Assembly (NCBI GenBank): GCA_004347685.1
Contig: SLTJ01000028.1
Coordinates: forward strand, 164,939-228,938
Length of the DNA stretch: 64,000 nucleotides
Direction of reading: 5' to 3'
Origin: Clostridia bacterium
GTDB lineage: Bacteria; Bacillota; DSM-521; Neomoorellales; SLTJ01
Part shown: piece by piece, positions 1 to 64,000 of the stretch
How positions within the stretch are numbered: position 1 is the stretch's first letter
How the letters are laid out: every line of letters begins with the position of its first letter
Notes under the pieces: generated by a model
Told to the model about the DNA's origin: nothing
Seen by the model: only the letters and a program-made list of their open reading frames with translations
Database searches by the model: none
Position numbers and translations under genes: made by a program

Positions 1-1
1 A

Positions 2-655
2 ATTAGTTATCATCTTCAGAGGATATATGAAACTAACGAGTTACAGCGGGAGGCAACTGTCAAAGAAATTTTGACAGTTCAAGTAGAAGGTGGCCGCGAA
101 GTATCCCGTAAACTTGAGTATTACAACCTGGACGCTATCATCGCCGCCAAGGATGCCGAGATCACCCAAACCTTCTTCAAGACGGTGCAGAACAAATTGC
201 ATTGGGCCATTACCGGCCAAACGGCGGCGGAAATCATCGCCGGGCGGGCTGGCGCGGACAAGGCAAACATGGGATTGACCACGTGGAAGAATGCACCCCA
301 CGGTAAGATACTGAAGTCCGATGTGTCCATTGCCAAGAACTACCTGTCAGAACCGGAGATCAAGGAGCTCGAGCGCATCGTCACCATGTTTTTGGACTAC
401 GCTGAAAATCAGGCGGCGCGGCAGATTCCAATGCGCATGGAGGACTGGGTTAACAAACTCGATGGCTTTTTGCAGTTCAACGAGTACGACATTCTGACCA
501 ATGCCGGTAAGGTTTCCCACGAAGTGGCCCGGCGGCTGGCTGAGGACGAATACGCGAAGTTTCGTGTAATCCAGGACCACGATTATGAGAGTGATTTCGA
601 ACGAGCAGCGAAGAAAATTACTGCGAAAATCCGGCGGAAGAAGGAAGATAGTTGA
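2..655 (+). CDS. RhuM-family protein, 5' end outside window, internally shortened
   Basis: The frame is open from the window edge, so the TTG at 71 is only an internal codon and the gene starts to the left. The residues before it (about 22, including a TVKE motif) and after it match the RhuM family, whose members often sit between mod and res genes of type III restriction loci; their role is unknown. The C-terminal half (AEITQTFFKTVQNK, ITGQTAAEII, KNYLSEPEIKEL, FLQFNEYDIL) is well kept. Between YYNLDAII and KDAEITQTFF, however, RhuM proteins normally have about 90 more residues (GYRV...RIWA and onward), which are missing here without a frameshift. The stop overlaps the next start (TTGA). Family assignment is from memory of the family. 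Confidence 0.8.
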   Translation: MSYHLQRIYETNELQREATVKEILTVQVEGGREVSRKLEYYNLDAIIAAKDAEITQTFFKTVQNKLHWAITGQTAAEIIAGRAGADKANMGLTTWKNAPHGKILKSDVSIAKNYLSEPEIKELERIVTMFLDYAENQAARQIPMRMEDWVNKLDGFLQFNEYDILTNAGKVSHEVARRLAEDEYAKFRVIQDHDYESDFERAAKKITAKIRRKKEDS

Positions 656-3630
656 AGATTCAATTCGACGCCAACCAGCAGTTCCAACTCGACGCCGTCG
701 CTGCCGTCACCGACCTCTTCGCGGGCCAACCGCAGGGCGCACCGGAGTACGCCGTCATCAACCTGGGCGGGTGGGGCGGGATGTTCGCGGGGCAGGACCG
801 CACCGAGCTGGGCGTGGGTAACCGGCTGCTCTTGGACGAAGAAAAGCTGCGGCAAAACACCCGCATGGTACAGCTACGTAACGACATCGAGGTGGCCGAC
901 CCGGCCGCGCCCCTGGAGGCATGGGAGCTGTTCGACACCCCGGCCAACCAGGCGCGGCGCTGCCCGCATTTTTCGGTGGAGATGGAGACCGGCACGGGCA
1001 AGACCTACGTCTACCTGCGCACCATATTTGAGCTGTCGCAGCGCTATGGCTTCTCCAAGTTCGTCATTGTAGTGCCAAGCGTAGCCATCCGCGAGGGCGT
1101 GCTCAAGAACATCGAGATCACCGCCGGGCATTTCCGTGCCCTCTATAACAACATGCCCTTCGAGCACTTCGTCTACGACGCCAAAAAGGTCAACCGCCTG
1201 CGGCAATTCGCCATCAGCAACATGCTGCAGGTTATGGTCATCAACATCGACGCCTTCCGCAAGAACTTCACCGGCACCGAGGAGGAGCAGAAAAGCAACG
1301 TCATCTACAAGGAGAGCGACAGGCTCTCCGGTCGCCAGCCCATCGAGTTCGTGCAGGCGGCGCGGCCCATCGTCATCATTGACGAGCCGCAAAGCGTGGA
1401 CTCCACGGATAAGTCCCAGGAGGCCATCAAGGCGCTCAACCCGCTGTGCACCCTGCGCTACTCCGCCACCCACCGCAACCAGTACAACCTGGTCTACCGG
1501 CTCGACCCGGTGCGCGCCTTCGAGCTCAAGCTGGTGAAGCAGATCGTGGTGGCCAGCGCCGCGGCCGAGGGCGCGGCCAATGACGCCTTCGTGCGCGTAG
1601 AACAGATCGACTACAAGAAGGGAATCAAGGCCAAGCTGCGCATCCACGTGCAGACGGCCGACGGGCCGAAGGAGAAGTCGGTTACGGTCAAGCATGGCGC
1701 CGACCTTTATGCGCTCTCCAACGAGCGGGCCAACTACCGTGATGGCTTCGAGGTGGCCGAGATCAACGCCGAACCTGGCAGCGAGTTCATCCGCTTCTCC
1801 AGCGGCCGTACCCTGCGACTGGGTGAGGAGATGGGCGGCCTGCGCGAGGACTTATGGCGCGCCCAGATCAAGCACACCATTAAGCGGCATCTGGAAAAGG
1901 AGCTGCAAGTACAGGGGCGCGGCATTAAAGTGCTGTCGCTTTTCTTCATCGACCGCGTGGCCAACTACCGCGACTACGACGAAACGGGCCGGCCGGTGCC
2001 GGGTAAGTTCGCCCAAGCCTTCGAGGAGGAACTGGCGGCGCTAGCCAGGGAAGAACGTTACCGGGACCTGGCGTGGCTCCGGGCGCCGGTGGAGAGGCTG
2101 CACAACGGCTACTTCGCCCAGGATAAGAAAGGGGTGCTCAAGGACACCCGCGGCGACACCCAGGCCGACGACGAGGTCTACAACCTGATCATGAAGGAGA
2201 AGGAGCGCCTGCTCTCCCTTGACGAGCCACTACGCTTCATCTTCAGCCACTCCGCGCTGCGCGAGGGCTGGGACAACCCCAACGTCTTCCAGGTCTGCAC
2301 GCTCAACGAAACGAAAAGCGCGGTCAAGAAGCGGCAAGAAATCGGCCGCGGGCTGCGCCTGCCGGTGGACCAGGATGGCCGGCGGGTTTTTGATGAATCG
2401 GTGAATAAGCTCTACGTCATGGCTAACGAGAGCTACGAGGACTTTGCCCGTACTATGCAAACCGAGTACGAGGAAGACTGCGGCGTCACCTTTGGCAAGG
2501 TACCTATTACGGCCATTGCCAAACTGGCGCGGGTGGTCGACGGTGCAGATAAACCCATCGGGCGTCCGGCTGCCGAGGCGATTCGTGATGCGTTGGTGTC
2601 ACAGGGGATGCTTGATACGGATGGGCGGATACAGCCCGCCTTCGATCCCAGGCGCAAGGACTTCAAGTTGGAACTGCCGGAGGCGCAGCGCGACCTCACA
2701 CCCGCCGTGATCGACCTGCTTTCCAGCTACCAGATCCAGCGACATATCCGCCGCGAACGCGACGACGGCCCCAACCGGCTCAAGAAGGAAGTCACCCTCA
2801 GTCCCGAATTCCAGGCCCTTTGGGAGCGCATCAAGCCCAAGACTACCTACCGGGTGGAATTCGAGACAGAGACCCTGGTGCGCCATGCCGTGGAAGCGAT
2901 CAAGCGCATGGAGCATATTGAGAGGCCACGGATTCGCGTAGCCGCCGGGCAGCTCGGTATCGAAAAGGGCGGGATCACCACTGCCGCCGTAAGCGTGGCG
3001 GAGGAACGGGTGGAGTACGGCAGCCGTCCCGTTCCCGATATTCTCGCCTACCTCCAGAACGAAACCGAGCTGACCCGTTCAACGCTGGTACGCATCCTCA
3101 AGGAATCCGGTCGGCTAGCGGAGTTTTTCAACAACCCGCAGCGGTTCATGGACACGGTAGCGTCCATTCTCAAATGCGAGCTGCACCGGCTGCTGGTGGA
3201 CGGCATCAAATACGAGCGGATTGATGGTATCGGGGCCGCGGCGGAATGGGAGATGCTGCTCTTCAAGAACGAAGAGCTGATCAACTACCTTACAGCCCTG
3301 CAGGTGAATAAGTCGGTTTATGAGTATATAGTGTATGACTCGGAAGTGGAGCGCGAGTTCGCCCGGCGACTGGACGAGCGGGAGGACATCAAGCTCTTCG
3401 TGAAGCTGCCCGGCTGGTTCAAAATCGATACACCAGTCGGCGAGTACAATCCCGACTGGGCCATCGTCAAGCACGACGGCCAGGCGATCTATCTGGTGCG
3501 CGAGACCAAGGGTACCCGCGACTTCCTAAAACTGCGTACCAGCGAGGCCGACAAGGTACGCTGCGGAAAAAAGCACTTCGAGGCGCTGGGCGTGCCGTTT
3601 GCGGTGGCGGTGACCGCGGAGGAAGTGTGA
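652..3630 (+). CDS. res: Type III restriction enzyme, Res subunit
   Basis: This 992-residue protein has the layout of the Res subunit, which translocates on or moves along DNA and cleaves it together with a Mod methyltransferase. A Walker A motif METGTGKT lies at residues 111-118 and a DEAD-like box IIDEPQ around 242-247. Helicase C-terminal motifs (SALREGWDNPNVFQVC, QEIGRGLRLP) lie in the middle. A PD-(D/E)xK-like endonuclease end follows near 931-953 (YNPDWAIV, then ETKGT). The TTG start overlaps the RhuM stop by four bases, so the two are translationally coupled. The cognate mod gene is not in the window and would be expected to the left. All main motifs look intact, so the protein could be active. 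Confidence 0.93.
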   Translation: MKIQFDANQQFQLDAVAAVTDLFAGQPQGAPEYAVINLGGWGGMFAGQDRTELGVGNRLLLDEEKLRQNTRMVQLRNDIEVADPAAPLEAWELFDTPANQARRCPHFSVEMETGTGKTYVYLRTIFELSQRYGFSKFVIVVPSVAIREGVLKNIEITAGHFRALYNNMPFEHFVYDAKKVNRLRQFAISNMLQVMVINIDAFRKNFTGTEEEQKSNVIYKESDRLSGRQPIEFVQAARPIVIIDEPQSVDSTDKSQEAIKALNPLCTLRYSATHRNQYNLVYRLDPVRAFELKLVKQIVVASAAAEGAANDAFVRVEQIDYKKGIKAKLRIHVQTADGPKEKSVTVKHGADLYALSNERANYRDGFEVAEINAEPGSEFIRFSSGRTLRLGEEMGGLREDLWRAQIKHTIKRHLEKELQVQGRGIKVLSLFFIDRVANYRDYDETGRPVPGKFAQAFEEELAALAREERYRDLAWLRAPVERLHNGYFAQDKKGVLKDTRGDTQADDEVYNLIMKEKERLLSLDEPLRFIFSHSALREGWDNPNVFQVCTLNETKSAVKKRQEIGRGLRLPVDQDGRRVFDESVNKLYVMANESYEDFARTMQTEYEEDCGVTFGKVPITAIAKLARVVDGADKPIGRPAAEAIRDALVSQGMLDTDGRIQPAFDPRRKDFKLELPEAQRDLTPAVIDLLSSYQIQRHIRRERDDGPNRLKKEVTLSPEFQALWERIKPKTTYRVEFETETLVRHAVEAIKRMEHIERPRIRVAAGQLGIEKGGITTAAVSVAEERVEYGSRPVPDILAYLQNETELTRSTLVRILKESGRLAEFFNNPQRFMDTVASILKCELHRLLVDGIKYERIDGIGAAAEWEMLLFKNEELINYLTALQVNKSVYEYIVYDSEVEREFARRLDEREDIKLFVKLPGWFKIDTPVGEYNPDWAIVKHDGQAIYLVRETKGTRDFLKLRTSEADKVRCGKKHFEALGVPFAVAVTAEEV

Positions 3631-3669
3631 TATATAGCTAGCAGCTTCAATTCTACTTACGCTGTAGTG

Positions 3670-4395
3670 CTAGACTTCCCTGACACCGGTAGCCGCTGTC
3701 AGCACCACCACCTCCTTGGCCCCGGCGTCCAGGAGGACGCGGGTGCAGCAGGAGGCCGTGGCCCCGGTGGTAAAAACGTCGTCTACCAGGAGTACCGTCC
3801 GGCCGCGCAGGCGGCCTGCCTGCGGCCCGGAAGCAAAAGAGCCGTCGAGGTTACGCAACCGTTCCGGTCGGGGCAGGCCTACCTGGTCCGGGGTGGGCCG
3901 GGCCTTGACCAGGGCCTGCGCATGTACAGGCAGGTCCAGAATCCGGCCCAGGGAACGAGAAAGAAGTTCTGCCTGGTTGAACCCGCGTTCGGCCAGGCGG
4001 CTTTTGTGGATGGGTACCGGCACCATGGCCTGGACGGCAAAATTCTCCTCTTGGTGGGTGGATTTCATGAGTCGGGCCAGGGCTGGGGCCAGTTTTACCT
4101 CCCCTCGGTATTTCAGGCGGTGGATCGCCAGCCGCAGGAGGCCGGTATAGGGGCCGGCGGCCCTGGCCGCGGCAAAGGGTCGCGGTTCTCGCCGGCAGTC
4201 AGGGCACAGGCCCTTGGCGGTTGCCAGGCGGCCGCAGGCCGGACAGGCGAAATACCTTTCCCGCCAGCCGGCCAGCATCTGACGGCAGGCCGGGCAGAGC
4301 TCACCGCCGGCCTCCAGGTTTTCCTGGCAGAGCCAGCATAGCCCCCGGGTTGGAAAGATCAGCCGTAGGACGCCGTCCAGCAGGTCCGGTTTCAT
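3670..4395 (-). CDS. comFC: ComF-family amidophosphoribosyltransferase-like protein
   Basis: A 241-residue ComFC/GntX-type protein. Four CxxC pairs in the first 70 residues (20/23, 34/37, 51/54, 64/67) form the usual zinc-binding region. The C-terminal phosphoribosyltransferase fold carries a PRPP-binding loop VLLVDDVFTTGAT at about 201-213. In naturally competent bacteria ComFC assists uptake of single-stranded DNA, but homologues are widespread in non-competent species. It stands alone here, convergent with res, but a ComK-like gene lies about 3.5 kb away. The ATG at 4393-4395 follows a purine-rich stretch (gggaggaggag on the coding strand). Confidence 0.92.
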   Translation of the reverse strand: MKPDLLDGVLRLIFPTRGLCWLCQENLEAGGELCPACRQMLAGWRERYFACPACGRLATAKGLCPDCRREPRPFAAARAAGPYTGLLRLAIHRLKYRGEVKLAPALARLMKSTHQEENFAVQAMVPVPIHKSRLAERGFNQAELLSRSLGRILDLPVHAQALVKARPTPDQVGLPRPERLRNLDGSFASGPQAGRLRGRTVLLVDDVFTTGATASCCTRVLLDAGAKEVVVLTAATGVREV

Positions 4396-4413
4396 TCTCC
4401 TCCTCCCCTTTTT

Positions 4414-4451
4414 AGAGGTTAGAAGTCAGAGGTTAGAGGTTGGATCTCGTA
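4414..4451. repeat. Heptamer repeat copy 1 (GGTTAGA type)
   Basis: Units read GGTTAGA, AGTCAGA, GGTTAGA, GGTTGGA and then TCTCGTA. The same pattern ends in GGTTGGATCT at 15843 and 16074. The copy overlaps the stop codon of the diguanylate cyclase gene, so the last residues of that protein (about EIQPLTSDF) are encoded by the repeat. Confidence 0.75.
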
Positions 4452-5573
4452 CCCGGCGTCCGGGTAGAACCGGATGTTGTTCCTCCCGGCTTCTTTGGCG
4501 ATATATAGGGCCTGGTCCGCATGGCTGACCAGGTCGTCCCGGGTATGGGCGTCGCGGCAGTACACGGAAATGCCGACGCTGGCAGTGAGTTTCATGGTTT
4601 CCCCGCCGGTGAAGGTGAACTCATGCTCCCCCACGGCCTGGCGGATTCGCTCCGCTACCTGCAGCGCCCCAGTTTTCTCGGTTTCGGGCAGGATAATGGC
4701 AAATTCTTCTCCACCATAACGGGTGACTATATCTCCCTCGCGGACATTATCCTGCAATAGATTGGAAAATTCAACCAGGACCCGGTTCCCCTCTTCGTGG
4801 CCGAACCGGTCATTAACCTGCTTGAACCAGTCCACGTCCAGCATCAGCAGGGCCAGGGATCTCTGTTCGTGCCGGTGAATCTCCTGCTCCAGGCGTGACT
4901 GGAAGTACCGGAAGTTAAACAGCTCGGTAAGGTCATCGGTTATGGCCATACGCTCAAGCTGGCTGTTCAATTCCTCGATCCGCCGGGTATAGGCCTGCAG
5001 GGACTGGTGGTTTTCACTCAGTTCTTGATAGGCCTGGTGTAGTTGCTCGGCCAAATCCTGTTTTTCGGCATTTGCCCTGCGTTCGACCTGAATTAAATGG
5101 CCCATAACCAGTCCGACCACCAGGAGGGCGATCAGCTCGCTGATGATGCTGGTTGGCGTCAATCCGGTCACTGGGCCATACTGGTAAATAAGAGCCAGGG
5201 AGATGGCCCAGATCGCCCCTGAAATGGCCAAGGACCCGGTTAGGGTACTTCCTGGAAAGAGGATGGCGGCAACCAGCGGCAGAAAGAAGATGTGGGGAAA
5301 GAATGGGCTGTCCAAACCGCCGGTAAGCATAACCCAGAGGGTGGCCAGGACCAGATTGGCGCCGATACTGAAAATGCGCTTCCACCTCTGGCCGTCGTTC
5401 GCCAGCAGGGCAAAGGGGATGAACCAGCCGTCACACAGGGCAACCGCCGTGGCCATGAGGGCCAAACTCAGCGGGTCCGGGGCCACTGGTGAGAGCCAAG
5501 CCAGTACGGCGAATGACAGGCTGGCGATGCCGATAGCCAGCCAGAGCAGGCGTCTTACTTCCCCGTTAACCAT
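4419..5573 (-). CDS. Membrane diguanylate cyclase (GGDEF)
   Basis: Makes c-di-GMP from two GTP. About six hydrophobic segments fill the first 180 residues, followed by a coiled coil (QDLAEQLHQAYQELSENHQ) and a GGDEF domain. The active site reads GGEEF at residues 287-291 from the chosen start. An RxxD inhibitory site (REGD) lies five residues before it, so product feedback is expected. The frame opens at a TTG at 5651, but the ATG at 5571-5573 has GGAAG at good spacing and is preferred (384 residues). No EAL or HD-GYP domain is present. The C-terminal residues come from a heptamer repeat. A c-di-GMP riboswitch lies at about 26.1 kb in the same window. Confidence 0.93.
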   Translation of the reverse strand: MVNGEVRRLLWLAIGIASLSFAVLAWLSPVAPDPLSLALMATAVALCDGWFIPFALLANDGQRWKRIFSIGANLVLATLWVMLTGGLDSPFFPHIFFLPLVAAILFPGSTLTGSLAISGAIWAISLALIYQYGPVTGLTPTSIISELIALLVVGLVMGHLIQVERRANAEKQDLAEQLHQAYQELSENHQSLQAYTRRIEELNSQLERMAITDDLTELFNFRYFQSRLEQEIHRHEQRSLALLMLDVDWFKQVNDRFGHEEGNRVLVEFSNLLQDNVREGDIVTRYGGEEFAIILPETEKTGALQVAERIRQAVGEHEFTFTGGETMKLTASVGISVYCRDAHTRDDLVSHADQALYIAKEAGRNNIRFYPDAGYEIQPLTSDF

Positions 5574-5695
5574 ATTTGCCACTTCCAGTAGATTTTTGTC
5601 ACAGTCCGGCAGTGCTTCCTGGTAGTATAAGTTTAACACAGGAGGCTGCAAATGACCATCTAAAAATGCTTTATGCTAATGCTTCATGCTAATCT

Positions 5696-5995
5696 TCAAG
5701 ACAGCTCCCCGGTCTCGAGGACTTGAAAAGTACGGTGTTGCCGGCTTAGGCGGTGAACCACCGGAGCGCTGCGGTCAAAGGGCCCGACAACCACCACCAG
5801 CCGGCCGGCGACATGTCCCCAGAAGTATCGTCTCTCCAAGGTGCGGATATACCCCTCGGCCAGTTCCACCCGGTTACCGAAATATACGCAGATCAGGGGA
5901 GGGTTCTCCCGGCTTACCTGGCGCCAGCCGCAGGCCATAATGATGGCCGTGGCTACTAGGGCGGCCGCGAGAACAAGATATGGTAAGTTAAGCAT
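5696..5995 (-). CDS. Small membrane-anchored protein of unknown function
   Basis: A 99-residue protein with one N-terminal transmembrane helix (about residues 5-22, LVLAAALVATAIIMACGW) and a soluble tail of about 75 residues rich in Arg and Val. I do not recognise the family. The tail has alternating beta-like stretches (LICVYFG, RLVVVVGPFD). The ATG start is clear. It lies upstream of the diguanylate cyclase on the same strand with about 120 bases between them, so cotranscription is possible. Confidence 0.6.
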   Translation of the reverse strand: MLNLPYLVLAAALVATAIIMACGWRQVSRENPPLICVYFGNRVELAEGYIRTLERRYFWGHVAGRLVVVVGPFDRSAPVVHRLSRQHRTFQVLETGELS

Positions 5996-6178
5996 GGCCC
6001 TTCCACCTCTGCTTTATTCTATGCGCCAGCCCGTCTGCCGGGTTAAAGATGGCAGAACATTCCAGGCTTGACCGCGGCGGGTGCGGCCATAATAAAGGGT
6101 ATGAAGACGGCGCGGTGATAGAGGGTGGCAGAGACGGGAGTTAAGATCTGGAATGGGCGCAGCCGGTTACAACAAGTG

Positions 6179-6222
6179 TCCCACCTCCCACTTCCCACCT
6201 CTCACCTCTATTTTCAGGGCAG
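6179..6222. repeat. Heptamer repeat copy (GAGGTGG type)
   Basis: On the minus strand the units read GAGGTGA, GAGGTGG, GAAGTGG, GAGGTGG. The flank on the plus strand (CTCACCTCTATTTTCAGGG) recurs almost exactly at about 42494-42513. It sits just before the small CxxC gene at 6235. Confidence 0.7.
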
Positions 6223-6234
6223 GGGGGACAGACG

Positions 6235-6402
6235 GTGGTTGTTGCGGATAAGTGTGTCAAGTGTGGAGGGTCCATCAGCCTGATAAGCGCCATCGTGGAC
6301 GAAGATCCGGTAGCTGCGTGCCAGGGAGGCGAGCTCTGTCCGGCCTGTTACCAAAGCTTAAGCCCCGAGGAATATCAGTATTACCTGGGAGGTAAAAGCT
6401 GA
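6235..6402 (+). CDS. Small zinc-ribbon-like protein, 55 residues
   Basis: A GTG start follows AGGGGGG at about six bases. The product has two knuckles, CVKCGG near residue 7 and CPAC near residue 36, plus one extra Cys, and ends in a polar helix (SPEEYQYYLGGKS). It may bind zinc or serve as a rubredoxin-like metal site. The family is not recognised. It stands alone between a repeat and the convergent DUF421 gene. Confidence 0.6.
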   Translation: MVVADKCVKCGGSISLISAIVDEDPVAACQGGELCPACYQSLSPEEYQYYLGGKS

Positions 6403-6486
6403 AACTCCGGCGAGATACAGGCCGGGCCAGAGGAGCTGACACGTGAGGGGCAGGGCGTATTAGCGAAGGAAGGAGCGCTTGAGCCC

Positions 6487-7242
6487 CTATTTCTTTGCCT
6501 TCGGCAGCCGGGGAGGGGCCGGGGGCATATCGGTGATATCAATGGGGGTGGTAAGGTTATCAGCCTTTTTATCTACATATAGGTGACCCTGGGTATCGAG
6601 GACGGCCAGGGACACCTGGTTTAGATCGGTAACTCCCTGACCGGCCAGTTGCTCCTGCAGCCAGTTTTCGTCCAGCCGGAGTTGCTCCAGGTTGGGGTGG
6701 ATTATCTGGCCGTCTTCCACCAGTTCCACGGAAATCCCCTCATACTCCGTCGGGAGGTTTAGGTCTGCCGGGGTTAACGGCCGTTTCTGCGATTTTAGCA
6801 GCACGCTCAGGTCACCGTCTGGTTCCATGATGGCATATTCAACATCACTGAGGTTAAATACATTTTTCTGGCGTAACTGCATGAGCAGTTCGTCCATGTT
6901 GTAACGCATTTTCCGCATGTTTTGCTCGAGGGTTTTTCCATTATGCACCACGATGGTGGGTTCGCCGGAAATCAGCTTGCGGGCCGGACGGCTGATCAGG
7001 GAGAGATAGCCCATGGAAAAGGTGAGGCCGGCAAAAATGGTCAAACCGATAAAATGAGTCAGGGTACGGCCGACCCCGATATCCGTGGCCAGCACCCCGG
7101 CTATACTGCCAAAGGTTATCCCGTTGATGTACTCAAAAAAAGTAAGCTGCCCGATCTGTTGCTTGCCCAGGATACGGGTATAGATGAGGATGGCGCCGAA
7201 GGCCAGCAGAGTCTGCAGGGCCACCTCGAGAACGACGATCAA
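6487..7242 (-). CDS. DUF421 (YetF/YkjA-type) membrane protein
   Basis: 251 residues: three N-terminal membrane helices (about 1-80) with the family hallmark RILGKQQIGQLT, then the DUF421 soluble domain (GEPTIVVHNGKTLEQNMRK, DVEYAIMEPDGDLSVL). Relatives in Bacillus are tied to spores and the spore membrane, but the biochemical role is not settled. The C-terminal half contains a second, degenerate copy of the fold (VELVEDGQIIHPNLEQ, VSLAVLDTQGHLYVD), as in YetF. It lies 43 bases downstream of a 30-residue membrane peptide gene on the same strand. Confidence 0.9.
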   Translation of the reverse strand: MIVVLEVALQTLLAFGAILIYTRILGKQQIGQLTFFEYINGITFGSIAGVLATDIGVGRTLTHFIGLTIFAGLTFSMGYLSLISRPARKLISGEPTIVVHNGKTLEQNMRKMRYNMDELLMQLRQKNVFNLSDVEYAIMEPDGDLSVLLKSQKRPLTPADLNLPTEYEGISVELVEDGQIIHPNLEQLRLDENWLQEQLAGQGVTDLNQVSLAVLDTQGHLYVDKKADNLTTPIDITDMPPAPPRLPKAKK

Positions 7243-7285
7243 AGGATCTAACCTCCCACATCAGGCGGAGTTTCGCGGGCAGACC

Positions 7286-7378
7286 CTAGAGGAGCTCGCG
7301 GCGGTGCAGATAATACAGCACCCCCACCCCCACCACAATAAAGACCACGATACTCACTGCCTCGATAATCAGCCGCAT
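7286..7378 (-). CDS. 30-residue single-span membrane peptide
   Basis: The ATG at 7376-7378 is preceded by AAGGAG with seven bases of spacing, one of the best ribosome binding sites in the area. The peptide is one hydrophobic helix (IIEAVSIVVFIVVGVGVLYY) with a basic end (HRREL). It is followed 43 bases later by the DUF421 gene, suggesting an operon and a possible partner role. The family is not recognised. Confidence 0.65.
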   Translation of the reverse strand: MRLIIEAVSIVVFIVVGVGVLYYLHRRELL

Positions 7379-7517
7379 CTGCACGCTCCTTACTTTTCCC
7401 TTGTTAGTATAACCACCGGCCCGGACAACATGACAGAAAAACAAAAGCCCGGAACTAGCATCCGGGCCCGGCACCTGCACCAAGGCGTGCGAAAGATACC
7501 CGTAACCCATAACCCGT

Positions 7518-8042
7518 TCACGGTCCGGCAGGGAAAAGGTAGCTGATGCCCGGATATTCTTTGAGTTTTTGCTTCGGAGCCGGCTTGACCACGTAAATAT
7601 GCCAGTACCTTTCGTGTACCATAGTTGCCGCGGCGACGAAACTCTCAATCCGGCGCAGGCTATGGTAGGCCGTAAGGCTACGACCGTCGGTAAAATAGAG
7701 GCGGCTGACCCCGGGCCCTGTCCCCTGGTACATGAGCAGGTGTTTGCGGACCACGTAGCCACAAGCCAGTCTGGCCCTTACCGGGAAAGGATGCAGACGC
7801 ATTGGTAGCAGGAGAAAATCCCGCTGCAAAGGCAGGGGCAGGAAATGGCTGCGCCCGAGGATCTCCCGGCTCCGTTGCCGGCAGACCGCCAGGTCCGAGC
7901 CGAGGAAGTGGGCCAGGTCGGCGGTAATTTCAGGTACGGGCCGTGGATCGTGGTATTGGGAATGGTTCACCACGAGGATCTCCGTGCTATCTTCCCCGGG
8001 GATCAAGGCTACAATTCTCTCCCATATCTTCATAACGTCCAA
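7518..8042 (-). CDS. ComK-like competence regulator
   Basis: 174 residues. Aligned by eye to Bacillus subtilis ComK, the central part agrees in order and spacing: FLGSDLAVCRQRSRE against FFGSSYAGRKAGTYE, DFLLLPM against QIFLFPT, and CGYVVRKHLL against CGWISHVHVK. A beta stretch RLYFTDGRSLTAYHSLRRIE then matches ComK's TEVTFSNGKTMELPISYNSFE. ComK is the transcription activator of DNA-uptake genes. The ORF starts at TTG (an ATG lies three codons later), and its ribosome site overlaps the end of the upstream radical SAM gene. Targets cannot be read from this window; ComFC is the only competence-type gene nearby. Confidence 0.72.
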   Translation of the reverse strand: MDVMKIWERIVALIPGEDSTEILVVNHSQYHDPRPVPEITADLAHFLGSDLAVCRQRSREILGRSHFLPLPLQRDFLLLPMRLHPFPVRARLACGYVVRKHLLMYQGTGPGVSRLYFTDGRSLTAYHSLRRIESFVAAATMVHERYWHIYVVKPAPKQKLKEYPGISYLFPAGP

Positions 8043-8048
8043 ACAGGT

Positions 8049-9392
8049 TCACCTGCTTAATTTAGGTATGGCTTGCAAATAGATCTTTAGGCCGTCGGCC
8101 ACCTCCTTTAAGCGTGAGAGGCGGCCGTAAAAACTGATGTAGGCTTTGATGGTTTCAGTGGCTATCTCCCTGCGGGTCAGGTGCTCCGTATTCAGGACGG
8201 CGTGGGCTCCGTCGTAGAGGGACCAGTCATAGGAGGCAATACGTTGTTGCTCACGGGCCTGGTGAAACAAGGCCGTGCCCGGGAAAGGGGTGAGGATGGA
8301 AAACTCGGCGATGTCCACCTCCAGCATTTTAGCATACTGCACCGTCTGGCGAATGTTTTCCCGCGTCTCGTTCATCCCGCCGATGATAAAGCTCCCCCAT
8401 ACCCTGATGCCGTATTTTTTCAGGATTTCCACCGCTCTGGCGGCCACGTCGGTAGTAAAGCCCTTGCCGTAACTGTTGAGCATCGCCTGGCTGGCGTTTT
8501 CCAGGCCCAGGAAGATCATTTTGGCGCCGGCTCGGGCCATGTCCTCGATCATGGCCTCGTTCTTGACAACGGTATCCACCCGGGAGAAGCACCACCAAAA
8601 GACGTCCAGCCCCCGCCGCATTATTTCCTGGCAAATTTCTCTTACCCGGTTCGGATTGATAGTAAAATTGTCGTCCATGAAGGCCACGGCGCTGAAATTG
8701 TACCTGGATACCACCTCTTCAATCTCGTCCACGATCTTTTGGGGCTGGCGGGAACGCCACTTGATGCCGGCAAACTGGGAAGAGGAGCAAAAGGAGCAGT
8801 TATGCGGGCAACCGCGGCTGGTGACCAGAGTCGTCAGCGGCCGGCCGTTGAGCTTGCGCGTCCGGTACCGGCGCATGGGCAGCAGGTCTCGAGCCGGCGG
8901 CGGGAGATTATCCAGGTCGTTCACCGGGACGGAATTCGGGTTCCGCACCATCACGCCGTCTACCAGGTAGGAAAGCCCGGGGACATGGCTGACATCCCCC
9001 TCGCTGGCCAGGCATTCCAGCAGCTCCACAAAGCTCTGCTCCCCCTCGCCCCGGAGGACATAATCCACGTAGCCGCTCTCCAGGGTTTCGGCGTCCATGA
9101 AGGTGGCGTGGTAACTCCCCAGGACCACTGTTTTTCCGGCTTCCTTGGCCTGCCGGGCTATTTCCAGGGCCGCCGGGTGGCGGCTAGTATCCCCAGAAAC
9201 GCCTACTACCTCCCATTCATTCCAGGGCGGATTCTTCAGGGCCTCCCGGTCAACGTTAAGATCCACAATATCCACGTGATGGCCGTGTTCGCGCAGGGCC
9301 GCGGCCAGGTAGCCGAGCCCCAAGGGTGGAAGGAACAGTCCCAGGCGGTAATAGATACCGCGCGAAGGGGGGTTCACCAGCAAGACGCGCAT
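8049..9392 (-). CDS. B12-binding-domain radical SAM protein
   Basis: 447 residues from the ATG at 9390-9392, which has GGGAG at good spacing; a second ATG lies five codons upstream. The N-terminal third is a cobalamin-binding Rossmann fold (RVLLVNPPSRG, LGLGYLAAALREHGH) without a clear DxHxxG base-off motif. The radical SAM core has CPHNCSFC (cysteines at 195, 199, 202). A late motif FIIGGMNETREN is typical of the family. Substrates of such enzymes vary (hopanoid, lipid or peptide methylation and ring reactions) and cannot be inferred. It is followed closely by the ComK-like gene on the same strand. Confidence 0.9.
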   Translation of the reverse strand: MRVLLVNPPSRGIYYRLGLFLPPLGLGYLAAALREHGHHVDIVDLNVDREALKNPPWNEWEVVGVSGDTSRHPAALEIARQAKEAGKTVVLGSYHATFMDAETLESGYVDYVLRGEGEQSFVELLECLASEGDVSHVPGLSYLVDGVMVRNPNSVPVNDLDNLPPPARDLLPMRRYRTRKLNGRPLTTLVTSRGCPHNCSFCSSSQFAGIKWRSRQPQKIVDEIEEVVSRYNFSAVAFMDDNFTINPNRVREICQEIMRRGLDVFWWCFSRVDTVVKNEAMIEDMARAGAKMIFLGLENASQAMLNSYGKGFTTDVAARAVEILKKYGIRVWGSFIIGGMNETRENIRQTVQYAKMLEVDIAEFSILTPFPGTALFHQAREQQRIASYDWSLYDGAHAVLNTEHLTRREIATETIKAYISFYGRLSRLKEVADGLKIYLQAIPKLSR

Positions 9393-9500
9393 AAGCTTCA
9401 CTCCCATCTAACAGCCTTGCCTACAGAATCTCGCCTGCCTTTGTCGGGCTACCCCTGAAGTGGGCTTACAAGTCCTGGGTAAATTCTAGCACATTTGGCG

Positions 9501-9531
9501 TGCTATTGACAAGAAATTGTCTCTAATAGCA
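9501..9531 (-). terminator. Hairpin between tagO-like and radical SAM genes
   Basis: TGCTATT and GACAA pair with TTGTC and AATAGCA around a GAAA loop, with a three-base bulge. It lies about 35 bases past the stop of the tagO-like gene. There is no clean T-run, so it may be a terminator or a leader structure of the radical SAM gene. Confidence 0.5.
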
Positions 9532-9563
9532 CAAGGATAGGGAGAGGGTGTCGGCAAGGCCCA

Positions 9564-10610
9564 CTACATCTGGCGGGTTAATTCTGAGGATACCCGGTGG
9601 TGGCTGGCCGCCCGTACTAGATAGCAGCCTACGGCCACCATGGCCAAGATCACCACCAGAAGCAATATTCCCTGGGCCGGGGGCAGGAGGTTCAGGAGAA
9701 TGGCACACGCTCCCAGGCACCCGTCTAAGATGTAAACTACCAGCACTGCCTGGCGTTGCGACAAGCCCAGGTTGAGCAACTGGTGGTGCAGGTGCTGCTT
9801 GTCAGGAGCCATAATGGGTTGGTGGTTGCGGTAGCGTCGCAGGATAGCCCAGAAGGTATCAATAATAGGCCAGCCAAGAATTACCACCGGAACCAAGAAG
9901 GAGATGATGGTGGCGGTCTTGGTGAGGCCCATGATGGCCAGAATGGCCAGATTGAAGCCTAGAAACATGGAGCCGGTATCGCCCATGAAGATTTTGGCGG
10001 GGAAGAAATTATAGCGCAGGAACCCCAGGGCGCACAGGGACAGGGCCAGGGCATAAAACGCCGCCGTGGGCTGGCCCTCCATCCAGGCCACCACCGCCAC
10101 CGTAACCGCGGCAATGGCCGCCGTACCACCCGCCAGGCCGTCGAGGCCGTCAATGAGGTTGAGGGCGTTGGTTATGCCGACAATCCATATCACCGTAACC
10201 GGAGCCGCGAGAGCGCCGAGAAAGATTAAGCCGTCAAAGGGGTTGGTGAAGAAGTCCACCCGGATGCCGAAAACAACCACCACCACGGCGGCAGCGACCT
10301 GGGCGGCCAGTTTAACCTTGGCGGAAAGTTCGCGGCAGTCGTCCCAGATACCGACGAGCACTATCAGGGTGCTGCCCAGGGTCAGGCCGGTCACCGGGGG
10401 TGCCCAAGGCCGGCTTAGAAGAAGAACCAGCAGGAAACCGCCGTATATGGCTAAGCCGCCCAGACGGGGGATTGGCTGCCGGTGGACCTTGCGTGCCGCC
10501 GGCATGTCTACCGCCCCCAGGTATACCGCCAGGCGGCGTACCGTCGGGGTCAACAGCAGAACAACCACAAATCCCGCTACCAGGATAACAATGGTAGTTG
10601 TCAGGCTCAT
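9564..10610 (-). CDS. tagO: Undecaprenyl-phosphate GlcNAc-1-phosphate transferase (TagO/WecA type)
   Basis: 348 residues with about 11 membrane helices. It moves a sugar phosphate from a UDP-sugar to undecaprenyl phosphate and starts wall teichoic acid or other surface glycan synthesis. Motifs: KVHRQPIPRLGGLA near residue 41, GIWDDCRELS, NALNLIDGLDGLAGG, FMGDTGSMFLGF and the HLHH end loop (PDKQHLHHQLLNLG). The HLHH loop and lack of a MurNAc-pentapeptide pattern favour TagO/WecA over MraY. It sits in an envelope block with fabZ and murJ. Confidence 0.92.
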   Translation of the reverse strand: MSLTTTIVILVAGFVVVLLLTPTVRRLAVYLGAVDMPAARKVHRQPIPRLGGLAIYGGFLLVLLLSRPWAPPVTGLTLGSTLIVLVGIWDDCRELSAKVKLAAQVAAAVVVVVFGIRVDFFTNPFDGLIFLGALAAPVTVIWIVGITNALNLIDGLDGLAGGTAAIAAVTVAVVAWMEGQPTAAFYALALSLCALGFLRYNFFPAKIFMGDTGSMFLGFNLAILAIMGLTKTATIISFLVPVVILGWPIIDTFWAILRRYRNHQPIMAPDKQHLHHQLLNLGLSQRQAVLVVYILDGCLGACAILLNLLPPAQGILLLVVILAMVAVGCYLVRAASHHRVSSELTRQM

Positions 10611-10891
10611 TTCCTCTCCCGTATCCTCCCTGTTTTCATCGCGTAGTTAACATGGTGCCTCTTCCCTGGTATTCGACAAGAGTTCGCCTATCCCTTTTGC
10701 CCGGAGAAAAAACTCCCGTGTGGTGCTGATAACTAAAAACGAAGTAACTGCTCAGCCAGCCTCGCGAGTATGCGGCCTCCACCAAGCGTTAGCTTGGTCT
10801 GCAAGGATCAACGCCAACCGCGATGGAGACTACTGATCGGTCCAACTAAGAAGGAAGGAGCCGAGGTAGTGACTTTTGCTCCAGGAATCTC
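10611..10891. other. Intergenic region with hairpin 10781-10798
   Basis: No credible gene was seen in these 281 bases. A perfect stem ACCAAGC-GTTA-GCTTGGT lies at 10781-10798 without a T-run. A short stretch near 10690-10717 resembles the 3' end of murJ (11355-11384), both containing GGAGAAAAAACTCC. A small structured RNA is possible but unsupported. Confidence 0.4.
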
Positions 10892-11320
10892 TTAGCCCGG
10901 GGCAATGGCAAAAGTTATTTCGCCGGCGGCCACCAGGTTTTCCCCCACGTAGGCCGCGGCTCGGGTCCGACCGGCGTTGCTGCGCCGGTGCAGGATCTCC
11001 ACCTCTAGGCGCAACTGGTCCCCCGGGAAAACCTGGCGGCGGAAGCGCACCTTGTCCAGCCCGGCAAACAATGGCAGCTTGCCGGCGTTCTCCGGCAGGG
11101 ACATCAGGGCTACCGCTCCCACCTGGGCCAGGGCCTCCAGGATCAGAACCCCGGGCATTACCGGGTTGCCAGGGAAGTGTCCAGCGAAAAAGGGCTCGTT
11201 AATGGTGACGTTTTTCCACCCTACGGCCCGTTTTCCTGCTTCCATTTCGCTGATCCCGTCCACCAGCAGGAAGGGATAGCGGTGCGGGATAAGGGCCATG
11301 ATTTCCTTTGTAGTTAACAT
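10892..11320 (-). CDS. fabZ: 3-hydroxyacyl-ACP dehydratase FabZ
   Basis: 142 residues, normal length. FabZ removes water from (3R)-hydroxyacyl-ACP in fatty acid elongation. The N-terminus [13 protein letters not shown] and the active-site block [20 protein letters not shown] (His48, Glu62) are fully conserved. The gene is on the minus strand just downstream of murJ (34 bases), so they may be one unit. It is isolated from other fab genes. Confidence 0.96.
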
Positions 11321-11353
11321 AATACATCCTCCCTATAGGCGATAAAAGCGTGT

Positions 11354-13003
11354 CTATCCCTTTGGCCGGGAGAAAAAACTCCTGGTCAGCAGGGAAATCT
11401 CGGGCACGCGCAGGATACGGGCGCTCAAAAGAAAGATGGCGGCTCCCAGCAGCGCGGCGGCTGCCACCCAGAGGAGCAGGGCCAGCGATCCGGCCGGTGG
11501 GGGGAAGGACTGGACCAGGCGGCCCACCAGGACGCCCATGACCAGGGAGGCCACTATCGTCTGGGTGAGAGAAAAGAGCACCGGTCCATAAGAGGTGGTT
11601 GGCAGGTAGCGCCGCACCAGCCAGAGGAGCAGCGCCAGATCAAAGGTGGCGGCTACCGAATTGGCCAGGGCCAGCCCGCCGTGCCCCAGGATAGGCAGCC
11701 ACCACCAGCTCAATCCTATATCCACAGCCACCGAAGCCAGGCCGGTGGCCAGGGGGACGCGGTAGCGGCCCAGGGCGTAATACGTCCGGGTGATAAGCAT
11801 CTTGGCCGCCAGGGCCGGCAGGCCGAGGGCAAAATATAAGAGGGCGGTGGCGGTCAGGGCCGTGGCCCCGGCTCCGAAGGCACCACGGCCGAAAAGCAAC
11901 TGAATCAGGGGCGAGGCCAGCACCATCATGCCTACGGTCACGGGCAGGCTGAGGAAAAATACCAGACCCAGGCCGGCGCTGCTGGCCCGGGCCAGTTCCT
12001 CCTTGCGGCCAGCCGCGGCCTGGCTGGCCATGACTGGAAAGATGACGGTGGCGATGGCCGCGGCGACGATGCCGATGGGCAGGTTGAGTACCCTGTTGGC
12101 CAGATCCAGGGCGGTGATGCGGCCCGGGTCCAGCCCGGAGGCCAGGGCCCGGTTAATGGCCAGATAAATCTGGTTGATGGAAGTAGCCAGGGCCACCGGC
12201 AGCAGTGAGGCCACCACCCGGCCCACCTCCGGCCGGTCTCCGGCCCAGGTAAAGACATAGCGAAACCCTAGTCTCCGTAGGGCCGGCCACTGAATCAGGA
12301 AGAAGGCCACAAATCCCAGCAGCGTGCCCCAGGCCAGGCTGTGGATCCAAAAACGCCGCCCGGCCAGGACCACTGCCAGGATAACCAGCAGGTTGGCTGC
12401 GGCCGGGGCCGCGGCCGGCAAGGCGAAGACGCGGCACGCATTGAGGATGCCGGTGAGGAGCATCCCCAGGCCCACCAGTACCAGGGACGGGAACATGATG
12501 CGGGTGAGTTCGCCGGCGAGGGCGGCCTGCCCGGGGGCGAATCCCGGCGCCATCAGGCTGATGAGCTGCGGGGTGAATGCTATCCCCGCCGCGGTCACTG
12601 CCACTAGCAACAGGGCCACGCGGTTGAAGATGCCGCTAGCCAGGTACCAGGCTTCTTGCTCTCGGTCCTGCGCCAGGGAGGCGGTGACCACCGGCACCAT
12701 GACGGTGATAAAGGCCATGCCCAGCACCGATTGCAGCAGGTAGGGCAAGGTATAGGCCACCATAAAGGCGTCGGTGGCCGGAGTAGCTCCGTAAGCAGAG
12801 GCAATGACCATGTCCCGGACAAAGCCCAGGGCGCGGCTGGCCAGGTTTACTATGAAAACGGCCCCGGCGGCCCGGGCGAGGCCGGCACCGGCGGCAGGGG
12901 CCGGCGTAGGCTGCGGCTCCCGGTCTTGGGGGTAGCGGTCACGTGGGGCCTGGACGCGCCAACGCCGGCCTCCAGTGGGGTTAGGGTTGCGGTTGCTGAC
13001 CAT
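11354..13003 (-). CDS. murJ: Lipid II flippase MurJ (MVF family)
   Basis: 549 residues, about 14 transmembrane helices. It flips lipid-linked peptidoglycan precursor across the membrane. The MVF signature is clear (FIVNLASRALGFVRDMVIASAYG, ATDAFMVAYTLPYLLQS, LALVVLGMLLTGILNACR-like segment). The N-terminal 40 residues are Arg- and Pro-rich and cytoplasmic, longer than in most homologues. The start overlaps the end of the preceding secreted-protein gene by 23 bases, implying cotranscription. Because it lies outside a mur-dcw cluster, a role in another envelope glycan path cannot be excluded. Confidence 0.93.
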   Translation of the reverse strand: MVSNRNPNPTGGRRWRVQAPRDRYPQDREPQPTPAPAAGAGLARAAGAVFIVNLASRALGFVRDMVIASAYGATPATDAFMVAYTLPYLLQSVLGMAFITVMVPVVTASLAQDREQEAWYLASGIFNRVALLLVAVTAAGIAFTPQLISLMAPGFAPGQAALAGELTRIMFPSLVLVGLGMLLTGILNACRVFALPAAAPAAANLLVILAVVLAGRRFWIHSLAWGTLLGFVAFFLIQWPALRRLGFRYVFTWAGDRPEVGRVVASLLPVALATSINQIYLAINRALASGLDPGRITALDLANRVLNLPIGIVAAAIATVIFPVMASQAAAGRKEELARASSAGLGLVFFLSLPVTVGMMVLASPLIQLLFGRGAFGAGATALTATALLYFALGLPALAAKMLITRTYYALGRYRVPLATGLASVAVDIGLSWWWLPILGHGGLALANSVAATFDLALLLWLVRRYLPTTSYGPVLFSLTQTIVASLVMGVLVGRLVQSFPPPAGSLALLLWVAAAALLGAAIFLLSARILRVPEISLLTRSFFSRPKG

Positions 13004-14339
13004 TATTTTCCCCGGTGCGGAAATCCAGCCGGCCCTCCTCTTGGTTGTAGCTCGACTCTATGCCCTGCAGGTAGCCAAAGGCTTCGGCCGGGACATAACT
13101 GGTGCCGTGGCGGAGCTGCAGGGCCTGGGACAATGTCACCGGCTGCCCGTTGCGCAGGGCCTGAGGCTGGTCCAGGGTGAGGACCAGGGACTGATCTCCC
13201 CGGAACATGGTCAGGGTCTTAGTGTTCCCGTCCCAGTGCAGGGTGATCCGCAACCGTTCGGCCACGGGCCGGGCCGGGACCAGGAGCACACCGTCCCGGA
13301 CCAAGGGAAGTTCTTCAGGGTAGAGCCATTCGTTGTTCACGTAGACCTGTACTCCCGGGGGTGAAGTGACCAGGAACAGGGAGCTGCCGCTGGTGAGGGT
13401 GGCTGACAGGTAGAGAGTCTTATTCTCCACCCAGCCGGCCCAGGTGTTGAGTACCGGGAATTTCTGGTATACCTCGAGAAAGCCTGTTACCGCCACCGGG
13501 CGGCCCTCCGGGTCCACCTCCAGCCAGCGGTAGGCCCCAGAGTCCAGGATGATCGTGTCTCCGTTCTCCAGCCTCCAGGCACCGGTGGGGCGGGTCAACT
13601 GGCCCACGGCTGTTCCGGCGCTCCCGTCCCCATAGGCCCAGACAACGGCCGCGTCCGAGCTGACTTCCAGCACGCGGCCGCCGTTAAACCCGGCATCCAC
13701 AATGAGGGTGTTGCCGTTTTCCAGGCGGGTGGCCCGGGCCGGGTAGACCAGCCCCTGGGAAAAGGACCAGACGGTTTTCCCGGCCGGGTCCACCTCTAGC
13801 ACGCCCCGGGCGGTGGTGATCAGGGTGTGGCCGTTTTCCAGCCGCTCGGCATAGCGCGGGGCCCGGCCACGGCCTGGGAGGCGGTATTCCCAGACCGTCT
13901 CGCCGGCCGGAGTGACCTCGACCACGCGGGGGTAAAAGGGGGCGGCCGGAGCTCCGGAATCGGCGATCAGGGTGTTTCCGTTCTCCAGTCGCAGAGCGCT
14001 GGCCGCCTGGATATTCTTCTCCTCCCAGACCACCTCTCCAGCCGGCGTAACTTCCACTACCGAAGGGCCGCTATAGGCATTACGGCAGACCAGCACGTTC
14101 CCGTTGGGCAGGGGGGTGAGGAAGCCGGGGTGGGCGGGAGGGTTGGGGTCCCGCCACTGCCATTCGGTAGCCTGAGCCTTCCCAGGTAGCAAAAGCAGGA
14201 ACAAAAGAAACAAGACCCAGCCCATGGCCATCTGGCCCGGCCTCGGGCCCGGGCCTGTTTGGCGGGAACGGGTGGTTCGCCCCTCTCTGCCGCTCCCAAC
14301 CTTGTCGCCAGGCCCGGCCGGCCGCCGGAAAAGTAACAC
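12981..14339 (-). CDS. Secreted beta-propeller protein with copper-amine-oxidase-like stalk domain
   Basis: About 452 residues from the GTG at 14337-14339, preceded by AGGAGG at nine bases. After a basic stretch there is a strong signal peptide (WVLFLLFLLLLPGKAQA). The body has five or more repeats of the form RLENGNTLI...VVEVTPAGEVVWE, as in arylsulfotransferase (ASST) and NHL-like propellers. The last 130 residues (VYVNNEWLYPEELPLVRDG, LLVPARPVAERL) form a stalk domain common in secreted Firmicute proteins. The catalytic His of ASST was not identified, so a structural or binding role is as likely. The gene overlaps murJ. Confidence 0.75.
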   Translation of the reverse strand: MLLFRRPAGPGDKVGSGREGRTTRSRQTGPGPRPGQMAMGWVLFLLFLLLLPGKAQATEWQWRDPNPPAHPGFLTPLPNGNVLVCRNAYSGPSVVEVTPAGEVVWEEKNIQAASALRLENGNTLIADSGAPAAPFYPRVVEVTPAGETVWEYRLPGRGRAPRYAERLENGHTLITTARGVLEVDPAGKTVWSFSQGLVYPARATRLENGNTLIVDAGFNGGRVLEVSSDAAVVWAYGDGSAGTAVGQLTRPTGAWRLENGDTIILDSGAYRWLEVDPEGRPVAVTGFLEVYQKFPVLNTWAGWVENKTLYLSATLTSGSSLFLVTSPPGVQVYVNNEWLYPEELPLVRDGVLLVPARPVAERLRITLHWDGNTKTLTMFRGDQSLVLTLDQPQALRNGQPVTLSQALQLRHGTSYVPAEAFGYLQGIESSYNQEEGRLDFRTGENNGQQPQP

Positions 14340-14396
14340 TTCAAAATACCTCCTCATACGTTATTGTAAATTATGCCAGGGTACAGCCCCGGAAGC

Positions 14397-16058
14397 CTAT
14401 TGGCCGAGACTGTCCCCACCGGCGCGAGAAGGTCTGGGCGTCTCGTCCCCACGGGCGGTGCGGATGTAGATGGCCGGCCCCTGGGGGTCCCACTCTACTG
14501 CCGCCCCCAGGGCCTCACTCACCATGCGCAGCGGCACCAGGGTGCGGCCGCCGGTTATCTTCGGGGCGGCCTCCAGGCTTATCAACTCCCCGTTGACGTA
14601 AGCCGTATTTTGCCCTACGGTTAATTCCACGGTCACCCCTGTCGCTATCCCGGGGCCGGTGGCCAGCACCTGCTGGGTTTCCTCCCGCCACTGGACTTCA
14701 GCCCCTAGGGCGGCGAAGATTTTTCGGAAGGGTACCAGTGTCCGGCCGTTTTCGATCACCGGGGGCACGTCAAAGAGGAGCCGCTGGCCGTTCAGGTAGA
14801 CCGGGATCTGGGCCAGCACCAGCAACCCGTTGGGGAGCAGACGTTCGCTCCCGTCCGAAGGCCGGTTGACCACCCGACCCTGCACCCACATCTCCGTGGA
14901 CCCGCCGCCATCCAGGGCCACCGCTGTCCGAGCCCCGAGCTGGACCATGAGCAGGGCTAGTTCCTCCAGTATCAGCCCTTCACTGTATCCGGGCTGGCGC
15001 CCGTCCACCGTTACCAGGAGGATGCGCCCCCCGGCATCGCTGCCTATGGCGGTGCGCGGCCCCCGGGAGTAAATGGTGCCGGTGAAGCCTTCCATGACCG
15101 CCTGAAAAACAGGTTCGCCGTCCTCTACCAGCAAGGGTCCGCCGGTGAGAGCATGGCTTACTTCCTCCCATCCCGGCGGGAGCTTGTACTGCAGGTTCAC
15201 AGGGCTGCCGGCCGGGAGAGACTGCGCAGCCGGTCCGCTGATCACATAACCTCCCGGCGGGATCGGGCTGCTCCCTTCCAGGCTAAAGCGGCCGGGGCCG
15301 CCGTCAAACACCAGCTCCGGGGTGCCGGCAGGAGTGCCGGTGGTCAGCCCCCACTCGGAAGTGTAAAGGTGCGTGTGTCCCGGCTGGTAGGGCAGATTTA
15401 CCCTCTCCACCGGGATTTCCTGTCCCCCAGCCTCCAGCACCGGCCGGGGGTCCAGGTAGCTTACCAGCAGCCGGCCATCCTTGGTCAGCCCCAGGGTGGG
15501 CCGCAGTAGGTCCCCGGCTGCCTGCAACTGCCCGTCAATGATGATGTTACCTATGGAGGTGGTCCGACCGCCATTGCGGGTAAAGTAGCCGCCGTTAATG
15601 CCTGCCACCGCGGCCGCCTTTTTGGCCATGCTGCTTAAGTGTTCTCCCCCTGGCGTGCCAGCCAAGACGGGCCTGATTTCCACCAGCGGTGCCGCCGGGT
15701 CAATCTTGAGGACCTGGCCGGCCAGGGGTTGTCCGGTGGCTGCTTTCCCGGTCCACGGCTGCCAGGTGACCCCGGGGGCCAGTACCTGGGGAGCCTTTAA
15801 TTCAATTACGGGCCAGGGCAGACCTGCCGCGCTGGAGCTAGAGGTTGGAGGTTGGAGGTTGGAGGTTGGATCTTGGAGGAACTGGCCAGGCCAGTTCCAG
15901 ATCGAAGTCGGGGCCTCTGACTCTGCCACCAGTGTCATTCTTGTGCTGGTGTCGAGGCCGGCGTCGTGGGCCTGGGCGCGAGAATAGCCGGAGATGGGCA
16001 TAACCATGATCGTTATCCCTAGCAACCATGGAATCGCTTTTTGGATGCTCCTGAACAC
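14397..16058 (-). CDS. Secreted NAGPA-type phosphodiester glycosidase with stalk domain
   Basis: About 553 residues from a GTG with GAGGTGG six bases before it. It has an N-terminal signal helix (IPWLLGITIMVMPISGYSRA). The phosphodiester glycosidase domain (DUF2233) shows GINGGYFTRNGG, SRGPRTAIGSDAGGRILL and VALDGGGSTEMWVQG. Such enzymes uncover or cleave sugar phosphodiesters on wall glycans. The C-terminal 120 residues are a stalk domain (YLNGQRLLFDVPPVIENGRTLVPFR split over two halves). A heptamer repeat inserted in the linker (15841-15877) encodes a PTSNLQPPTSSSS-like stretch in frame. The substrate is unknown. Confidence 0.85.
   Translation of the reverse strand: MFRSIQKAIPWLLGITIMVMPISGYSRAQAHDAGLDTSTRMTLVAESEAPTSIWNWPGQFLQDPTSNLQPPTSSSSAAGLPWPVIELKAPQVLAPGVTWQPWTGKAATGQPLAGQVLKIDPAAPLVEIRPVLAGTPGGEHLSSMAKKAAAVAGINGGYFTRNGGRTTSIGNIIIDGQLQAAGDLLRPTLGLTKDGRLLVSYLDPRPVLEAGGQEIPVERVNLPYQPGHTHLYTSEWGLTTGTPAGTPELVFDGGPGRFSLEGSSPIPPGGYVISGPAAQSLPAGSPVNLQYKLPPGWEEVSHALTGGPLLVEDGEPVFQAVMEGFTGTIYSRGPRTAIGSDAGGRILLVTVDGRQPGYSEGLILEELALLMVQLGARTAVALDGGGSTEMWVQGRVVNRPSDGSERLLPNGLLVLAQIPVYLNGQRLLFDVPPVIENGRTLVPFRKIFAALGAEVQWREETQQVLATGPGIATGVTVELTVGQNTAYVNGELISLEAAPKITGGRTLVPLRMVSEALGAAVEWDPQGPAIYIRTARGDETPRPSRAGGDSLGQ
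15843..15877. repeat. Heptamer repeat inside a coding region
   Basis: Four perfect GGTTGGA units followed by TCTTGGA lie in frame within the secreted glycosidase gene, in the linker between signal peptide and catalytic domain. Confidence 0.8.
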
Positions 16059-16073
16059 TGCATACCACCTCAA

Positions 16074-16103
16074 TAGAGGTTAGAAGTTAGAGGTTGGATC
16101 TCG
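16074..16103. repeat. Heptamer repeat copy upstream of glycosidase gene
   Basis: Units GGTTAGA, AGTTAGA, GGTTGGA then TCTCGTGG. This is the same order and end as the copy at 4414 and only about 200 bases from the in-frame copy at 15843. Confidence 0.75.
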
Positions 16104-16264
16104 TGGAAACCCGGCACTCAACCCGACATTTGCCAACATACCTTACTCGGAGTACTACCGTTCGTGAAGATAGGATATCGTAGAGAGTGCCATGTTAGAG
16201 TGCCAGGTTCCAAATCGAGGTCCACGCCTCCTACCCCACCGCCGTTTTCATCCTTCTGATGGTA

Positions 16265-16283
16265 CCGGGGCGCCGAGCCCCGG
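16265..16283 (-). terminator. GC-rich hairpin after csaB
   Basis: A perfect seven-base stem CCGGGGC / GCCCCGG with a five-base loop lies 11 bases past the csaB stop. It lacks a T-run. It may be a terminator or processing site. The rest of the gap 16104-16293 shows nothing recognisable. Confidence 0.45.
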
Positions 16284-16293
16284 CATGGTGGTC

Positions 16294-17394
16294 TCAATGA
16301 AAGATTCCTGGCCACACCTGGCCCAGCCGTTCCATGCCGGCGCGGGCCTGGTGGCGGAGCACTCTTACCTGACTGTTTACCTGGAGTATAATGCTTTTCT
16401 GTGCCGCCAGCAGTTCCGTGACCAGCGGCAGCAGCTTGCCTTCTCCCCATTCCGGCGGCCCCAGGCCGGGCAGCCCGGCCTGGGCGAGAAAGCTTTTCAC
16501 CTTCGGGTCGTACACCAGGCCCACCGCAGGTATTTCCAGGAGGGCGGCCAGGATTAAGGCGTGTAACCGCATCCCAATCATCAGGTTCATGTTGCCCACC
16601 AGCCCGATCAGGGACGGCAGTTGCGACCAGGTCAGTACCACGGCGCCGGCGCCGCACTGCCGGGCCAATTGCTGACTGATCCCGGCATCCTGAGGCGGTT
16701 GGAAGGGAAGGAAAACCACCTGCCAGCCATGATCCTGCAGCCACCGCGCCGTGGCGACCACCTCCCCGGCCACCCTTTCCCAGCCGGGCCAGGGCCGCAA
16801 AGCGAAGGCGGCCAGCTTCCGGTCAGAGGCTAAGCCTTGGGCCACCAAGCTCTGCCTTTCCGCCGCGACGTTTGCCGCGACTGCCTCTGGGTCGAGGAGA
16901 AATACCGGGTCAGCGTAAACTTCCACCGGGTGTATTACCCCAATTTTTTTCAGAAGCTGGGCACTGTCCTGGTCGCGCACGCTGAGGAGATCTACCTTGT
17001 CCAGTACCCGGGGTACCAGGCGGCGGCTCAGACCGCTTTCCAGGGGACCCATACCCTGGCAGAACACGGCCACCGGCTTGCCCAAACGCCGGGCCAGGTG
17101 GATTACGCCCAAGTAGTAGAGCAGGCTTGGCAGTCCGGTGGTATCCTGCAGCAGGCTGCCGCCGCCGTGCACCAGCACCTCCACCTGCCGCAAAGCTGCG
17201 GCTAGTTGCGGGAGGGGCCAGCGGGGAGCCGCCTCCACCTGATAGGCCCTGCGGGTGGCTTCCGGGTCGGCGGAAAGGACCAAGGGCTCGCACCCCGGGT
17301 AAAGGGTGCGCCAGGCACGAAGCATGGCGTACAGCACAGCCTCATCCCCGGCATTGTTAAAGCCGAAATAACCGCAGACGGCCGCCCGGCTCAT
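16294..17394 (-). CDS. csaB: Polysaccharide pyruvyl transferase CsaB
   Basis: 366 residues from the ATG that overlaps the upstream stop (ATGA). CsaB adds ketal pyruvate to the secondary wall polymer that anchors S-layer-homology proteins. The start GYFGFNNAGDEAVL, the block LVHGGGSLLQDTTGLPSL and late GMRLHALILAALLEIPAVGLVYDPKV are family hallmarks. The frame opens 35 codons earlier, but the ATGA overlap fixes the start. Translational coupling to the DUF5693 gene is a common arrangement in Firmicutes. Confidence 0.94.
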   Translation of the reverse strand: MSRAAVCGYFGFNNAGDEAVLYAMLRAWRTLYPGCEPLVLSADPEATRRAYQVEAAPRWPLPQLAAALRQVEVLVHGGGSLLQDTTGLPSLLYYLGVIHLARRLGKPVAVFCQGMGPLESGLSRRLVPRVLDKVDLLSVRDQDSAQLLKKIGVIHPVEVYADPVFLLDPEAVAANVAAERQSLVAQGLASDRKLAAFALRPWPGWERVAGEVVATARWLQDHGWQVVFLPFQPPQDAGISQQLARQCGAGAVVLTWSQLPSLIGLVGNMNLMIGMRLHALILAALLEIPAVGLVYDPKVKSFLAQAGLPGLGPPEWGEGKLLPLVTELLAAQKSIILQVNSQVRVLRHQARAGMERLGQVWPGIFH

Positions 17395-19337
17395 GTTCCG
17401 CTGGCTGCATCTTTCAGGGGCGGGAACCAGGCTCTGAGCAGCCGGGCCAGCAGTTCCCAGACCAGGATCAATACCAGCCCCAGGATCATTCCGAGCCACA
17501 GCCCGTGGACCAGGCGCAGGGCCGAGACGGCCAGCGGGGTATGGACGTGGGCAAAGGTGTTCACCAGCGATACCTGGCCGATGCTGCCGACGAGCAAGAG
17601 CGGCAGGTACCGGTCACGGTAGCCGGTGTACATGGCCAGGAGCATGAAGGGATGGCCGATGAGGAACTCCTTGGTTCGCGGCCGCACCCCCAGCCAGTTG
17701 TCCAGGAAGTGACGCAGGGCCAGTTCCACCCCGGAGACGCTGGCGGCTTCGTTACCTGTCCTGGTTATGTAAACCAGACCAACTACGGCCAGGATGACCG
17801 CCACGACTACGTATTTTACCAGCACCCGGGCTTGCCAGAAGTCCCGCAGCCGCCGGCTCCAGAGCCGGGGTTCCTCTCGGAGTAGCCAGAAGTAGAGGGC
17901 CACCAGGACCAGGGGTACGGCATGGGCCGGCTTGACACCCCGGAATTCGTTCAGCTTGAGCATGAAACCCACGTCGCTGATCAAGCCCACCATGAGCAAG
18001 GCCCCTAGGAGGGAAAGGGCGGTCATGGGGAGCAGGCGGATAAGAGCCGCGGTCCGCGGCAAGGGCCGGCGCGGGAAGAGAAGGCAGATGGAGAGGGTGG
18101 GGAAGATCACCACCGCGGCAAAGGCCATGGCCTGGCGGGCCGGCAGCAATTGCCAGCCGCTGGCCAGGACGCCGGCCCACCCCAAAACGGCCAAGAGACC
18201 TAGAGCGAGTCCCAGGCGGGGAAGGCTGGCCAGGCGCAGCAGCCATATCCCGCCCGCGATGACCGCCAGTCCGGCCAGGAGCAGGGTTATTCTGGATACG
18301 GGGAGGTCCCCGAACGGCTCCGGCGCCCCGAGGATAAAGCCGTCTGCCCGCAGGCGGGCCGCCAGGCCATCAATAAATGATAGGTTTGTCGCCACCGGAT
18401 CTCCGGGGCGGTCGGTGAAAAAGCGGATGAGGAGGACGCGGATATTCCGTTCAGTTACCGCCAGCTCCATCCGCTCCGTCACTTCGCCAGGCGACATTAC
18501 TTTCATCTCGCCGGGGGAAACGGCATGCAGGCGCGTGGCATCCTTGTCCAGGATGCGGGCCAACTGGGTCAGGCCTTCCTGGGGGAAGAACTCGACGAGC
18601 CCCACCGGGGCCTGCAGGGCCCGGATACCTGCGGATAGTTCCGGTAAGGCTTCCGGGTATCCGGGCAGCCGGGCGTCATTGAAAAATACCGCCGCAAGGC
18701 TGCCCTGATATGGGGAAAAGGATTCTAGTGTCTGTTGCACCCGGGCCGGCGTGGCCCGGGGCCAGGAGCGTACCTGGATCATGAGGCCCAGCCCCAGCCG
18801 CTCCGCCTCGTTCATGGCCTCCCGGGGAAAACCCAGGCCGACGGCGCTCAGGGCGTTAGGCGAAAGGGGCACGCCCACGACAAAGCGGGAGGGGTCTACC
18901 GGTCCCAGGTCGGTGAAGCCAGGCACCTTAATGGCTAGCTGTTCCCGCACCTGGTGGTAGGTGGACTCGTCCCAGATAACCAGATATGTAAAGTCGGGAT
19001 TGACTGGCAAACGCCGGGTGCGGATGGTTTCTTCCCACCCGGGGTCAGCCAGCAAAGAGTAGCCGCTGCGTGTTTCCAATTTCTGGCCTGCGAGGTCGCC
19101 TAGGGTCTGCTCTTTAAAAAAGACGGCAGTAATCCCGTGCTCGTGCAGGTCACGGAAGATCTCAGGGTCGGTCAGGCCGGCATACCTGGCCAGTTCGCCC
19201 GCCGACGCGTATTCTGCGGCCAGGGACACTGTCTTGTTGGCCTGTTCAACCCGGTATCTGGCTAGGCCCTGGCCCAGGGACGCTATTGCCCCTAGAACCA
19301 AAATTATTGCCAGGAGCGCAGATATCCATTTGGGCAT
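17391..19337 (-). CDS. DUF5693 family membrane protein
   Basis: 648 residues. The N-terminal helix is followed by an extracytoplasmic TIM-barrel-like domain of about 310 residues (EIFRDLHEHGITAVFFKEQTL, FFNDARLPGYPEALPELSAGI). Then come about eight membrane helices (from about residue 345). It is the usual partner of csaB, with unknown biochemical role. The link to secondary wall polymer export or assembly is inferred from context only. The ATG start is clear and the stop overlaps csaB. Confidence 0.85.
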   Translation of the reverse strand: MPKWISALLAIILVLGAIASLGQGLARYRVEQANKTVSLAAEYASAGELARYAGLTDPEIFRDLHEHGITAVFFKEQTLGDLAGQKLETRSGYSLLADPGWEETIRTRRLPVNPDFTYLVIWDESTYHQVREQLAIKVPGFTDLGPVDPSRFVVGVPLSPNALSAVGLGFPREAMNEAERLGLGLMIQVRSWPRATPARVQQTLESFSPYQGSLAAVFFNDARLPGYPEALPELSAGIRALQAPVGLVEFFPQEGLTQLARILDKDATRLHAVSPGEMKVMSPGEVTERMELAVTERNIRVLLIRFFTDRPGDPVATNLSFIDGLAARLRADGFILGAPEPFGDLPVSRITLLLAGLAVIAGGIWLLRLASLPRLGLALGLLAVLGWAGVLASGWQLLPARQAMAFAAVVIFPTLSICLLFPRRPLPRTAALIRLLPMTALSLLGALLMVGLISDVGFMLKLNEFRGVKPAHAVPLVLVALYFWLLREEPRLWSRRLRDFWQARVLVKYVVVAVILAVVGLVYITRTGNEAASVSGVELALRHFLDNWLGVRPRTKEFLIGHPFMLLAMYTGYRDRYLPLLLVGSIGQVSLVNTFAHVHTPLAVSALRLVHGLWLGMILGLVLILVWELLARLLRAWFPPLKDAASGT

Positions 19338-19407
19338 CTCTATCTCGCCTCAAGTTGTGGTTTTTATGAACTTCACCTGGGCTAGCCGCCTGGGCTCACG
19401 TGCGCAA

Positions 19408-19430
19408 AGATACGCTGCACTCGCGTATCT
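19408..19430. other. Perfect hairpin in gap
   Basis: AGATACGC and GCGTATCT form an eight-base stem around a seven-base loop, between the 105-residue ORF and the DUF5693 gene. There is no T-run. The gap 19338-19485 holds nothing else recognisable. Confidence 0.45.
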
Positions 19431-19485
19431 GCATCGCCTTTGGCTAAGATGTTCTCGCGCCCCTCCGGGGCGTCTGCACCATCCT

Positions 19486-19803
19486 CTAGGCCTGCGAGGC
19501 TACTTCCCCTTGGGCCGTGGCCCCGGTGAGCTCGGCCAGCTTCTTTTGCCAGTAAGCCAGGCGCGTCTGCATATCGTCTACCAGGCGGCGGTCCACATCG
19601 GTGTTGTAGCCGGTTTCGGCTCTGGACTTGGCCTCCGCCAGGTACTCCTGATAAACATTGAGGGCCTGCTGGTAGAGCGTTAACGCATAGCGGGCCCTCT
19701 GTCTTTCATGTTCCCAGGGAGAACGGTACCATTCCCTGATAACTGCTTTTAACATGTCCAGGAAAATCTCGCCGTCGGTGAGAATATTAATTGACACCTG
19801 CAA
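19486..19803 (-). CDS. Hypothetical protein, helical, 105 residues
   Basis: The TTG (or GTG two codons later) follows GGGAGGG. The product is predicted helical and rich in Arg, Ala, Tyr and Glu (AVIREWYRSPWEHERQRARYALTLY, split over two helices). There is no membrane segment and no recognised domain. The position between the ABC exporter and the csaB unit gives no clear function. Confidence 0.55.
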   Translation of the reverse strand: MQVSINILTDGEIFLDMLKAVIREWYRSPWEHERQRARYALTLYQQALNVYQEYLAEAKSRAETGYNTDVDRRLVDDMQTRLAYWQKKLAELTGATAQGEVASQA

Positions 19804-19884
19804 TGTAAATCCCTCCCGGGCGATTTAGTGGTAGTTTTTACCTCGGACCGGTCGTTTAAACACTCTTTAACATAGTTTTCTCCC

Positions 19885-21717
19885 CTAAGGGCCAAAACCC
19901 TTCCCGGCGGACTGCAAAATTTTTTCTTCCTGGTCCGCCAGTTGCCACAGGCGCCAGTACAGGCCCCGGACGGCAAGCAACTGCCCGTGGGTGCCCTGCT
20001 CTACTATCTCCCCGTGATTCACCACCACGATGCGGGAGGCGTTTTGAATGGTGGAAAGGCGGTGAGCAATGACGATGGTGGTCCGGCCGGCTGTGGCCCG
20101 GGCCAGGGCCTGCTGGATGAGCTGCTCCGTCTGGCTGTCCACGCTGGCAGTGGCTTCGTCCAGGATAAGCACCGGCGGGTCTACCGCCAGGGCGCGGGCC
20201 AGGGCCAGCAACTGCCGCTGCCCCAGGCTAAGGTTCACCCCGCGTTCCCCCACCCGGGCTTCCAGCCCGCCCGGCAAGTCCCAGACGAAATCAGCCTGGG
20301 CCGCTTCAATGGCCCGGATGATACGGTCGCGGCTGGTGTCCGGGTTGCCCAGGATCAGGTTCTCGGCAATGGTGCCGGAAAAAAGGGAGACATCCTGCAG
20401 CACCAGGCCGATCTGGCGGCGCAGCAGTCCTTGCGGCATCTGGCGGATGTCCACGCCGTCCAGCCGGATTTCCCCCTGCTGAACGTCGTAAAAGCGCGTG
20501 ATGAGGCTGGCCATGGAGGTCTTGCCGGCCCCGGTAGGGCCGACCAGGGCCAGGGTCTCCCCCGGCCGGACAGCAAAGGTGATATCCCGCAGAACCCAGT
20601 GTGGCGGCTGGTAGGCAAACCAGACGTGGTCAAATTCGATTTCCCCCCGCCAGCGGGGCCGGACGATTACCTCCGGTGCGTCAACCACCGCCGGTTTTTC
20701 CTGCAAAAGCCCTAAGACCTTTTCCGCCGCGGCCATGGCCGCCTGCATGATAGTATACTTCTCGGCCATATCGTTAATGGGGCGGAAAAACTGCTGGGTG
20801 TAGTTGATCATGGCGTACAGCACCCCGAAGGTGACCAGATTCTGGATGACCTGACCGCCGCCGTACCAGACCAGCAGAGCAATCACCAGGGAATTGATCA
20901 GGTCCATGGTGGGCCGGAAGACGGCGCTTACGGTTAATTCCTGCATGGTGGCCTGGTAGTAATCCTGGTTGACCCGGGTGAATTGCTCGAAGTTGGCCCT
21001 TTCGCGTCCGAAGGCCTGGATCAGGCGCATGGCGGAAAGGTGCTCCTGGAGAAAGGAATTCACCCCGGCCAGGTGTAGGCGCACCTGGCGGTAAGCCTTG
21101 CGCGCCAGGTGGCGGTAAAGGGCGGTGGAAAGGGTGATCAGCGGGACGCCGACCAGGGCCAGGAGGGCCAGACGAGGGGCCAGGCTGAGCATGGCTATAG
21201 TTATGCCTACCAGGAGGAAGATGTCCTTAAAGAGGGTCACCAATACCTCGGTATAAAGCTGGTTCAGGGCCTGGGTGTCATTGGCCACCCGGGTCACCAG
21301 TTGCCCCACGGGACGGGTATCAAAGAAGGAGAGGGAGAGACGCTGCAGGTGGCTGAAGACCGCCTGACGCAGGCGGTAAATAACCCTCTGGCCGGCTAGT
21401 TGCAGCAGATAAGCCTGCCAGTAGTTGGTAAGAAAGACCCCGGCGGTGATCCCCAGATATATGCCGGCCAGGCGCACCAGGCCGGCCTGGGCCGCGACCG
21501 GGGGCCTGAGGAGGTAGTTGTCAATGGCGATCTTGAGAATATAGGGCGGGGCCAGTTCCAGCCCGGTGGAAGCCAGGATGAGGACACCAGCCAGGGCAAA
21601 GAGATGCCAGTCGGCGCGGGCGTAGCTCAAGAGCCGCCACAACAACCACAAGTCGAAGCCCCTTTTTTCTTCTTCTGCCAGGCCTGCCAGGCCTAAGCCC
21701 CTCTGATGGGGAGCCAC
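19885..21717 (-). CDS. ABC exporter half, catalytic NBD (TM288/BmrD-like)
   Basis: 610 residues: six membrane helices then an ATPase domain. Walker A is GPTGAGKT and the B region LILDEATASVD carries the catalytic Glu. The signature is NLSLGQRQ rather than LSGGQ. Such altered signature motifs are typical of one half of heterodimeric multidrug exporters, where only one ATP site is fully active. It is paired with the next gene 29 bases upstream. The substrate (drugs, lipids or peptides) is unknown. Confidence 0.9.
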   Translation of the reverse strand: MAPHQRGLGLAGLAEEEKRGFDLWLLWRLLSYARADWHLFALAGVLILASTGLELAPPYILKIAIDNYLLRPPVAAQAGLVRLAGIYLGITAGVFLTNYWQAYLLQLAGQRVIYRLRQAVFSHLQRLSLSFFDTRPVGQLVTRVANDTQALNQLYTEVLVTLFKDIFLLVGITIAMLSLAPRLALLALVGVPLITLSTALYRHLARKAYRQVRLHLAGVNSFLQEHLSAMRLIQAFGRERANFEQFTRVNQDYYQATMQELTVSAVFRPTMDLINSLVIALLVWYGGGQVIQNLVTFGVLYAMINYTQQFFRPINDMAEKYTIMQAAMAAAEKVLGLLQEKPAVVDAPEVIVRPRWRGEIEFDHVWFAYQPPHWVLRDITFAVRPGETLALVGPTGAGKTSMASLITRFYDVQQGEIRLDGVDIRQMPQGLLRRQIGLVLQDVSLFSGTIAENLILGNPDTSRDRIIRAIEAAQADFVWDLPGGLEARVGERGVNLSLGQRQLLALARALAVDPPVLILDEATASVDSQTEQLIQQALARATAGRTTIVIAHRLSTIQNASRIVVVNHGEIVEQGTHGQLLAVRGLYWRLWQLADQEEKILQSAGKGFGP

Positions 21718-21745
21718 ATTTTTCCCTCCAGCAAACCAGATAGTC

Positions 21746-23536
21746 TTATTCTTCGACCGGCCGGGTGCGGGCCGGACGCGGCCCAGCCTTCAGCCCTCCC
21801 AGGGCGAGTTTCTCTTCTTCCAGTAATTGCTGCTGCCGCAGGTGATAGTATAGACCCCGGCGGCGGTCGAGTTCGGCCGGTGTCCCGGCTTCCAGCAGCC
21901 GGCCGCCTTCCAGCACCAGCACATAATCGGCGTCCTCCACCGCAGCGACCCGGTGGGTAATGAAAATAGTTGTCCTGCCGGAGCGCAAGGTCTTGATATT
22001 GGCCAGGATCCGGGCCTCGGTACTGGTATCTACTGCTGACAAGCAGTCGTCCAGGAGCAGCAAGGGCGCGTTCCGAACCAGGGCCCGGGCCAGGGTGACG
22101 CGCTGGCGCTGTCCGCCGGAAAGGGTAAGGCCCCGCTCCCCCACCAGCGTATCCAGGCCGTCCGGGAAACCGGCCAGGTCTTCTTCCAGGCAGGCGGCCC
22201 GCACTGCGGCCGCAATATCTTCCGGGCCGAAGTCTCCGGCAAAAGCGATGTTCTCCCGGATGGGGGTGGAAAAGAGAAAGCCCTCCTGCGGCACCCAGGC
22301 CACGTTTTCCCTGATAGAAGCCAATGCCAGGTCCCGCACGTCTTGGCCGTCAAGGAACACCTGGCCTGGGGCCGGATCATAGAGACGGAGGATAAGGGCC
22401 GCCAGGGTGGACTTGCCGCTACCGGTACGGCCCACCACTCCTACCAGTTGCCCGGGTCGGAGGCTGAAACTGACCTCCTCCAGGGCCGGTCGCCGGTCCG
22501 GGGCATAGGAAAAGGTGACGTGGTTAAAAGCCACCTCCCCCGATAGCCTTTCGAGGTGGAGTGCCCCAGGGGCGTCCATGATGGCCGGCGGCGTGGTGAG
22601 GACGGCCTGGATGCGCTCCAGGGAGGCCGTACCCCGCTGGATTACGTTTATCACCCAGCCGATGGCCATGACCGGCCAGGAAAGCAACCCCAGGAAGCCG
22701 TTGAAGGTTACGAAGTCCCCCAGGCTCAGGGTACCGGCCACCACCCGGTTGCCGCCGTAGAACAGAGTGATCACCTGGCTAAGGCCGGCGAAAAACTGGA
22801 TCAGCGGGAAGAGGACGGCTGATACCCGGGCCAGGCTGACGTTGGCCTGCACGTTATCCTGGTTGACCCGGGTAAAGGCCTCGATTTGCGCCTCCTCCCG
22901 GGCGAAGGCCTTGACAATGCGGATTTGGGACAGGTTCTCCTGGGCAAATTCCGTCAGGTGGCCGAAGTGCTCCTGCACCAGGGTAAAGCGGCGGTGGATG
23001 ACCCGGCCCAGGACCAGCGCCGCCAAGGCCATAAAAGGGAAGGGCAGGAGGGCCAGGCCGGTGAGGCGCGCGTCAATGGTAACGAACATCAGCGCCAGGG
23101 TGCTGGCGGTGAGCACCAGAGAATCGGTGAGCATGACCGCCCCCATGCCGGTGGACATGCGGACCGCATCCAGGTCGTTGGTGGCCCTGGCCATGAGATC
23201 TCCGGTGCGGTGCCGGTCGTAAAAGGCCGGCTCCAGTTTCTGCAGGTGAGAGTAAAGCCCCTGGCGCATATCGTATTCCAGGCGCCGGGATACCCCCAAA
23301 AGCCGCATCCGCCACAGGTACCGGCCGGCGGCAATGGTCAGGGCCAGGCCCAGGATGAGCAGGGCATAATACAGCAGGTTCTCCCGGGTGAGGTGCTGTT
23401 TTTGCAATTCGTCAGCGATCCGGCCGAGCAAGCGCGGGGTGACGAGCTGGAGGAGGTCCACCGCCACCAGCAGGGCAATACCCTGGAAGTAAGTGCGGCG
23501 GTAAGGGCGGAGGATCTCCAGGATTCTCCATAGCAT
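21746..23536 (-). CDS. ABC exporter half, degenerate Walker B (TM287/BmrC-like)
   Basis: 596 residues with six helices and an ATPase domain. Walker A is GRTGSGKS and the signature is canonical LSGGQRQ. The Walker B end reads LLLLDDCLSAVD, with Asp in place of the catalytic Glu, as in TM287 and BmrC. With its neighbour it makes a textbook asymmetric heterodimer. It is the first gene of the pair on the minus strand and divergent from the ferredoxin gene. Confidence 0.9.
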   Translation of the reverse strand: MLWRILEILRPYRRTYFQGIALLVAVDLLQLVTPRLLGRIADELQKQHLTRENLLYYALLILGLALTIAAGRYLWRMRLLGVSRRLEYDMRQGLYSHLQKLEPAFYDRHRTGDLMARATNDLDAVRMSTGMGAVMLTDSLVLTASTLALMFVTIDARLTGLALLPFPFMALAALVLGRVIHRRFTLVQEHFGHLTEFAQENLSQIRIVKAFAREEAQIEAFTRVNQDNVQANVSLARVSAVLFPLIQFFAGLSQVITLFYGGNRVVAGTLSLGDFVTFNGFLGLLSWPVMAIGWVINVIQRGTASLERIQAVLTTPPAIMDAPGALHLERLSGEVAFNHVTFSYAPDRRPALEEVSFSLRPGQLVGVVGRTGSGKSTLAALILRLYDPAPGQVFLDGQDVRDLALASIRENVAWVPQEGFLFSTPIRENIAFAGDFGPEDIAAAVRAACLEEDLAGFPDGLDTLVGERGLTLSGGQRQRVTLARALVRNAPLLLLDDCLSAVDTSTEARILANIKTLRSGRTTIFITHRVAAVEDADYVLVLEGGRLLEAGTPAELDRRRGLYYHLRQQQLLEEEKLALGGLKAGPRPARTRPVEE

Positions 23537-23701
23537 GGACGTGGCCTCTTATCGGTTCTGGAGTATCTGGTCTAACGCAATATGGATTATAACATATTTT
23601 CATCTCCAGGAGGTAAGGGTTAAAAAGTTGCGGTCGGAAGGAGGAATAGGAAGCCGCCTGTAGAAGAAATTAAAGTTATCAAAAGGGGGGGATTGCCCAT
23701 T

Positions 23702-23923
23702 ATGGCGGAAAAGAAAAAGGAATACAAGTGGAGCTATGTGATTGATCCAGTTAAATGCATGAACTGCGCCACCTGCGAGGTAGAATGCCGTGACGATGCC
23801 ATTTATATCAAGGATTACGAGGCTTACGCTATCAACGAAGAGAACTGCACTCGTTGTGCCAAGTGTTACACGGCCTGCCCGGTGGAGGCGATCCAGCGGG
23901 TTCCGGTGAGCAAGGCCTCATAA
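23702..23923 (+). CDS. 2[4Fe-4S] ferredoxin-like protein
   Basis: 73 residues. Two cluster motifs: CMNCATCEVECRDDAI near residue 19 and CTRCAKCYTACPVEAI near 49. The first ends in C-R-D instead of C-P. The ATG at 23702 has GGGGGGGA nine bases upstream; a TTG at 23693 is too close to it. Likely a soluble low-potential electron carrier. The gene is monocistronic, followed by a hairpin at 23987. Confidence 0.88.
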   Translation: MAEKKKEYKWSYVIDPVKCMNCATCEVECRDDAIYIKDYEAYAINEENCTRCAKCYTACPVEAIQRVPVSKAS

Positions 23924-23986
23924 AGCCGGCGGTTTAACCTCTAACCTGCAAGAACCGCCTACGCCTGCCGGGCACAAGCACTAATG

Positions 23987-24015
23987 AAAATAGGTGGAAG
24001 GCACGAACCTATTTT
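23987..24015 (+). terminator. Terminator-like hairpin after ferredoxin gene
   Basis: A perfect nine-base stem AAAATAGGT / ACCTATTTT with an 11-base loop, followed by CTTGTT. It sits between the ferredoxin and FmdB-type genes. A short heptamer-like TAACCTCTAACCT stretch precedes it at 23935. Confidence 0.65.
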
Positions 24016-24044
24016 CTTGTTAACCTTGCCTGGGAGATGAGATA

Positions 24045-24266
24045 ATGCCGACCTACGACTTCAAGTGCAACCAGTGCGGCCACCGGTTTTCCCTGGTGAC
24101 CTCCATCAGCGGGCGCAAGAACGCCGTGTGTCCTGAATGCGCCAGCCGCGAGGTCACCCAGCTCCTGACCGGCTTTTTCTACGCCCGGCCAGGTGGCGAC
24201 GGGGCCGCAGCCAGCAGCGGCGGCAGTTGCTCCGGCGGCAGTTGCAGCAGTTGCTCCGGGTGCTAG
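24045..24266 (+). CDS. FmdB-type zinc ribbon protein
   Basis: 73 residues. The FmdB/CxxC_CxxC family start MPTYDFKCNQCGHRF and a second pair CPEC form a zinc ribbon. The tail is Gly-Ser-Cys rich (SCSGGSCSSCSGC), as in many family members. Some relatives are linked to formamidase regulation, but the function is generally unknown. It is convergent with the aminotransferase gene, 13 bases apart. Confidence 0.88.
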   Translation: MPTYDFKCNQCGHRFSLVTSISGRKNAVCPECASREVTQLLTGFFYARPGGDGAAASSGGSCSGGSCSSCSGC

Positions 24267-24279
24267 AAAACCGGCCCGC

Positions 24280-25131
24280 TCACCATCCGCCCTCGCTGCC
24301 TATCGCTTCCTGGTAGACCCGCGCCAGCCTCCGGGTGAGGGGGCCGGGACGGCCTGTTCCGACAGGCCGGCCTTCGAGGAAGGTTAAGGGCATGATGCCC
24401 ATGAGGCTGGAGGTGAGGAAGGCCTCCGGGGCCCCGACCAGTTCGCCCGGGGCCACCGGCCTTTCGGCCGCCGTCAACCCCACCCTGGAGGCGAGCTCCA
24501 GGACGTAGCGCCGAGTGATCCCCGGGAGCGGTCCTTCCTGGGGCGGTGGCGTCACCAGATAACCGTCCCCGATGACAAAAACGTTGCTCATGGCCCCTTC
24601 AGCCACCCGGCCTTCCAGGTTCAGCAGGATGGCCTCCTGCGCTCCCAGGGCCAGGGCTTCATCCTTGGCCAAGATATTTTCCAGGTAATTGAGGGATTTG
24701 ACCTGCGCCAGGGGCGAATGATGGTTGCGTCGCCAGCGGGAGATCGCCGCGGCAAAGCCCTGCGCGTAATCTTCTGCGGGGTAAGGTATGTGATCATAAG
24801 GCACTATTAGCAGGGTGGGCTCACGGCATGCGGCTAGGCGCCAGCCTTCCCCTGCCCCGCGGGTGACGGTGAGGCGGAGGTAGCCGCTCCCCAGCGCGGC
24901 GGCGGCCACCGTCTCCTGCACGGCTGCGGCCAGTTGCTCTCCCGACCAGGGCAGCTCCAGCCGGAGAATCCGGGCTCCGGCCGCCAGCCGCTCCAGGTGG
25001 GCGGCCAGGAAGACCGGGTGCCGGCCTACCACCAGGATGGTTTCAAAGAGACCGTCCCCGTAGGAAAACCCGTGATCAAAGACCGAAACCAGGGCCTTTT
25101 CTGCGGGCAATAGTTCTGCATTTAAGTACAT
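24280..25131 (-). CDS. Class IV aminotransferase (aminodeoxychorismate lyase or branched-chain type)
   Basis: 283 residues, PLP fold type IV. The start SVFDHGFSYGDGLFETI, the PLP lysine in QVKSLNYLENILAK, and EGAMSNVFVI with PLPGITRRYVLEL are conserved. It could release p-aminobenzoate in folate synthesis (PabC) or be a branched-chain or D-amino-acid aminotransferase. No pabA or pabB is nearby to decide. The start codon lies near 25131 with no strong ribosome site. Confidence 0.85.
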   Translation of the reverse strand: MYLNAELLPAEKALVSVFDHGFSYGDGLFETILVVGRHPVFLAAHLERLAAGARILRLELPWSGEQLAAAVQETVAAAALGSGYLRLTVTRGAGEGWRLAACREPTLLIVPYDHIPYPAEDYAQGFAAAISRWRRNHHSPLAQVKSLNYLENILAKDEALALGAQEAILLNLEGRVAEGAMSNVFVIGDGYLVTPPPQEGPLPGITRRYVLELASRVGLTAAERPVAPGELVGAPEAFLTSSLMGIMPLTFLEGRPVGTGRPGPLTRRLARVYQEAIGSEGGW

Positions 25132-25389
25132 AAGGCGCTTCAGCCGACGTCACCCCGCTCCATGCCTAATACTTCATTGTACTGCAGTGCGCCCACAAAT
25201 GCAACAAATAATCTGGGTTCGCTTCCAGGGGTCAAGAGCGGATAACTGGATAACCCCAAAAACATGGCCCGCTTCCTTCGCCCGCGGGAGAACAGAGACC
25301 GATGCGGGCGGGGTGGCCTGAGTGGTTACTGTCATCTTACCATATATCCCGGGCAAATAGCGGTGAAGTTTGTTTTGGAGGCCCAGGAC

Positions 25390-25545
25390 GTGAAAAAACG
25401 CCTGCAGAAAAAATACCAACACGAAGCGGCGGAAAGGACAAAGGGCGGCCCGGCAATTGCAGCCGGGCCGGCCGATGCGGGCCTGGAGCTGTTCCGGGCC
25501 GGTCGCTACCGGGAGGCGATCGCTGCCGCCCCAGGGAAAGATTAG
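25390..25545 (+). pseudogene. Truncated TPR-type protein start
   Basis: The GTG at 25390 has GGAGG at eight bases. The 51-residue product begins with a basic helix and then the start of a tetratricopeptide-like unit (AGLELFRAGRYREAIAA), where the frame ends abruptly. It looks like the 5' stub of a longer TPR gene cut at about 25541, where a nitrilase remnant abuts it from the other strand. The region 25132-25389 shows no gene. Confidence 0.5.
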
Positions 25546-25730
25546 CAGGTCCTCTCCGCTGGCAAAGTACCGGTTTCCTCCGCGGTCAGGTGTATTTTAC
25601 GGTAAGTGTAGTTGCTGCCGTCCGGGAGAATTACCGAGGCGGCATTGTAAACTTTCCCTTCCCTGGCCACGGGTTGGCCTACGATCACCCCTACCCCGAG
25701 TTCAACACCTTTATTAACTTTTCCAGGGTA
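25542..25730 (-). pseudogene. Carbon-nitrogen hydrolase (nitrilase family) remnant
   Basis: In one minus-strand frame the translation reads VELGVGVIVGQPVAREGK, VYNAASVILPDG and then YRKIHLTAEE. This is the middle of a nitrilase-superfamily protein (Lys of the Glu-Lys-Cys triad in YRKIHL). There is no start and the catalytic Cys region is missing; the frame stops at 25542. It is therefore a fragment, overlapping the small ORF 25691-25864 in another frame. Confidence 0.55.
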
Positions 25731-25864
25731 CGCCAGTCATCCTCACCCAGTGCTCTTTCCATATCCTCAGATAGCTTCTCCACCAGGTTGCTCAGCTCGT
25801 ATGGCTCCGATCCTTGAAGGGCATCGGCAAGCTGGCGGAGCAGTTCCCCAAACTGATTATCCAC
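25691..25864 (-). CDS. Small helical ORF, 57 residues
   Basis: A GTG start is preceded by AGGAGG with seven bases of spacing. The product is acidic and helical (FGELLRQLADALQGSEP, NLVEKLSEDMERALGED). The last codons overlap the nitrilase remnant frame, so the 3' end may be altered. The family is not recognised. Confidence 0.5.
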   Translation of the reverse strand: MDNQFGELLRQLADALQGSEPYELSNLVEKLSEDMERALGEDDWRTLEKLIKVLNSG

Positions 25865-26061
25865 TTTTTTTCCCTCCTAACCTGGATCACCCACCTTCAC
25901 CCCGAGGAAGGCGGTAATATAGCTTATGTAGCCGGAAACCTTTTGGCATGGTACCTGCAATTTTTTGCTGGTTTTTCTTATGATGGTTGGCAGGAAACTG
26001 GAACTGAATGTCGAAAATATGCCCAGGCGAGTTTCGGTGAAAACGAAAAGAAAACTCCTTC

Positions 26062-26145
26062 GCTAAGGGCAAACCTGTCGAAAGCCGGGGACGCAAAGCC
26101 GTGGGTCTAAGGCCGTACAGGCTATGACCGCCAGGCTGCCGGGGG
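26062..26145 (+). ncRNA. Cyclic-di-GMP-I (GEMM) riboswitch
   Basis: The core reads GGGCAAACC, a CGAAAG loop, GGGACGCAAAGCC, GGGTCTAAGGCC and GCTATGACCGCC in the right order. This matches the Vc2-type aptamer, including the conserved GCAAAGCC block and the GAAA tetraloop. A hairpin with T-run follows at 26161, so transcription control is likely. The next ORF on this strand is a short interrupted frame at 26297. Confidence 0.9.
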
Positions 26146-26160
26146 GCTTTGTTTGTGCTG

Positions 26161-26184
26161 GCAGCTATGGCTGCTGTTTTTATT
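26161..26184 (+). terminator. Attenuator hairpin after riboswitch
   Basis: GCAGC-TATG-GCTGC followed within two bases by TTTTTATTTT. It lies about 16 bases after the aptamer and fits an intrinsic terminator used as the expression platform. Confidence 0.75.
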
Positions 26185-26296
26185 TTGGGAGCGGGCCGCG
26201 AAGCCACGGGTATACACTTGATAGCCACAAACATGTGGCTTTCAGTTGGCGGCCGAAACCGTTCATAACCACAGTTCAGTCGGAGGGAGCAAAGAA

Positions 26297-26494
26297 GTGG
26301 AAGAACTGGGTGGACTGCTTGAAGAAATGACGCGGTTAGGATATCACCATGACGAAGCTTTAGCTCTTTCTGGACTTGCGGGAGTAAAACACCCTACCCA
26401 GAGGTAAGTAGAGGCAGCCTGCGAAAGGTTGCTGGAACAGATTACCTTTGCTAAGGCCTGCATAGAAAGCATTAAGGCAGAGCATCGCGGGTAA
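26297..26494 (+). pseudogene. Riboswitch-controlled short ORF interrupted by a stop
   Basis: A GTG with GGAGGG upstream opens a 36-codon frame (VEELGGLLEEMTRLGYHH, DEALALSGLAGVKHP) ending in TAA at 26405. The same frame continues for 28 codons (ACERLLEQITFAKACIES) to a TAA at 26492. The first part faintly recalls the short helical hairpins of Spo0E-type proteins, but this is weak. It could be a 65-residue gene with a nonsense mutation or two tiny genes. Confidence 0.45.
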
Positions 26495-26551
26495 ACAGTG
26501 GAAAATGATACTACTGCCTGGCCGGAAGGGCATCCGGTCAGGCCTACCTGG

Positions 26552-26728
26552 TCACCACCCGGTTGACAGAGTGCAGAGCATGCGGATGGTGGTGGACTTG
26601 CCTGTCCCGTTGGGACCCAGCAGGCCGAAGACTTCACCCGCCTCCACCGTAAAGCTCACATTGTTTACCGCCACGAAGTGGCCAAATTCCCGCCTGAGGT
26701 TTTCGGCCGCGATGATGGGCGTGTTCAA
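26552..26728 (-). pseudogene. ABC transporter ATPase fragment
   Basis: The TTG start overlaps the permease stop (TTGA). The translation shows a Walker A region ([17 protein letters not shown]) and stops seven residues later (CTLSTGW). Only about 58 residues of a normal 230-310-residue ATPase remain; signature and Walker B are gone. It is a 5' stub whose remainder was lost. Confidence 0.75.
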
Positions 26729-28263
26729 TGGTCTTCCTCCTTTTCCCGGAAAGGCTCGTGATCATTGTCTGCGGATGTCAGCCCTGTCTGGGCGGGGCCT
26801 GGCTCCTCACTGGACAGTTCCTTGCGGGCCGGGGCCGGGAGCCAAACGTTCGGGAGGCTGACTCCTTCCCCGCCCGCCAGGCGACTGTGCCGGCTGCCGT
26901 ATGAGAAGTAGAGGACCATACCTACGGCCAGCCAGATGACAAACCGCAGCCAGGTGAGGCGGGGGAGGTTGAGGATAAGATACACGGATGCGGCTGCCGA
27001 AAGCAGAGGAACGACAGGGAAAAACGGCACCTTGAAGGGGCGGGGTAAGGCAGGCTGGGTATGGCGCAGGACGATCACGCCAAGGGAAACAAGGACAAAG
27101 GCGGTCAGGGTGCCGATGTTGGCCAGTTCGGCCACCAGGGCCACTGGGAGAAAACCGCCAATGGCCGCCACCATCAGCGCCGTCATCACGATGATTACAT
27201 AGGGGGTGCCATAGCGCGGGTGGAGGCGGGACAGGCCCTGCGGCAGCAGGCCGTCGCGGGCCATGGCAAAAAAGATCCGGCTCTGACCGAAAATATCTAC
27301 TAGGATAACGCTGCCGAGCCCGGTAATGGCGCCGACCGAGATGGCGGCCGCGGCCCACGGGACCCCAGCCCGGAGGAGGGCGAAGCTCAAAGGCGAAGGC
27401 ACGTTAAGCAAACGATAGCTTACCATTCCGGTTACTACCAAAGCCACCAGGATATAGAGCAGACTGGAAATACCTAGGGAGCCAAGAATCCCCAAGGGCA
27501 GGTCGCGGGCCGGGTTACGCACTTCCTCGGCCGCGGTGGAGACGGCATCAAAGCCGATGTAGGCGAAAAAGATGATGGCCGCGCCGGCGACCACCCCCGG
27601 CCAACCGAAGGGGAGGAAGGGGGTCCAGAGTTTGGGATTGAGGTGCGTGGCCCCCACGGCGATGAAAAGCAGGATGACGCCCAGCTTCACCAGCACGATA
27701 ATATTATTCACCATGGCTGATTCCTTCGTTCCCAGGATGAGGAGGCCAGCGATGAGAGCGACAATGGCAACGGCGGGAAAGTTTATGATTCCGCCCAGGG
27801 CCGGCGGCGCACTCAGGCTCGCCGGCAGGGTCAGGCCCGCTGCCTGGAGCAAATTGGTCAGGTACCCCGACCAGCCGATGGCTACGGCTCCCGCGGCCAC
27901 CGTGTATTCCAGGATCAGGTCCCAGCCGATGATCCAAGCGATGATCTCTCCCATGGCCGCGTAGGAATAAGTGTACGCGCTCCCGGCCACGGGGACCATA
28001 GCGGCCAGTTCGGTGTATACCAGGGCGGCCAGGGCGCTGGCCGCGCCGGCCAGTACAAAGGAGAGGACAGCCGCCGGTCCGGCGTAGCGGGAAGCCGCCA
28101 CCCCGGTAAGCACAAAAATGCCGGTGCCGATGATGGCACCGATGCCCATGGTGGTGAGGTCAAAGGCACCCAGGCGCCGTTTGAGACCCTGCTTGAGGTC
28201 CCCTGTTTCTTCATGAAGAATGACCTCAGCCGGTTTGCGCCGGAAGTAAGAGAGTGCGTTCAT
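26725..28263 (-). CDS. APC-superfamily amino acid permease (YfnA/CAT type)
   Basis: 512 residues with 12 or more membrane helices. The start [19 protein letters not shown] and the [21 protein letters not shown] segment (split) are typical of cationic-amino-acid-type APC transporters. It likely imports an amino acid with a proton; the substrate is unknown. The polar C-terminal tail of about 60 residues is cytoplasmic. The stop is coupled to a truncated ABC ATPase start, so this may once have been a longer operon. Confidence 0.88.
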
Positions 28264-28320
28264 GATAAGCTTAGTATTGGCTCGGCGGGAGCCGCATTAT
28301 GCGCCGCTAGCGCCGTACCT

Positions 28321-29508
28321 TTACCGCGGTTTATGAGCCATCCATATTTTTCCGTTTCCTACTGGGTTTGACGTTTGCTGCCCCCAGGGTATAAAAGTAG
28401 GCCTGGTTGTCCATTTTCTGCTCCCCTTCCTTGAAGGGGTGGCGGAAGAAAGCGGGCGATATGGGTAAATCAGGAATAAGCAAATCACGGCCACCAGGGT
28501 ATTAAAGGCCAGGGGCAGGCTGTAGCCGGCCACCGGGAGCAGGGTCAGGACTAGCGCGTCCCGCCGGCGGGTGGAAGACAGGGACAGTGCCAGGAGGGCG
28601 TACAGGAAGCCGGCCAGGGAAAGCAAATAGATTGGCAGCGGCAGGTGCAGGGATAGGCCGAGGGTCCAGTTGACCAAGATGGCCACCAGGTATGGGTTGG
28701 CCTGATAGACCCAGGCAAAAAGAAACAGGACCGTCAGAGTGACAGTTGTGGCCAGCCATCGCCTGGCCCCGGGTGGGGTGGCGGCCCTAACTGCGGCGGG
28801 CAAAAGGAGCAGGCCCCCGGCCAGCACCACCACCTGCCCGGCGGCCCAGGAGGTGCCGGCGGCCCATGGCGGGGGCCAGCCCCATAACTGGCTGCTGCTG
28901 TGGAGTATCCCGGAAAGAAAGGCCAGGGCCCAGGCCATGGCGAAGACCATCCCGATCCGCCTCGGCCAGCGGGAGCCCGGCCAGGGTAGCCCGGGGCCTG
29001 GTGGTTGCGGGTTAAATCCAGACACAAGTTGCGCCACCTTCCAACTTGAAGCGGCAGGAAGGCCGGCCTCCTGGCCGGTGCCGGCGCGCGGTTCCTCACC
29101 CACGGGCCGGATCTGAGCCCGGGAAAACAAAACCATGACCGCCAGGCCCAGAGCATTGTACGCAACCAGGAGCGGCAGGCCGAAGGGCCGCAGGCCGCCG
29201 TAAAGGGAAAGGGTAACCAGGGCCGCAATAAGCGCCCACAGGATGGGCCGGGTCAGGGCAGTGGCCCCGGCGGGCCACCGCCATCCATTTCGCTCCTCAA
29301 GGAAGAGGAGAAGCAGTACCAGCAGGCACAGGTAAAAGGCCAGCCCTTGGGCCAGCTCACCGGCGGCGGTGAGGAGGTGAAAAACACCACCGGCCAGGCC
29401 GCCCACCGGCATGTAAATGGCCAGCCGGGATAACACCTGGTAAAAAAGCAGCCCGGCCCACCCGGTCACGGCCAGGCCGACCAGCGCCACCCTAATCCCT
29501 GGCCCCAT
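28321..29508 (-). CDS. Polytopic membrane protein at the end of the respiratory operon
   Basis: About 395 residues from the ATG at 29506-29508, which overlaps the preceding gene by 17 bases. There are around ten hydrophobic helices and a polar tail. I do not recognise the family; the size and helix number recall heme-copper-related or NnrS-like proteins, but no diagnostic motif was found. Its coupling to the GATase-like gene puts it in the nitrate-type operon, perhaps in transport or cofactor handling. That is inference from position only. Confidence 0.6.
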   Translation of the reverse strand: MGPGIRVALVGLAVTGWAGLLFYQVLSRLAIYMPVGGLAGGVFHLLTAAGELAQGLAFYLCLLVLLLLFLEERNGWRWPAGATALTRPILWALIAALVTLSLYGGLRPFGLPLLVAYNALGLAVMVLFSRAQIRPVGEEPRAGTGQEAGLPAASSWKVAQLVSGFNPQPPGPGLPWPGSRWPRRIGMVFAMAWALAFLSGILHSSSQLWGWPPPWAAGTSWAAGQVVVLAGGLLLLPAAVRAATPPGARRWLATTVTLTVLFLFAWVYQANPYLVAILVNWTLGLSLHLPLPIYLLSLAGFLYALLALSLSSTRRRDALVLTLLPVAGYSLPLAFNTLVAVICLFLIYPYRPLSSATPSRKGSRKWTTRPTFIPWGQQTSNPVGNGKIWMAHKPR

Positions 29509-30277
29509 ACCGGTGCCGGCGGCTGGCCACCCTCTCACCCTCCGCACCTCCCTTAAGCGGCCGCAGCAGTTGCGCCAGGTTCTGCAGGAACCTGCCGGCC
29601 GCCGCGTCAAACTCCTGCCAGCGCACAGAATCTTCGCTCAGGGACCTGAGGCCTGACCTTTTTTGCCCGCCCCCTCCCTGGGGCAGGTCATCGGCATAAG
29701 CCTGCCTCCAGGCCTTGGCCATTTCCTGGGTTACCTCCAGGTGAAACTGCAGGCCAAAGACCCGGGCCCCCAAGGCAAAGGCCTGATTCGGGCAGGTAGG
29801 GGTGGAGGCCAGGTGTGTTGCCCCTGGGGGCAGGTCAAAGGTATCGGCGTGCCACTGGAAGACCGGGAATTCTTCCGGGAGACCGGCAAAAAGGGGAGAT
29901 CGCCTCCCGGCCGGGGTAAGCCTTAACGTGAACCAGCCAATCTCCTGGACCGGGTTCCGGTAGACCTCGGCGCCAAGGGCGCGGGCAATAAGTTGCGCTC
30001 CCAGGCAAATGCCGAGGACCGGCAGCCCCCTGGCTACCGCCTCCCGGATAGTCTGTTTCACCACGGCTAAGTACGGATACTGGTCATGGTCGTCGGCGCC
30101 CATGGGACCGCCTAAGACCACTAGGGCCTGGTAGGGGCGCAAATCCTGGGGCAGGGAGGCGCCAGGTCTGTCCATCTGCCGCACCTCAAGCTGCCACCCG
30201 GCCCTTTCCAGGGCCGGGCCCAGGGTGCCTGGCCCCTCGATGGCGATGTTTTGTATTACCAAGGCCCGCAATCTCAT
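29492..30277 (-). CDS. GMP-synthase-like class I glutamine amidotransferase
   Basis: 261 residues from the ATG overlapping the chaperone stop (ATGA). The GATase core has the nucleophile elbow LGICLGAQLIA, the oxyanion-side VVLGGPMGADD, and a His-x-Glu pair in GLQFHLEVT. It lacks a GMP synthase ATP-pyrophosphatase half. Free-standing proteins of this type hydrolyse glutamine or gamma-glutamyl compounds. Its place between a TorD-like chaperone and a membrane protein in a molybdoenzyme operon is unusual and the role is unknown. Confidence 0.82.
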   Translation of the reverse strand: MRLRALVIQNIAIEGPGTLGPALERAGWQLEVRQMDRPGASLPQDLRPYQALVVLGGPMGADDHDQYPYLAVVKQTIREAVARGLPVLGICLGAQLIARALGAEVYRNPVQEIGWFTLRLTPAGRRSPLFAGLPEEFPVFQWHADTFDLPPGATHLASTPTCPNQAFALGARVFGLQFHLEVTQEMAKAWRQAYADDLPQGGGGQKRSGLRSLSEDSVRWQEFDAAAGRFLQNLAQLLRPLKGGAEGERVASRRHRYGARD

Positions 30278-31005
30278 GCCTCCCCCAGCAGCAGTTTTTC
30301 CTCGCCCGCCACCCACTCCTGCAGCCACCCCGCCAGGGCGCGGTAGAAGGGGTGGCTGCACTTATCCGCTACCCGGGCGGTAAAGCCGGGAACCCAGCGG
30401 GCGAGGTGGCGGGCCAGGAAGTCCCGCTGGGCCCGACGGTAGCCCGGGCCATCTTCACCGGCGCAAACTGCCGCCTGGTGCTCCTTGAAGACCAGGTAGT
30501 ACATGAACTCCAGTTCCACGCTCACGTGGTCCGGCAGCTCTTTTACCGCCGGAGAGACGGCCAGCCCGAAGTGGCGGTAAAACTGGACCAGCTCCCAGAG
30601 CAGCATTGGCCGCCCGTTACGGTTCTGGTAGATACCGGCGTAGGGCGGGCATGGCGGGTACTTAGGCCCGATGTCGAAATAATAGCTGTAGGCCACCTGC
30701 AACTCGCCGGCCGGCCCGGTGTCCTGCAGCCCGGCGGCGGCGAGCCTGTAACCCGCCGCTTCCGCCTGCTGGGCGACGGCCACGAAATAACCCTGGCGAA
30801 CTAGTTCCGGAATCAGATCCCCCGGATAGCTGAAACCCACGGCCAGGGCCTTATATATGACCATGCGCGGAGGCAGGCCCCCCATCGCGGTTGTCAGCGC
30901 CGCCGCGTCGAGTTCCTCACTGGCTATTTTGGTTATCGGCTGGCAGCCTTTATCCTTGACCTCCACGCAGGTTATGACCTGATCCGCACCGCCACTGGCT
31001 AACAT
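30274..31005 (-). CDS. TorD/NarJ-family molybdoenzyme chaperone
   Basis: 243 residues from the ATG that overlaps the gamma-subunit stop (TAATG) and has AGGAGG eight bases upstream; a GTG three codons earlier sits too near the site. It is all-helical, with ALAVGFSYPGDLIPEL, HVSVELEFMYYLVFKEHQA and a late FLARHLARWVPGF. These are the marks of TorD/DmsD/NarJ chaperones that bind the alpha subunit and hold back export until the molybdenum cofactor is in. It fits the Tat signal of the alpha subunit in this operon. Confidence 0.85.
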   Translation of the reverse strand: MLASGGADQVITCVEVKDKGCQPITKIASEELDAAALTTAMGGLPPRMVIYKALAVGFSYPGDLIPELVRQGYFVAVAQQAEAAGYRLAAAGLQDTGPAGELQVAYSYYFDIGPKYPPCPPYAGIYQNRNGRPMLLWELVQFYRHFGLAVSPAVKELPDHVSVELEFMYYLVFKEHQAAVCAGEDGPGYRRAQRDFLARHLARWVPGFTARVADKCSHPFYRALAGWLQEWVAGEEKLLLGEA

Positions 31006-31796
31006 TACCGCCACCTCCTGGGAATATGGCTCCTGGCCACCGGCCTGCTGGCCACTTCGTTCCGGGAAGCCGTCACTTGCCCGCCGGCCCTAAGGTCCAG
31101 GGTAAGCCAGTTGGAGGTGGATTTGCGTCCGCCCCGTTGCTCGTCGGCCCCGTTCCATACGGCAAAGGCAATGCTGGCCTGGGGGACCTGCCAGGCCGGG
31201 TCCTGGCCCAGGGCGCGCGCCAGGACAACCGTCCAGCGCCCGTTCTGGTAGCTCCCTTGGCCCTTGGCCTCCACCAGCGGGTAGCGGGAAAGGGTGCCGT
31301 AAGCCCCGCCTACCAGGCTCTCGGCCTGGTTGGTATCGGCCCGCCAGTAGATGATGTTTACCGGCCCGGTGCCCTGGCCCATGCAGATGTACGGCCGCTG
31401 CGCCGCTTCCACCGGTACCTGCACCGCCACGGCGTCGGCAAACTGGGTGATGTCCTGGATCCGGCTGTCCGCGGTGGTATCGGCCCAGCTAACGCGCCAG
31501 TACAGCCAGTCTCCCCGGCGCAGGGCCTGCACCTCGAGGCTGGTGGTAATGGCTACCGGCCATTCGCCCTTGATATCCATCCCGCTCAGCGGCACCTGGA
31601 TGGGAGTTATCCCGCCCCATACTGCCGCGGCCGGAGCCAATGGATCTTCTCCGCCCGCAACCGCCGGCACCGGCAGGATGTCGGCCCGCGCCGCCTGGGT
31701 GGGCCCGGTATGCCCCAGCCACAGGTAGGATAGGGTGACGGCTGCGGCCAGAACTACTATGATAATGATAATTGCCCGCCTGGACAATTGTTTCAC
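31005..31796 (-). CDS. Heme-b-binding gamma subunit (ethylbenzene dehydrogenase type)
   Basis: 263 residues. One N-terminal membrane helix or signal (AIIIIIVVLAAAVTLSYLWL) is followed by an EB_dh domain (GDWLYWRVSWADTTAD, DAVAVQVPVEAAQRPYICMG). This is the gamma subunit of type II DMSO-reductase-family enzymes (SerC, ClrC, DdhC, NarC), which holds one heme b outside the membrane and takes electrons from a cytochrome. It lies directly after the beta gene (12 bases). Confidence 0.88.
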   Translation of the reverse strand: MKQLSRRAIIIIIVVLAAAVTLSYLWLGHTGPTQAARADILPVPAVAGGEDPLAPAAAVWGGITPIQVPLSGMDIKGEWPVAITTSLEVQALRRGDWLYWRVSWADTTADSRIQDITQFADAVAVQVPVEAAQRPYICMGQGTGPVNIIYWRADTNQAESLVGGAYGTLSRYPLVEAKGQGSYQNGRWTVVLARALGQDPAWQVPQASIAFAVWNGADEQRGGRKSTSNWLTLDLRAGGQVTASRNEVASRPVARSHIPRRWR

Positions 31797-31808
31797 CCCT
31801 TCCTTCGC

Positions 31809-32756
31809 CTAGACCCGCCACCGCTGGTTGCTGACCAGGGTCTGGATCAGCTCCGATGTCTCTCCCCGCCTGGCCCGGGCGATCTCCTGACGCAGGGTAT
31901 CTAAGACCTGCCGTACACTGGGCCCAAAGAGGGATTCCAGGTACGCCAGCGGGATCCGCCCCTGTCCCTGGGGCTCACCGTTATTCCCCACCCTGGGGGT
32001 CGAAATTGGCGGCACATAGTAGACGTTGGGCTCGGTGCCGTATTCCGGGTGCAGGGGCACGGCCACCTTAAACTTCTTCACCAGTTTGTAAACCGGCCCC
32101 TCAGTGTCGTCCATGAAGCCGAAGAAGCGGATGCGGCCGGCGCACTGGGCCACGCAGGCCGGAGGTACTCCCTTTTCCACCCGCGGGAAGCAGAAGATGC
32201 ATTTCTCCGCCTTATTGGTTTGTACGTTGTAGTACGGCTTCTTGTAGGGACAGGCGCGCACGCAGTAGCGGTACCCCCGGCAGCGCTCCTGGTCAATAAG
32301 GACGATGCCGTCCTCCTCGCGCTTGTAAATGGCCTGGCGCGGGCAGGCGGCGAGACACGCCGGCTTGTTGCAGTGGTTGCAGGGCCGGGGGAGGTAGAAA
32401 TACCAGGTGTTAGGGTATTCTCCTTCGCCCACGTCTTCCTGCCAGTTCGGCCCCCAGGAGGGCTGGGGCCTAGGGAAGATATGTGGCAGCTTCTCCCAGT
32501 CCCACTCCCAGGGCACGCCGTAGTCCTCCACGCCCGGGAGGTCGCCAAGCTGCACCTCGCCATTCGCGTCAAAGCCGCCGCCCATTTTCTCCCACCTCCG
32601 GGGGTAGCCGTCCCCCGGCCGGGTTTCTACGCTATTCCAGCACATGTATTCCTGGCCGGGGCCGCGCAGCCACATGTTCTTGTCGGCAATGGTGCAGGTC
32701 TGGCAGCCCAGGCACTTGTTGATGTCTATTACCATGGCCAGTTGCCTTTGCGACAC
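31809..32756 (-). CDS. narH: Iron-sulfur beta subunit of type II DMSO-reductase-family enzyme (NarH-like)
   Basis: 315 residues from the GTG with AGGAGG eight bases upstream. Four cysteine groups are visible: CLGCQTC, CNHCNKPACLAACP, CRGYRYCVRACP and CIFC with a later PPACVAQC. In NarH the third group reads CRxWRxC and holds a 3Fe-4S cluster; here Tyr replaces that Trp. The protein relays electrons from the gamma heme to the molybdenum subunit. At 315 residues it is nearer SerB, ClrB and archaeal NarH than E. coli NarH (about 510). Confidence 0.93.
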   Translation of the reverse strand: MSQRQLAMVIDINKCLGCQTCTIADKNMWLRGPGQEYMCWNSVETRPGDGYPRRWEKMGGGFDANGEVQLGDLPGVEDYGVPWEWDWEKLPHIFPRPQPSWGPNWQEDVGEGEYPNTWYFYLPRPCNHCNKPACLAACPRQAIYKREEDGIVLIDQERCRGYRYCVRACPYKKPYYNVQTNKAEKCIFCFPRVEKGVPPACVAQCAGRIRFFGFMDDTEGPVYKLVKKFKVAVPLHPEYGTEPNVYYVPPISTPRVGNNGEPQGQGRIPLAYLESLFGPSVRQVLDTLRQEIARARRGETSELIQTLVSNQRWRV

Positions 32757-32768
32757 GGGCCTCACCTC

Positions 32769-35390
32769 CTACGCTTTCCGCACGTCTACCCGGGTGTCGC
32801 GGTTGGTACCGGTAGGCCCCCAGTAGTTGAGGCGGAACTTGAGGTGGCCGTACTCCACTTCCTGAGTAGGCTTGACCTTGATGGTCACCGGCGCCTGCCA
32901 GTTGCCGCTGTCGCGGTCGAAGAGATAGCGCTCCCAGCCGTGGTACACGATAACCGTGCCGGGCCGCACCCGCGGGGCCAGCTTAGCCCGCAGCCTCGTC
33001 TCCCCGTGCTCGTTGAACAAGATGACTTCGTCGTTATCGGCAATATCTCTGGCGGCGGCATCCTGGGGGTTGAGTTCCAGGATGGGCCCACCCCGCTGCA
33101 ACTGCAGCATCCAGTCCAGATCTCGCCAGGTGGAATGGACGCTCCAGCGGCCGTGGGGGGTGAGATAGTGCAGGGGGTGCTTCTCCAGCTCCAAAGGCGG
33201 CTTGTAGACCGGCAGTTCTTCCCCTTCGGCCAGGAAAACGTCGTGGTCCAGGTAGAGCTGCTGCCGGCCGGTAAGGGTAGGCCAGTGTTCCTTGCCCTCC
33301 ACGTGCTCCTTGAAGGGCGTAAAGGCCCCGCGGTTACGGGTGAAGCCGGCTTCGCCGGAGCGGTCGCCGGCCGTGGCGTTTGGACCGCGCTTCAGCCGCA
33401 CCGGGTGCTTCTTTATTTCCTCCACCGTGTACCCCTTGGTCCAGGGGTGGTTGTCCAGGGCCCACTGGGCCACCGCCTCCGGGGTCTCCCCCATCTCGGC
33501 CCACCGTTCGTAAAGGTTGGCAAAGTCGGCCATGCCTTTTTGGCGCGCCTTGCGGGTAATCACCTGGATCAGTTCTTTCCAGATGTAAAAATCAGGCTTG
33601 GACTCCCACAGGGGGTCAATGGCCGCGTTGAACGAATGGATGTATTCGTGCAGGTCCGTGGTGCTGAGGTCAAACTTCTCAAAAAAGCTGGCTGCCGGCA
33701 GTACCAGGTCGGCATACAGGGCGGTGGTATCCAGCCGGTAGTTGAAGTCCACGATAAGTTCCAGCTTGGGCCACAGGTTCGCCAGGACCGCCTCGTGGCC
33801 CTTGGCCTGGTTGAGGTAGTTGGCGCGCCAGACGATCATCATCTTGGGGTCGCCCTCTTTGGGATAGAGCGGCATCCAGCCTTCCTCCACCCCCCGGGTG
33901 CGCCGGCCGAAGGTATGGCAGTAAGTCCACAGGGTGGTATTCTGCCATCTTGTCTTTTCTGGCCAGAACCACTGATTTAAGGAGGGGACCTTCAGGGCCT
34001 CTTGGCCGACGTAATGGTTGAACCCGCCGCCGTTCTTGCCGACATTGCCCGTGAGGATGGGCAGGAGCATCTGCGCCCGGTTGATCAGGTCGTTGTGGTA
34101 CCAGTGGTTGGTCCCGGCGCCTTCAATGATCATGGCCGGCTTGGTGGTGGCGAATTCCTCAGCCACCTGCCGGATGACGCTGGCGGCTATGCCAGTGATC
34201 CCGGCCGCGATTTCCGGGGTGCACTCACGGTTGAGCTTTTCGGCGAGCAGGGCCCAGACCGGCTGTACCTCCACCTCGCCGCCGGCGGTCTGTACCCTGA
34301 ACCTCCCTTCCAGGGCCGGGTCCGCCGGGCCCAGGGCCAGATTCTGTTTGCCCGCAGCCACTGCCTGGCCCGCCTTCTGGTCCCAGTAATAAAAAACGTC
34401 GTCCCGCCCCCCTGGCTCGAGATCGGCCTGGCGCAGAAACTTCCTGGTATCCGTGCGCACCAGAAGGGGCAGGTCTGTCTGCTCCTGGAGGTAGGCCCGG
34501 TCATAGAGCCCCCTGGCGATGATGTGCTGGGCCATGGCCAGCCCCAGGGCGGCATCCGTCCCCTCGCGGATGGGCAGATACTGGTCCGCCTTCAGGCTCG
34601 TGGGGTTGTAGTCAGGAAAGATGGTCACGATCTTGGCCCCCAGGTAGCGGGCCTCGGTGAGGAAGTGGGCGTCCGGGATGCGGGACTCCACGGCGTTGGC
34701 CCCCCAGAGGATGATGTAGCGGGAGTTGGCCCAGTCCCAGGCCTCGCAGGATTCCGTCTGGTAGCCCCAGGTCATGGGCTCGCCGGGCGGCAGGTCGGAG
34801 TACCAGTCGTAAAAGCTACCCACCACGCAACCGGTGAGGCTACCGAAGCGGTAACCGGCACCGGCGGAAAGGGGGCTCATGGCCGGGATCACCGAGAAGA
34901 GGAAGACGTGGTCGGTACCGTGCTTTTGGGCTACCTCCAGGAACTTCTCGGCGATAATGTCATAGGCTTCCTCCCAAGAAATGCGCTTCCATTTGCCTTC
35001 GCCCCGCTCACCGACGCGCTGCAGGGGATACTTCACCCGCTGCGGGCCATAGACGTAGCGCTCGTAGCTGGCGCCCTTCTGGCAGCCCCGGGGGTTGTAC
35101 TCCGGGTCAGGGAAATCGGCCGACTGCTCGGAGCGGATGGCAATGCCGTCCCGCACCTGCACGTTCCAGCCGCAAGAGCCGGTACAGTTAACCGAGTGGG
35201 TGGTGCGGACCACCTTATCCCACCGCCATTCCTTGCGGTACAGGTCTTCCCAGCCCCGGTAGGGATAAGATTTCAGCGGGTCCTCCACGGCCTGGAGCAT
35301 CTGGAGGGCCGGCAGTCTCTGGCTCACCAGCACCCCGGCCGAGGCCAGGCCGCCCATTTTTAAGAAATCACGGCGGGTAAACTTGCGCAA
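32769..35390 (-). CDS. narG: Tat-exported molybdopterin alpha subunit, nitrate-reductase-like (type II DMSO reductase family)
   Basis: 873 residues from a TTG with GGGGGAGGTG upstream; the longer frame runs back through the cytochrome c gene and is not used. The Tat motif TRRDFLKMGG begins at residue 5. The FS0 cluster pattern is H65-x3-C69-x3-C73 and C103. The molybdenum-site block YDWYSDLPPGEPMTWG has the likely Asp ligand at 199. PDAHF, GGGFNHYVGQ and the C-terminal NYWGPTGTN follow. The enzyme would act outside the membrane. Nitrate is the best guess because NarXL-like and NO-related genes are near; selenate, chlorate or another oxyanion remains possible. Confidence 0.92.
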   Translation of the reverse strand: MRKFTRRDFLKMGGLASAGVLVSQRLPALQMLQAVEDPLKSYPYRGWEDLYRKEWRWDKVVRTTHSVNCTGSCGWNVQVRDGIAIRSEQSADFPDPEYNPRGCQKGASYERYVYGPQRVKYPLQRVGERGEGKWKRISWEEAYDIIAEKFLEVAQKHGTDHVFLFSVIPAMSPLSAGAGYRFGSLTGCVVGSFYDWYSDLPPGEPMTWGYQTESCEAWDWANSRYIILWGANAVESRIPDAHFLTEARYLGAKIVTIFPDYNPTSLKADQYLPIREGTDAALGLAMAQHIIARGLYDRAYLQEQTDLPLLVRTDTRKFLRQADLEPGGRDDVFYYWDQKAGQAVAAGKQNLALGPADPALEGRFRVQTAGGEVEVQPVWALLAEKLNRECTPEIAAGITGIAASVIRQVAEEFATTKPAMIIEGAGTNHWYHNDLINRAQMLLPILTGNVGKNGGGFNHYVGQEALKVPSLNQWFWPEKTRWQNTTLWTYCHTFGRRTRGVEEGWMPLYPKEGDPKMMIVWRANYLNQAKGHEAVLANLWPKLELIVDFNYRLDTTALYADLVLPAASFFEKFDLSTTDLHEYIHSFNAAIDPLWESKPDFYIWKELIQVITRKARQKGMADFANLYERWAEMGETPEAVAQWALDNHPWTKGYTVEEIKKHPVRLKRGPNATAGDRSGEAGFTRNRGAFTPFKEHVEGKEHWPTLTGRQQLYLDHDVFLAEGEELPVYKPPLELEKHPLHYLTPHGRWSVHSTWRDLDWMLQLQRGGPILELNPQDAAARDIADNDEVILFNEHGETRLRAKLAPRVRPGTVIVYHGWERYLFDRDSGNWQAPVTIKVKPTQEVEYGHLKFRLNYWGPTGTNRDTRVDVRKA

Positions 35391-35434
35391 AGGATAACAC
35401 CTCCCCCGAGTTCGAGGTTCGTAGCTTTCGCAGG

Positions 35435-36121
35435 CTATTTCTTCCACGTGCGGATGTAAGCCACAATATCGCCTATTTCCTGGGGCGAAAGCACTTTCAC
35501 GCCGCCGTATCCCTGGCCCCAGGCGCTCATGGGAGTTCCCGGCCGCCCCCGGGCAATGGTCTCCTTGATGAACTGGTCGCTGGCGCTGGCCTGGAAAACA
35601 GCGTTGTTCAGGGCCGGGCCGACCCGCCCCTGGCCCACCAGGCCGTGACACCCAGCGCAGTTGGCCGCATAGAGCTGGCGGCCCCGCTCCGGCACGCCTT
35701 CAACCGGTTCCTCCGGCAGCTCCACCCTGGGTTCCTGCTGCTGTGAACGCAGGTAGGCGATTATCTCGTCAATAAGCCGGTCGGAAAGGACGCCGCCGCT
35801 GTCCCGGCCCAGGGGATTCATATCCGTACCCGGCCGGCCCTGCTTGATGGTAGTCCGCAGCATATCGTCGCTGGCCAGGGCAAGGAAAGCGTCCGTGCCT
35901 ATAGCCGGCGCCCGTCCGGCGGCCCGACCTTCACCGCGCTGGCCGTGGCACGAACCGCAATTGTCAATAAAAAGCCCCTCCCGCCACGGCCGGCCGGCAA
36001 TTTCCTGCTCCCCCTTCCAGGCCGGCATGGCCTCCCTGACCACCACGAAGACAAAGACCACCAGAGCCGCCACACTTATCAGGGCGAAGTATTTCATTAC
36101 CTTGGCGATATCGTCGTCCAC
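35435..36121 (-). CDS. Membrane-anchored diheme cytochrome c
   Basis: 228 residues from the GTG with GGAGG at eight bases; upstream codons overlap the cytochrome b gene. One N-terminal helix (YFALISVAALVVFVFVVV) anchors two cytochrome c domains with CGSCHGQRG and CAGCHGLVG. Both domains share GRPGT and an M-x-x-(W/L) heme-ligand region (TDMNPLG, TPMSAWG), so they arose by duplication. It most likely carries electrons from the Rieske/cytochrome b complex to the heme gamma subunit. Confidence 0.92.
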   Translation of the reverse strand: MDDDIAKVMKYFALISVAALVVFVFVVVREAMPAWKGEQEIAGRPWREGLFIDNCGSCHGQRGEGRAAGRAPAIGTDAFLALASDDMLRTTIKQGRPGTDMNPLGRDSGGVLSDRLIDEIIAYLRSQQQEPRVELPEEPVEGVPERGRQLYAANCAGCHGLVGQGRVGPALNNAVFQASASDQFIKETIARGRPGTPMSAWGQGYGGVKVLSPQEIGDIVAYIRTWKK

Positions 36122-36137
36122 TGCCACAACCTCCAAC

Positions 36138-37400
36138 CTAGTGCCCGCCGGCCTGCCAGGGCCACACCCAGTGCCAGCCGGGGCCGCGGAAATACATCCC
36201 GATGACAATAAGAATGGCAACGGCCACCAGCCCGGCAGCAAAGACGGCAATCGCCAGGCGGCGGTCCTGGAAGCGGCGGCTGGGGTTTTTGTCCAGATAG
36301 GGCAAGGCCATCAGTCCCAGAACCAGTGCCCCGGGCAGAACTATACCGAAGAGCAAGGGGCTGCCGTAGTGCAGGAGTTCCTGCAACCAGAGGAAATACC
36401 AGGCGGCCTTGGCTGGGTTCGGGGTAACTGAGGGGTTGGCTATCCCCTCCAGAGGCGCATCAAAAAAGAGCGAAATCAGCATCAGCACGGCCAGGAGGGC
36501 GGTAAAGGCCACCAGTTCCCGCATTACCAGGTGCGGCCAGACCATTTCTGTTTCCACCTCATCTTCCCGCACCTGGGGCGTGCGGCCCGGGATCAAGCCC
36601 ATGAAGCCGTACTCCTTGGCTGGCGGCGTGGTAGCCACTGCCGTCTCGACGCCTGCGGCCACCTGGTCTTCGCCTAGAGCCTCCACCGGGTCGGAGATGC
36701 CGCCGTCCTTGCGGATCCGGAAAAAATGAAAACCTATGAAAAACACCATCAATGCCGGGAGCAGGACGACATGGAACAGGTAGAACCTGGTAAGAGTTTC
36801 CTGCCCGATCCGTTTGGCGCCCAGGAGCAGGTACTGGATATCGTCCCCGATTACCGGCACATAACTGGCCAGGTTGACGCCCACGTTCACCGCCCAGTAG
36901 GCGAGCTGGTCCCAGGGCAGGAGGTAACCGGTAAAGCTGAGAAAAACGGTGATCAGGAGCAGGAACATACCGATCACCCAGTTAAACTTCCGCTCACCCT
37001 TGTAGGAGGCGGTGAAGAAGACACGGGCCATATGCAGCACCACCAGGATGACCATGGCGTGGGCCGCCCAGCGGTGCAGGTTGCGAAAGAACCAGCCAAA
37101 GGAGGCTACGTTGCGCAGATCGAGCATGTCCTCGTAGGCACGGTCTGCCGAAGGCACGTAGTAAAGCATGAGGAGGAGGCCGGTCACGGCAAGGATAATA
37201 AAGCATCCCAGAGTCAGGCCACCCAGGCCGAAGGTATAAGTGAATTTGAGGCCGTGCTTCTTCACCTTGACCGGGTGGATATGGGTAAGGAAATGGCTGG
37301 TCATGATCAGGGACTGGTCCTTGGGATTGTCCGGCCGGCCGTGGCGGAAAATGGAGCGGCCAAGGGCCGTTTGCCGGAACCAGTCAAAGAATTTGCCCAT
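36138..37400 (-). CDS. Cytochrome b, full-length (b6 plus subunit IV fused)
   Basis: 420 residues. The N-terminal four helices hold the bis-His heme pairs (NLHRWAAHAMVILVVLHMAR region, then FYLFHVVLLPALMVFFIGFHFF, each read in parts). The C-terminal part corresponds to subunit IV. At the PEWY site the sequence reads PAKAAWYFLW. With the Rieske protein it would oxidise menaquinol in a Q cycle. Start ATG with GGAGGG upstream. A loop of about 60 residues (SDPVEALGEDQV to TEMVWPH) separates the two halves. Confidence 0.94.
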   Translation of the reverse strand: MGKFFDWFRQTALGRSIFRHGRPDNPKDQSLIMTSHFLTHIHPVKVKKHGLKFTYTFGLGGLTLGCFIILAVTGLLLMLYYVPSADRAYEDMLDLRNVASFGWFFRNLHRWAAHAMVILVVLHMARVFFTASYKGERKFNWVIGMFLLLITVFLSFTGYLLPWDQLAYWAVNVGVNLASYVPVIGDDIQYLLLGAKRIGQETLTRFYLFHVVLLPALMVFFIGFHFFRIRKDGGISDPVEALGEDQVAAGVETAVATTPPAKEYGFMGLIPGRTPQVREDEVETEMVWPHLVMRELVAFTALLAVLMLISLFFDAPLEGIANPSVTPNPAKAAWYFLWLQELLHYGSPLLFGIVLPGALVLGLMALPYLDKNPSRRFQDRRLAIAVFAAGLVAVAILIVIGMYFRGPGWHWVWPWQAGGH

Positions 37401-37541
37401 ACTTTCTTATCCCTCCTCGCAAAGGACATGAGGCCCTACCTGGAGACCACTACCCAAGCGACGGCCACGCCGTGGCCCGGCGCCCGGAACAGGCCTGCGG
37501 TAGCGCTGCCTGTACTCCGTCCCCATTGGCCGCATTAACCG

Positions 37542-38048
37542 TCATACAGTCAGGAAAACGTCGCCACTGACTATCTCATCAGGGTCAACCAGCAGTCCCC
37601 CGTCCTGTTTCAGGTTCAGCCGGTACCACTCCAGGGGCCGCGGCGCCGGCCCTCCCAGCACTTGGCCGGTCATCGGATCAAAGAGGCTGCCGTGGCAGGG
37701 ACACTCCAGGCGGTCGTTTTCCGGCACCCACTTGACGGTGCAGCCCAGATGGGTACAAACCGCCGATAAGGCCCGCAGACCCCGCTCGTTTTTGACAATA
37801 AAAGCGCGCCGGCCGTTAACATATGTAACCTTCGCCCGGAAATCCTTTGCCTTCCCGGCCACAAAGGCATTGCGGCTGGGGCCGACCCGGTTGGGCACCA
37901 GGTATCGTGCCCCGGCCCCTACCAGGCCGGCAGCCAGGGCCGTAAAGGAACCCCAGCCCAGCACACTGAAAAACTGCCGCCGCGAAAGGGTATGGTCCTT
38001 TCTGGCCGCCTCGCACTGCGGGCACTGGCTTTGCCCAGTAACGGACAT
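37542..38048 (-). CDS. Rieske iron-sulfur protein
   Basis: 168 residues from the ATG at 38046-38048; the frame opens further upstream but the Tat motif SRRQFFSVLG at residues 22-31 sets the N-terminus. The cluster motifs are CTHLGC (98-103) and CPCHGS (116-121). An additional CPQC pair at residues 9-12 lies before the Tat signal, which is unusual and would stay cytoplasmic. It works with the cytochrome b encoded next. The gap 37401-37541 shows no gene. Confidence 0.93.
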   Translation of the reverse strand: MSVTGQSQCPQCEAARKDHTLSRRQFFSVLGWGSFTALAAGLVGAGARYLVPNRVGPSRNAFVAGKAKDFRAKVTYVNGRRAFIVKNERGLRALSAVCTHLGCTVKWVPENDRLECPCHGSLFDPMTGQVLGGPAPRPLEWYRLNLKQDGGLLVDPDEIVSGDVFLTV

Positions 38049-38089
38049 GAATTTTTCCCTCCTCAAAGCCGAAAACCGGCCACCGCCGA

Positions 38090-40045
38090 TCAGGAACTTC
38101 CCCAAAAGCTGAACTCCACCATCCGCATCGCCCCTGCCGGGCAGCGGCGAACGCAGAGGCCGCAGCGGATGCATTTATCTTCGTCCTTGAGCATGACCGC
38201 CCATGCCTGACCTGCCTGCGGCCGCAAGGCGTAGCCGTCGGGCCAGTCCGGAGGCACACCCAGTTTCCACGCCACTTCCTGGCGGAGCTTTTCGTCCAGG
38301 ACCACCCTATCCAGGGGCACCAGCCGCAGGCAATTATACGGGCAGACATCCACGCACCCGCCGCACATAAGGCACTTTTCCGGGTCCAGCCAGGGGTTGA
38401 GGTAGCACTGGAGGCAGCGGCGGGCCTCTCGCATGGCTTGCTCGCGGCTGTATCCCACCTCCACCTCGGCAATACCTACCCGCCGGTCCAACTGCAGGGA
38501 AGGAACCGGCTGCCGCGGCAGGCGGTGATAATCATCTTCGAGCCGGCGAGGCGGAGTGATTCTACCGGCGGCCCCCATGGCCGTGGTCCGGGCTACTCCC
38601 CTTAAATAGGCGTCAATGGAGCGCGCCGCCAGGCGGCCGTCAGCAATGGCCGCAATGGCTATGCGCGGCCCGAAGGCAGCGTCCCCGCCGGTAAAGACCC
38701 CCGGAAGGTTGGTGGCCATGGTTTCCGGGTCCACCTGGATGGTCTGGCGCGGGGTGAGGGCCGGACCGTCGGCCGGGCTAAACATAGAGGTATCCAGGGT
38801 CTGGCCGATGGCCAGGATGACGGTATCTGCAGGCCAAGTTTCCTCGCTCCCGGGGATAAACTGGGGGTTGAACCGGCCGGCAGCATCGAAGAGAGAAGCC
38901 ACCCGCCGGGTCACCAGGGCCTTCACCCTTCCCTTTTCACCCAGGATGGCGTGTGGACCCAGGGACGGGCGGATGGTTATCCCCTCCGCCGCGGCCGCCT
39001 CCACCTCCTCGGCAAAGGCCGGCATGCTTTCCCGGGATTCCAGACAGACCATTTCCACCCGCCGCGCCCCCAGGCGCAGGGCTGCCCGCGCCGCATCGGC
39101 CGCGGTAGTCAGCAAGGTCTCCCGCCACTCTCCGGCCTCGGGCTGCGGCAACCGTAGGGCGCTGCGGGCCACGTCTACGGCCACGTTGCCGCCGCCGATG
39201 ACGATTACCCTTTCTCCGACCTCCACCCGGTAGCTCAGGTTCACATTGAGAAGAAAGTCCACGCCCTTCAGGACGCCGTCCAGGTCCGCTCCCGGTACCT
39301 GCAGCTCCCGGCTGGCCGTGGCCCCCACCGCCAGGAACACGGCCCCGTAATTGGCACGCAGGTCTGAGATGGAGAAATCCCGGCCCAGGGCCTTTCCCGT
39401 TTCCAGCCTTACCCCCAGCGCCAAAATGGCCTCAATGTCCTCGTCCAGGGCCGCGCGCGGCAGGCGGTATGCAGGTATCCCCAGGCGCAGCATGCCTCCC
39501 GGCCGGGGCTGGGCCTCAAAAATTGTTACCCGGTAGCCCAAGAGGGCCAGGTCGTGGGCACAGGCCAGCCCGGCGGGCCCGGCTCCCACGACGGCCACTT
39601 TCTTTCCCGGGCCGGGCCGGAGATGTGCTGGCTGGCGGCCGGTAGCCAGGCCTTCGCCGGCACCGCCGGCGTGGCCGCCGGCCGGCAGCCTGCCTCCGGT
39701 GACCGATCCCCCGCCGTCCCTGTTCCCGGACATTGTTCCCGGTCCCGATACCAGGGGACCGCGGCACCCCATTTCAGCCGCTGCCCGCTTGAGGGCCCTG
39801 ATGGCTACCGGCGCGTCTATCTGGCCGCGGCGGCAGTGCGTTTCACAGGGGTGGGCGCAAATGCGGCCGCAAACATGAACCAGGGGATTGGGCTCCCGGG
39901 CCACCTCCAGGGCCTCGGCAAACCTCCCCTGGGCAATCAAGGACACGTAACGGCCGGCTTCGGTATGTACCGGGCAGGCCAGGGCACACCTGACGTTTTC
40001 CCACAGCCATTCGGCGTCCATGGCCCGGACACGATATGTCGCCAC
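38090..40045 (-). CDS. GltD-like FAD oxidoreductase fused to a 2[4Fe-4S] ferredoxin domain
   Basis: About 651 residues from a GTG eight bases after GGGAGGGG. The N-terminal domain IV-type cluster region has CALACPVHTEAGRY and CGRICAHPCETHCRR. An FAD fold follows (KKVAVVGAGPAGLACAHDLA) and an NAD(P) fold (RVIVIGGGNVAVDVARSA), as in glutamate synthase small subunit, NfnB and PreT. The C-terminus adds CLMCGGCVDVCP and CIRCGLCVRRCP. A Gly-rich insert of about 45 residues (near 100-145) is specific to this protein. As first gene of the respiratory operon it may feed NAD(P)H or ferredoxin electrons to quinone, or regulate the pool; this is inferred. Confidence 0.85.
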   Translation of the reverse strand: MATYRVRAMDAEWLWENVRCALACPVHTEAGRYVSLIAQGRFAEALEVAREPNPLVHVCGRICAHPCETHCRRGQIDAPVAIRALKRAAAEMGCRGPLVSGPGTMSGNRDGGGSVTGGRLPAGGHAGGAGEGLATGRQPAHLRPGPGKKVAVVGAGPAGLACAHDLALLGYRVTIFEAQPRPGGMLRLGIPAYRLPRAALDEDIEAILALGVRLETGKALGRDFSISDLRANYGAVFLAVGATASRELQVPGADLDGVLKGVDFLLNVNLSYRVEVGERVIVIGGGNVAVDVARSALRLPQPEAGEWRETLLTTAADAARAALRLGARRVEMVCLESRESMPAFAEEVEAAAAEGITIRPSLGPHAILGEKGRVKALVTRRVASLFDAAGRFNPQFIPGSEETWPADTVILAIGQTLDTSMFSPADGPALTPRQTIQVDPETMATNLPGVFTGGDAAFGPRIAIAAIADGRLAARSIDAYLRGVARTTAMGAAGRITPPRRLEDDYHRLPRQPVPSLQLDRRVGIAEVEVGYSREQAMREARRCLQCYLNPWLDPEKCLMCGGCVDVCPYNCLRLVPLDRVVLDEKLRQEVAWKLGVPPDWPDGYALRPQAGQAWAVMLKDEDKCIRCGLCVRRCPAGAMRMVEFSFWGSS

Positions 40046-40139
40046 TACCACGCCCCTCCCAACAGGTTTAAAATTGACTTCCAGGCCTGGCCAATCTGGA
40101 CTTTTGCCTTTTAAGATAACAATAAGACAAGAAATAGTC

Positions 40140-40155
40140 TGTGAGATAGATCACA
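40140..40155 (-). promoter_or_regulatory. CRP/FNR-family operator, respiratory operon, site 1
   Basis: TGTGAGATAGATCACA is a perfect TGTGA-N6-TCACA palindrome about 95 bases upstream of the operon's first start codon. Confidence 0.8.
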
Positions 40156-40162
40156 GTATCAC

Positions 40163-40178
40163 TGTGATTCAGCTCACG
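40163..40178 (-). promoter_or_regulatory. CRP/FNR-family operator, respiratory operon, site 2
   Basis: TGTGATTCAGCTCACG has one mismatch to TGTGA-N6-TCACA. Its centre is 23 bases from that of site 1, about two helix turns, which would suit cooperative binding. Confidence 0.7.
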
Positions 40179-40293
40179 TTCACCAGCCGCAAATAGTTGC
40201 ATTTTCGCAGGATAATCGGGGGAAATAAGGAATCGCTGTTTGGGACAGCCACCGGGCAAGGCGGATAGAGGCGAGGGGACGGGAGCGGCCGAT

Positions 40294-40309
40294 TGTGATG
40301 CGCATCATA
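40294..40309 (+). promoter_or_regulatory. Weak CRP/FNR-like site before HD-like gene
   Basis: TGTGATGCGCATCATA contains the perfect palindrome TGATGCGCATCA and lies 60 bases upstream of the divergent gene at 40369. The right half-site is degenerate. The rest of the gap 40046-40368 has the two stronger sites and no gene. Confidence 0.4.
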
Positions 40310-40368
40310 GAAATCACGGGGTCCATACTGGTAAGATAGTGGCAAAGCACAGGAAGGGAGAGACGATC

Positions 40369-41007
40369 ATGGCCGTTTGGCAATGTCCCGGACAGGACAG
40401 ACGTTACTGGAAGCCCGAAGACATCTTTGAAGACCCGTGCCCCCATTGCGGTAACCCAATAGAGTTCTGGAAGGATGACGTGCGGGTGCGCTGCCCCAAG
40501 TGCAAGGAGCTGGTAACCAACCCACGGTTTGACCCTGGGTGTGCCGCCTGGTGCTCCTATGCTGACAAGTGTCTGGGACCCATGGCCGCCGAGTTCCGGC
40601 GCCAGCCGCAAGTAATCCGGGACCGCCTGGAGGTAGAGGTGCGCAAAGAACTGGCCGGAGAAAAAGCCATCCTCGACCACTCTCTGAAGGCGGCCGCCAT
40701 TGCCCGGGACCTGGCGCGGGAGAAGGGGGTGGACATGGTAGTGGTCGTGGCCGCTTCCCTGCTGCACGGCCTGGCCACAGCCGGGCGAGGCGAGAAGGCC
40801 GAAGATCTCCTGGTGCGGGTGGGCATTGACCAGGAAGTGCTGGAACAAATAATGGATATTATCACCTCTCTGCCAGACTCACCTGATGGCTCCGGGAACA
40901 ATAACCGGGCCGTGGTGGCTGAAGCCCTGTCTCTGGCGGCCGGGGGCGAGCAGTTGCAGGACAACGACCATGGCAGTCCCCGGCCGAGGGCGGCGGCCAA
41001 CCAGTAG
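40369..41007 (+). CDS. Zinc-ribbon protein with degenerate HD-phosphohydrolase-like domain
   Basis: 212 residues; ATG with GGAAGGGAG upstream. The N-terminus has CPHCG and CPKCK pairs plus two later Cys (CAAWC, C), a zinc-binding head. The helical body matches HD-domain proteins of anaerobes that have this same head (AILDHSLKAAAIARDLAREKG, read in parts). The signature LHDIG is replaced by LLHGLA at about residue 130, so the metal-binding Asp is lost. The second His cluster is also absent (TSLPDS). It is probably non-catalytic. Divergent from the respiratory operon. Confidence 0.7.
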   Translation: MAVWQCPGQDRRYWKPEDIFEDPCPHCGNPIEFWKDDVRVRCPKCKELVTNPRFDPGCAAWCSYADKCLGPMAAEFRRQPQVIRDRLEVEVRKELAGEKAILDHSLKAAAIARDLAREKGVDMVVVVAASLLHGLATAGRGEKAEDLLVRVGIDQEVLEQIMDIITSLPDSPDGSGNNNRAVVAEALSLAAGGEQLQDNDHGSPRPRAAANQ

Positions 41008-41061
41008 AAACATAAACCCTGTAACGAAGGACGGGTAGGAGAAATAAGGAGGGCAAAGAGC

Positions 41062-41844
41062 ATGCGTATTCCCATACCAAAGGAGCACGGGGCCTGGGCC
41101 ATGCTCCTTACTTCCCTGGCCCTGGGACAGGCGGCCGCAACCGCGGTAGATCTCCCTTCAATCTACCTTTGGCTGCTGGCCGTGGCGGTATTTACCGTGC
41201 GGGAGCCCCTTTCCCTCCTCTGGCGGCCCCGGCGCCGGGCCGGTTTTTCCCACCGCAGCCTTAAACTATGGGCCGGCGGCTGGCTGGCAGCCATTGCCCT
41301 CCTGGCCGGGCTCCTGCTCACAGCCAGAGGGACAGCCCTCCTCCTCTTTGCCCTGCCAGCCGCTATCCTGTTTGGCCTGCAACTGGCCTGGCAGCACACC
41401 CTGGCCCGCTGGTCCCTGCCGGCAGAGCTGGCCGGCACCGCCGGGGTGACCCTGTCCGCCCCGGCCGCCTACTACGCCGCCACCGGCCGCCTGGGGATCA
41501 CCGGGGCTTCCCTCTGGCCGGTGCTCCTGGCCTACTTTGCCGCCCAGGTCCTCTACGTCCGTTGGCAACTCCGGGCCCCGGCCAGCAAAACTTCCGGCCG
41601 GGCCAGTCTCTGGACACAGACTTTGATCCTCGCAGCCTCCCTGGCCCTGGGCCGGGCAGGGCTCATGCCCCCTTACCTGTTCCTGGCCTTCATACCCGGG
41701 CTGGTCAAGATTCTCCTGGCCATGGCGGCAGCCGGCAGCCGGAAAAGGCCGGTGGCCAAGGTGGGCTGGACCGAAGTCCTGTATTCCAGCCTCTTTTTCT
41801 TCCTGGCCGTGGCTGCCTTCCACGTAAGATTTCCAGGTCTTTGA
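41062..41844 (+). CDS. YwiC-like membrane protein
   Basis: 260 residues, about eight helices. The start RIPIPKEHGAWAMLL carries the PxEHGAW signature of the YwiC family. In Bacillus subtilis ywiC lies next to narK, fnr and narGHJI. The position here, 54 bases after the HD-like gene and across from a nitrate-type operon, repeats that link. The biochemical role is unknown. It is convergent with the cupin gene. Confidence 0.85.
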   Translation: MRIPIPKEHGAWAMLLTSLALGQAAATAVDLPSIYLWLLAVAVFTVREPLSLLWRPRRRAGFSHRSLKLWAGGWLAAIALLAGLLLTARGTALLLFALPAAILFGLQLAWQHTLARWSLPAELAGTAGVTLSAPAAYYAATGRLGITGASLWPVLLAYFAAQVLYVRWQLRAPASKTSGRASLWTQTLILAASLALGRAGLMPPYLFLAFIPGLVKILLAMAAAGSRKRPVAKVGWTEVLYSSLFFFLAVAAFHVRFPGL

Positions 41845-41858
41845 TCTCGTCAACTGGA

Positions 41859-42167
41859 TTAAAAACTCAGGCTCAACAAAAAGGCCAGGTCCTTTTCCGC
41901 CCGCAGGGCATGAGGGGTATTGGCCGGCATGAAAATGAAAGTGCCTGGCCGCATGGCCTCCTCCCTTCCGGCCAGGGTGCACACGCCCTCCCCTTTGAGC
42001 ACAGTGATGGCTGCCTCCCGGGTAGAAGTATGTTCGGAGATTGACGTACCCGCGGCCATACAAAAAAGCGTATGGTCACATTTGCTGGTCCTTACCAGCA
42101 CCTTGCTAAACACCCCTCCGTGGGAAAAGGTATACGCCTGCTCGAGATCCTGCACCTGAATTTCCAT
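41859..42167 (-). CDS. Small single-domain cupin
   Basis: 102 residues from the ATG with GGAGGG upstream. Cupin motif 1 reads SEHTSTREAAITVLKGEG and motif 2 PGTFIFMPANTPHALRA. The first motif has fewer His than usual (H-x-x-x-x-E), and one His lies in motif 2, so metal binding is plausible but not certain. A CRP/FNR-type palindrome at 42330 suggests anaerobic or NO-linked control. Possible roles are oxygen or NO stress or sensing. Confidence 0.82.
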   Translation of the reverse strand: MEIQVQDLEQAYTFSHGGVFSKVLVRTSKCDHTLFCMAAGTSISEHTSTREAAITVLKGEGVCTLAGREEAMRPGTFIFMPANTPHALRAEKDLAFLLSLSF

Positions 42168-42329
42168 AGCTACCCTCCATAATTTTTTTGCTGGTTCGGC
42201 CGCGCGGCCGGAAATTAGCGGGGTTTGGGCGGCACGGCTACGCCCGGACACTGGCCATTCCCAAACTCGATCCACCCGAAACCGGGTCCACGTCTAAATC
42301 CAAGTATAACAGCAATACCAGAAACGATA

Positions 42330-42345
42330 TGTGATATAGCTCACA
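42330..42345 (-). promoter_or_regulatory. CRP/FNR-family operator before cupin gene
   Basis: TGTGATATAGCTCACA keeps both TGTGA and TCACA. It lies 163 bases upstream of the cupin ATG. Confidence 0.7.
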
Positions 42346-42352
42346 GGTCTTA

Positions 42353-42400
42353 CCGCGGGAAGTCCGGCCCAGGGCCGGCCAGTTCTGTTGTTTTAACCTT
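42353..42400. repeat. 48-bp interspersed repeat, copy 1
   Basis: Identical at 47 of 48 bases by eye to 51329-51376, in the same orientation. It contains the inverted repeat GGCC-CAG-GGCC and ends in TTGTTTTAACC. Both copies lie near CRP/FNR-like sites. The gap 42168-42529 otherwise holds the operator and a heptamer repeat, with no gene. Confidence 0.85.
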
Positions 42401-42479
42401 GGCCCTCCCTGTTGAGCGGATGTGACTGCCGCTTCATCCCCGTACATGACACTAAGTTGAGTGCCGGGTTCCTACGAAC

Positions 42480-42513
42480 TCTAACTTCCCACCCCTCACC
42501 TCTATTTTCAGGG
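42480..42513. repeat. Heptamer repeat copy
   Basis: On the minus strand the units read GAGGTGA, GGGGTGG, GAAGTTA. The plus-strand flank CTCACCTCTATTTTCAGGG matches the copy at 6179. Confidence 0.7.
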
Positions 42514-42529
42514 CAGACTGGACTGAGGA

Positions 42530-43108
42530 CTACCGGAAAGAGGCGAAAACTTCCCTTACCTCCACGGCCAGCCCCGGCAGCAGCAGGGATTTAAATTGGC
42601 CTTCGCCTTCCACCCGCTGTTCCAGTATAAAACTGCCCTCGTGGTTGGTGTAGAGTTCCAGACTTTTTTCGGCTGGATCGGCGACCCAGTATTCCTTGAC
42701 GCCGTAGGAGGCGTAGGTCCTAGCTTTTTTGCGCAAGTCGTAGTAGGCGGTAGAGGGCGAAAGAATCTCCACCACCAGGTCGGGCGCGCCGTTGACTCTG
42801 GCTTCCTCTACTATATCCAACCGCTCCCGGGCAATAAAGATGATATCCGGCTGGTAGGTTTCGGCCTCCTCCAGGTATACATCAACGGGAGAATCGATGA
42901 CGAGGCCCAGGTCACGGGCCGTGACCCATGCTCTCAGAGCACTCTCCAGGCGGCCGGAAACGATCTGGTGAAAGGTAGTGGGAGCCGGCGTCATAATGAG
43001 CTTACCTCCGATCAGTTGGTAAGGAGCGCCCTCGGGCAACAGGGCATAGTCCGTATAAGTATACGTCTCCCTGGCCGGGAGCTTGATCTCCTCTTGGGGC
43101 ATACCCAT
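42530..43108 (-). CDS. Uma2-family putative endonuclease (DUF820)
   Basis: 192 residues. The restriction-endonuclease-like fold shows YQPDIIFIARERL, then APDLVVEILSPST and KARTYASYGVKEYWVADP, giving the D, E-x-K-like pattern of the PD-(D/E)xK superfamily. The family is strongly expanded in bacteria with mobile elements, and its biological role is unclear. It is isolated, with no accessory genes. Confidence 0.88.
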   Translation of the reverse strand: MGMPQEEIKLPARETYTYTDYALLPEGAPYQLIGGKLIMTPAPTTFHQIVSGRLESALRAWVTARDLGLVIDSPVDVYLEEAETYQPDIIFIARERLDIVEEARVNGAPDLVVEILSPSTAYYDLRKKARTYASYGVKEYWVADPAEKSLELYTNHEGSFILEQRVEGEGQFKSLLLPGLAVEVREVFASFR

Positions 43109-43257
43109 GGTACCATCTCCTCGCCATCTTTTCTAAGATTTCCAGCCCCATTATACCCCGGCCGGGTGCTTATGTCCACTTTCCCGGCGAGCAGTTCCCC
43201 GTAATCCCACCGGCGGCCGTCGCCTTGCCAGCAACGCAGGTTATCTTGCCGAGAGGA

Positions 43258-43520
43258 TTACTGGTTTTTCCCTTTTTGGGGCTGGCTGGAGGCCGGTTCG
43301 CGCCGGTCAGCCGTGACTTCGGTGTCCTCCTCTACAGGATTCGAACGAAAGACGGGGTCGGGGAAATAGCCGGCCTTCTGTAGGTGGGCAATGACTGTCT
43401 CACCGGTACCCAGGCAGTGCCTCGGTCAAACATCCATTCCCTGTGGTCCTCGGGCAGGCGCAAAGCCAGAAAACCCCACGAAGTTATCACCCCATGGTCA
43501 CCGCCCTGCATATGGCAGGT
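43258..43520 (-). pseudogene. Chimeric remnant: HAO-like cytochrome patch joined to an unknown C-terminus
   Basis: Bases 43421-43520 match 60550-60649 of the intact HAO-like cytochrome gene with about six differences in 100. The copied reading frame (MQGGDHGVITSWGFLALRLP) is open but its heme motif reads SMTCH instead of CxxCH. On the other side a different frame (GETVIAHLQKAGYFPDPVF) runs to a stop at 43258 and looks like the end of an unrelated gene. No start is visible. This is a recombination scar, not a working gene. Confidence 0.75.
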
Positions 43521-43569
43521 CATACTCGTAACCAGGACGGCCCTGGCGCCAAAGTCGCGCCTGGCGCGC

Positions 43570-43995
43570 TTACCTTCCGCAATAACGGCGGACCACCCCG
43601 GCGATAAAGGGCTTAAAATCGTCGAGGTTCTCCTGGATAATCTTCCAGAGCTCATGGTCATCCACCTGGTCATATAAGTGGACGAGGCGGTTGCGGAGAC
43701 GGGCCATCGCTTCGAATGCTGGGAGCGTGTCCTCGGGAATAAGGCCGTTTCGGGCCGCAATAATGACAGCTTCCCGGTAAGACTTGGGCAGACCCCAGCC
43801 TTCCCTGCTGATAATGTGGGCACAGAGATCGAGCATGGCTTCAATGGCGGTCTGGAGGGTATAGGCAGCGGCCGCGGGATACACACGATTTTCCTGGAAC
43901 GCCTCCAAAGATATGCCCTGGAGTTCCTTGAGTTGCCGCAGGGCCGTCCGCATGAAATGAAGCTTCTGGCGGACCTTCTCCGTGTCTACGGTCAT
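43570..43995 (-). CDS. hepT: HepT-type toxin (HEPN RNase or AMPylation target)
   Basis: 141 residues, DUF86/HepT. The HEPN motif R-x4-H-x-Y is present as RNRLVHLY (Arg101, His106, Tyr108). In MntA-HepT systems the toxin cuts RNA and is silenced by AMPylation of that Tyr. The ATG overlaps the MntA stop (ATGA), the standard antitoxin-first order. Length and motif are normal. Confidence 0.92.
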   Translation of the reverse strand: MTVDTEKVRQKLHFMRTALRQLKELQGISLEAFQENRVYPAAAAYTLQTAIEAMLDLCAHIISREGWGLPKSYREAVIIAARNGLIPEDTLPAFEAMARLRNRLVHLYDQVDDHELWKIIQENLDDFKPFIAGVVRRYCGR

Positions 43996-44441
43996 AGGAA
44001 CTCCTCCCGCAGGCCGGAGTCGTAGTCACGGTAAATGGCGGCGAGGTCAGGGGCAAAGTCGGCATGGCGGCATATCACCTGCTCGACGAAGTCGGCCAGG
44101 AGAATCTCATCCCGGCAGTAAAGCGGCCGGCCTTCCTCTAGCACCCGGAACTGCAGGTGAACCGGCACCCGGCGTAGGTTGATGAAATTCACGTCATCGA
44201 AGCCGGCAATACGGCCCAGGGCTGTTTCTACCTCCAGTTCGTCGTCCAGGTCCAGCTTTGTGCCCGGCATGGGTAAGAAGGCCAGATCTATGTCCGAGAG
44301 GGCTGTCTGGTACGGCGTACCATAGGACCCGTACAGGTAAAAGGCCAGGACATCCTCGCGGCCTTTGCAGTACCTGCGCATGGCCGCAACCTGGGCCCGG
44401 GTAAGTTTCAGCTTCACTGTTTTTCGCGCCAGCCTGGCCAC
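43992..44441 (-). CDS. mntA: MntA-type nucleotidyltransferase antitoxin
   Basis: 149 residues from a GTG with AGGAGG-like sequence upstream; the frame opens 18 codons earlier. The minimal nucleotidyltransferase motif GS-x10-D-x-D is complete (GSYGTPYQTALSDID; Ser39, Asp50, Asp52). It would AMPylate HepT. It is coupled to hepT by ATGA. No restriction or phage defence genes lie next to it. Confidence 0.92.
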   Translation of the reverse strand: MARLARKTVKLKLTRAQVAAMRRYCKGREDVLAFYLYGSYGTPYQTALSDIDLAFLPMPGTKLDLDDELEVETALGRIAGFDDVNFINLRRVPVHLQFRVLEEGRPLYCRDEILLADFVEQVICRHADFAPDLAAIYRDYDSGLREEFL

Positions 44442-44621
44442 GGGCCTTCCTCCTTCCTCATGGCCATTATACCAGAGGGGCTGCCGGAAGCACAACAGGG
44501 GATCGTGCCCCCGAGCTACCCCGGGTTACCGCTGATATAGCCCCTTCCTTGGTTGGTTGGTTGGCATAGTCCCGGCCGGGATACTTTTGTAAGATTTATG
44601 GGGGGCACAGAGGCGGCGATG

Positions 44622-44921
44622 TTATCTGTCTTTGGAGGCTTGGGGTTCCTGAAGTTCGGCGGCGGCCTTATCCGCGCCCTTCTCCTGGCCGGCCTCCTGC
44701 CCGTGGCCATGCCCGCCCATCATGAAGAGGTGCATGAGGGGGCAGGCCAGCAGGAGCAGCCATATCCAGTTGCCGGCGGCGGGCGTGGCCGTTGCCGCCT
44801 CTGCGGCTCCGGTAGCAATTTCCCCGGACCCGCTCAAGGTGCCGCTCAAGAAGAAAAAGGCGGCTACCAGCATCAGCCCGCAACCAACCAGCATCAACCA
44901 GCCGTGGTTTTTGTGGTCCAT
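44622..44921 (-). CDS. Small His-rich membrane protein (DUF2933-like)
   Basis: 99 residues from the ATG with GGAGGG upstream. Two membrane helices flank a Gly-Ala loop. The second ends in LLLLACPLMHLFMMGGHGHG, with Cys, Met and His placed to bind a soft metal. It resembles DUF2933 proteins found next to copper and heavy-metal genes. A CsoR-like palindrome lies 42 bases upstream of the start, supporting a metal link. Confidence 0.7.
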   Translation of the reverse strand: MDHKNHGWLMLVGCGLMLVAAFFFLSGTLSGSGEIATGAAEAATATPAAGNWIWLLLLACPLMHLFMMGGHGHGQEAGQEKGADKAAAELQEPQASKDR

Positions 44922-44962
44922 TTTTAACCCTCCTGATCTATTGCTTACCTTTATTTTTACTT

Positions 44963-44980
44963 TATACCCGGTATGGGTAG
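44963..44980 (-). promoter_or_regulatory. CsoR-like palindrome before DUF2933-like gene
   Basis: The core TACCCGGTATGGGTA is a TACCC-N5-GGGTA inverted repeat, close to copper-responsive CsoR operators of Firmicutes (TACCC-N4/5-GGGTA). Confidence 0.5.
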
Positions 44981-45002
44981 CAGTCAAGGTGTTTAATTGA
45001 GC

Positions 45003-45018
45003 CACAATCTCTTTTGTG
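45003..45018. promoter_or_regulatory. CACAA-N6-TTGTG palindrome
   Basis: A perfect 16-base inverted repeat in the divergent promoter region between the two membrane protein genes. The regulator is unknown. Confidence 0.4.
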
Positions 45019-45058
45019 TTAACTTTTTGGGCCCAACCACAGTAATATCTTTATCTAC

Positions 45059-45075
45059 TATACGGGGGTAGGTAT
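45059..45075 (+). promoter_or_regulatory. CsoR-like half or variant site
   Basis: TATACGGGGGTAGGTAT resembles the right half of a CsoR operator, upstream of the gene at 45186. It is a weaker match than the sites at 44963 and 46547. Confidence 0.35.
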
Positions 45076-45185
45076 GCTAGGATGCATGGACAGGTCCCGT
45101 TTCTTATGAAAATCTTATTTTCTTCTAAGGTCATTTTAAGGTAAGCCGGATATAATAAGGGGATATACAGTAGGGGGGTAGGGTA

Positions 45186-45680
45186 GTGGAGCCGAGCAAG
45201 GGTAGCATAGTGGGCAGGGCGTTTCTCACGGGCTTGGTGGCCGGGCTGGCCCTCCTGTCATTCTATTTTCTGCTGGTCGGCATCACTTCCCGTTCCTGGG
45301 AGCACAGCCTGGAGCTCCTTATCCAGGATCGTTATTATGTAACAGCTATTGCCGCCGGTTTTGGCCTCCAACTGGGCCTGTTCAGTTACGTTCGTCAGCT
45401 GCGGCAGGTGGTGCGCACCCGGGCCGCGGGTGCGGTGGCCGCCTCCGGCACGGGTACCTCCACGGTGTCCATGGTGGCCTGCTGCTTGCACCATCTGGCC
45501 GACATCCTGCCGGTCATCGGCGCATCGGGTGCGGCCATCTTCTTGGAGCAGTACCGTTACCCGGTAATGGGGATGGGCATCGCGGTGAACATACTGGGTA
45601 TCGGCCTGATGGTGCGCCTGATCGCGCAAAATGGCCTGTGGCCTTCACATATCTGGGCGTCGGCTGGGGAAAAAAGTTAG
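45186..45680 (+). CDS. Four-helix membrane protein with CCLHH motif
   Basis: 164 residues; GTG with GGGGGG seven bases upstream. Four hydrophobic helices. The third region has VACCLHHLADILPVIGASG, a Cys-Cys-x-His-His pattern inside or at the edge of the membrane that suggests metal binding or transfer. The family is not firmly recognised. It is followed two bases later by a lipoprotein gene and preceded by a CsoR-like site, so a metal-linked operon is likely. Confidence 0.7.
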   Translation: MEPSKGSIVGRAFLTGLVAGLALLSFYFLLVGITSRSWEHSLELLIQDRYYVTAIAAGFGLQLGLFSYVRQLRQVVRTRAAGAVAASGTGTSTVSMVACCLHHLADILPVIGASGAAIFLEQYRYPVMGMGIAVNILGIGLMVRLIAQNGLWPSHIWASAGEKS

Positions 45681-45682
45681 AA

Positions 45683-46465
45683 ATGGTGAAGGATATGCGG
45701 ACGTACAGGACGAACATCAACCAGTTGCTGGTCTTAGGGTTGATCTTGCTGGTTTTGGCTGTCCAGGCAGGTTGCGGGGCAAAACCTGCCGCGAGCACCC
45801 AGCCTGGGGAGGCGCAAAACCAGCCGGCACCTGCCGGGCCACCGGTAACTTCTACTTCCGGAGAGGAAGGGGAGGCGGTATTAGACCAGGCCGGACAGGA
45901 GGCAGCAGTGGTCCCTGACGCTGCCGGGCCGGAAGATAGCGGTGGGGGAGGGGTCCCCGGGGTGGCTAACGGAGGGGGAAAGTCCGCATCGGCACCCGGC
46001 AAGGGTGCTTCCCGTACTGCGGATCCGGCCGGATTACCCTCGGAAACAGCTCCAGCCTCTTTCCCGGAGCGCCCCACTGACCCGGGATTTTACGAACGTA
46101 CAGACTCCCAAGGAGGGGTAGACACCACGGTAATCTGGCTCACTCCGGAATATCTGGAGGCCCAAGGCCAGCAAGTAACTTCGGAGCAGGCTGCTGACCT
46201 CAATAACAATTTTGTTTTTAACCTGACCTTTGATACCCACAGCGGTGACCTGTTGAGCTTCGATATGGCCCAGGCCGCTCGCCTGGAGGTCAACGGCCTG
46301 GATGCCGGGCCGGGAGCCTGGCAGTTAGTAAGTCAGAACTCCCACCACCCTGAAGGCCAGTTGCGTTTTATGAATCCGGTAAGTGGCGAGCCGGTCGAAA
46401 ATCTTCGGCTCACCATCAGTAACCTGCGCGGGGTAGCGGTGCGAGAATTTGTTTGGGATTGGTAA
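45683..46465 (+). CDS. Secreted lipoprotein of unknown function
   Basis: About 260 residues; ATG right after the preceding stop (another ATG lies four codons on). The signal helix ends in a lipobox LAVQAGC. Next comes a low-complexity Pro, Gly, Ala and Glu linker of about 100 residues, then a compact domain (TTVIWLTPEYLEAQG, FVFNLTFDTHSGDLLSFD). It would sit on the outer face of the membrane. Probably cotranscribed with the CCLHH protein. The domain is not recognised. Confidence 0.75.
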   Translation: MVKDMRTYRTNINQLLVLGLILLVLAVQAGCGAKPAASTQPGEAQNQPAPAGPPVTSTSGEEGEAVLDQAGQEAAVVPDAAGPEDSGGGGVPGVANGGGKSASAPGKGASRTADPAGLPSETAPASFPERPTDPGFYERTDSQGGVDTTVIWLTPEYLEAQGQQVTSEQAADLNNNFVFNLTFDTHSGDLLSFDMAQAARLEVNGLDAGPGAWQLVSQNSHHPEGQLRFMNPVSGEPVENLRLTISNLRGVAVREFVWDW

Positions 46466-46546
46466 GATTTCGGGGGCTGAGCCTCTTCGAGGCTGAACCG
46501 GGGGCCTGGGGCGGTTGCCGTTGGGGGACAGGTTCTACTTCTATTC

Positions 46547-46564
46547 TATACCCGATGGGGGTAG
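46547..46564. promoter_or_regulatory. CsoR-like palindrome
   Basis: TATACCCGATGGGGGTAG matches the TACCC-N4-GGGGTA form of known Firmicute copper operators well, but it lies past the lipoprotein gene with no clear target start. On the minus strand it falls at the end of a frame of about 55 codons. Confidence 0.45.
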
Positions 46565-46705
46565 TTGTCCATACGCCTTTTGTCCATTACAGGCGTTGAT
46601 CGAATTGGGGTAGGGCAGTAAGATACAGCCGTATTTGGCTCCCGCCGGCAAAAAGGCGCCGTCAGGCCGTACAGCCAAGCCGGCGGCTTGTATCCTCATC
46701 AGAAA

Positions 46706-46760
46706 CATAGCCCCAGGAGGGCTGAGGGCCAATGCCGAGGCGACCTGCGCCTGGGCGAAT
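46706..46760. repeat. 55-bp dispersed repeat, copy 1
   Basis: About 85 percent identical by eye to 55816-55869 over CATRGCCCCAGG through GACCTGCRC. Both copies encode ALALSP on the minus strand. It lies just past the LysR stop. The origin is unknown. Confidence 0.65.
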
Positions 46761-47657
46761 CTACCGGCCTGCGCCATAGCTGTGCTTTTTCGCCATGGCC
46801 AGGAAGGCCAGAGCCGGCGGCGACAGGCGGGCATCCTTGGGTAAAACCAGTAAGAACTGACGCTCAAGCCGCCATGCTGCTCCATCCAGGGGCTGCAGCC
46901 CGCCGTACCTGATCTCCGGCTCCACCGCATATCGGGAAAGAAAAGCTACCCCCAGGCCGCTGGCCACCACTCCCTTGATGGCTTCCGTATTTTCCAGCAC
47001 GAAGGTTCTCCCCGGCTTGATTCCCTGCCCGGCCAGGTATTCCTCCACCGCCCGGCGGGTGGCCGATCCTGGCTCCCGCAGGAGCAAGGTCTCCTGCGTC
47101 AGGACAGCCAGGGGCACCTCTTCCTCCCGGGCCAGAGGGTGACCTGGAGCCACCACCGCCACCAGTTCGTCTGTGCCGAAGACCTCGACGTACAGCCCCC
47201 CTACGGCCAGGGGCCCGCTCAAGAGGCCGATGTCAACCTCCCGGTTCAGCACCAGTCTTGCGATCTCCTGGCTATTTGCCACCCGCAAGGAAACTTCCAC
47301 CGCCGGGTGCTTTTGCCGGTAGGCAGCCAGGAGCGGCGGGAGCAGGTAATTGCCGATGGTGGTGGAAGCTGCCAGGTTCAAGGTGCCGGCCTCCAGGTTT
47401 TTGTATGCGGCCATGGCCTGTTCGGCGTCGGCCACCAAGCTGAAGATTTGCCCGGCATAGGTCAGCAAGCGGCGGCCGGCCTCGGTGGGAACGACCCCCC
47501 GGGGCTGGCGCACGAAGAGAGCCAGACCCAGTTCCTTTTCCAGAGCCGCCACCTGGCGGGAGAGGGCGGGCTGGGCTGTAAAGAGGGCCTCGGCAGCTCT
47601 AGAAAAGCTACCACACCGGGCGACCTCATAGAAAACCTGCAGGTGAGATAAGTTCAT
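46761..47657 (-). CDS. LysR-family transcription regulator
   Basis: 298 residues from the ATG with GGAGAGG upstream. The winged helix MNLSHLQVFYEVARCGSFSRAAEAL is followed by a periplasmic-binding-type effector domain (LPPLLAAYRQKHPAVEVSL, VDIGLLSGP). It resembles CysL/CbbR-type members. It is divergent from selD, with a TAGCATCTATGCTA palindrome between them at 47706. Likely targets are itself and perhaps the selD cluster; the effector is unknown. Confidence 0.92.
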   Translation of the reverse strand: MNLSHLQVFYEVARCGSFSRAAEALFTAQPALSRQVAALEKELGLALFVRQPRGVVPTEAGRRLLTYAGQIFSLVADAEQAMAAYKNLEAGTLNLAASTTIGNYLLPPLLAAYRQKHPAVEVSLRVANSQEIARLVLNREVDIGLLSGPLAVGGLYVEVFGTDELVAVVAPGHPLAREEEVPLAVLTQETLLLREPGSATRRAVEEYLAGQGIKPGRTFVLENTEAIKGVVASGLGVAFLSRYAVEPEIRYGGLQPLDGAAWRLERQFLLVLPKDARLSPPALAFLAMAKKHSYGAGR

Positions 47658-47705
47658 ACCTCTCTCCTCCCGGACGCTGAGGTACGAAGGTATAGCATAT
47701 TGATA

Positions 47706-47719
47706 TAGCATCTATGCTA
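47706..47719. promoter_or_regulatory. Palindrome in LysR-selD intergenic region
   Basis: TAGCATCTATGCTA is a perfect inverted repeat 49 bases upstream of the lysR start. It fits a T-N11/12-A type LysR box. Confidence 0.5.
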
Positions 47720-47818
47720 AATATATATTTCTATTATACATGTTCCCGTGGTATATTTCCAGCAAGATCACCATGCAGCCGTGCAGCCCATGTAGCTGGC
47801 GCCGCCCCAGCAGGATGA

Positions 47819-47859
47819 CGAAAACGCTGGCCGGGCGTTTTCGGGCAGAAAGCGTTTTC
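47819..47859 (+). promoter_or_regulatory. selD leader with two competing hairpins
   Basis: CGAAAACGC (47819-47827) can pair with GCGTTTTCG (47835-47843) or with GCGTTTTC (47852-47859). The second option ends just before the ribosome site AAGGAG. This layout could control translation or transcription. Confidence 0.45.
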
Positions 47860-47884
47860 AGGTAGAAAGAAAGGAGCAACGGTC

Positions 47885-48931
47885 TTGGCCGAAGTCCCGC
47901 AAGTCCGCCTTACTACCTATTCTCCGGGTTCAGGGTGAGCATGCAAGATAGGTCCGGCGGACCTCGAGCAAATCCTCGCTTACCTGCCTCCTCCCCATGG
48001 AGCCGGTCTGCGGGGAGAGGTATTGGATGACGCCGTGGTCTGGCAACTCAGCCCGGAGCTGGCCGTGGTGCAGACGGTGGATTTCATCACCCCGGTCCTG
48101 GATGATCCCTATGCCTTCGGTGCCGTAGCCGCGGCCAACGCCATCAGCGATGTTTACGCCATGGGCGCCACCCCGGTAATGGCCCTGAACCTGGTGGCCT
48201 TCCCGGCTAAAACCCTGCCCCTCAGCATCCTGGGGGAGATCTTAAGGGGTGCAGCCGACAAGGCCGCCGAGGCAGGGGTGATTATTGCCGGCGGCCATTC
48301 CGTGGATGACAGCGGCCCCAAATACGGGATGGCGGTAACCGGGACAGTAGACCCCCGCAAGATAGTTACCAAGAAGGGAGCCAGGAACGGGGATGTTCTC
48401 TTCCTCACCAAACCCCTGGGCACCGGCATCATCACCACCGCCCTGGACCGCCAGATGGTGGGGGAAGACCTGGCGCAAAGGGTCTATGATGTGATGGCGC
48501 AGCTTAACCAGGGGGCCTCCCGGGCCATGCAGGAGGTGGGGGTACATGCCTGCACCGATGTTACCGGCTTCGGCCTCCTGGGACACCTGAACGAAATGCT
48601 GAGGGCCAGTGGCGTAGCGGCGACCCTGCGCCTGGGCGACATTCCCGTAATCCCCGAGGCCCGGGATCTGGCCAGGGCCGGGGCCGTCCCGGCCGGGACC
48701 TATGCCAACCTTCGTTACCTGGCTAATAAGGTTGCCTGGGATAGGGAGATCCTGCCGGAAGCCCGTTTAATCCTCTGTGATGCCCAGACCTCCGGTGGTC
48801 TGCTCGTGGCCGTGGCGCCGGATAAGGCTGACCGGCTGGCCGAGCTTCTCGCCCAGGCCGGTTGCCTGGCCGCCGCCCGCATTGGGGAGGTGAGGGAAGG
48901 ACCGGCGGGAACCGTGGAGGTTCTTACCTAG
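47885..48931 (+). CDS. selD: Selenophosphate synthetase with selenocysteine at the active site
   Basis: The gene begins at a TTG with AAGGAG eight bases upstream. An in-frame TGA at 47936-47938 stands where the catalytic Cys/Sec is expected (PGSG-Sec-ACKIGP; Sec18, Lys21). Read through, the protein is 348 residues. A stem AGGTCC / GGACCT starts 11 bases after the TGA, fitting a bacterial SECIS. The remainder is typical SelD (VQTVDFITPVLDDPY, AAANAISDVYAMGA, TDVTGFGLLGHL). It makes selenophosphate for selenoprotein synthesis. A gene caller would start at 48023 and lose the active site. Confidence 0.95.
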
Positions 48932-48934
48932 TTC

Positions 48935-49030
48935 CACTATGGTCAAAGCACATTCGTACTAAGTAGAAGTGGAGCAGAAGCGAAGCAGAACTGGGGCAGG
49001 TAGCGAAATCTTCAGCGAAAGGGCAGAGAC
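48935..49030. repeat. 96-bp direct repeat, copy 1
   Basis: Differs from 57053-57148 at about six positions, same orientation. It begins four bases after selD and ends 43 bases before the DsrE-like gene. The minus strand has a frame ending in APVLLRFCSTST in both copies. Confidence 0.9.
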
Positions 49031-49073
49031 GCTAGCGCCGGGGAAGAGTAAATACCGGTAAGGGGTGACAACC

Positions 49074-49394
49074 ATGAAGATAGGGATCGTGGTGGAGACA
49101 AAAGAAGCGGAAAAAGCCTGGAACGCTTTCCGCTTCGGCGTGGCGGCCCAAAACGGCGGGCACCAGGTAAAGGCTTTTCTCCTGGGCGAAGGGGTCGAGT
49201 GCGGGGATATTCGCCACGAGAAATTCAATGTGCTGGAGCAGATGAAACTGTTAAGCGAAGCCGGCGGTGAAATCCTGGCCTGCGGCACCTGCCTCAAGCT
49301 GCGCCAGAAGGAAGGGACTGGCCTCTGCCCCCTTTCCACCATGCGGGACCTGGTAAAGCTGGTGGAAGAGTGCGATAGGGTGCTGGTCTTTTAA
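49074..49394 (+). CDS. DsrE-like sulfur-relay protein
   Basis: 106 residues; ATG after AGGGGTG. The DsrE/DsrF fold is suggested by KIGIVVETKEAEKAWNAFR and a Cys pair ACGTCLKLR (Cys70, Cys73) plus Cys43 and Cys85. Such proteins carry persulfide or selenide. It lies between selD and a cysteine desulfurase, so a role in delivering selenium or sulfur is plausible by context. Confidence 0.8.
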   Translation: MKIGIVVETKEAEKAWNAFRFGVAAQNGGHQVKAFLLGEGVECGDIRHEKFNVLEQMKLLSEAGGEILACGTCLKLRQKEGTGLCPLSTMRDLVKLVEECDRVLVF

Positions 49395-49438
49395 GGGTGG
49401 TTTTGATAATGGAAACGGGCAGAGAGGTGACATAAGCC

Positions 49439-50578
49439 ATGTCGGTAATCTACCTGGACTACAACGCTACTACCCCGGTGGCGCCGGAAGTCCTGGAAGA
49501 AATGCTGCCGTACCTGCGGGACCGCTTTGGCAACCCTTCCAGCAGCCATGCCTACGGCCAGGAGGCCAGGAAAGCAGTGGAGGTGGCCAGGGAAAGGGTG
49601 GCCGGGCTGCTGGGCTGCGCCCCCGGCGAAGTCATCTTTACCAGCGGTGGCTCAGAAGCCAACAACCTGGCCCTCAAGGGTGTGGCCCTGGCCAACCGAC
49701 ACCGCGGCAATCACATCATCACTTCCAGCATTGAACACCCATCCGTCGCGCGAGTTTGCCATTACCTGGAGAGCCTCGGTTTCCAGGTAACCTACCTGCC
49801 GGTAGACCGGTACGGGATGGTAGATCCTGAAGCGGTCCGCCAGGCTATCACTGCCAGCACCATCCTCATTTCCGTCATGCATGCCAACAACGAAGTGGGC
49901 ACCATCCAGCCATTGGCAGCCATTGGCGAGATAGCCCGGGAGCACGGTGTCTGGTTCCACACTGACGCGGCCCAATCGGTGGGTAAAATACCCACCCGCG
50001 TTGACGACCTGCGGGTGGACTTGCTCACTGTGGCCGGGCACAAACTCTATGCCCCCAAGGGAGTCGGAGCCCTCTATCTCCGCCGGGGGACAAACATTCA
50101 ACCCCTCATTCACGGGGCAGATCACGAACAGGGCCGCAGGGCTGGAACGGAAAACGTGGCCGGCATCGTAGGCTTGGGCAAGGCGTGTGAGCTGGCTCGG
50201 GAACGCTTGCCGGAAAGCGTACCGGCCATGATTGAGTTGAGGGATTATTTCTTTGCGTTGCTCAACCAGGGGGCCGGAGTGAGTCTGAACGGCCACCCGA
50301 CCGAACGCCTGCCTAACACTTTGAACGTGAGCTTTGCCGGGGTGAGTGGCTCACGGCTTTTAGAAAGCACGCCCGAGGTCGCGGTTTCGACTGGTTCGGC
50401 CTGCCATTCCGGAGAGGAAAGGATGTCGCCGGTCCTGGCGGCCATGGGTGTTGAAGCTGAAAGAGGTTACGGGGCCGTCCGCCTCAGCCTGGGACGATGG
50501 ACCACCAGACTGGAAGTGGAAGAGGCCGCCCGGCTGTTGGCCAGGCAGGCGGCCCAGCTCAGGGAACAACAGCTCTGA
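49439..50578 (+). CDS. Cysteine desulfurase (NifS/IscS type)
   Basis: 379 residues, PLP-dependent. It takes sulfur from cysteine, or selenium from selenocysteine, as a bound persulfide. PLP lysine in VAGHKLYAPKG (Lys202), base-stacking His100, and catalytic Cys321 in STGSACHSGE are intact. The short loop near the Cys fits the NifS-like group. It is placed in a selD unit, where it may supply Se or S to SelD via the DsrE-like protein. No iscU is nearby. Confidence 0.93.
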   Translation: MSVIYLDYNATTPVAPEVLEEMLPYLRDRFGNPSSSHAYGQEARKAVEVARERVAGLLGCAPGEVIFTSGGSEANNLALKGVALANRHRGNHIITSSIEHPSVARVCHYLESLGFQVTYLPVDRYGMVDPEAVRQAITASTILISVMHANNEVGTIQPLAAIGEIAREHGVWFHTDAAQSVGKIPTRVDDLRVDLLTVAGHKLYAPKGVGALYLRRGTNIQPLIHGADHEQGRRAGTENVAGIVGLGKACELARERLPESVPAMIELRDYFFALLNQGAGVSLNGHPTERLPNTLNVSFAGVSGSRLLESTPEVAVSTGSACHSGEERMSPVLAAMGVEAERGYGAVRLSLGRWTTRLEVEEAARLLARQAAQLREQQL

Positions 50579-50590
50579 AATAGGGGTTGG

Positions 50591-50737
50591 CTGCCGGCGC
50601 CACCGCAGCGGGCCGCCGGCCGGCAGGTAACGCGCAAGGACGTTATCCAATGGCCGGGGGCTCCGGCGAGAGCCCGGTGCCTGGCTGAGAGGCTCCGGCG
50701 CCTGCTTGCAGCCCAAGACCCGCTATGTGCCGGAGCC
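50591..50737 (+). ncRNA. Candidate structured RNA between convergent genes
   Basis: Three hairpin options were read by eye. CTGCCGGC 50591 pairs with GCCGGCAG 50619. GCCGGAGCC at 50729-50737 can pair with GGCTCCGGC at either 50659 or 50691, which would be mutually exclusive. A GTGCCTGGCTGAGAGG stretch lies between. It does not match any riboswitch class I can confirm. It could also be a bidirectional terminator region. Confidence 0.35.
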
Positions 50738-50814
50738 CCTGTCTCCACGCTGGCTTGGAAATGCCATATCAGATTCACCCCAAGATGTGGGCTTGGCAGG
50801 GGGTGCCCCCCGCC

Positions 50815-51282
50815 TTACCCCTGCCCACCGGCCAGCAGATCCACCTCGGCCAGTTGCTCCTCGCTGAGATTCTCCTCGGCCATAGGAAACAGCACCCGGT
50901 CCTCCTTGTAGATGTGCTCGGTGAGCACGTCTACGATGGTCTTCGCAGGTTCCAGCAGGCCCTGGAGATCCTGCCCGCCGCCGGCCAACGCCTCCCGCAA
51001 CCGGCCCACCGCCTGGCGCAGCAGGGTGTGCTCGTGGAGCATGACGGCAATGGGACCGGCGTGGGTGCCGATCACATGCCCCAGCACTGGGAACAGGGCC
51101 TCCTCTTCCTGACGGAAATGGTTGTCAATGGCCCGGTCCCAGGTGGAAACAAACTCCTCGAGAGACCCACCAGCCTCTGCCAGGTCCCGCCCCCCTTCCA
51201 GAGCCCTAATTCCCTCCGCCACCCGGTCCAGCAGCGCGAGAACCTCCTGGTGATCCTGGGTCAAAGTTTCCAGCAAACCCAT
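50815..51282 (-). CDS. Hemerythrin-like HHE protein
   Basis: 155 residues from the ATG with GAGGTAG upstream. The HHE pattern is seen as QDHQEVLALLD, DNHFRQEEEALFP, MLHEHTLLRQA and TEHIYKEDRVLFP, enough His and Glu for a di-iron centre. Such proteins bind oxygen or NO or protect iron-sulfur clusters. A CRP/FNR-type site lies at 51422. The frame extends upstream into the 48-bp repeat, but that part is not needed. Confidence 0.9.
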   Translation of the reverse strand: MGLLETLTQDHQEVLALLDRVAEGIRALEGGRDLAEAGGSLEEFVSTWDRAIDNHFRQEEEALFPVLGHVIGTHAGPIAVMLHEHTLLRQAVGRLREALAGGGQDLQGLLEPAKTIVDVLTEHIYKEDRVLFPMAEENLSEEQLAEVDLLAGGQG

Positions 51283-51328
51283 GGTCACTACCTCCTCTGG
51301 ATTATAATGTCGTGCCGGCCGCCCTTTG

Positions 51329-51376
51329 CCGCGGGAAGTCCGGCCCAGGGCCGGCCAGTTTTGTTGTTTTAACCTT
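51329..51376. repeat. 48-bp interspersed repeat, copy 2
   Basis: 47 of 48 bases equal to 42353-42400. It lies between the hemerythrin start and its CRP/FNR-like site, inside the presumed leader. Confidence 0.85.
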
Positions 51377-51421
51377 ACCACCGGCACCGGCCGGAAACTA
51401 TGATCAAAGCCACACCTGAGC

Positions 51422-51437
51422 CGTGATTCTGGTCACA
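51422..51437 (-). promoter_or_regulatory. CRP/FNR-family operator before hemerythrin gene
   Basis: CGTGATTCTGGTCACA has one mismatch to TGTGA-N6-TCACA, 140 bases upstream of the start. Confidence 0.6.
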
Positions 51438-51655
51438 AAGAGCGAATAAGGCCCGGCACCCTCGAAAAGGTCTGTGGCCGGGCCGGCGTGAAAAACTCGA
51501 GACCGAAGCTTACCCGGGCACGGCTTCGGGGAGAGGCCCCGGACCGCCGGGGCGGGCAAGGGCGTTGTGCCCCCGGTACCTCATATTTTGGCCTTGCCCA
51601 GGTCGTCAAACAGCCGTTCCAGGGCAATGGCGATGGCTGACCCATTTCCCATCAC

Positions 51656-51693
51656 TGAAAAAGAAGCCCGGAGGGTTGCATCCGCCGGGCTTC
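51656..51693 (-). terminator. Intrinsic terminator of the octaheme stalk cytochrome
   Basis: GAAGCCCGGCGG pairs with CTCCGGGCTTC and is followed by TTTTT on the minus strand, about 50 bases past the stop at 51745. The gap 51438-51655 holds a 23-codon frame (MGNGSAIAIALERLFDD) with no other support. Confidence 0.85.
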
Positions 51694-51744
51694 TCTTCAC
51701 CAAGTTATTCAGTTACTTAAAACTGTCAAACGGCAACTTTACCC

Positions 51745-53160
51745 TCAGTGCACCCCGGCCGCCTTCTGGGCAGCCCAGTTTGCGTCCTTGTCCTGGTGGC
51801 AGGAGAGGCAGGCAAAGTTCAGCGTGACAAAACCTTTGGCGCTCTTCCCGTCTTTGCTGAACATGCTGGCTGCAGGGTCGGTGTTGATCTTAAAGAGATG
51901 GGTCTTCACATCGCCCCGGTTAGGTCCGGAGTTCACTGCTGACTTGGTGGCTGCCGGCATATGGCAGTCTACGCAGGTCACGCCCATCTTGGCCATGGGC
52001 TTGTCGGCGTATGCACGAGCCACGGCGCTGTGGCAACTGCCACACTCTCCCTGCGGCTTAATGGATAACTCCGCCTTCTTATGGGGATTGTGGCAGGTCA
52101 CGCAGCTCAAGGCAGCGTGCGGGCTGGCCAGGAGCTCGTTATACTGCTCGTGGTGCTCGATAAAGCCGTTCTTGGCCGGGATGGTATCTTTGGAGCCGCG
52201 GATATGGCACTGGCCGCAGAGGGCGGAGGAAGTATCCACCTTGATCTTGGCTTTATCCGCCGTCCGGGCATGTTCGGCCCCAGGACCGTGGCAGGCTTCG
52301 CACCCTATCCCCGGTTCAGCCCACGTGCCGATGATGCCGGGGAGGCCGTCCTGGTGCCCGTCCTTGGTATACCCGGTGGTATGGCAGTTGCCACAGTCGT
52401 AGGGTTTATCCTTGCCGGCTTCGTAGTCAGACCATTTCCCGGTCGCCAGGTTATATTGGTTTTTGCCGGGCCCGTCGGCATTGGCCGTGATGATCTTGCC
52501 CGTCTTATCCATATACCTGGCCTTCCACTTATACCCGCCAATGACGTAGGAGATGTCGTCCCAGGTATAGCCTTTGGGTAAAGGAAGCGGGTTATAGTGG
52601 GCTTCAGCGGCCGGCCGCAGCTTCCACGGGTGCCCGGAAACGATATAATCGTTGTAAATGTCGGCGTGACATTTGCCGCAGGTTTCGGAGCCCGCATATC
52701 CAGGGCGGGCTGCGCTAGCAGCCGGCGCGGCCGGCGATGCCCGGCCTGGAGGGGTCCCGGCGGCAGCGGCCATGATCCCGGCTGCCGCCTCGGCGGCTAC
52801 CATGGTGCGACCTTTAGAGACCCTGGTGCTGACCGGCAGTGCTGTCTCTTTCCCATCAACCACGGCCCTGGCCTGGCCGGCAGGGAAAATGATGGTCTGG
52901 CTGCCGAGCTTTACGGTGGCTACCTTATTTCGGTGATCCCATGCAATGGTACCCCCGTAGGCCCGGACCAGATCCCGGAGCCCCACCATGGCCTGACCGT
53001 TGACTGTGGTACCAGCCAATTGTACCGGCTGCCCGGCCACCATGACGGCGACGGTAGTGTCAGTGGCGGCGGTAGCCGGTCCGGAAAAGCCTGAGAGGAC
53101 GGCCGCCGCCAGGAGACCGGCACTTAGAAAAACCAGCAACATGACTAGCAAGCGTCTCAC
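51745..53160 (-). CDS. Secreted octaheme cytochrome c with N-terminal stalk domain
   Basis: 471 residues from a GTG nine bases after GGAGG; the frame opens 18 codons earlier. It has a signal helix (LLVMLLVFLSAGLLAAAVLSG). A copper-amine-oxidase-like stalk domain follows (VMVAGQPVQLAGTTVNG, GLRDLVRAYGGTIAWDH), then an Ala-Pro linker. Eight CxxCH motifs come next (CGKCH, CGNCH, CEACH, CGQCH, CVTCH, CGSCH, CVDCH, CLSCH). The spacing recalls cytochrome c554-like families. The stalk could hold the heme domain in the wall. It lies downstream of a NarXL-like pair, on the same strand. Confidence 0.9.
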   Translation of the reverse strand: MRRLLVMLLVFLSAGLLAAAVLSGFSGPATAATDTTVAVMVAGQPVQLAGTTVNGQAMVGLRDLVRAYGGTIAWDHRNKVATVKLGSQTIIFPAGQARAVVDGKETALPVSTRVSKGRTMVAAEAAAGIMAAAAGTPPGRASPAAPAASAARPGYAGSETCGKCHADIYNDYIVSGHPWKLRPAAEAHYNPLPLPKGYTWDDISYVIGGYKWKARYMDKTGKIITANADGPGKNQYNLATGKWSDYEAGKDKPYDCGNCHTTGYTKDGHQDGLPGIIGTWAEPGIGCEACHGPGAEHARTADKAKIKVDTSSALCGQCHIRGSKDTIPAKNGFIEHHEQYNELLASPHAALSCVTCHNPHKKAELSIKPQGECGSCHSAVARAYADKPMAKMGVTCVDCHMPAATKSAVNSGPNRGDVKTHLFKINTDPAASMFSKDGKSAKGFVTLNFACLSCHQDKDANWAAQKAAGVH

Positions 53161-53214
53161 CTTATCTCTCCTCCCATGTTCAAGTAACTGTCTTTTCTCC
53201 CACCCGGAAAACAC

Positions 53215-53603
53215 CCTTAAGCACCTCCCCTCGCCTGCGGGTGGAACAAAGGATTGTGATAGCTTGTATTATTATCTTAGCATGTGGGTAAAACTGAGGA
53301 GAGTTCCCACCTGGCCCGAGTCCTTTTGTCCGGAGGTCATCAAAAAAGGGCCAAAAGTATCAAAATAAGTAGTACCTTTGGCCCGGATAATCCTTGGTCC
53401 AGGGCGAGGCGAAGGCAGGACCTGAGGGCATGGATGCTAGCCAGAAGCCTCTGCTTTACGCGTGGATCCCGAATGCCGGCGGTGCCCTGCTGTAGCTGAA
53501 GGCTGGAGCCTAGAGCGGCCAGTCGAGCGCCAGGGAGCGAGGGCAATGGCCCAGCCGACCGTTTTCGTTGTCCTGCTGGTGCGGCGTAGGCTGCACGGGC
53601 GTC
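53215..53603. other. Intergenic region with 8-bp inverted repeat
   Basis: No gene was recognised. GGGCCAAA (53348-53355) and TTTGGCCC (53377-53384) flank an AT-rich 21-base loop. Minus-strand TACTTATT and TACTT-like heptamers inside could be NarL-type sites, which is speculative. It probably holds the promoter of the octaheme gene and the end of the regulator gene. Confidence 0.4.
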
Positions 53604-54254
53604 TTATAGGGATTTCGGCGGGAGGCGGCGCAAGACGTAGGCCGCCGCCTCCACCCTATTCCTGGCGTTGATCTTTTCCAGGATGGAACTCACGTAGTTC
53701 TTCACCGTCCTGGGGCTGAGGAAAAGCTCTTCTGCTATCTGCTTGTTGGTTTTCCCCTGGGCAATCAAGGCCAGGATCCTTTCCTCTTGTACCGTGAGGC
53801 CATCAACCCTGAGGGTCTCAGCTTCAGCCTGCAACTGCAAGCGCTCCAGGACATGCCCGGTGACCTTGGAATCCAGGACAGATTCCCCGCGACTTACCTT
53901 GAGGATCGCCGCCACCAGTTCTTCTGCCTCAACATCCTTGAGGAAATAACCGCTGGCTCCGGCTCTGATGGAGCTCAGCAGGGCCTCAGGATCAGGGTAG
54001 GACGTAAGCATGATTACCTTTGTCTGCGGGCTTACCCGGCGAATTTGCTCACACGCTTCTACCCCGCTGCTGCCCGGCAGCCTGATATCTACCAGGGCCA
54101 CGTCAGGATGGGTAACTTTGGCCAGCTCTACAGCTTCCGGGGCCGTCCTGGCTTCTCCTACGGCCTCAAAGCCAGCCCGGTCGCGCAACATGTAAATCAG
54201 GCCCAGCCGCACCATCTGGTGATCATCAACCACCATGACCTTTACCTTCTCCAT
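53604..54254 (-). CDS. NarL/FixJ-type response regulator
   Basis: 216 residues. Receiver domain with the acidic pair at 10-11, phosphorylated Asp56 and Lys106. A LuxR-type helix-turn-helix follows at about 152-210 (LTVQEERILALIAQGKTNKQ, AEELFLSPRTVKNYVSSIL). It lies 38 bases after the sensor kinase gene. The likely targets include the octaheme cytochrome downstream and other respiratory genes. Confidence 0.94.
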   Translation of the reverse strand: MEKVKVMVVDDHQMVRLGLIYMLRDRAGFEAVGEARTAPEAVELAKVTHPDVALVDIRLPGSSGVEACEQIRRVSPQTKVIMLTSYPDPEALLSSIRAGASGYFLKDVEAEELVAAILKVSRGESVLDSKVTGHVLERLQLQAEAETLRVDGLTVQEERILALIAQGKTNKQIAEELFLSPRTVKNYVSSILEKINARNRVEAAAYVLRRLPPKSL

Positions 54255-54292
54255 TTTTCCACGCCTGCCTCGAAGATAAGTGTTCTATTTAT

Positions 54293-55753
54293 CTACTTCC
54301 TGCCTGCGCTCCCCGCGGCAGCCTGTCTGCCGGCCCAGGGAATTTCGACTTCTACCAGGGTGCCGGCCCCGGGGCGGCTCTGCAAACGCAGCTCTCCGCC
54401 AAGTGCTTCAGCCCGGACAGCCATGTTCCTTAGCCCCCTGGCCCCCTTATCCCTTTGCTCTGGAATAGAAAAGCCGCAGCCGTCGTCCTTGAGAGCCACC
54501 GTGAGCCCATCATCCCTAAAAGTTATCTTCAACTCAACACGACTGGCCCCGGCGTGCCTGGCTACGTTGCTTAGGGCTTCCCGGATCAGGTAGACTAGGT
54601 GCTCCTCCTGGGCCGGAGAAAGGCGCCGGCCCTCATCTTCCTGACAGAAGAATTCCACCTTGATCCCGGTACTGGCCTGGAAATCATCTAGCAGTTGCTC
54701 CAGCCTCCGGCTCAGCCCTGGAGAAGCCACGACGGCCCCCGCACCGCCGATGAAGCAGCGTATCTCCCCTATGGTCCCGGTTAGCTCCTCCATGCAGTAG
54801 CGCAGGTGCTCTCCCACTGGGTGGGCAGGGTGATCCCGCAGCAGGTAAAGGCAGTGCTCTACCCGCAGGCGCAGACTGTATAGGGACTGCAGGACGCCGT
54901 CGTGGATGTCCCTGGCTATTCTTTCCCTTTCCTGTAATGCCGCCTGATTTCTTTCTGCTGCCTCCAGTCGCAGGCGTATCTCCAGGGAAAATACCTCAAG
55001 GTAACGGATGACAGCTCCGGCCAGGGTTATACCCGTAAGGGCACGAAACACCTGTACTGGCAGCCCGGTCCAGATGGCAAAACTATCCTGATTCATCCAG
55101 TTAGCCGGAAAGAATGCCTGAGCAGGGACAGCTGCGCCGGCAAAAAAAGCGTAACAGACAAAAAGCAAGGCGGCCCTGGCCAGGTGACCCGCTACCCCGG
55201 GGAAACCCATCTGGCGTACTTCCCGGGCCTGGGCAGACAACCCGGCAGCCGTGAGCGCAGAACCCGGCAGGGCCAACAGATAGCGGGCCCAGGTGCTGCC
55301 GTAGTAACGCCATTCCTGGGGAGAATGGGCCTGCCCGCCGTAGAACCAGAAAAGCACCACCCACAGAAATACCGCCGCGGCAGGTGCCAGGCGGAGCCAG
55401 CGGTGACGAGGGTAAAAGGCTACCAGGATGTTAACGCCGAAGTAGTAAAGGAAAATAAAGGATACAACTAACAAACCCAGGTACACGTACCACATTCCTG
55501 AAGTACTGCGAGGTCCGTAAATCCCAGCTTGCATGGGAATGAACAGGGGCCCCCAGTCGGCCAGGCCGTGGACGAGGCCGAATAGACCCAAAAGGTAATG
55601 GTGGCGGGCTGATTTTAGGGCGCTGCAACCCCTGGACTGGAGTAGGACGGCAACGCCCATAAGGAAATATACCAGCCCATAAACGAAATAAACGAGCGGT
55701 TCCTGCTGGGCGATAAAAGCTCTTAAGGCTTCAGCCACCGGCCTCCTCCCCAT
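54293..55753 (-). CDS. Membrane sensor histidine kinase (NarX/LiaS/DegS type)
   Basis: 486 residues with about seven to eight membrane helices in the first 250. The HisKA_3 box ERERIARDIHDGVLQ has His284. The ATPase domain shows REALSNVARHAGASRVEL, DDGCGFSIPE and GLRNMAVRAEALGG. It has no periplasmic nitrate P-box, so the signal is sensed in or near the membrane and is not known. Partner of the regulator at 53604. Confidence 0.92.
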   Translation of the reverse strand: MGRRPVAEALRAFIAQQEPLVYFVYGLVYFLMGVAVLLQSRGCSALKSARHHYLLGLFGLVHGLADWGPLFIPMQAGIYGPRSTSGMWYVYLGLLVVSFIFLYYFGVNILVAFYPRHRWLRLAPAAAVFLWVVLFWFYGGQAHSPQEWRYYGSTWARYLLALPGSALTAAGLSAQAREVRQMGFPGVAGHLARAALLFVCYAFFAGAAVPAQAFFPANWMNQDSFAIWTGLPVQVFRALTGITLAGAVIRYLEVFSLEIRLRLEAAERNQAALQERERIARDIHDGVLQSLYSLRLRVEHCLYLLRDHPAHPVGEHLRYCMEELTGTIGEIRCFIGGAGAVVASPGLSRRLEQLLDDFQASTGIKVEFFCQEDEGRRLSPAQEEHLVYLIREALSNVARHAGASRVELKITFRDDGLTVALKDDGCGFSIPEQRDKGARGLRNMAVRAEALGGELRLQSRPGAGTLVEVEIPWAGRQAAAGSAGRK

Positions 55754-55815
55754 CCTATATCTCCCGGTTATATTCGACAGATGTAACTACTATTCCTTTA
55801 ACCATCCCGGAAGGA

Positions 55816-55869
55816 ACATGGCCCCAGGGGGCTGAGGGCCAATGCCGGGGCGACCTGCACCCGGGCAAT
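55816..55869. repeat. 55-bp dispersed repeat, copy 2
   Basis: Counterpart of 46706-46760, with about eight differences including a one-base gap. It lies between the DUF72 stop and the sensor kinase start. Confidence 0.65.
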
Positions 55870-55934
55870 ATCCTCGTAACTTAGGTTCGGGGCGTGGTGG
55901 GCTTGGGTAAGAGGAGGCAAACTCCTGGCAGATC

Positions 55935-56783
55935 TCAAATCAGGCCAGCCTTTTCCAGTAAACGGCGGAGCATCCGGGCGTTCACCACGGCCTTGGCCTG
56001 GTAGTGGTTGTTGAAGGCCACGAAGACCCTCTCTGCCCGGCCGGCCAGATCGGCTATCCCCGGCACCCACTCTTTAAGCTCGTCCTCGCCGTAGAGGTAG
56101 TCGTAGCGCTCGTGGGCGGCCTCATGCTCCCACCACTTGGCAGCGTTCCTGCCGTGGAAGCGCACGTAGGCCACCGGAGCGGTGTACTTCACCTCGCGGC
56201 CGATCAGGCCCCGCAGCCTGGGCTCGTCCACGCACACGTAGCCCATCCCCAGCGAAGTCAGGAACTCCCACACCGGCTCACCGGCCCAGCCCCGGTTCCT
56301 GAACTCGACGACCAGGGGCACGCCGGGCAGAAGTTCCTTCAGCCGCGCCAGGTAGCGGCGGTTCTCCCCGGTGCTGTGGAAGGAGTAAGGGAACTGCAGG
56401 AGCACCGCTCCCAGCCTGCCCTCCTCGATCAGGGGCGCGAGACCGTATAGGAACTTGCCAGCGTCACCGGCCGCCGTCTCGCCCCGGCCGTGGGTGAGGC
56501 TTTGGTAGGCCTTGACCGTGAAGAGGAAGTTCGCGGGTACTTTCCGTGCCATGCCGGCCAGTGTCCTCTGCGTGGGCAGGCGGTAGTAAGAAAAGTTGAT
56601 CTCCACAAAGGGGAACTCCCGAGCATAGTAGGCCAGCATGTCCCTCTCGGGGAAGCCCGCGGGATAAAAAGGACCTACCCAGTCTTTGTAGCTGTAACCC
56701 GAGGTCCCGATCAGAATCTGCGCCGCGCCCAGGGTCACCGCCTCCCTAGTCCATCCGCAGAAGCCGCCTTCGCTCACTGACAC
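55935..56783 (-). CDS. DUF72 (YecE-like) protein
   Basis: 282 residues in the longest form (GTG start); GTG or ATG codons further in are possible because the family normally begins near ILIGTSGYSYKDWVG at residue 23. TIM-barrel family marks: FVEINFSYYRLPTQRT, FLFTVKAYQSLTHGRG, VEFRNRGW, YVRFHGRN and YVFFNNHY-like VFVAFNNHYQAKAV. The function is unknown. Confidence 0.88.
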   Translation of the reverse strand: MSVSEGGFCGWTREAVTLGAAQILIGTSGYSYKDWVGPFYPAGFPERDMLAYYAREFPFVEINFSYYRLPTQRTLAGMARKVPANFLFTVKAYQSLTHGRGETAAGDAGKFLYGLAPLIEEGRLGAVLLQFPYSFHSTGENRRYLARLKELLPGVPLVVEFRNRGWAGEPVWEFLTSLGMGYVCVDEPRLRGLIGREVKYTAPVAYVRFHGRNAAKWWEHEAAHERYDYLYGEDELKEWVPGIADLAGRAERVFVAFNNHYQAKAVVNARMLRRLLEKAGLI

Positions 56784-57052
56784 GCTTACCGCCCATATGC
56801 GGTTTTCCTCTCTCTATCCTGCCACCATTTAACGGCTTTGCCAGCTTCAGCGCAAGGCCCGTATCTCCTTTGCCGAACTTTATATACAGGGACCCTTACA
56901 ACAAACCGTTTTCTCACTTCCCAAAAAATATTCGGCGCCCGGACCGAAATCCCTGCACCGGCGGGGAGGAACTTCAAACCGGTATCCGGCTTTCCTTTCC
57001 ATGGCAGGCAAGGGAATAACTAGCAGGAACCGTCAAGGTTGCTGCCTAGTCA
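56784..57052. other. Intergenic region, nothing recognised
   Basis: A 63-codon minus-strand frame lies here (56786-56977) but lacks a ribosome site and family features. No terminator or operator was identified. Confidence 0.4.
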
Positions 57053-57148
57053 CACTATGGTCAAAGCACATTCGTACTAAGTAGAAGTGGAGCAGAAGCG
57101 AAGCAGAACCGGGGCAGCCAGCGAAATCTCCAGCGAAAGGTCAGAGAT
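57053..57148. repeat. 96-bp direct repeat, copy 2
   Basis: Partner of 48935-49030. It overlaps the last codons of the truncated NO reductase gene and so marks its breakpoint region. Confidence 0.9.
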
Positions 57149-58190
57149 GTCGCCGCAAGGCAAGATGCCTGAACCGGGCACGTGGAAGCCCGAAGTCCAT
57201 GTGGAAGAGGCGGGCATCAGCGTGACCTTCTGCACCTATTCTAGCCTCGGAACCGAGACCGTAAAAAGTCCCGGGATTGCTAGTCTGGTGAGCCATGTAC
57301 CCGCCCATCAAGGTTTGCAGCAGGAACAGGGCTACCACCACCAAAAAGTACTTGGCAGTCTTCGCTTGGCTGGCGGAAATGGGCAACCTGGCCAGCACCT
57401 GAGCTTGGTCGAACTGGGAATCCGCCTCCTTATTGAAACCGCCCCAATGGAACAACCAGGCTATTAATCCCAAGAAGGCCATGAACATGATGATGGATAT
57501 GACCGTCCAGGTTGTCGCTTGGGCAGAAAGCTGGTTGCCCACGGTTACATCAGGTGGCCAGTTGTTGGTATAAGTATGATCTGCATTTGGTCTCAAGGTA
57601 CCGGCCGCCCAAGCCGTCCAGAAAAAGAAATCTGCCAAGGCCGCCCTTTGACCAGGATCAGTGATGGTGCCCGCCGAGACTACCTTTTCGGGATCGCCTC
57701 TACTGAAAAGATCGTCATAGTATGACCTGACCTGCTCCAAGGCGAAAACCTGGGCACCGGAAAGGGTCAGGGTGTCACTAGAACGGTCATAGCGGTTTTG
57801 CTTTATGTCGGAGATGGTAAGCCCGTCAACAGCAGCTTTCTCCGCCGGGCCCAGATTTGCGTAGCTTTGCTGGTATTTCTGCTTGGCGTAATATTCGCGC
57901 ATGTAAATCCCTATCTGGTGCAAAGTTGTCGCCGTGAAATCAGGTCCCCTATAAGTACCATGACCCCAAACGCTGCCAAGGTCCATCAAACCGTACTGCT
58001 GGAAAGTTGACTGGCCCTTCATGATTTCGGATTTAGTGGTAATGATATCACCGGCAGGAGACACCACCTTAGCAGGGTAAGGCGGCGCATCTTCCATGGT
58101 TGCAATACCACTGACTGCAGCCACTATGGCAGCACCAAAGAGGGACAATACAAACAAAATTCTCAGCCGTTTTGATACACTTCTGTTCAC
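57141..58190 (-). pseudogene. norZ: Truncated quinol-dependent nitric oxide reductase
   Basis: The GTG start opens a frame that follows qNOR for about 325 residues: N-terminal helix, QYGLMDLGSVWGHGTYRGP, EQVRSYYDDLFSRGDP, FFFWTAWAAGTLRPN, TYTNNWPPD and LLQTLMGGYMAHQTSNPGTF. After FYGLGS it turns to unrelated residues and ends at 57141. The catalytic heme-copper part (about 430 residues) is absent, so the product cannot reduce NO. The end lies in the 96-bp repeat. A CRP/FNR-type site and a leader ORF upstream are still intact, so decay looks recent. Confidence 0.88.
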
Positions 58191-58221
58191 ATCTACTCAT
58201 CCTTTCCGCATGTTCTTCTGT

Positions 58222-58263
58222 TCAGCGGTTTAGCGAAACAGCAACTCGAAGTGCCCAGCACAT
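58222..58263 (-). CDS. Possible 13-residue leader peptide before norZ
   Basis: An ATG follows AAGGAGGTG at good spacing, the strongest ribosome site in this interval. The frame (MCWALRVAVSLNR) ends 32 bases before the norZ GTG. A stem ATCACC / GGTGAT overlaps the ribosome site and could hide it. Confidence 0.4.
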   Translation of the reverse strand: MCWALRVAVSLNR

Positions 58264-58356
58264 ATCTATCACCACCTCCTTGCGGTGATTTTGAATGCCG
58301 GTTTGATTGTAATTCCACGGGCCTCCCAGCGCAGTTAATTTTCATCACACTATTTC

Positions 58357-58372
58357 TGTGATATTTATTACA
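58357..58372 (-). promoter_or_regulatory. CRP/FNR-family operator before norZ
   Basis: TGTGATATTTATTACA, flanked to give CTGT...ACAG symmetry. One mismatch from the consensus, 167 bases upstream of the GTG. Confidence 0.65.
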
Positions 58373-58561
58373 GATATGGCATTTGTCGTACAAAGGGAGA
58401 CATATTACCGCGTTAACCGTTCCTGACCTATGCTGAGACCAAGGTATGGGATCACCAGTCCACGCTATCCCCTGCAAGGACCATCAGCAATTTCCTGTGT
58501 GCCCTGGCTCACAGACAGATGCCGCCAGGCCTGGTAGAATGCATCCGGAGGTGGTGGCTCC

Positions 58562-59137
58562 GTGTCGTCACGGGGGGATCTCACTCCCGACCAGGCCGAG
58601 GCACAAGGCTCCTTTCTTTCCTGGCGGGCCTACCTGATCAAAATGAAGGGCACCAAGCGCACAGCACCTCTACTTGCTCCGCCGGTTGCTGACCTCGCAG
58701 TGTGTGGCCTGGGTGCCTTTGCCGGCATTGGTGTGGTGGCGGCTCTTTCCCTGGTTTACCAACTGCCCATGATCGTAGCTTCCTTTGGCGCTTCGGCCGT
58801 GCTCATCTACGGCCTGCCTGAAGCGCCCCTGGCCCAGCCACGCAACGTAATCGGCGGGCACCTTATCTCGGCAGCCACCGGAGTGGCCGTTTATGCCTTG
58901 TTAGGCTTGTCATGGTGGTCGGCGGCCTTGTCCGCGTCCCTGGCCGTTGTCCTGATGCTGGTAACCAGGACGGCCCATCCTCCTGGAGGAGCCACGGCCC
59001 TGGCAGCAGTGCTTGGCAGAGCCGGACCGGTTTACATACTAACCCCGGTTCTGTTGGGCGCTATCATTCTTGTGGGGATAGGCCTGGTGACTAACAACTT
59101 GTCGCCACGCCGGCGCTATCCCCAATATTGGTTATAG
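58562..59137 (+). CDS. HPP-family membrane protein
   Basis: 191 residues; GTG after GGAGG. Four membrane helices with FGASAVLIYGLPEAPLAQPR, VIGGHLISA and the name-giving HPPGGATALAAV. HPP proteins are proposed to transport nitrite in chloroplasts and cyanobacteria. In this nitrogen-oxide setting a nitrite role is plausible but inferred. It is followed by a CBS-domain gene 28 bases later. Confidence 0.9.
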   Translation: MSSRGDLTPDQAEAQGSFLSWRAYLIKMKGTKRTAPLLAPPVADLAVCGLGAFAGIGVVAALSLVYQLPMIVASFGASAVLIYGLPEAPLAQPRNVIGGHLISAATGVAVYALLGLSWWSAALSASLAVVLMLVTRTAHPPGGATALAAVLGRAGPVYILTPVLLGAIILVGIGLVTNNLSPRRRYPQYWL

Positions 59138-59165
59138 CTTCAAGTTTGGAGACGGGGGGATTAAT

Positions 59166-59732
59166 GTGGGTGACCGGCCCAAGATACTTATCGAGGATCT
59201 GGAGGCTGCGTTGCAGAGGTTAGGCGAAGTAGTGGATGTTACGGCGGAAGACTTGTTAAAGATCTTCCACCTAACCGTTGAGGAAATGGAAAAACGTAAC
59301 CGGATGTTTCGCTCTAAGGAACGGATTGGGGAAGTGATGAAAAGCCCGGTCATCACCTGTACCCCTGATACCAGCCTTAAGGAGGCGGCCCGGATTTTGC
59401 TTGAGAAGAATATCCACTGCCTGCCGGTGCTTGGTGAAGGCGGGAAACTCGTGGGTATAGTCACCGAATCAGACCTGATGTTCCAGTTCTCCCCGGGCAC
59501 CTCCGGTGACCCGTTCGGTGGTCTTCTGGCCAGAAGGAAAGGTAAGAAAGGGGGCCAGAGGGTTGGGGAGATCATGACCAAGAGGGTGGTCACCGTTCAC
59601 CCGGAAGACCCGATAAAGAAAGCTATCAACTTGATGTTGAAGCACGGTTACGGGAGAATACCAGTGGTGGACCTGGACGGCCTGCTGGTAGGAATCGTGG
59701 CCCACAAGGATATATTGGAATTCATCGAATAA
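59166..59732 (+). CDS. Tandem CBS-domain protein
   Basis: 188 residues; GTG with GGGGGG upstream. An N-terminal helical region (LEDLEAALQRLGEVVDVTAE) is followed by two CBS modules (VMKSPVITCTPDTSLKEAA and IMTKRVVTVHPEDPIKKAI). Such pairs bind adenine nucleotides and sense energy state. HPP and CBS domains are often fused or adjacent, so this is likely the regulatory partner of the HPP protein. Confidence 0.92.
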   Translation: MGDRPKILIEDLEAALQRLGEVVDVTAEDLLKIFHLTVEEMEKRNRMFRSKERIGEVMKSPVITCTPDTSLKEAARILLEKNIHCLPVLGEGGKLVGIVTESDLMFQFSPGTSGDPFGGLLARRKGKKGGQRVGEIMTKRVVTVHPEDPIKKAINLMLKHGYGRIPVVDLDGLLVGIVAHKDILEFIE

Positions 59733-59856
59733 TTTTTTCCGCGCTCCGGGCAGTTGGTGTTTAACCTGAACTGGTAGGAACGATCAATGGAAATCCAGGT
59801 AATTAACCTTGAGCAGGCATAGGATAGTTATATCAGTGGCGCAATCCCGGAAGTTA

Positions 59857-59872
59857 TGTGACATATGTCACA
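59857..59872 (+). promoter_or_regulatory. CRP/FNR-family operator before HAO-like gene
   Basis: TGTGACATATGTCACA is a perfect 16-base palindrome, 75 bases upstream of the start codon. Confidence 0.8.
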
Positions 59873-59946
59873 GACTGCCCAGCCGGGATTTGGCATAATC
59901 TCTTTGGTATACCATTTACCTGACCCAAAGAAAGGGGGTGAGCGAA

Positions 59947-61344
59947 ATGCGATCGCAGGTTATTCGCTTGGGTGTCATGCTGGCTGTCTTACTGGCTGGC
60001 CCGGTGGTATGGGGCATAGGTACCGGGCAGGCCTATGCTGCCGATAGTGAGTGCGTACAGTGCCACTCACAGGTTACGCCCCAGGTAGTCGAGGACTGGA
60101 AAGCCGGGAAAATGGGCAGTGTGGGGATGGACTGTAGCGCCTGCCACGGCAGCGAACATTCAAGGGCTGACGATTACAAGAAGGCGGTCATGCCTACGCC
60201 CGATACCTGTGCCACCTGCCACGCCGACCAGGTACGGCAATTTAAGTCGGGCAAACACGCGGCTGCCTGGGTAGCCATGGAAGCCATGCCCAAGACGGTA
60301 GCCCAGCCAAAGGAAATCACCGATGGGTTTAAGGGCTGCGGTGGCTGCCACAAGATTGGCTACCAGGGCGGGAAATGCGATTCCTGCCACACCCGCCATA
60401 AGTTTTCGGCAGAGGAGGCTCGGAGGCCGCAAGCATGCCAGACTTGCCATATGGGTTTTGACCACCCGCAGTATGAAATGTGGTCCAGCTCCAAGCACGG
60501 CAGCATCTATGCTGTCGAAGGGGATAGCGGCCGGGCGCCTACATGCCAGACCTGCCATATGCAGGGCGGTGACCACGGGGTGATAACTTCGTGGGGTTTT
60601 CTGGCTTTGCGCCTGCCCGAGGAAAACAAGGAATGGATGGCTGACCGAGTCACTATCCTGAAGGCACTGGGGGTTCTTGACCCGGATGGTAACCCCACCC
60701 CGCGCCTGGAAGTGGTTAAGGCAGGTAATGTGGCCCGCCTGACTAAGGAGGACTGGCAGGTCCCCAGGGAAAAGATGTTGGCTACATGCACGCGCTGCCA
60801 CAGCCGGGAGTTTGCGGCAAAGAATCTCGCGGCGGGAGACGCCATCGTGCGGGAGGTTGACCGGCTCATGGCCGAGGCCATCAACACCGTGGCCGGGCTG
60901 TACCAGGACGGGATCCTTACCAGGCGGGCGGACTACTCCTATGCCTATCCGGACCTCCTGACCTTCTATGACGCGCCGACGCCCATTGAGCAGAAGCTCT
61001 ATGAGATGTTCATGGAGTACCGCATGCGAGCTTTCCAGGGGGCCTTCCACCAGAACCCGGATTACATGCACTGGTACGGCTGGGCGCCCATGAAGACTAC
61101 CCTGGTGGAGATCAAGGACGAGGCAGCCAGGTTGCGGGCCGAAGCCGGCGCTGCTCCGGCCGGGGCGGACGTAACCGCCAAAGGAGCTGCGATACATACG
61201 GTAGTGAAGGGAGACACCCTGGCCAAGCTGGCCAGGAAGTTCTATGGCCGGGCCAGCCAATGGAGGCGCATCTACGAAGCCAACCGGGACAAGATTAAGA
61301 ATCCCCACCAAATTTACCCAGGCATGAGGCTGATAATCCCGTAA
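59947..61344 (+). CDS. Octaheme HAO-like cytochrome c fused to a LysM domain
   Basis: 465 residues; the ATG at 59947 has GGGGGTG at six bases, better than the GTG at 59938. A signal peptide ends near AYAADS. Eight CxxCH motifs (CVQCH, CSACH, CATCH, CGGCH, CDSCH, CQTCH, CQTCH, CTRCH) and the long heme-free helical C-terminal part (LTFYDAPTPIEQKLYEMFM) match hydroxylamine-oxidoreductase-like octaheme proteins. Those of nitrate reducers work in reverse on nitrite, NO or hydroxylamine. Residues 417-465 are a LysM (HTVVKGDTLAKLARKFYG) that should bind peptidoglycan. Wall-anchored nitrogen-oxide reductase is the best guess. Confidence 0.9.
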   Translation: MRSQVIRLGVMLAVLLAGPVVWGIGTGQAYAADSECVQCHSQVTPQVVEDWKAGKMGSVGMDCSACHGSEHSRADDYKKAVMPTPDTCATCHADQVRQFKSGKHAAAWVAMEAMPKTVAQPKEITDGFKGCGGCHKIGYQGGKCDSCHTRHKFSAEEARRPQACQTCHMGFDHPQYEMWSSSKHGSIYAVEGDSGRAPTCQTCHMQGGDHGVITSWGFLALRLPEENKEWMADRVTILKALGVLDPDGNPTPRLEVVKAGNVARLTKEDWQVPREKMLATCTRCHSREFAAKNLAAGDAIVREVDRLMAEAINTVAGLYQDGILTRRADYSYAYPDLLTFYDAPTPIEQKLYEMFMEYRMRAFQGAFHQNPDYMHWYGWAPMKTTLVEIKDEAARLRAEAGAAPAGADVTAKGAAIHTVVKGDTLAKLARKFYGRASQWRRIYEANRDKIKNPHQIYPGMRLIIP

Positions 61345-61385
61345 GACCGGGAGCGCATGCCTTTCCCCGGATAGTCGGCACGTTT

Positions 61386-61413
61386 ACCGGCGGAACACTC
61401 CGCCGGTTTTTTT
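61386..61413 (+). terminator. Intrinsic terminator of HAO-LysM gene
   Basis: ACCGGCGGA-ACAC-TCCGCCGGT followed by seven T. Perfect nine-base stem, 41 bases past the stop. Confidence 0.95.
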
Positions 61414-61462
61414 CTGGAATACCGATACAACTTGAGACATAGGAGTGACCAAGGTAGAATGA

Positions 61463-61765
61463 AGCAGGAAGAATGTAGAAAGGGCGAAAAAGGCCATTAA
61501 GGCCTTTTTGTATGCCCAGGGGGAATCCCCCGTCCTGGGCCATTCGGTAAGTACCTTGAGTGACAGGGCGGGGCGTTACAGCCGGGAAATGGCCGAGAAG
61601 CGCCAAGCATGGTCAGTGCTCGACGGGTATTATATTCCAACGAGATACCCAAACGGCCTGCCTGACGGCATTCCGGCCCAGGTTTACAACCAGAAAGCCG
61701 CATGCGAGGCCGTGGCCCTAGCCGCCGATGCGGTAGAGACAGTGGGCAGGCTTACTGGCCTGTAG
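61463..61765 (+). pseudogene. 5'-truncated HEPN-domain protein
   Basis: The frame is open after a TGA at 61460 and reads [20 protein letters not shown], then a helix and [14 protein letters not shown]. This is the second half of a HEPN domain of the kind paired with nucleotidyltransferases (KALKAFL, RFYIPTRYPDALP). The first 35-40 residues and any start codon are missing, and no partner gene is present. Confidence 0.75.
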
Positions 61766-61814
61766 GAGGCGGGTCCCCATAACGGGACCGCCAAACTTGG
61801 ACCAGGCCCGGTGA

Positions 61815-61837
61815 GGGGCGGGTCGTGCGCCCGCCCC
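61815..61837 (-). terminator. GC-rich hairpin after cooS
   Basis: GGGGCGGG / CCCGCCCC with a seven-base loop, 58 bases past the cooS stop, preceded by a smaller GGTCCC / GGGACC hairpin near 61770. No T-run. Confidence 0.5.
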
Positions 61838-61894
61838 TTGGTACCATCCGGTGAGATACAGGAGGTTCGTAGCAGGCACAAGGCAGGGGTGTGG

Positions 61895-63913
61895 TCAGTA
61901 CCCCTGGCAAAGAGTGGCATCGAACTTCGCGGCTGAGTTCCTGTGCACCCCCAGCTTCCAGGTGCGGTATTCCAATGCGCTGATGATCTTCTCGGCTGCA
62001 ACCACTGGATCCATCTCAAAGATGAAGTGGCCGCCGTAGACATCATGGGCTATCTGGGTAATGAGGCTGTAGATCATATTGGAGCCCTCCACCGGCGGCA
62101 TGGTGCCCACGTGGGTGGGAACGCCCATGGCCACCCACCAGGTACCGATGGCTACCGCCTTACCTGCCATGGCCTCCGGTGCCGAGGCGACAAAGGGCAC
62201 TTTGGGCGTATCTACCCCCAGGTCGTTGGCCATGGCCGTGAGGAGGTCCAGGACCCGGCTGTTGTCAACGCAGGCTCCCATGAAAAAGGCCGGCGGCAAC
62301 GGTACGCTAAGGTTCGCCTTCTCCTCCAGGCGCCTGAGGAAAGCCTTCAGGCCGGGACCGGCGTACTGCTCTACCCCTTCCGGGCTTAAAATGCCGTGCC
62401 TGGCCAAAGCCTGGCCGGAGCACCCGGTGGCCACCACGAACACGTCGTTGGCCAGGAGTTCCTTCGCGATGGTGATGTGGTTCTGATCCTGGAAGGTGCG
62501 GAGGTTGTTGCAACCGCACATCAGGACGGTTCCCTTGAGTTCACCAGTCAAGATGGCCGTGTTAAGGACATTGATAGGGTTTTCGGGGTTTATAGCGGCG
62601 AAAATACTCATCAAGGCCTCGAGGCTGAAGCCAGCCACGACCTTTTGTATTATTTGCGGTATTTCTACTGGTGCAGAAGCCCGGTCCTGGAAGGCTTCAA
62701 CGGCCAGCCTGATAATGGCTCTGGCATCTTCAAGGGCCCGCTCGGTGTGAAAATCGAGGTGGTAGGACCCGGGAATTTTGGCGATGGGTGACGTGGTGAT
62801 GATCCGGGTATGGTAGCATTCGGCCACCTGGCGGATGCTCGGCATGATACACTGGACATCTGCCACCATGGCATCCAGAGCGCCGGTGACCATGGCCAGT
62901 TCAGCAGAAGCAAAGGTGGTGGCCAAGGGGATGCCGTACCGCATCAAGAGTTCGGTACCGGTGCAGCAAATCCCTACCACATTTATGCCCGCAGCGCCGG
63001 CGGCCTTAGCTTCGCCTTCCATCTCGCGGGCCGCCCTGACCACCGCCTCGCTGACCAGGGGGTTGTGGCCGTAAACGGCAATATTGACTTTGCCTGCGTC
63101 GAGCACCCCGAGGTTGGCTTCGATGATAGTTGGCCGGGGAACGCCGAAAAAGGTGTCTGAGAGATCGGTACCGATATGCAAGGTGATGTAGTCGCAGAGG
63201 GCTACCCGCAGGGCGCTGAACACCAGGTTGACCGGGTCATCGTCGTTTCCTGTGTGGGCTTGGGCCAGAAGGTCGGAAATGTCTGCGTGGATGCCGCTGG
63301 GAAGCACGTTGCAGGCATCGAATTTCCGGTAGCGGCCTTCGGTAACAGTGCTGGTAAGCCAGGTGGCTGCGCCGAACCCTGGTAACCGGGAGTAATCTTC
63401 CAAGGCCTTTAAGGCCACCTCTTTGGCCAGCTCCCTCTCTGATTTGCCTTCTGTCCCAATACCTACGCGTTCGGCCACCCGGCGCAGCTTGGTCGGGTCA
63501 GCAACCCGGTAGTCAGGGGCCCTTCCCTCGGCCAGTTCGAGCAGCGTCTGGGCCAGGTGCCGGGCATGCTCGCCGTGAGAGGCGGCACCTAGGGCAATGA
63601 GGCTGCCAACGCTGCGGGCAACGACGGTCCAGACCGAGGCTCCGCAAACGCCACGGCTGCCGGGGCCCTCTTCGGCCTTGATCCGGCAGGGCCCCATGAT
63701 GCAGAAACGGCAGCATGTGCCTTCATAGCCGAACTGGCACTGGGGCTGCTGGGCCAGGAAGCGGTCAAAGGCGGTCGTCACCCCTTCTTTCCCAGCCTTG
63801 GCCAGCATTTCCAGGACGGCAGGGTCAGTGCTCCGCTCTCTCTCCCGCCTTTGGACAACTCGCGGCGCGGCCGACGGCCGGCACGTATGTTTTGTATTCC
63901 GGAATCTTGGCAT
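61895..63913 (-). CDS. cooS: Anaerobic Ni-Fe carbon monoxide dehydrogenase, catalytic subunit
   Basis: 672 residues, normal length. It interconverts CO and CO2. The N-terminal cluster motifs CxxxxxxxCCRFCIMGPC (Cys59, 67, 68, 71, 76) hold the B and D clusters. C-cluster regions include the His-rich SGIHADISDLL, GICCTGTELL, LMCGCNN, ATGCSGQAL and FMGACVDNSR. Start ATG after AAGGGGAGCGG. It could be the CODH half of acetyl-CoA synthase (AcsA) or a stand-alone CooS; no acs, cooC, cooF or hydrogenase gene is in view, and the upstream side is cut by the window. Confidence 0.96.
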   Translation of the reverse strand: MPRFRNTKHTCRPSAAPRVVQRRERERSTDPAVLEMLAKAGKEGVTTAFDRFLAQQPQCQFGYEGTCCRFCIMGPCRIKAEEGPGSRGVCGASVWTVVARSVGSLIALGAASHGEHARHLAQTLLELAEGRAPDYRVADPTKLRRVAERVGIGTEGKSERELAKEVALKALEDYSRLPGFGAATWLTSTVTEGRYRKFDACNVLPSGIHADISDLLAQAHTGNDDDPVNLVFSALRVALCDYITLHIGTDLSDTFFGVPRPTIIEANLGVLDAGKVNIAVYGHNPLVSEAVVRAAREMEGEAKAAGAAGINVVGICCTGTELLMRYGIPLATTFASAELAMVTGALDAMVADVQCIMPSIRQVAECYHTRIITTSPIAKIPGSYHLDFHTERALEDARAIIRLAVEAFQDRASAPVEIPQIIQKVVAGFSLEALMSIFAAINPENPINVLNTAILTGELKGTVLMCGCNNLRTFQDQNHITIAKELLANDVFVVATGCSGQALARHGILSPEGVEQYAGPGLKAFLRRLEEKANLSVPLPPAFFMGACVDNSRVLDLLTAMANDLGVDTPKVPFVASAPEAMAGKAVAIGTWWVAMGVPTHVGTMPPVEGSNMIYSLITQIAHDVYGGHFIFEMDPVVAAEKIISALEYRTWKLGVHRNSAAKFDATLCQGY

Positions 63914-64000
63914 TTTTCCGCTCCCCTTTTGACAATGCTGGTGATCTTAATTCGTAACTACTCAGCCCACCAACGTAAAAGTTAGAGATCAGATATCATC

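Follow-up and report, generated by a model that had tools for sequence, protein, structure and literature searches.

How could a respiratory molybdoenzyme that faces outwards contribute to energy conservation? The question is raised by an operon within a 64,000-nucleotide stretch of DNA from a Clostridia bacterium (hereafter the window), for which the original prediction had proposed that a Q-cycle complex feeds an outward-facing molybdoenzyme. Based on the encoded proteins and their residues, this operon probably specifies a Tat-signalled, outward-facing nitrate reductase that would be supplied with menaquinol electrons through a Rieske/cytochrome b complex. The label ‘acetogen-like’ for the host is based here solely on a CO dehydrogenase gene found in this stretch.

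Organization and regulatory setting of the operon

Ten adjacent genes occupy the minus strand from 40051 to 28321, confirming the operon at its predicted position, and the tight junctions originally reported (a TTG start for alpha, TAATG and ATGA) were all read in the sequence. The first gene (38090..40051) encodes a GltD/NfnB-like FAD and [4Fe-4S] flavoprotein of 653 amino acids counted from GTG 40051 (GTG 40045 is an alternative start), with Pyr_redox_2, Fer4_20 and Fer4 domains, and is followed after 41 bases by a Rieske [2Fe-2S] protein (37542..38048) of 168 amino acids with an ATG start, for which the PF00355 match of 49 bits was scored on a longer frame. Beyond the widest gap of the operon (141 bases) lie a 420-amino acid cytochrome b with a fused subunit-IV domain (36138..37400; PF00033, PF13631 and PF00032) and, 16 bases on, a diheme cytochrome c with an N-terminal hydrophobic stretch (35435..36121; PF13442 and PF00034 in two stretches, two CXXCH motifs), which likely starts at GTG 36121, longer frames being possible. 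After 44 further bases, the 873-amino acid alpha subunit of a type II molybdoenzyme (32769..35390), which contains a Molybdopterin domain, starts with TTG at 35390 behind GGGGGAGG.

Gaps of 12 bases each separate alpha from the Fe-S beta subunit (31809..32756; TIGR03478, 505.8 bits, cut-off 480.7; Fer4_11) and beta from an EB_dh-type heme b gamma subunit with an N-terminal hydrophobic stretch (31005..31796; PF09459, 83 bits; TIGR03477, 168.8 bits, just below the cut-off of 169.85). Gamma is joined by TAATG (31005) to a TorD/NarJ-type chaperone (30274..31005; PF02613, Nitrate_red_del, 85.7 bits; TIGR03482, 135.6 bits, below the cut-off of 152.3), and the chaperone by ATGA (30277) to a class-I GATase (29492..30277; PF00117, 80.9 bits). 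The latter shares a 17-base overlap (29508/29492) with a polytopic membrane protein (28321..29508) that has no Pfam or NCBIfam match. The gene identities first proposed agree with these domain calls, the last gene being family-less, and a domain search of the ten operon genes found no NarI-type gene, as had been claimed.

Two Crp/Fnr-type palindromes (40140..40178, unstranded) lie 89 and 112 bases ahead of the operon and 84 and 61 bases ahead of a divergent HD gene. The window holds eight such palindromes versus 0.71 expected, a number reached in 0/100 shuffles. A private regulon was nevertheless rejected, because among three other host stretches one is also rich in palindromes (L157, five in 16 kb; L158, none in 15 kb; L133, none in 14 kb), making a global regulator as likely.

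Class and predicted substrate of the molybdoenzyme

Both alpha (TIGR03479, 994.1 bits, cut-off 984.75) and beta clear the cut-offs curated for the type II DMSO-reductase family. The twin-arginine motif TRRDFLK, read directly in alpha, fits the Tat consensus [ST]RRxFLK (PMC8301774, in excerpt) and suggests that alpha would be exported via a Tat signal; the Pfam TAT_signal score is below its cut-off (19.7 versus 22.7 bits).

A 48-row alignment places the FS0 His/Cys3 ligands of alpha at H65, C69, C73 and C103, the molybdenum ligand at D199, further positions at N68, W75 and F193/Y194, and the gate at a nitrate-type Glu464 within HYVGQE. The gate residue is Glu in 41/48 rows (HYVGQE), Trp in the PcrA row and Tyr in three rows from a group that we take to be Moorella, while three SerA/EbdA-like rows do not align at this position. 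Roles for these alpha positions are described in PMC8301774, where changing the PcrA gate from Trp to Glu raised the perchlorate Km from 6.0 to 301.

These residues bear on whether the outward enzyme instead reduces a different oxyanion, for example chlorate, selenate or perchlorate. Perchlorate reductase is the best solved match of alpha (807 bits, versus 447 for NarG), PcrAB has the same FS0 ligands, Lys105 and molybdenum Asp, type II enzymes are promiscuous, and haloarchaeal Nar also reduces chlorate (PMC8301774, in excerpt, Table 1 for the latter). However, the window enzyme has Glu464 rather than Trp at the gate, the ground on which perchlorate reductase itself was rejected, as well as Trp75 in place of His and a separate long branch. 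Alpha also lies apart from the SerA/EbdA-like clade, no chlorite dismutase was found among the operon genes and the part of the window genes scanned, and the host carries nitrogen-oxide genes. We consider another oxyanion substrate improbable.

The nitrogen-oxide genes comprise an NrfA (436 bits to 8bcx; NCBIfam 183.5, below the cut-off of 595) and a cNorB (181 bits to 3o0r, scoring weakly in NCBIfam). A broken qNor remnant lies in the window, 17 kb from the operon, and a qNor gene stands divergent from the operon in genome G129. The alpha residues alone do not separate nitrate reduction from nitrite oxidation. The enzyme might run in reverse, with nitrite as an external donor whose electrons are forced inward onto quinone and NAD(P): NarG-type and nitrite-oxidizing enzymes share fold and ligands, and 7b04 is among the alpha matches. 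Host NrfA and NorB point to reduction, and electron flow from nitrite to menaquinone is uphill at standard potentials, which also counts against this highly improbable direction.

Alpha trees were built from 24 rows hand-picked from the best 120 homologues listed, leaving out L127 and a second host enzyme (C43), neither of which yielded a usable frame, and including a truncated row (BAC_G291); they are of a ‘quick’ type with SH-aLRT support only and long-branch warnings. Alpha sits in its own five-row clade (SH-aLRT 100), outside the separate canonical clade of eight NarG rows (SH-aLRT 100) and outside the clade formed by the unnamed, SerA/EbdA-like type II rows L147, L149 and L150, which stand in for the SerA/ClrA/DdhA/EbdA group; the clustering with a non-respiratory clade that would have counted against the original prediction thus did not occur. 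Haloarchaeal alpha also falls outside the NarG clade, and the window clade is not its sister with support.

The Moorella-group outgroup does not settle the branching order of the NarG, window and other clades. The enzymes of this group (37–38% identical) were rejected as alpha orthologues because the gate is Tyr in 3/3 rows and Cys replaces the FS0 His in both rows covering that site, and because of their context, which in L131 comprises a 228-amino acid beta and a gene for a polytopic membrane protein. A plasmid match (H20), an NrfD-linked enzyme, was set aside.

Canonical NarGHI resembles the window enzyme in its molybdenum Asp, FS0 His and gate Glu. It differs in that the window alpha carries a predicted export signal, Lys105 instead of the Arg of the eight NarG rows, and no PF14710, and is encoded in an operon without NarI. 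The NarG N-terminal family PF14710 was found in 0/1 host genomes, with positive controls in Escherichia coli and Bacillus subtilis, and this absence together with the separate clade rules out canonical NarGHI.

Conservation of gene order and distribution

The order flavoprotein–Rieske–cytochrome b–cytochrome c–alpha–beta–gamma–chaperone recurs in all four loci (one Bacillota, three Acidobacteriota) that combine an alpha at least 50% identical with enough upstream DNA. The flavoprotein had been regarded as a non-standard part; its place as first gene in these 4/4 loci overturns that view and rules out a stray gene, though it is absent from a more distant bacterial locus (L019, alpha 37%) and from haloarchaeal loci. 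Rieske and cytochrome b genes lie upstream of alpha in 6/6 bacterial loci reaching that far (L129, L139, L140, L143, L144 and L019) and in 3/3 haloarchaeal loci, where the core order matches the operon, so that homologous operons keep these genes in the synteny check that had been proposed. The operon content and haloarchaeal core order make it a well supported inference that a Q-cycle complex would feed an outward molybdoenzyme; the status that the proposal gave to the flavoprotein did not hold.

The other supposedly non-standard genes fared differently. Comparison with ten other loci gave no match to the GATase, and this gene is probably outside the core module. The last membrane gene (AlphaFold model, pLDDT 39.5) has a counterpart at the same place in a second Bacillota locus (L129:5392-6459, 32% identical), and P0122 is a further relative (67%). 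The cytochrome c also varies, with six CXXCH motifs in L143 versus two in the window.

Occurrence of the module is patchy. The TIGR03479 cut-off was passed in one of 41 genomes of the host and its relatives, the host itself, and an alpha of >50% identity was found in 2/398 genomes of the phylum, host included. Searches gave 0/141 for Geobacterales, 1/3 for the class of G129 (G129 itself), 0/5 for betaproteobacterial genomes and 4/399 for the order searched next, these four being taken as references; the profile scan of genome contigs represents the matches listed and is no census. A literature search joining Thermincola, nitrate reductase and Rieske found no paper.

Among known systems, the haloarchaeal pNar cluster likewise has Rieske and cytochrome b genes ahead of a Tat-signalled alpha, followed by an EB_dh-type gamma and a chaperone, and contains no NarI gene; the same core order is described for Haloferax mediterranei (PMC2483277, in excerpt). 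In contrast to pNar, the window adds a diheme cytochrome c between cytochrome b and alpha and a flavoprotein in front, and has His429 where three haloarchaeal rows have Asp; the cytochromes b are only 26–28% identical. As far as the excerpt of PMC4683180 describes it, the Methanoperedens nar cluster likewise has a Tat-signalled NarG, NarH, NarJ, an EB_dh-like Orf7 and a proposed Rieske/cytochrome b donor, but its Rieske/cytochrome b genes are located in a separate cluster, and NapH-like and HCO II-like genes accompany the nar genes.

The Rieske/cytochrome b complex, the flavoprotein and a proposed electron route

Because the redox loop of NarGHI is not available to an outward enzyme, the Rieske/cytochrome b step would be the one that conserves energy. 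The genes, their order and conservation, the residues and the trees are observations; what follows on export, the quinone, the path of the electrons, the substrate, the coupling with its proposed proton pumping, and complex formation is inference. Menaquinol would be oxidized on the outward side of cytochrome b, and the high-potential electron would pass through Rieske, diheme cytochrome c, gamma heme b, the beta Fe-S clusters and FS0 to molybdenum, where nitrate would be reduced to nitrite outside the membrane. The low-potential electron would move inward via two b hemes, and the flavoprotein, if cytoplasmic, may pass electrons between the NAD(P)H pool and cytochrome b at its inner end, in either direction. 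Antimycin A inhibits haloarchaeal nitrate reduction, as cited in PMC4683180.

The flavoprotein is predicted to be a cytoplasmic NAD(P)(H) module, its best PDB matches being Nfn-type NAD(P) enzymes (9bov/9bp5, 335 bits; 9n5u NfnA, 302 bits). This same homology would suit a donor role, in which enzyme and Q cycle are unchanged but NAD(P)H reduces menaquinone on the inside, giving a chain that starts from NAD(P)H and ends at nitrate. In the window and G129 flavoproteins (the two rows recovered), CLES replaces the NADPH-site motif YRRT of 9bov, which might mean that NADH is the substrate. However, PMC12954380 (in excerpt) argues that this direction is wasteful for a cell that possesses a pumping NADH dehydrogenase, and we regard the donor role as possible but doubtful.

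Alternatively, the front half may be an electron-bifurcating menaquinol:NAD(P)+ oxidoreductase, in which nitrate reduction outside draws one electron from each quinol, forcing the second one uphill onto NAD(P)+ inside; such a scheme has been put forward for the anammox Rieske/cytochrome b complexes (Kuste4569-4574 and Kustd1480-1485). These also encode together a Rieske protein, a b6-like cytochrome b, a c-type cytochrome and an NfnABC-related flavoprotein. The window Rieske protein (twin-arginine anchor LSRRQFF, cluster boxes CTHLGC/CPCHGSLF) keeps Ser and has Phe in place of Tyr, as in Kustd1480. Its best PDB matches, 9rk4 and 9rk3 (73.6 and 70.7 bits), appear to be anammox Rieske proteins, but are in a near tie with b6f (2e74, 67.2 bits). 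The cytochrome b matches cytochrome b6 (7r0w, 168.7 bits), but it is fused, and Gly58 (Gly in 6/6 rows) lies opposite the b6 Cys that is presumably the heme c(N) attachment site; because of this replacement, the window complex probably lacks the heme c(N) that the anammox models have. His40 is invariant in 6/6 rows, with no mapping of the window cytochrome b onto Kuste4571 His43, the residue proposed for the extra interface heme b; these motif-filtered row sets lacked haloarchaeal Rieske and cytochrome b rows and Acidobacteriota flavoprotein rows. The window also differs from the anammox complexes in including a nitrate-reductase-type enzyme and a diheme rather than hexa/octaheme cytochrome, and its flavoprotein family is very common (7732/8000 scored at E <= 1e-60). 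Bifurcation seems rather unlikely, as does, at the same tentative level, the view that the anammox proposal is found in at least two bacterial phyla with a terminal reductase attached.

The preferred reading, in which a Q-cycle complex serves an outward nitrate reductase as known from haloarchaea, explains how an outward enzyme might conserve energy. In Bacillota and Acidobacteriota this core is extended by a cytochrome c and by a flavoprotein of NAD(P) type, which suggests that it is a respiratory module general to bacteria. Anammox bacteria raise the question whether NAD(P)+ reduction can be powered by a Rieske/cytochrome b complex, and for this question the operon is a compact set of genes whose acceptor, nitrate, is simple.

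Composition and conservation of the operon

The original prediction of ten same-strand genes with tight junctions was upheld: the genes run on the minus strand from 40051 to 28321, separated by short gaps or overlaps, the largest intergenic gap being 141 bases. Family searches across the operon likewise bore out the parts that had been named. An Fe-S flavoprotein, a Rieske protein, a fused cytochrome b and a diheme cytochrome c lie 5' of the molybdoenzyme alpha subunit, which scored above its family cut-off (TIGR03479, 994.1 bits versus 984.75), as did beta (TIGR03478, 505.8 versus 480.7). Gamma (TIGR03477, 168.8 bits) and the chaperone (TIGR03482, 135.6 bits) fell below their cut-offs of 169.85 and 152.3, respectively, and the 3' end consists of a GATase-like gene followed by a membrane protein without a family match.

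We compared gene order by tblastn of all ten operon proteins against ten loci. The full order flavoprotein–Rieske–cytochrome b–cytochrome c–alpha–beta–gamma–chaperone was found in one Bacillota locus (L129 of genome G129, with cytochrome b in two pieces) and in three Acidobacteriota loci (L139 of G404, L140 of the Terriglobia MAG G405, and L144 of G530). A further locus, L143 of G482, matches from the Rieske gene onward, where its contig starts, and has a six-heme cytochrome in the cytochrome c slot. The second copy in G404 (L016) starts at alpha; the two alpha genes of this genome lie on separate contigs (L123/L139 and L128/L016). Haloarchaeal loci (L018, L145 and L122) share the order Rieske–cytochrome b–alpha–beta–gamma–chaperone with the window operon, and tblastn gave no matches in them to the flavoprotein or cytochrome c. 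L019 is a more distant locus, with alpha at 37%: Rieske, cytochrome b, alpha and beta are present, tblastn gave no match to the flavoprotein, and the genes upstream are regulators on the opposite strand. Among the matches listed, the flavoprotein has a 52% relative (P0127), whose contig has the same length (43,887) as that of P0004. The GATase was absent by tblastn from all ten loci. For the membrane gene that ends the operon, L129 has a relative (32%) at the same place; P0122, a 67% relative, and P0001 lie on contigs of equal length (8709).

The module is rare among the sampled genomes. Of 398 genomes from the phylum, two, one of them the host, have an alpha at more than 50% identity; in the sample from the phylum of G404, 3 of 199 genomes, G404 counted, have an alpha match with E <= 1e-180. 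Published work already deals with the bc complex of Bacillus, the archaeal operons and the anammox complexes; we found no description of the bacterial eight-gene module in the open-licence literature consulted, which does not prove its absence.

Relatives and active-site residues of alpha

Among solved enzymes, perchlorate reductase was the best match to alpha (807 bits), ahead of NarG (447) and ethylbenzene dehydrogenase (400). In a 48-row alignment, with functional roles assigned from PMC8301774, the FS0 ligands are His65, Cys69, Cys73 and Cys103, the Mo ligand is Asp199 and the gate is Glu464; further positions are Asn68, Trp75, Lys105, Phe193/Tyr194 and His429. The Glu of HYVGQE occurs in 41 of the 48 rows, Tyr takes the gate position in three Moorella-group rows, and three SerA/EbdA-like rows gave no alignment there. 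PcrA of perchlorate reductase, in contrast to the window alpha, has Trp as its gate, and according to a table in PMC8301774 replacing this Trp by Glu raises its Km for perchlorate from 6.0 to 301.

In our trees, the window alpha and its homologues P0001–P0004 formed one clade (SH-aLRT 100) and eight canonical NarG rows another (SH-aLRT 100). Also outside the NarG clade were PcrA, a large bacterial group and haloarchaeal NarG, which is described as nearer to PcrA than to bacterial NarG (PMC8301774); the trees, with the Moorella group as outgroup, fix neither the branching order among these non-NarG groups nor the root. A distinct Bacillota group (L131, L134 and L136) has alpha relatives at 34–38%, a short beta and a polytopic membrane gene.

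Respiratory setting in the host and the window

The host encodes an NrfA (PF02335, 412 bits; 436 bits to 8bcx) that scored below its NCBIfam cut-off. Its gene lies at L158:7984-9534 (+), and by eye its N-terminal stretch looks similar to the Cu_amine_oxidN1 domain that another cytochrome of the host carries. NorB (181 bits to 3o0r; weak score in NCBIfam) adjoins a small one-heme cytochrome. Within the window, a broken qNor gene (57141-58190, minus strand) retains only the cytochrome c-like N-terminal part: the first 318 residues (57237-58190) are 76% identical to the qNor of G129, after which come unrelated sequence and a DUF72 gene. The G129 qNor gene adjoins the operon of that genome in divergent orientation. 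The stretch that separates the operon from the qNor remnant contains, at 53604-55753 on the minus strand, genes for a HisKA_3 sensor kinase and a NarL-like response regulator (163 bits, below the NarL cut-off of 250).

Two multiheme c-type cytochromes (51745-53214, minus strand; 59938-61344, plus strand), one with a Cu_amine_oxidN1 and the other with a LysM domain, are possibly bound to the cell wall. The window also contains an anaerobic CO dehydrogenase catalytic subunit gene (61895-63913, minus strand; TIGR01702, 755 bits) and a c-di-GMP-I riboswitch (26058-26143, plus strand; 77.7 bits).

The palindrome TGTGA-N6-TCACA, with one mismatch allowed, occurs eight times in the window, versus 0.71 expected (40140, 40163, 40294, 42330, 51422, 58357, 58498 and 59857), and we take these sites to resemble Crp- or HcpR-type sites. 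Such Crp/Fnr-type palindromes precede the operon, the qNor remnant and genes for a cupin and a multiheme cytochrome; several stand upstream of respiratory genes. Without amounting to proof of substrate, NrfA, NorB, the qNor remnant, the NarL-like regulator and kinase, and these palindromes, taken together, favour nitrogen oxides as the substrate of the enzyme.
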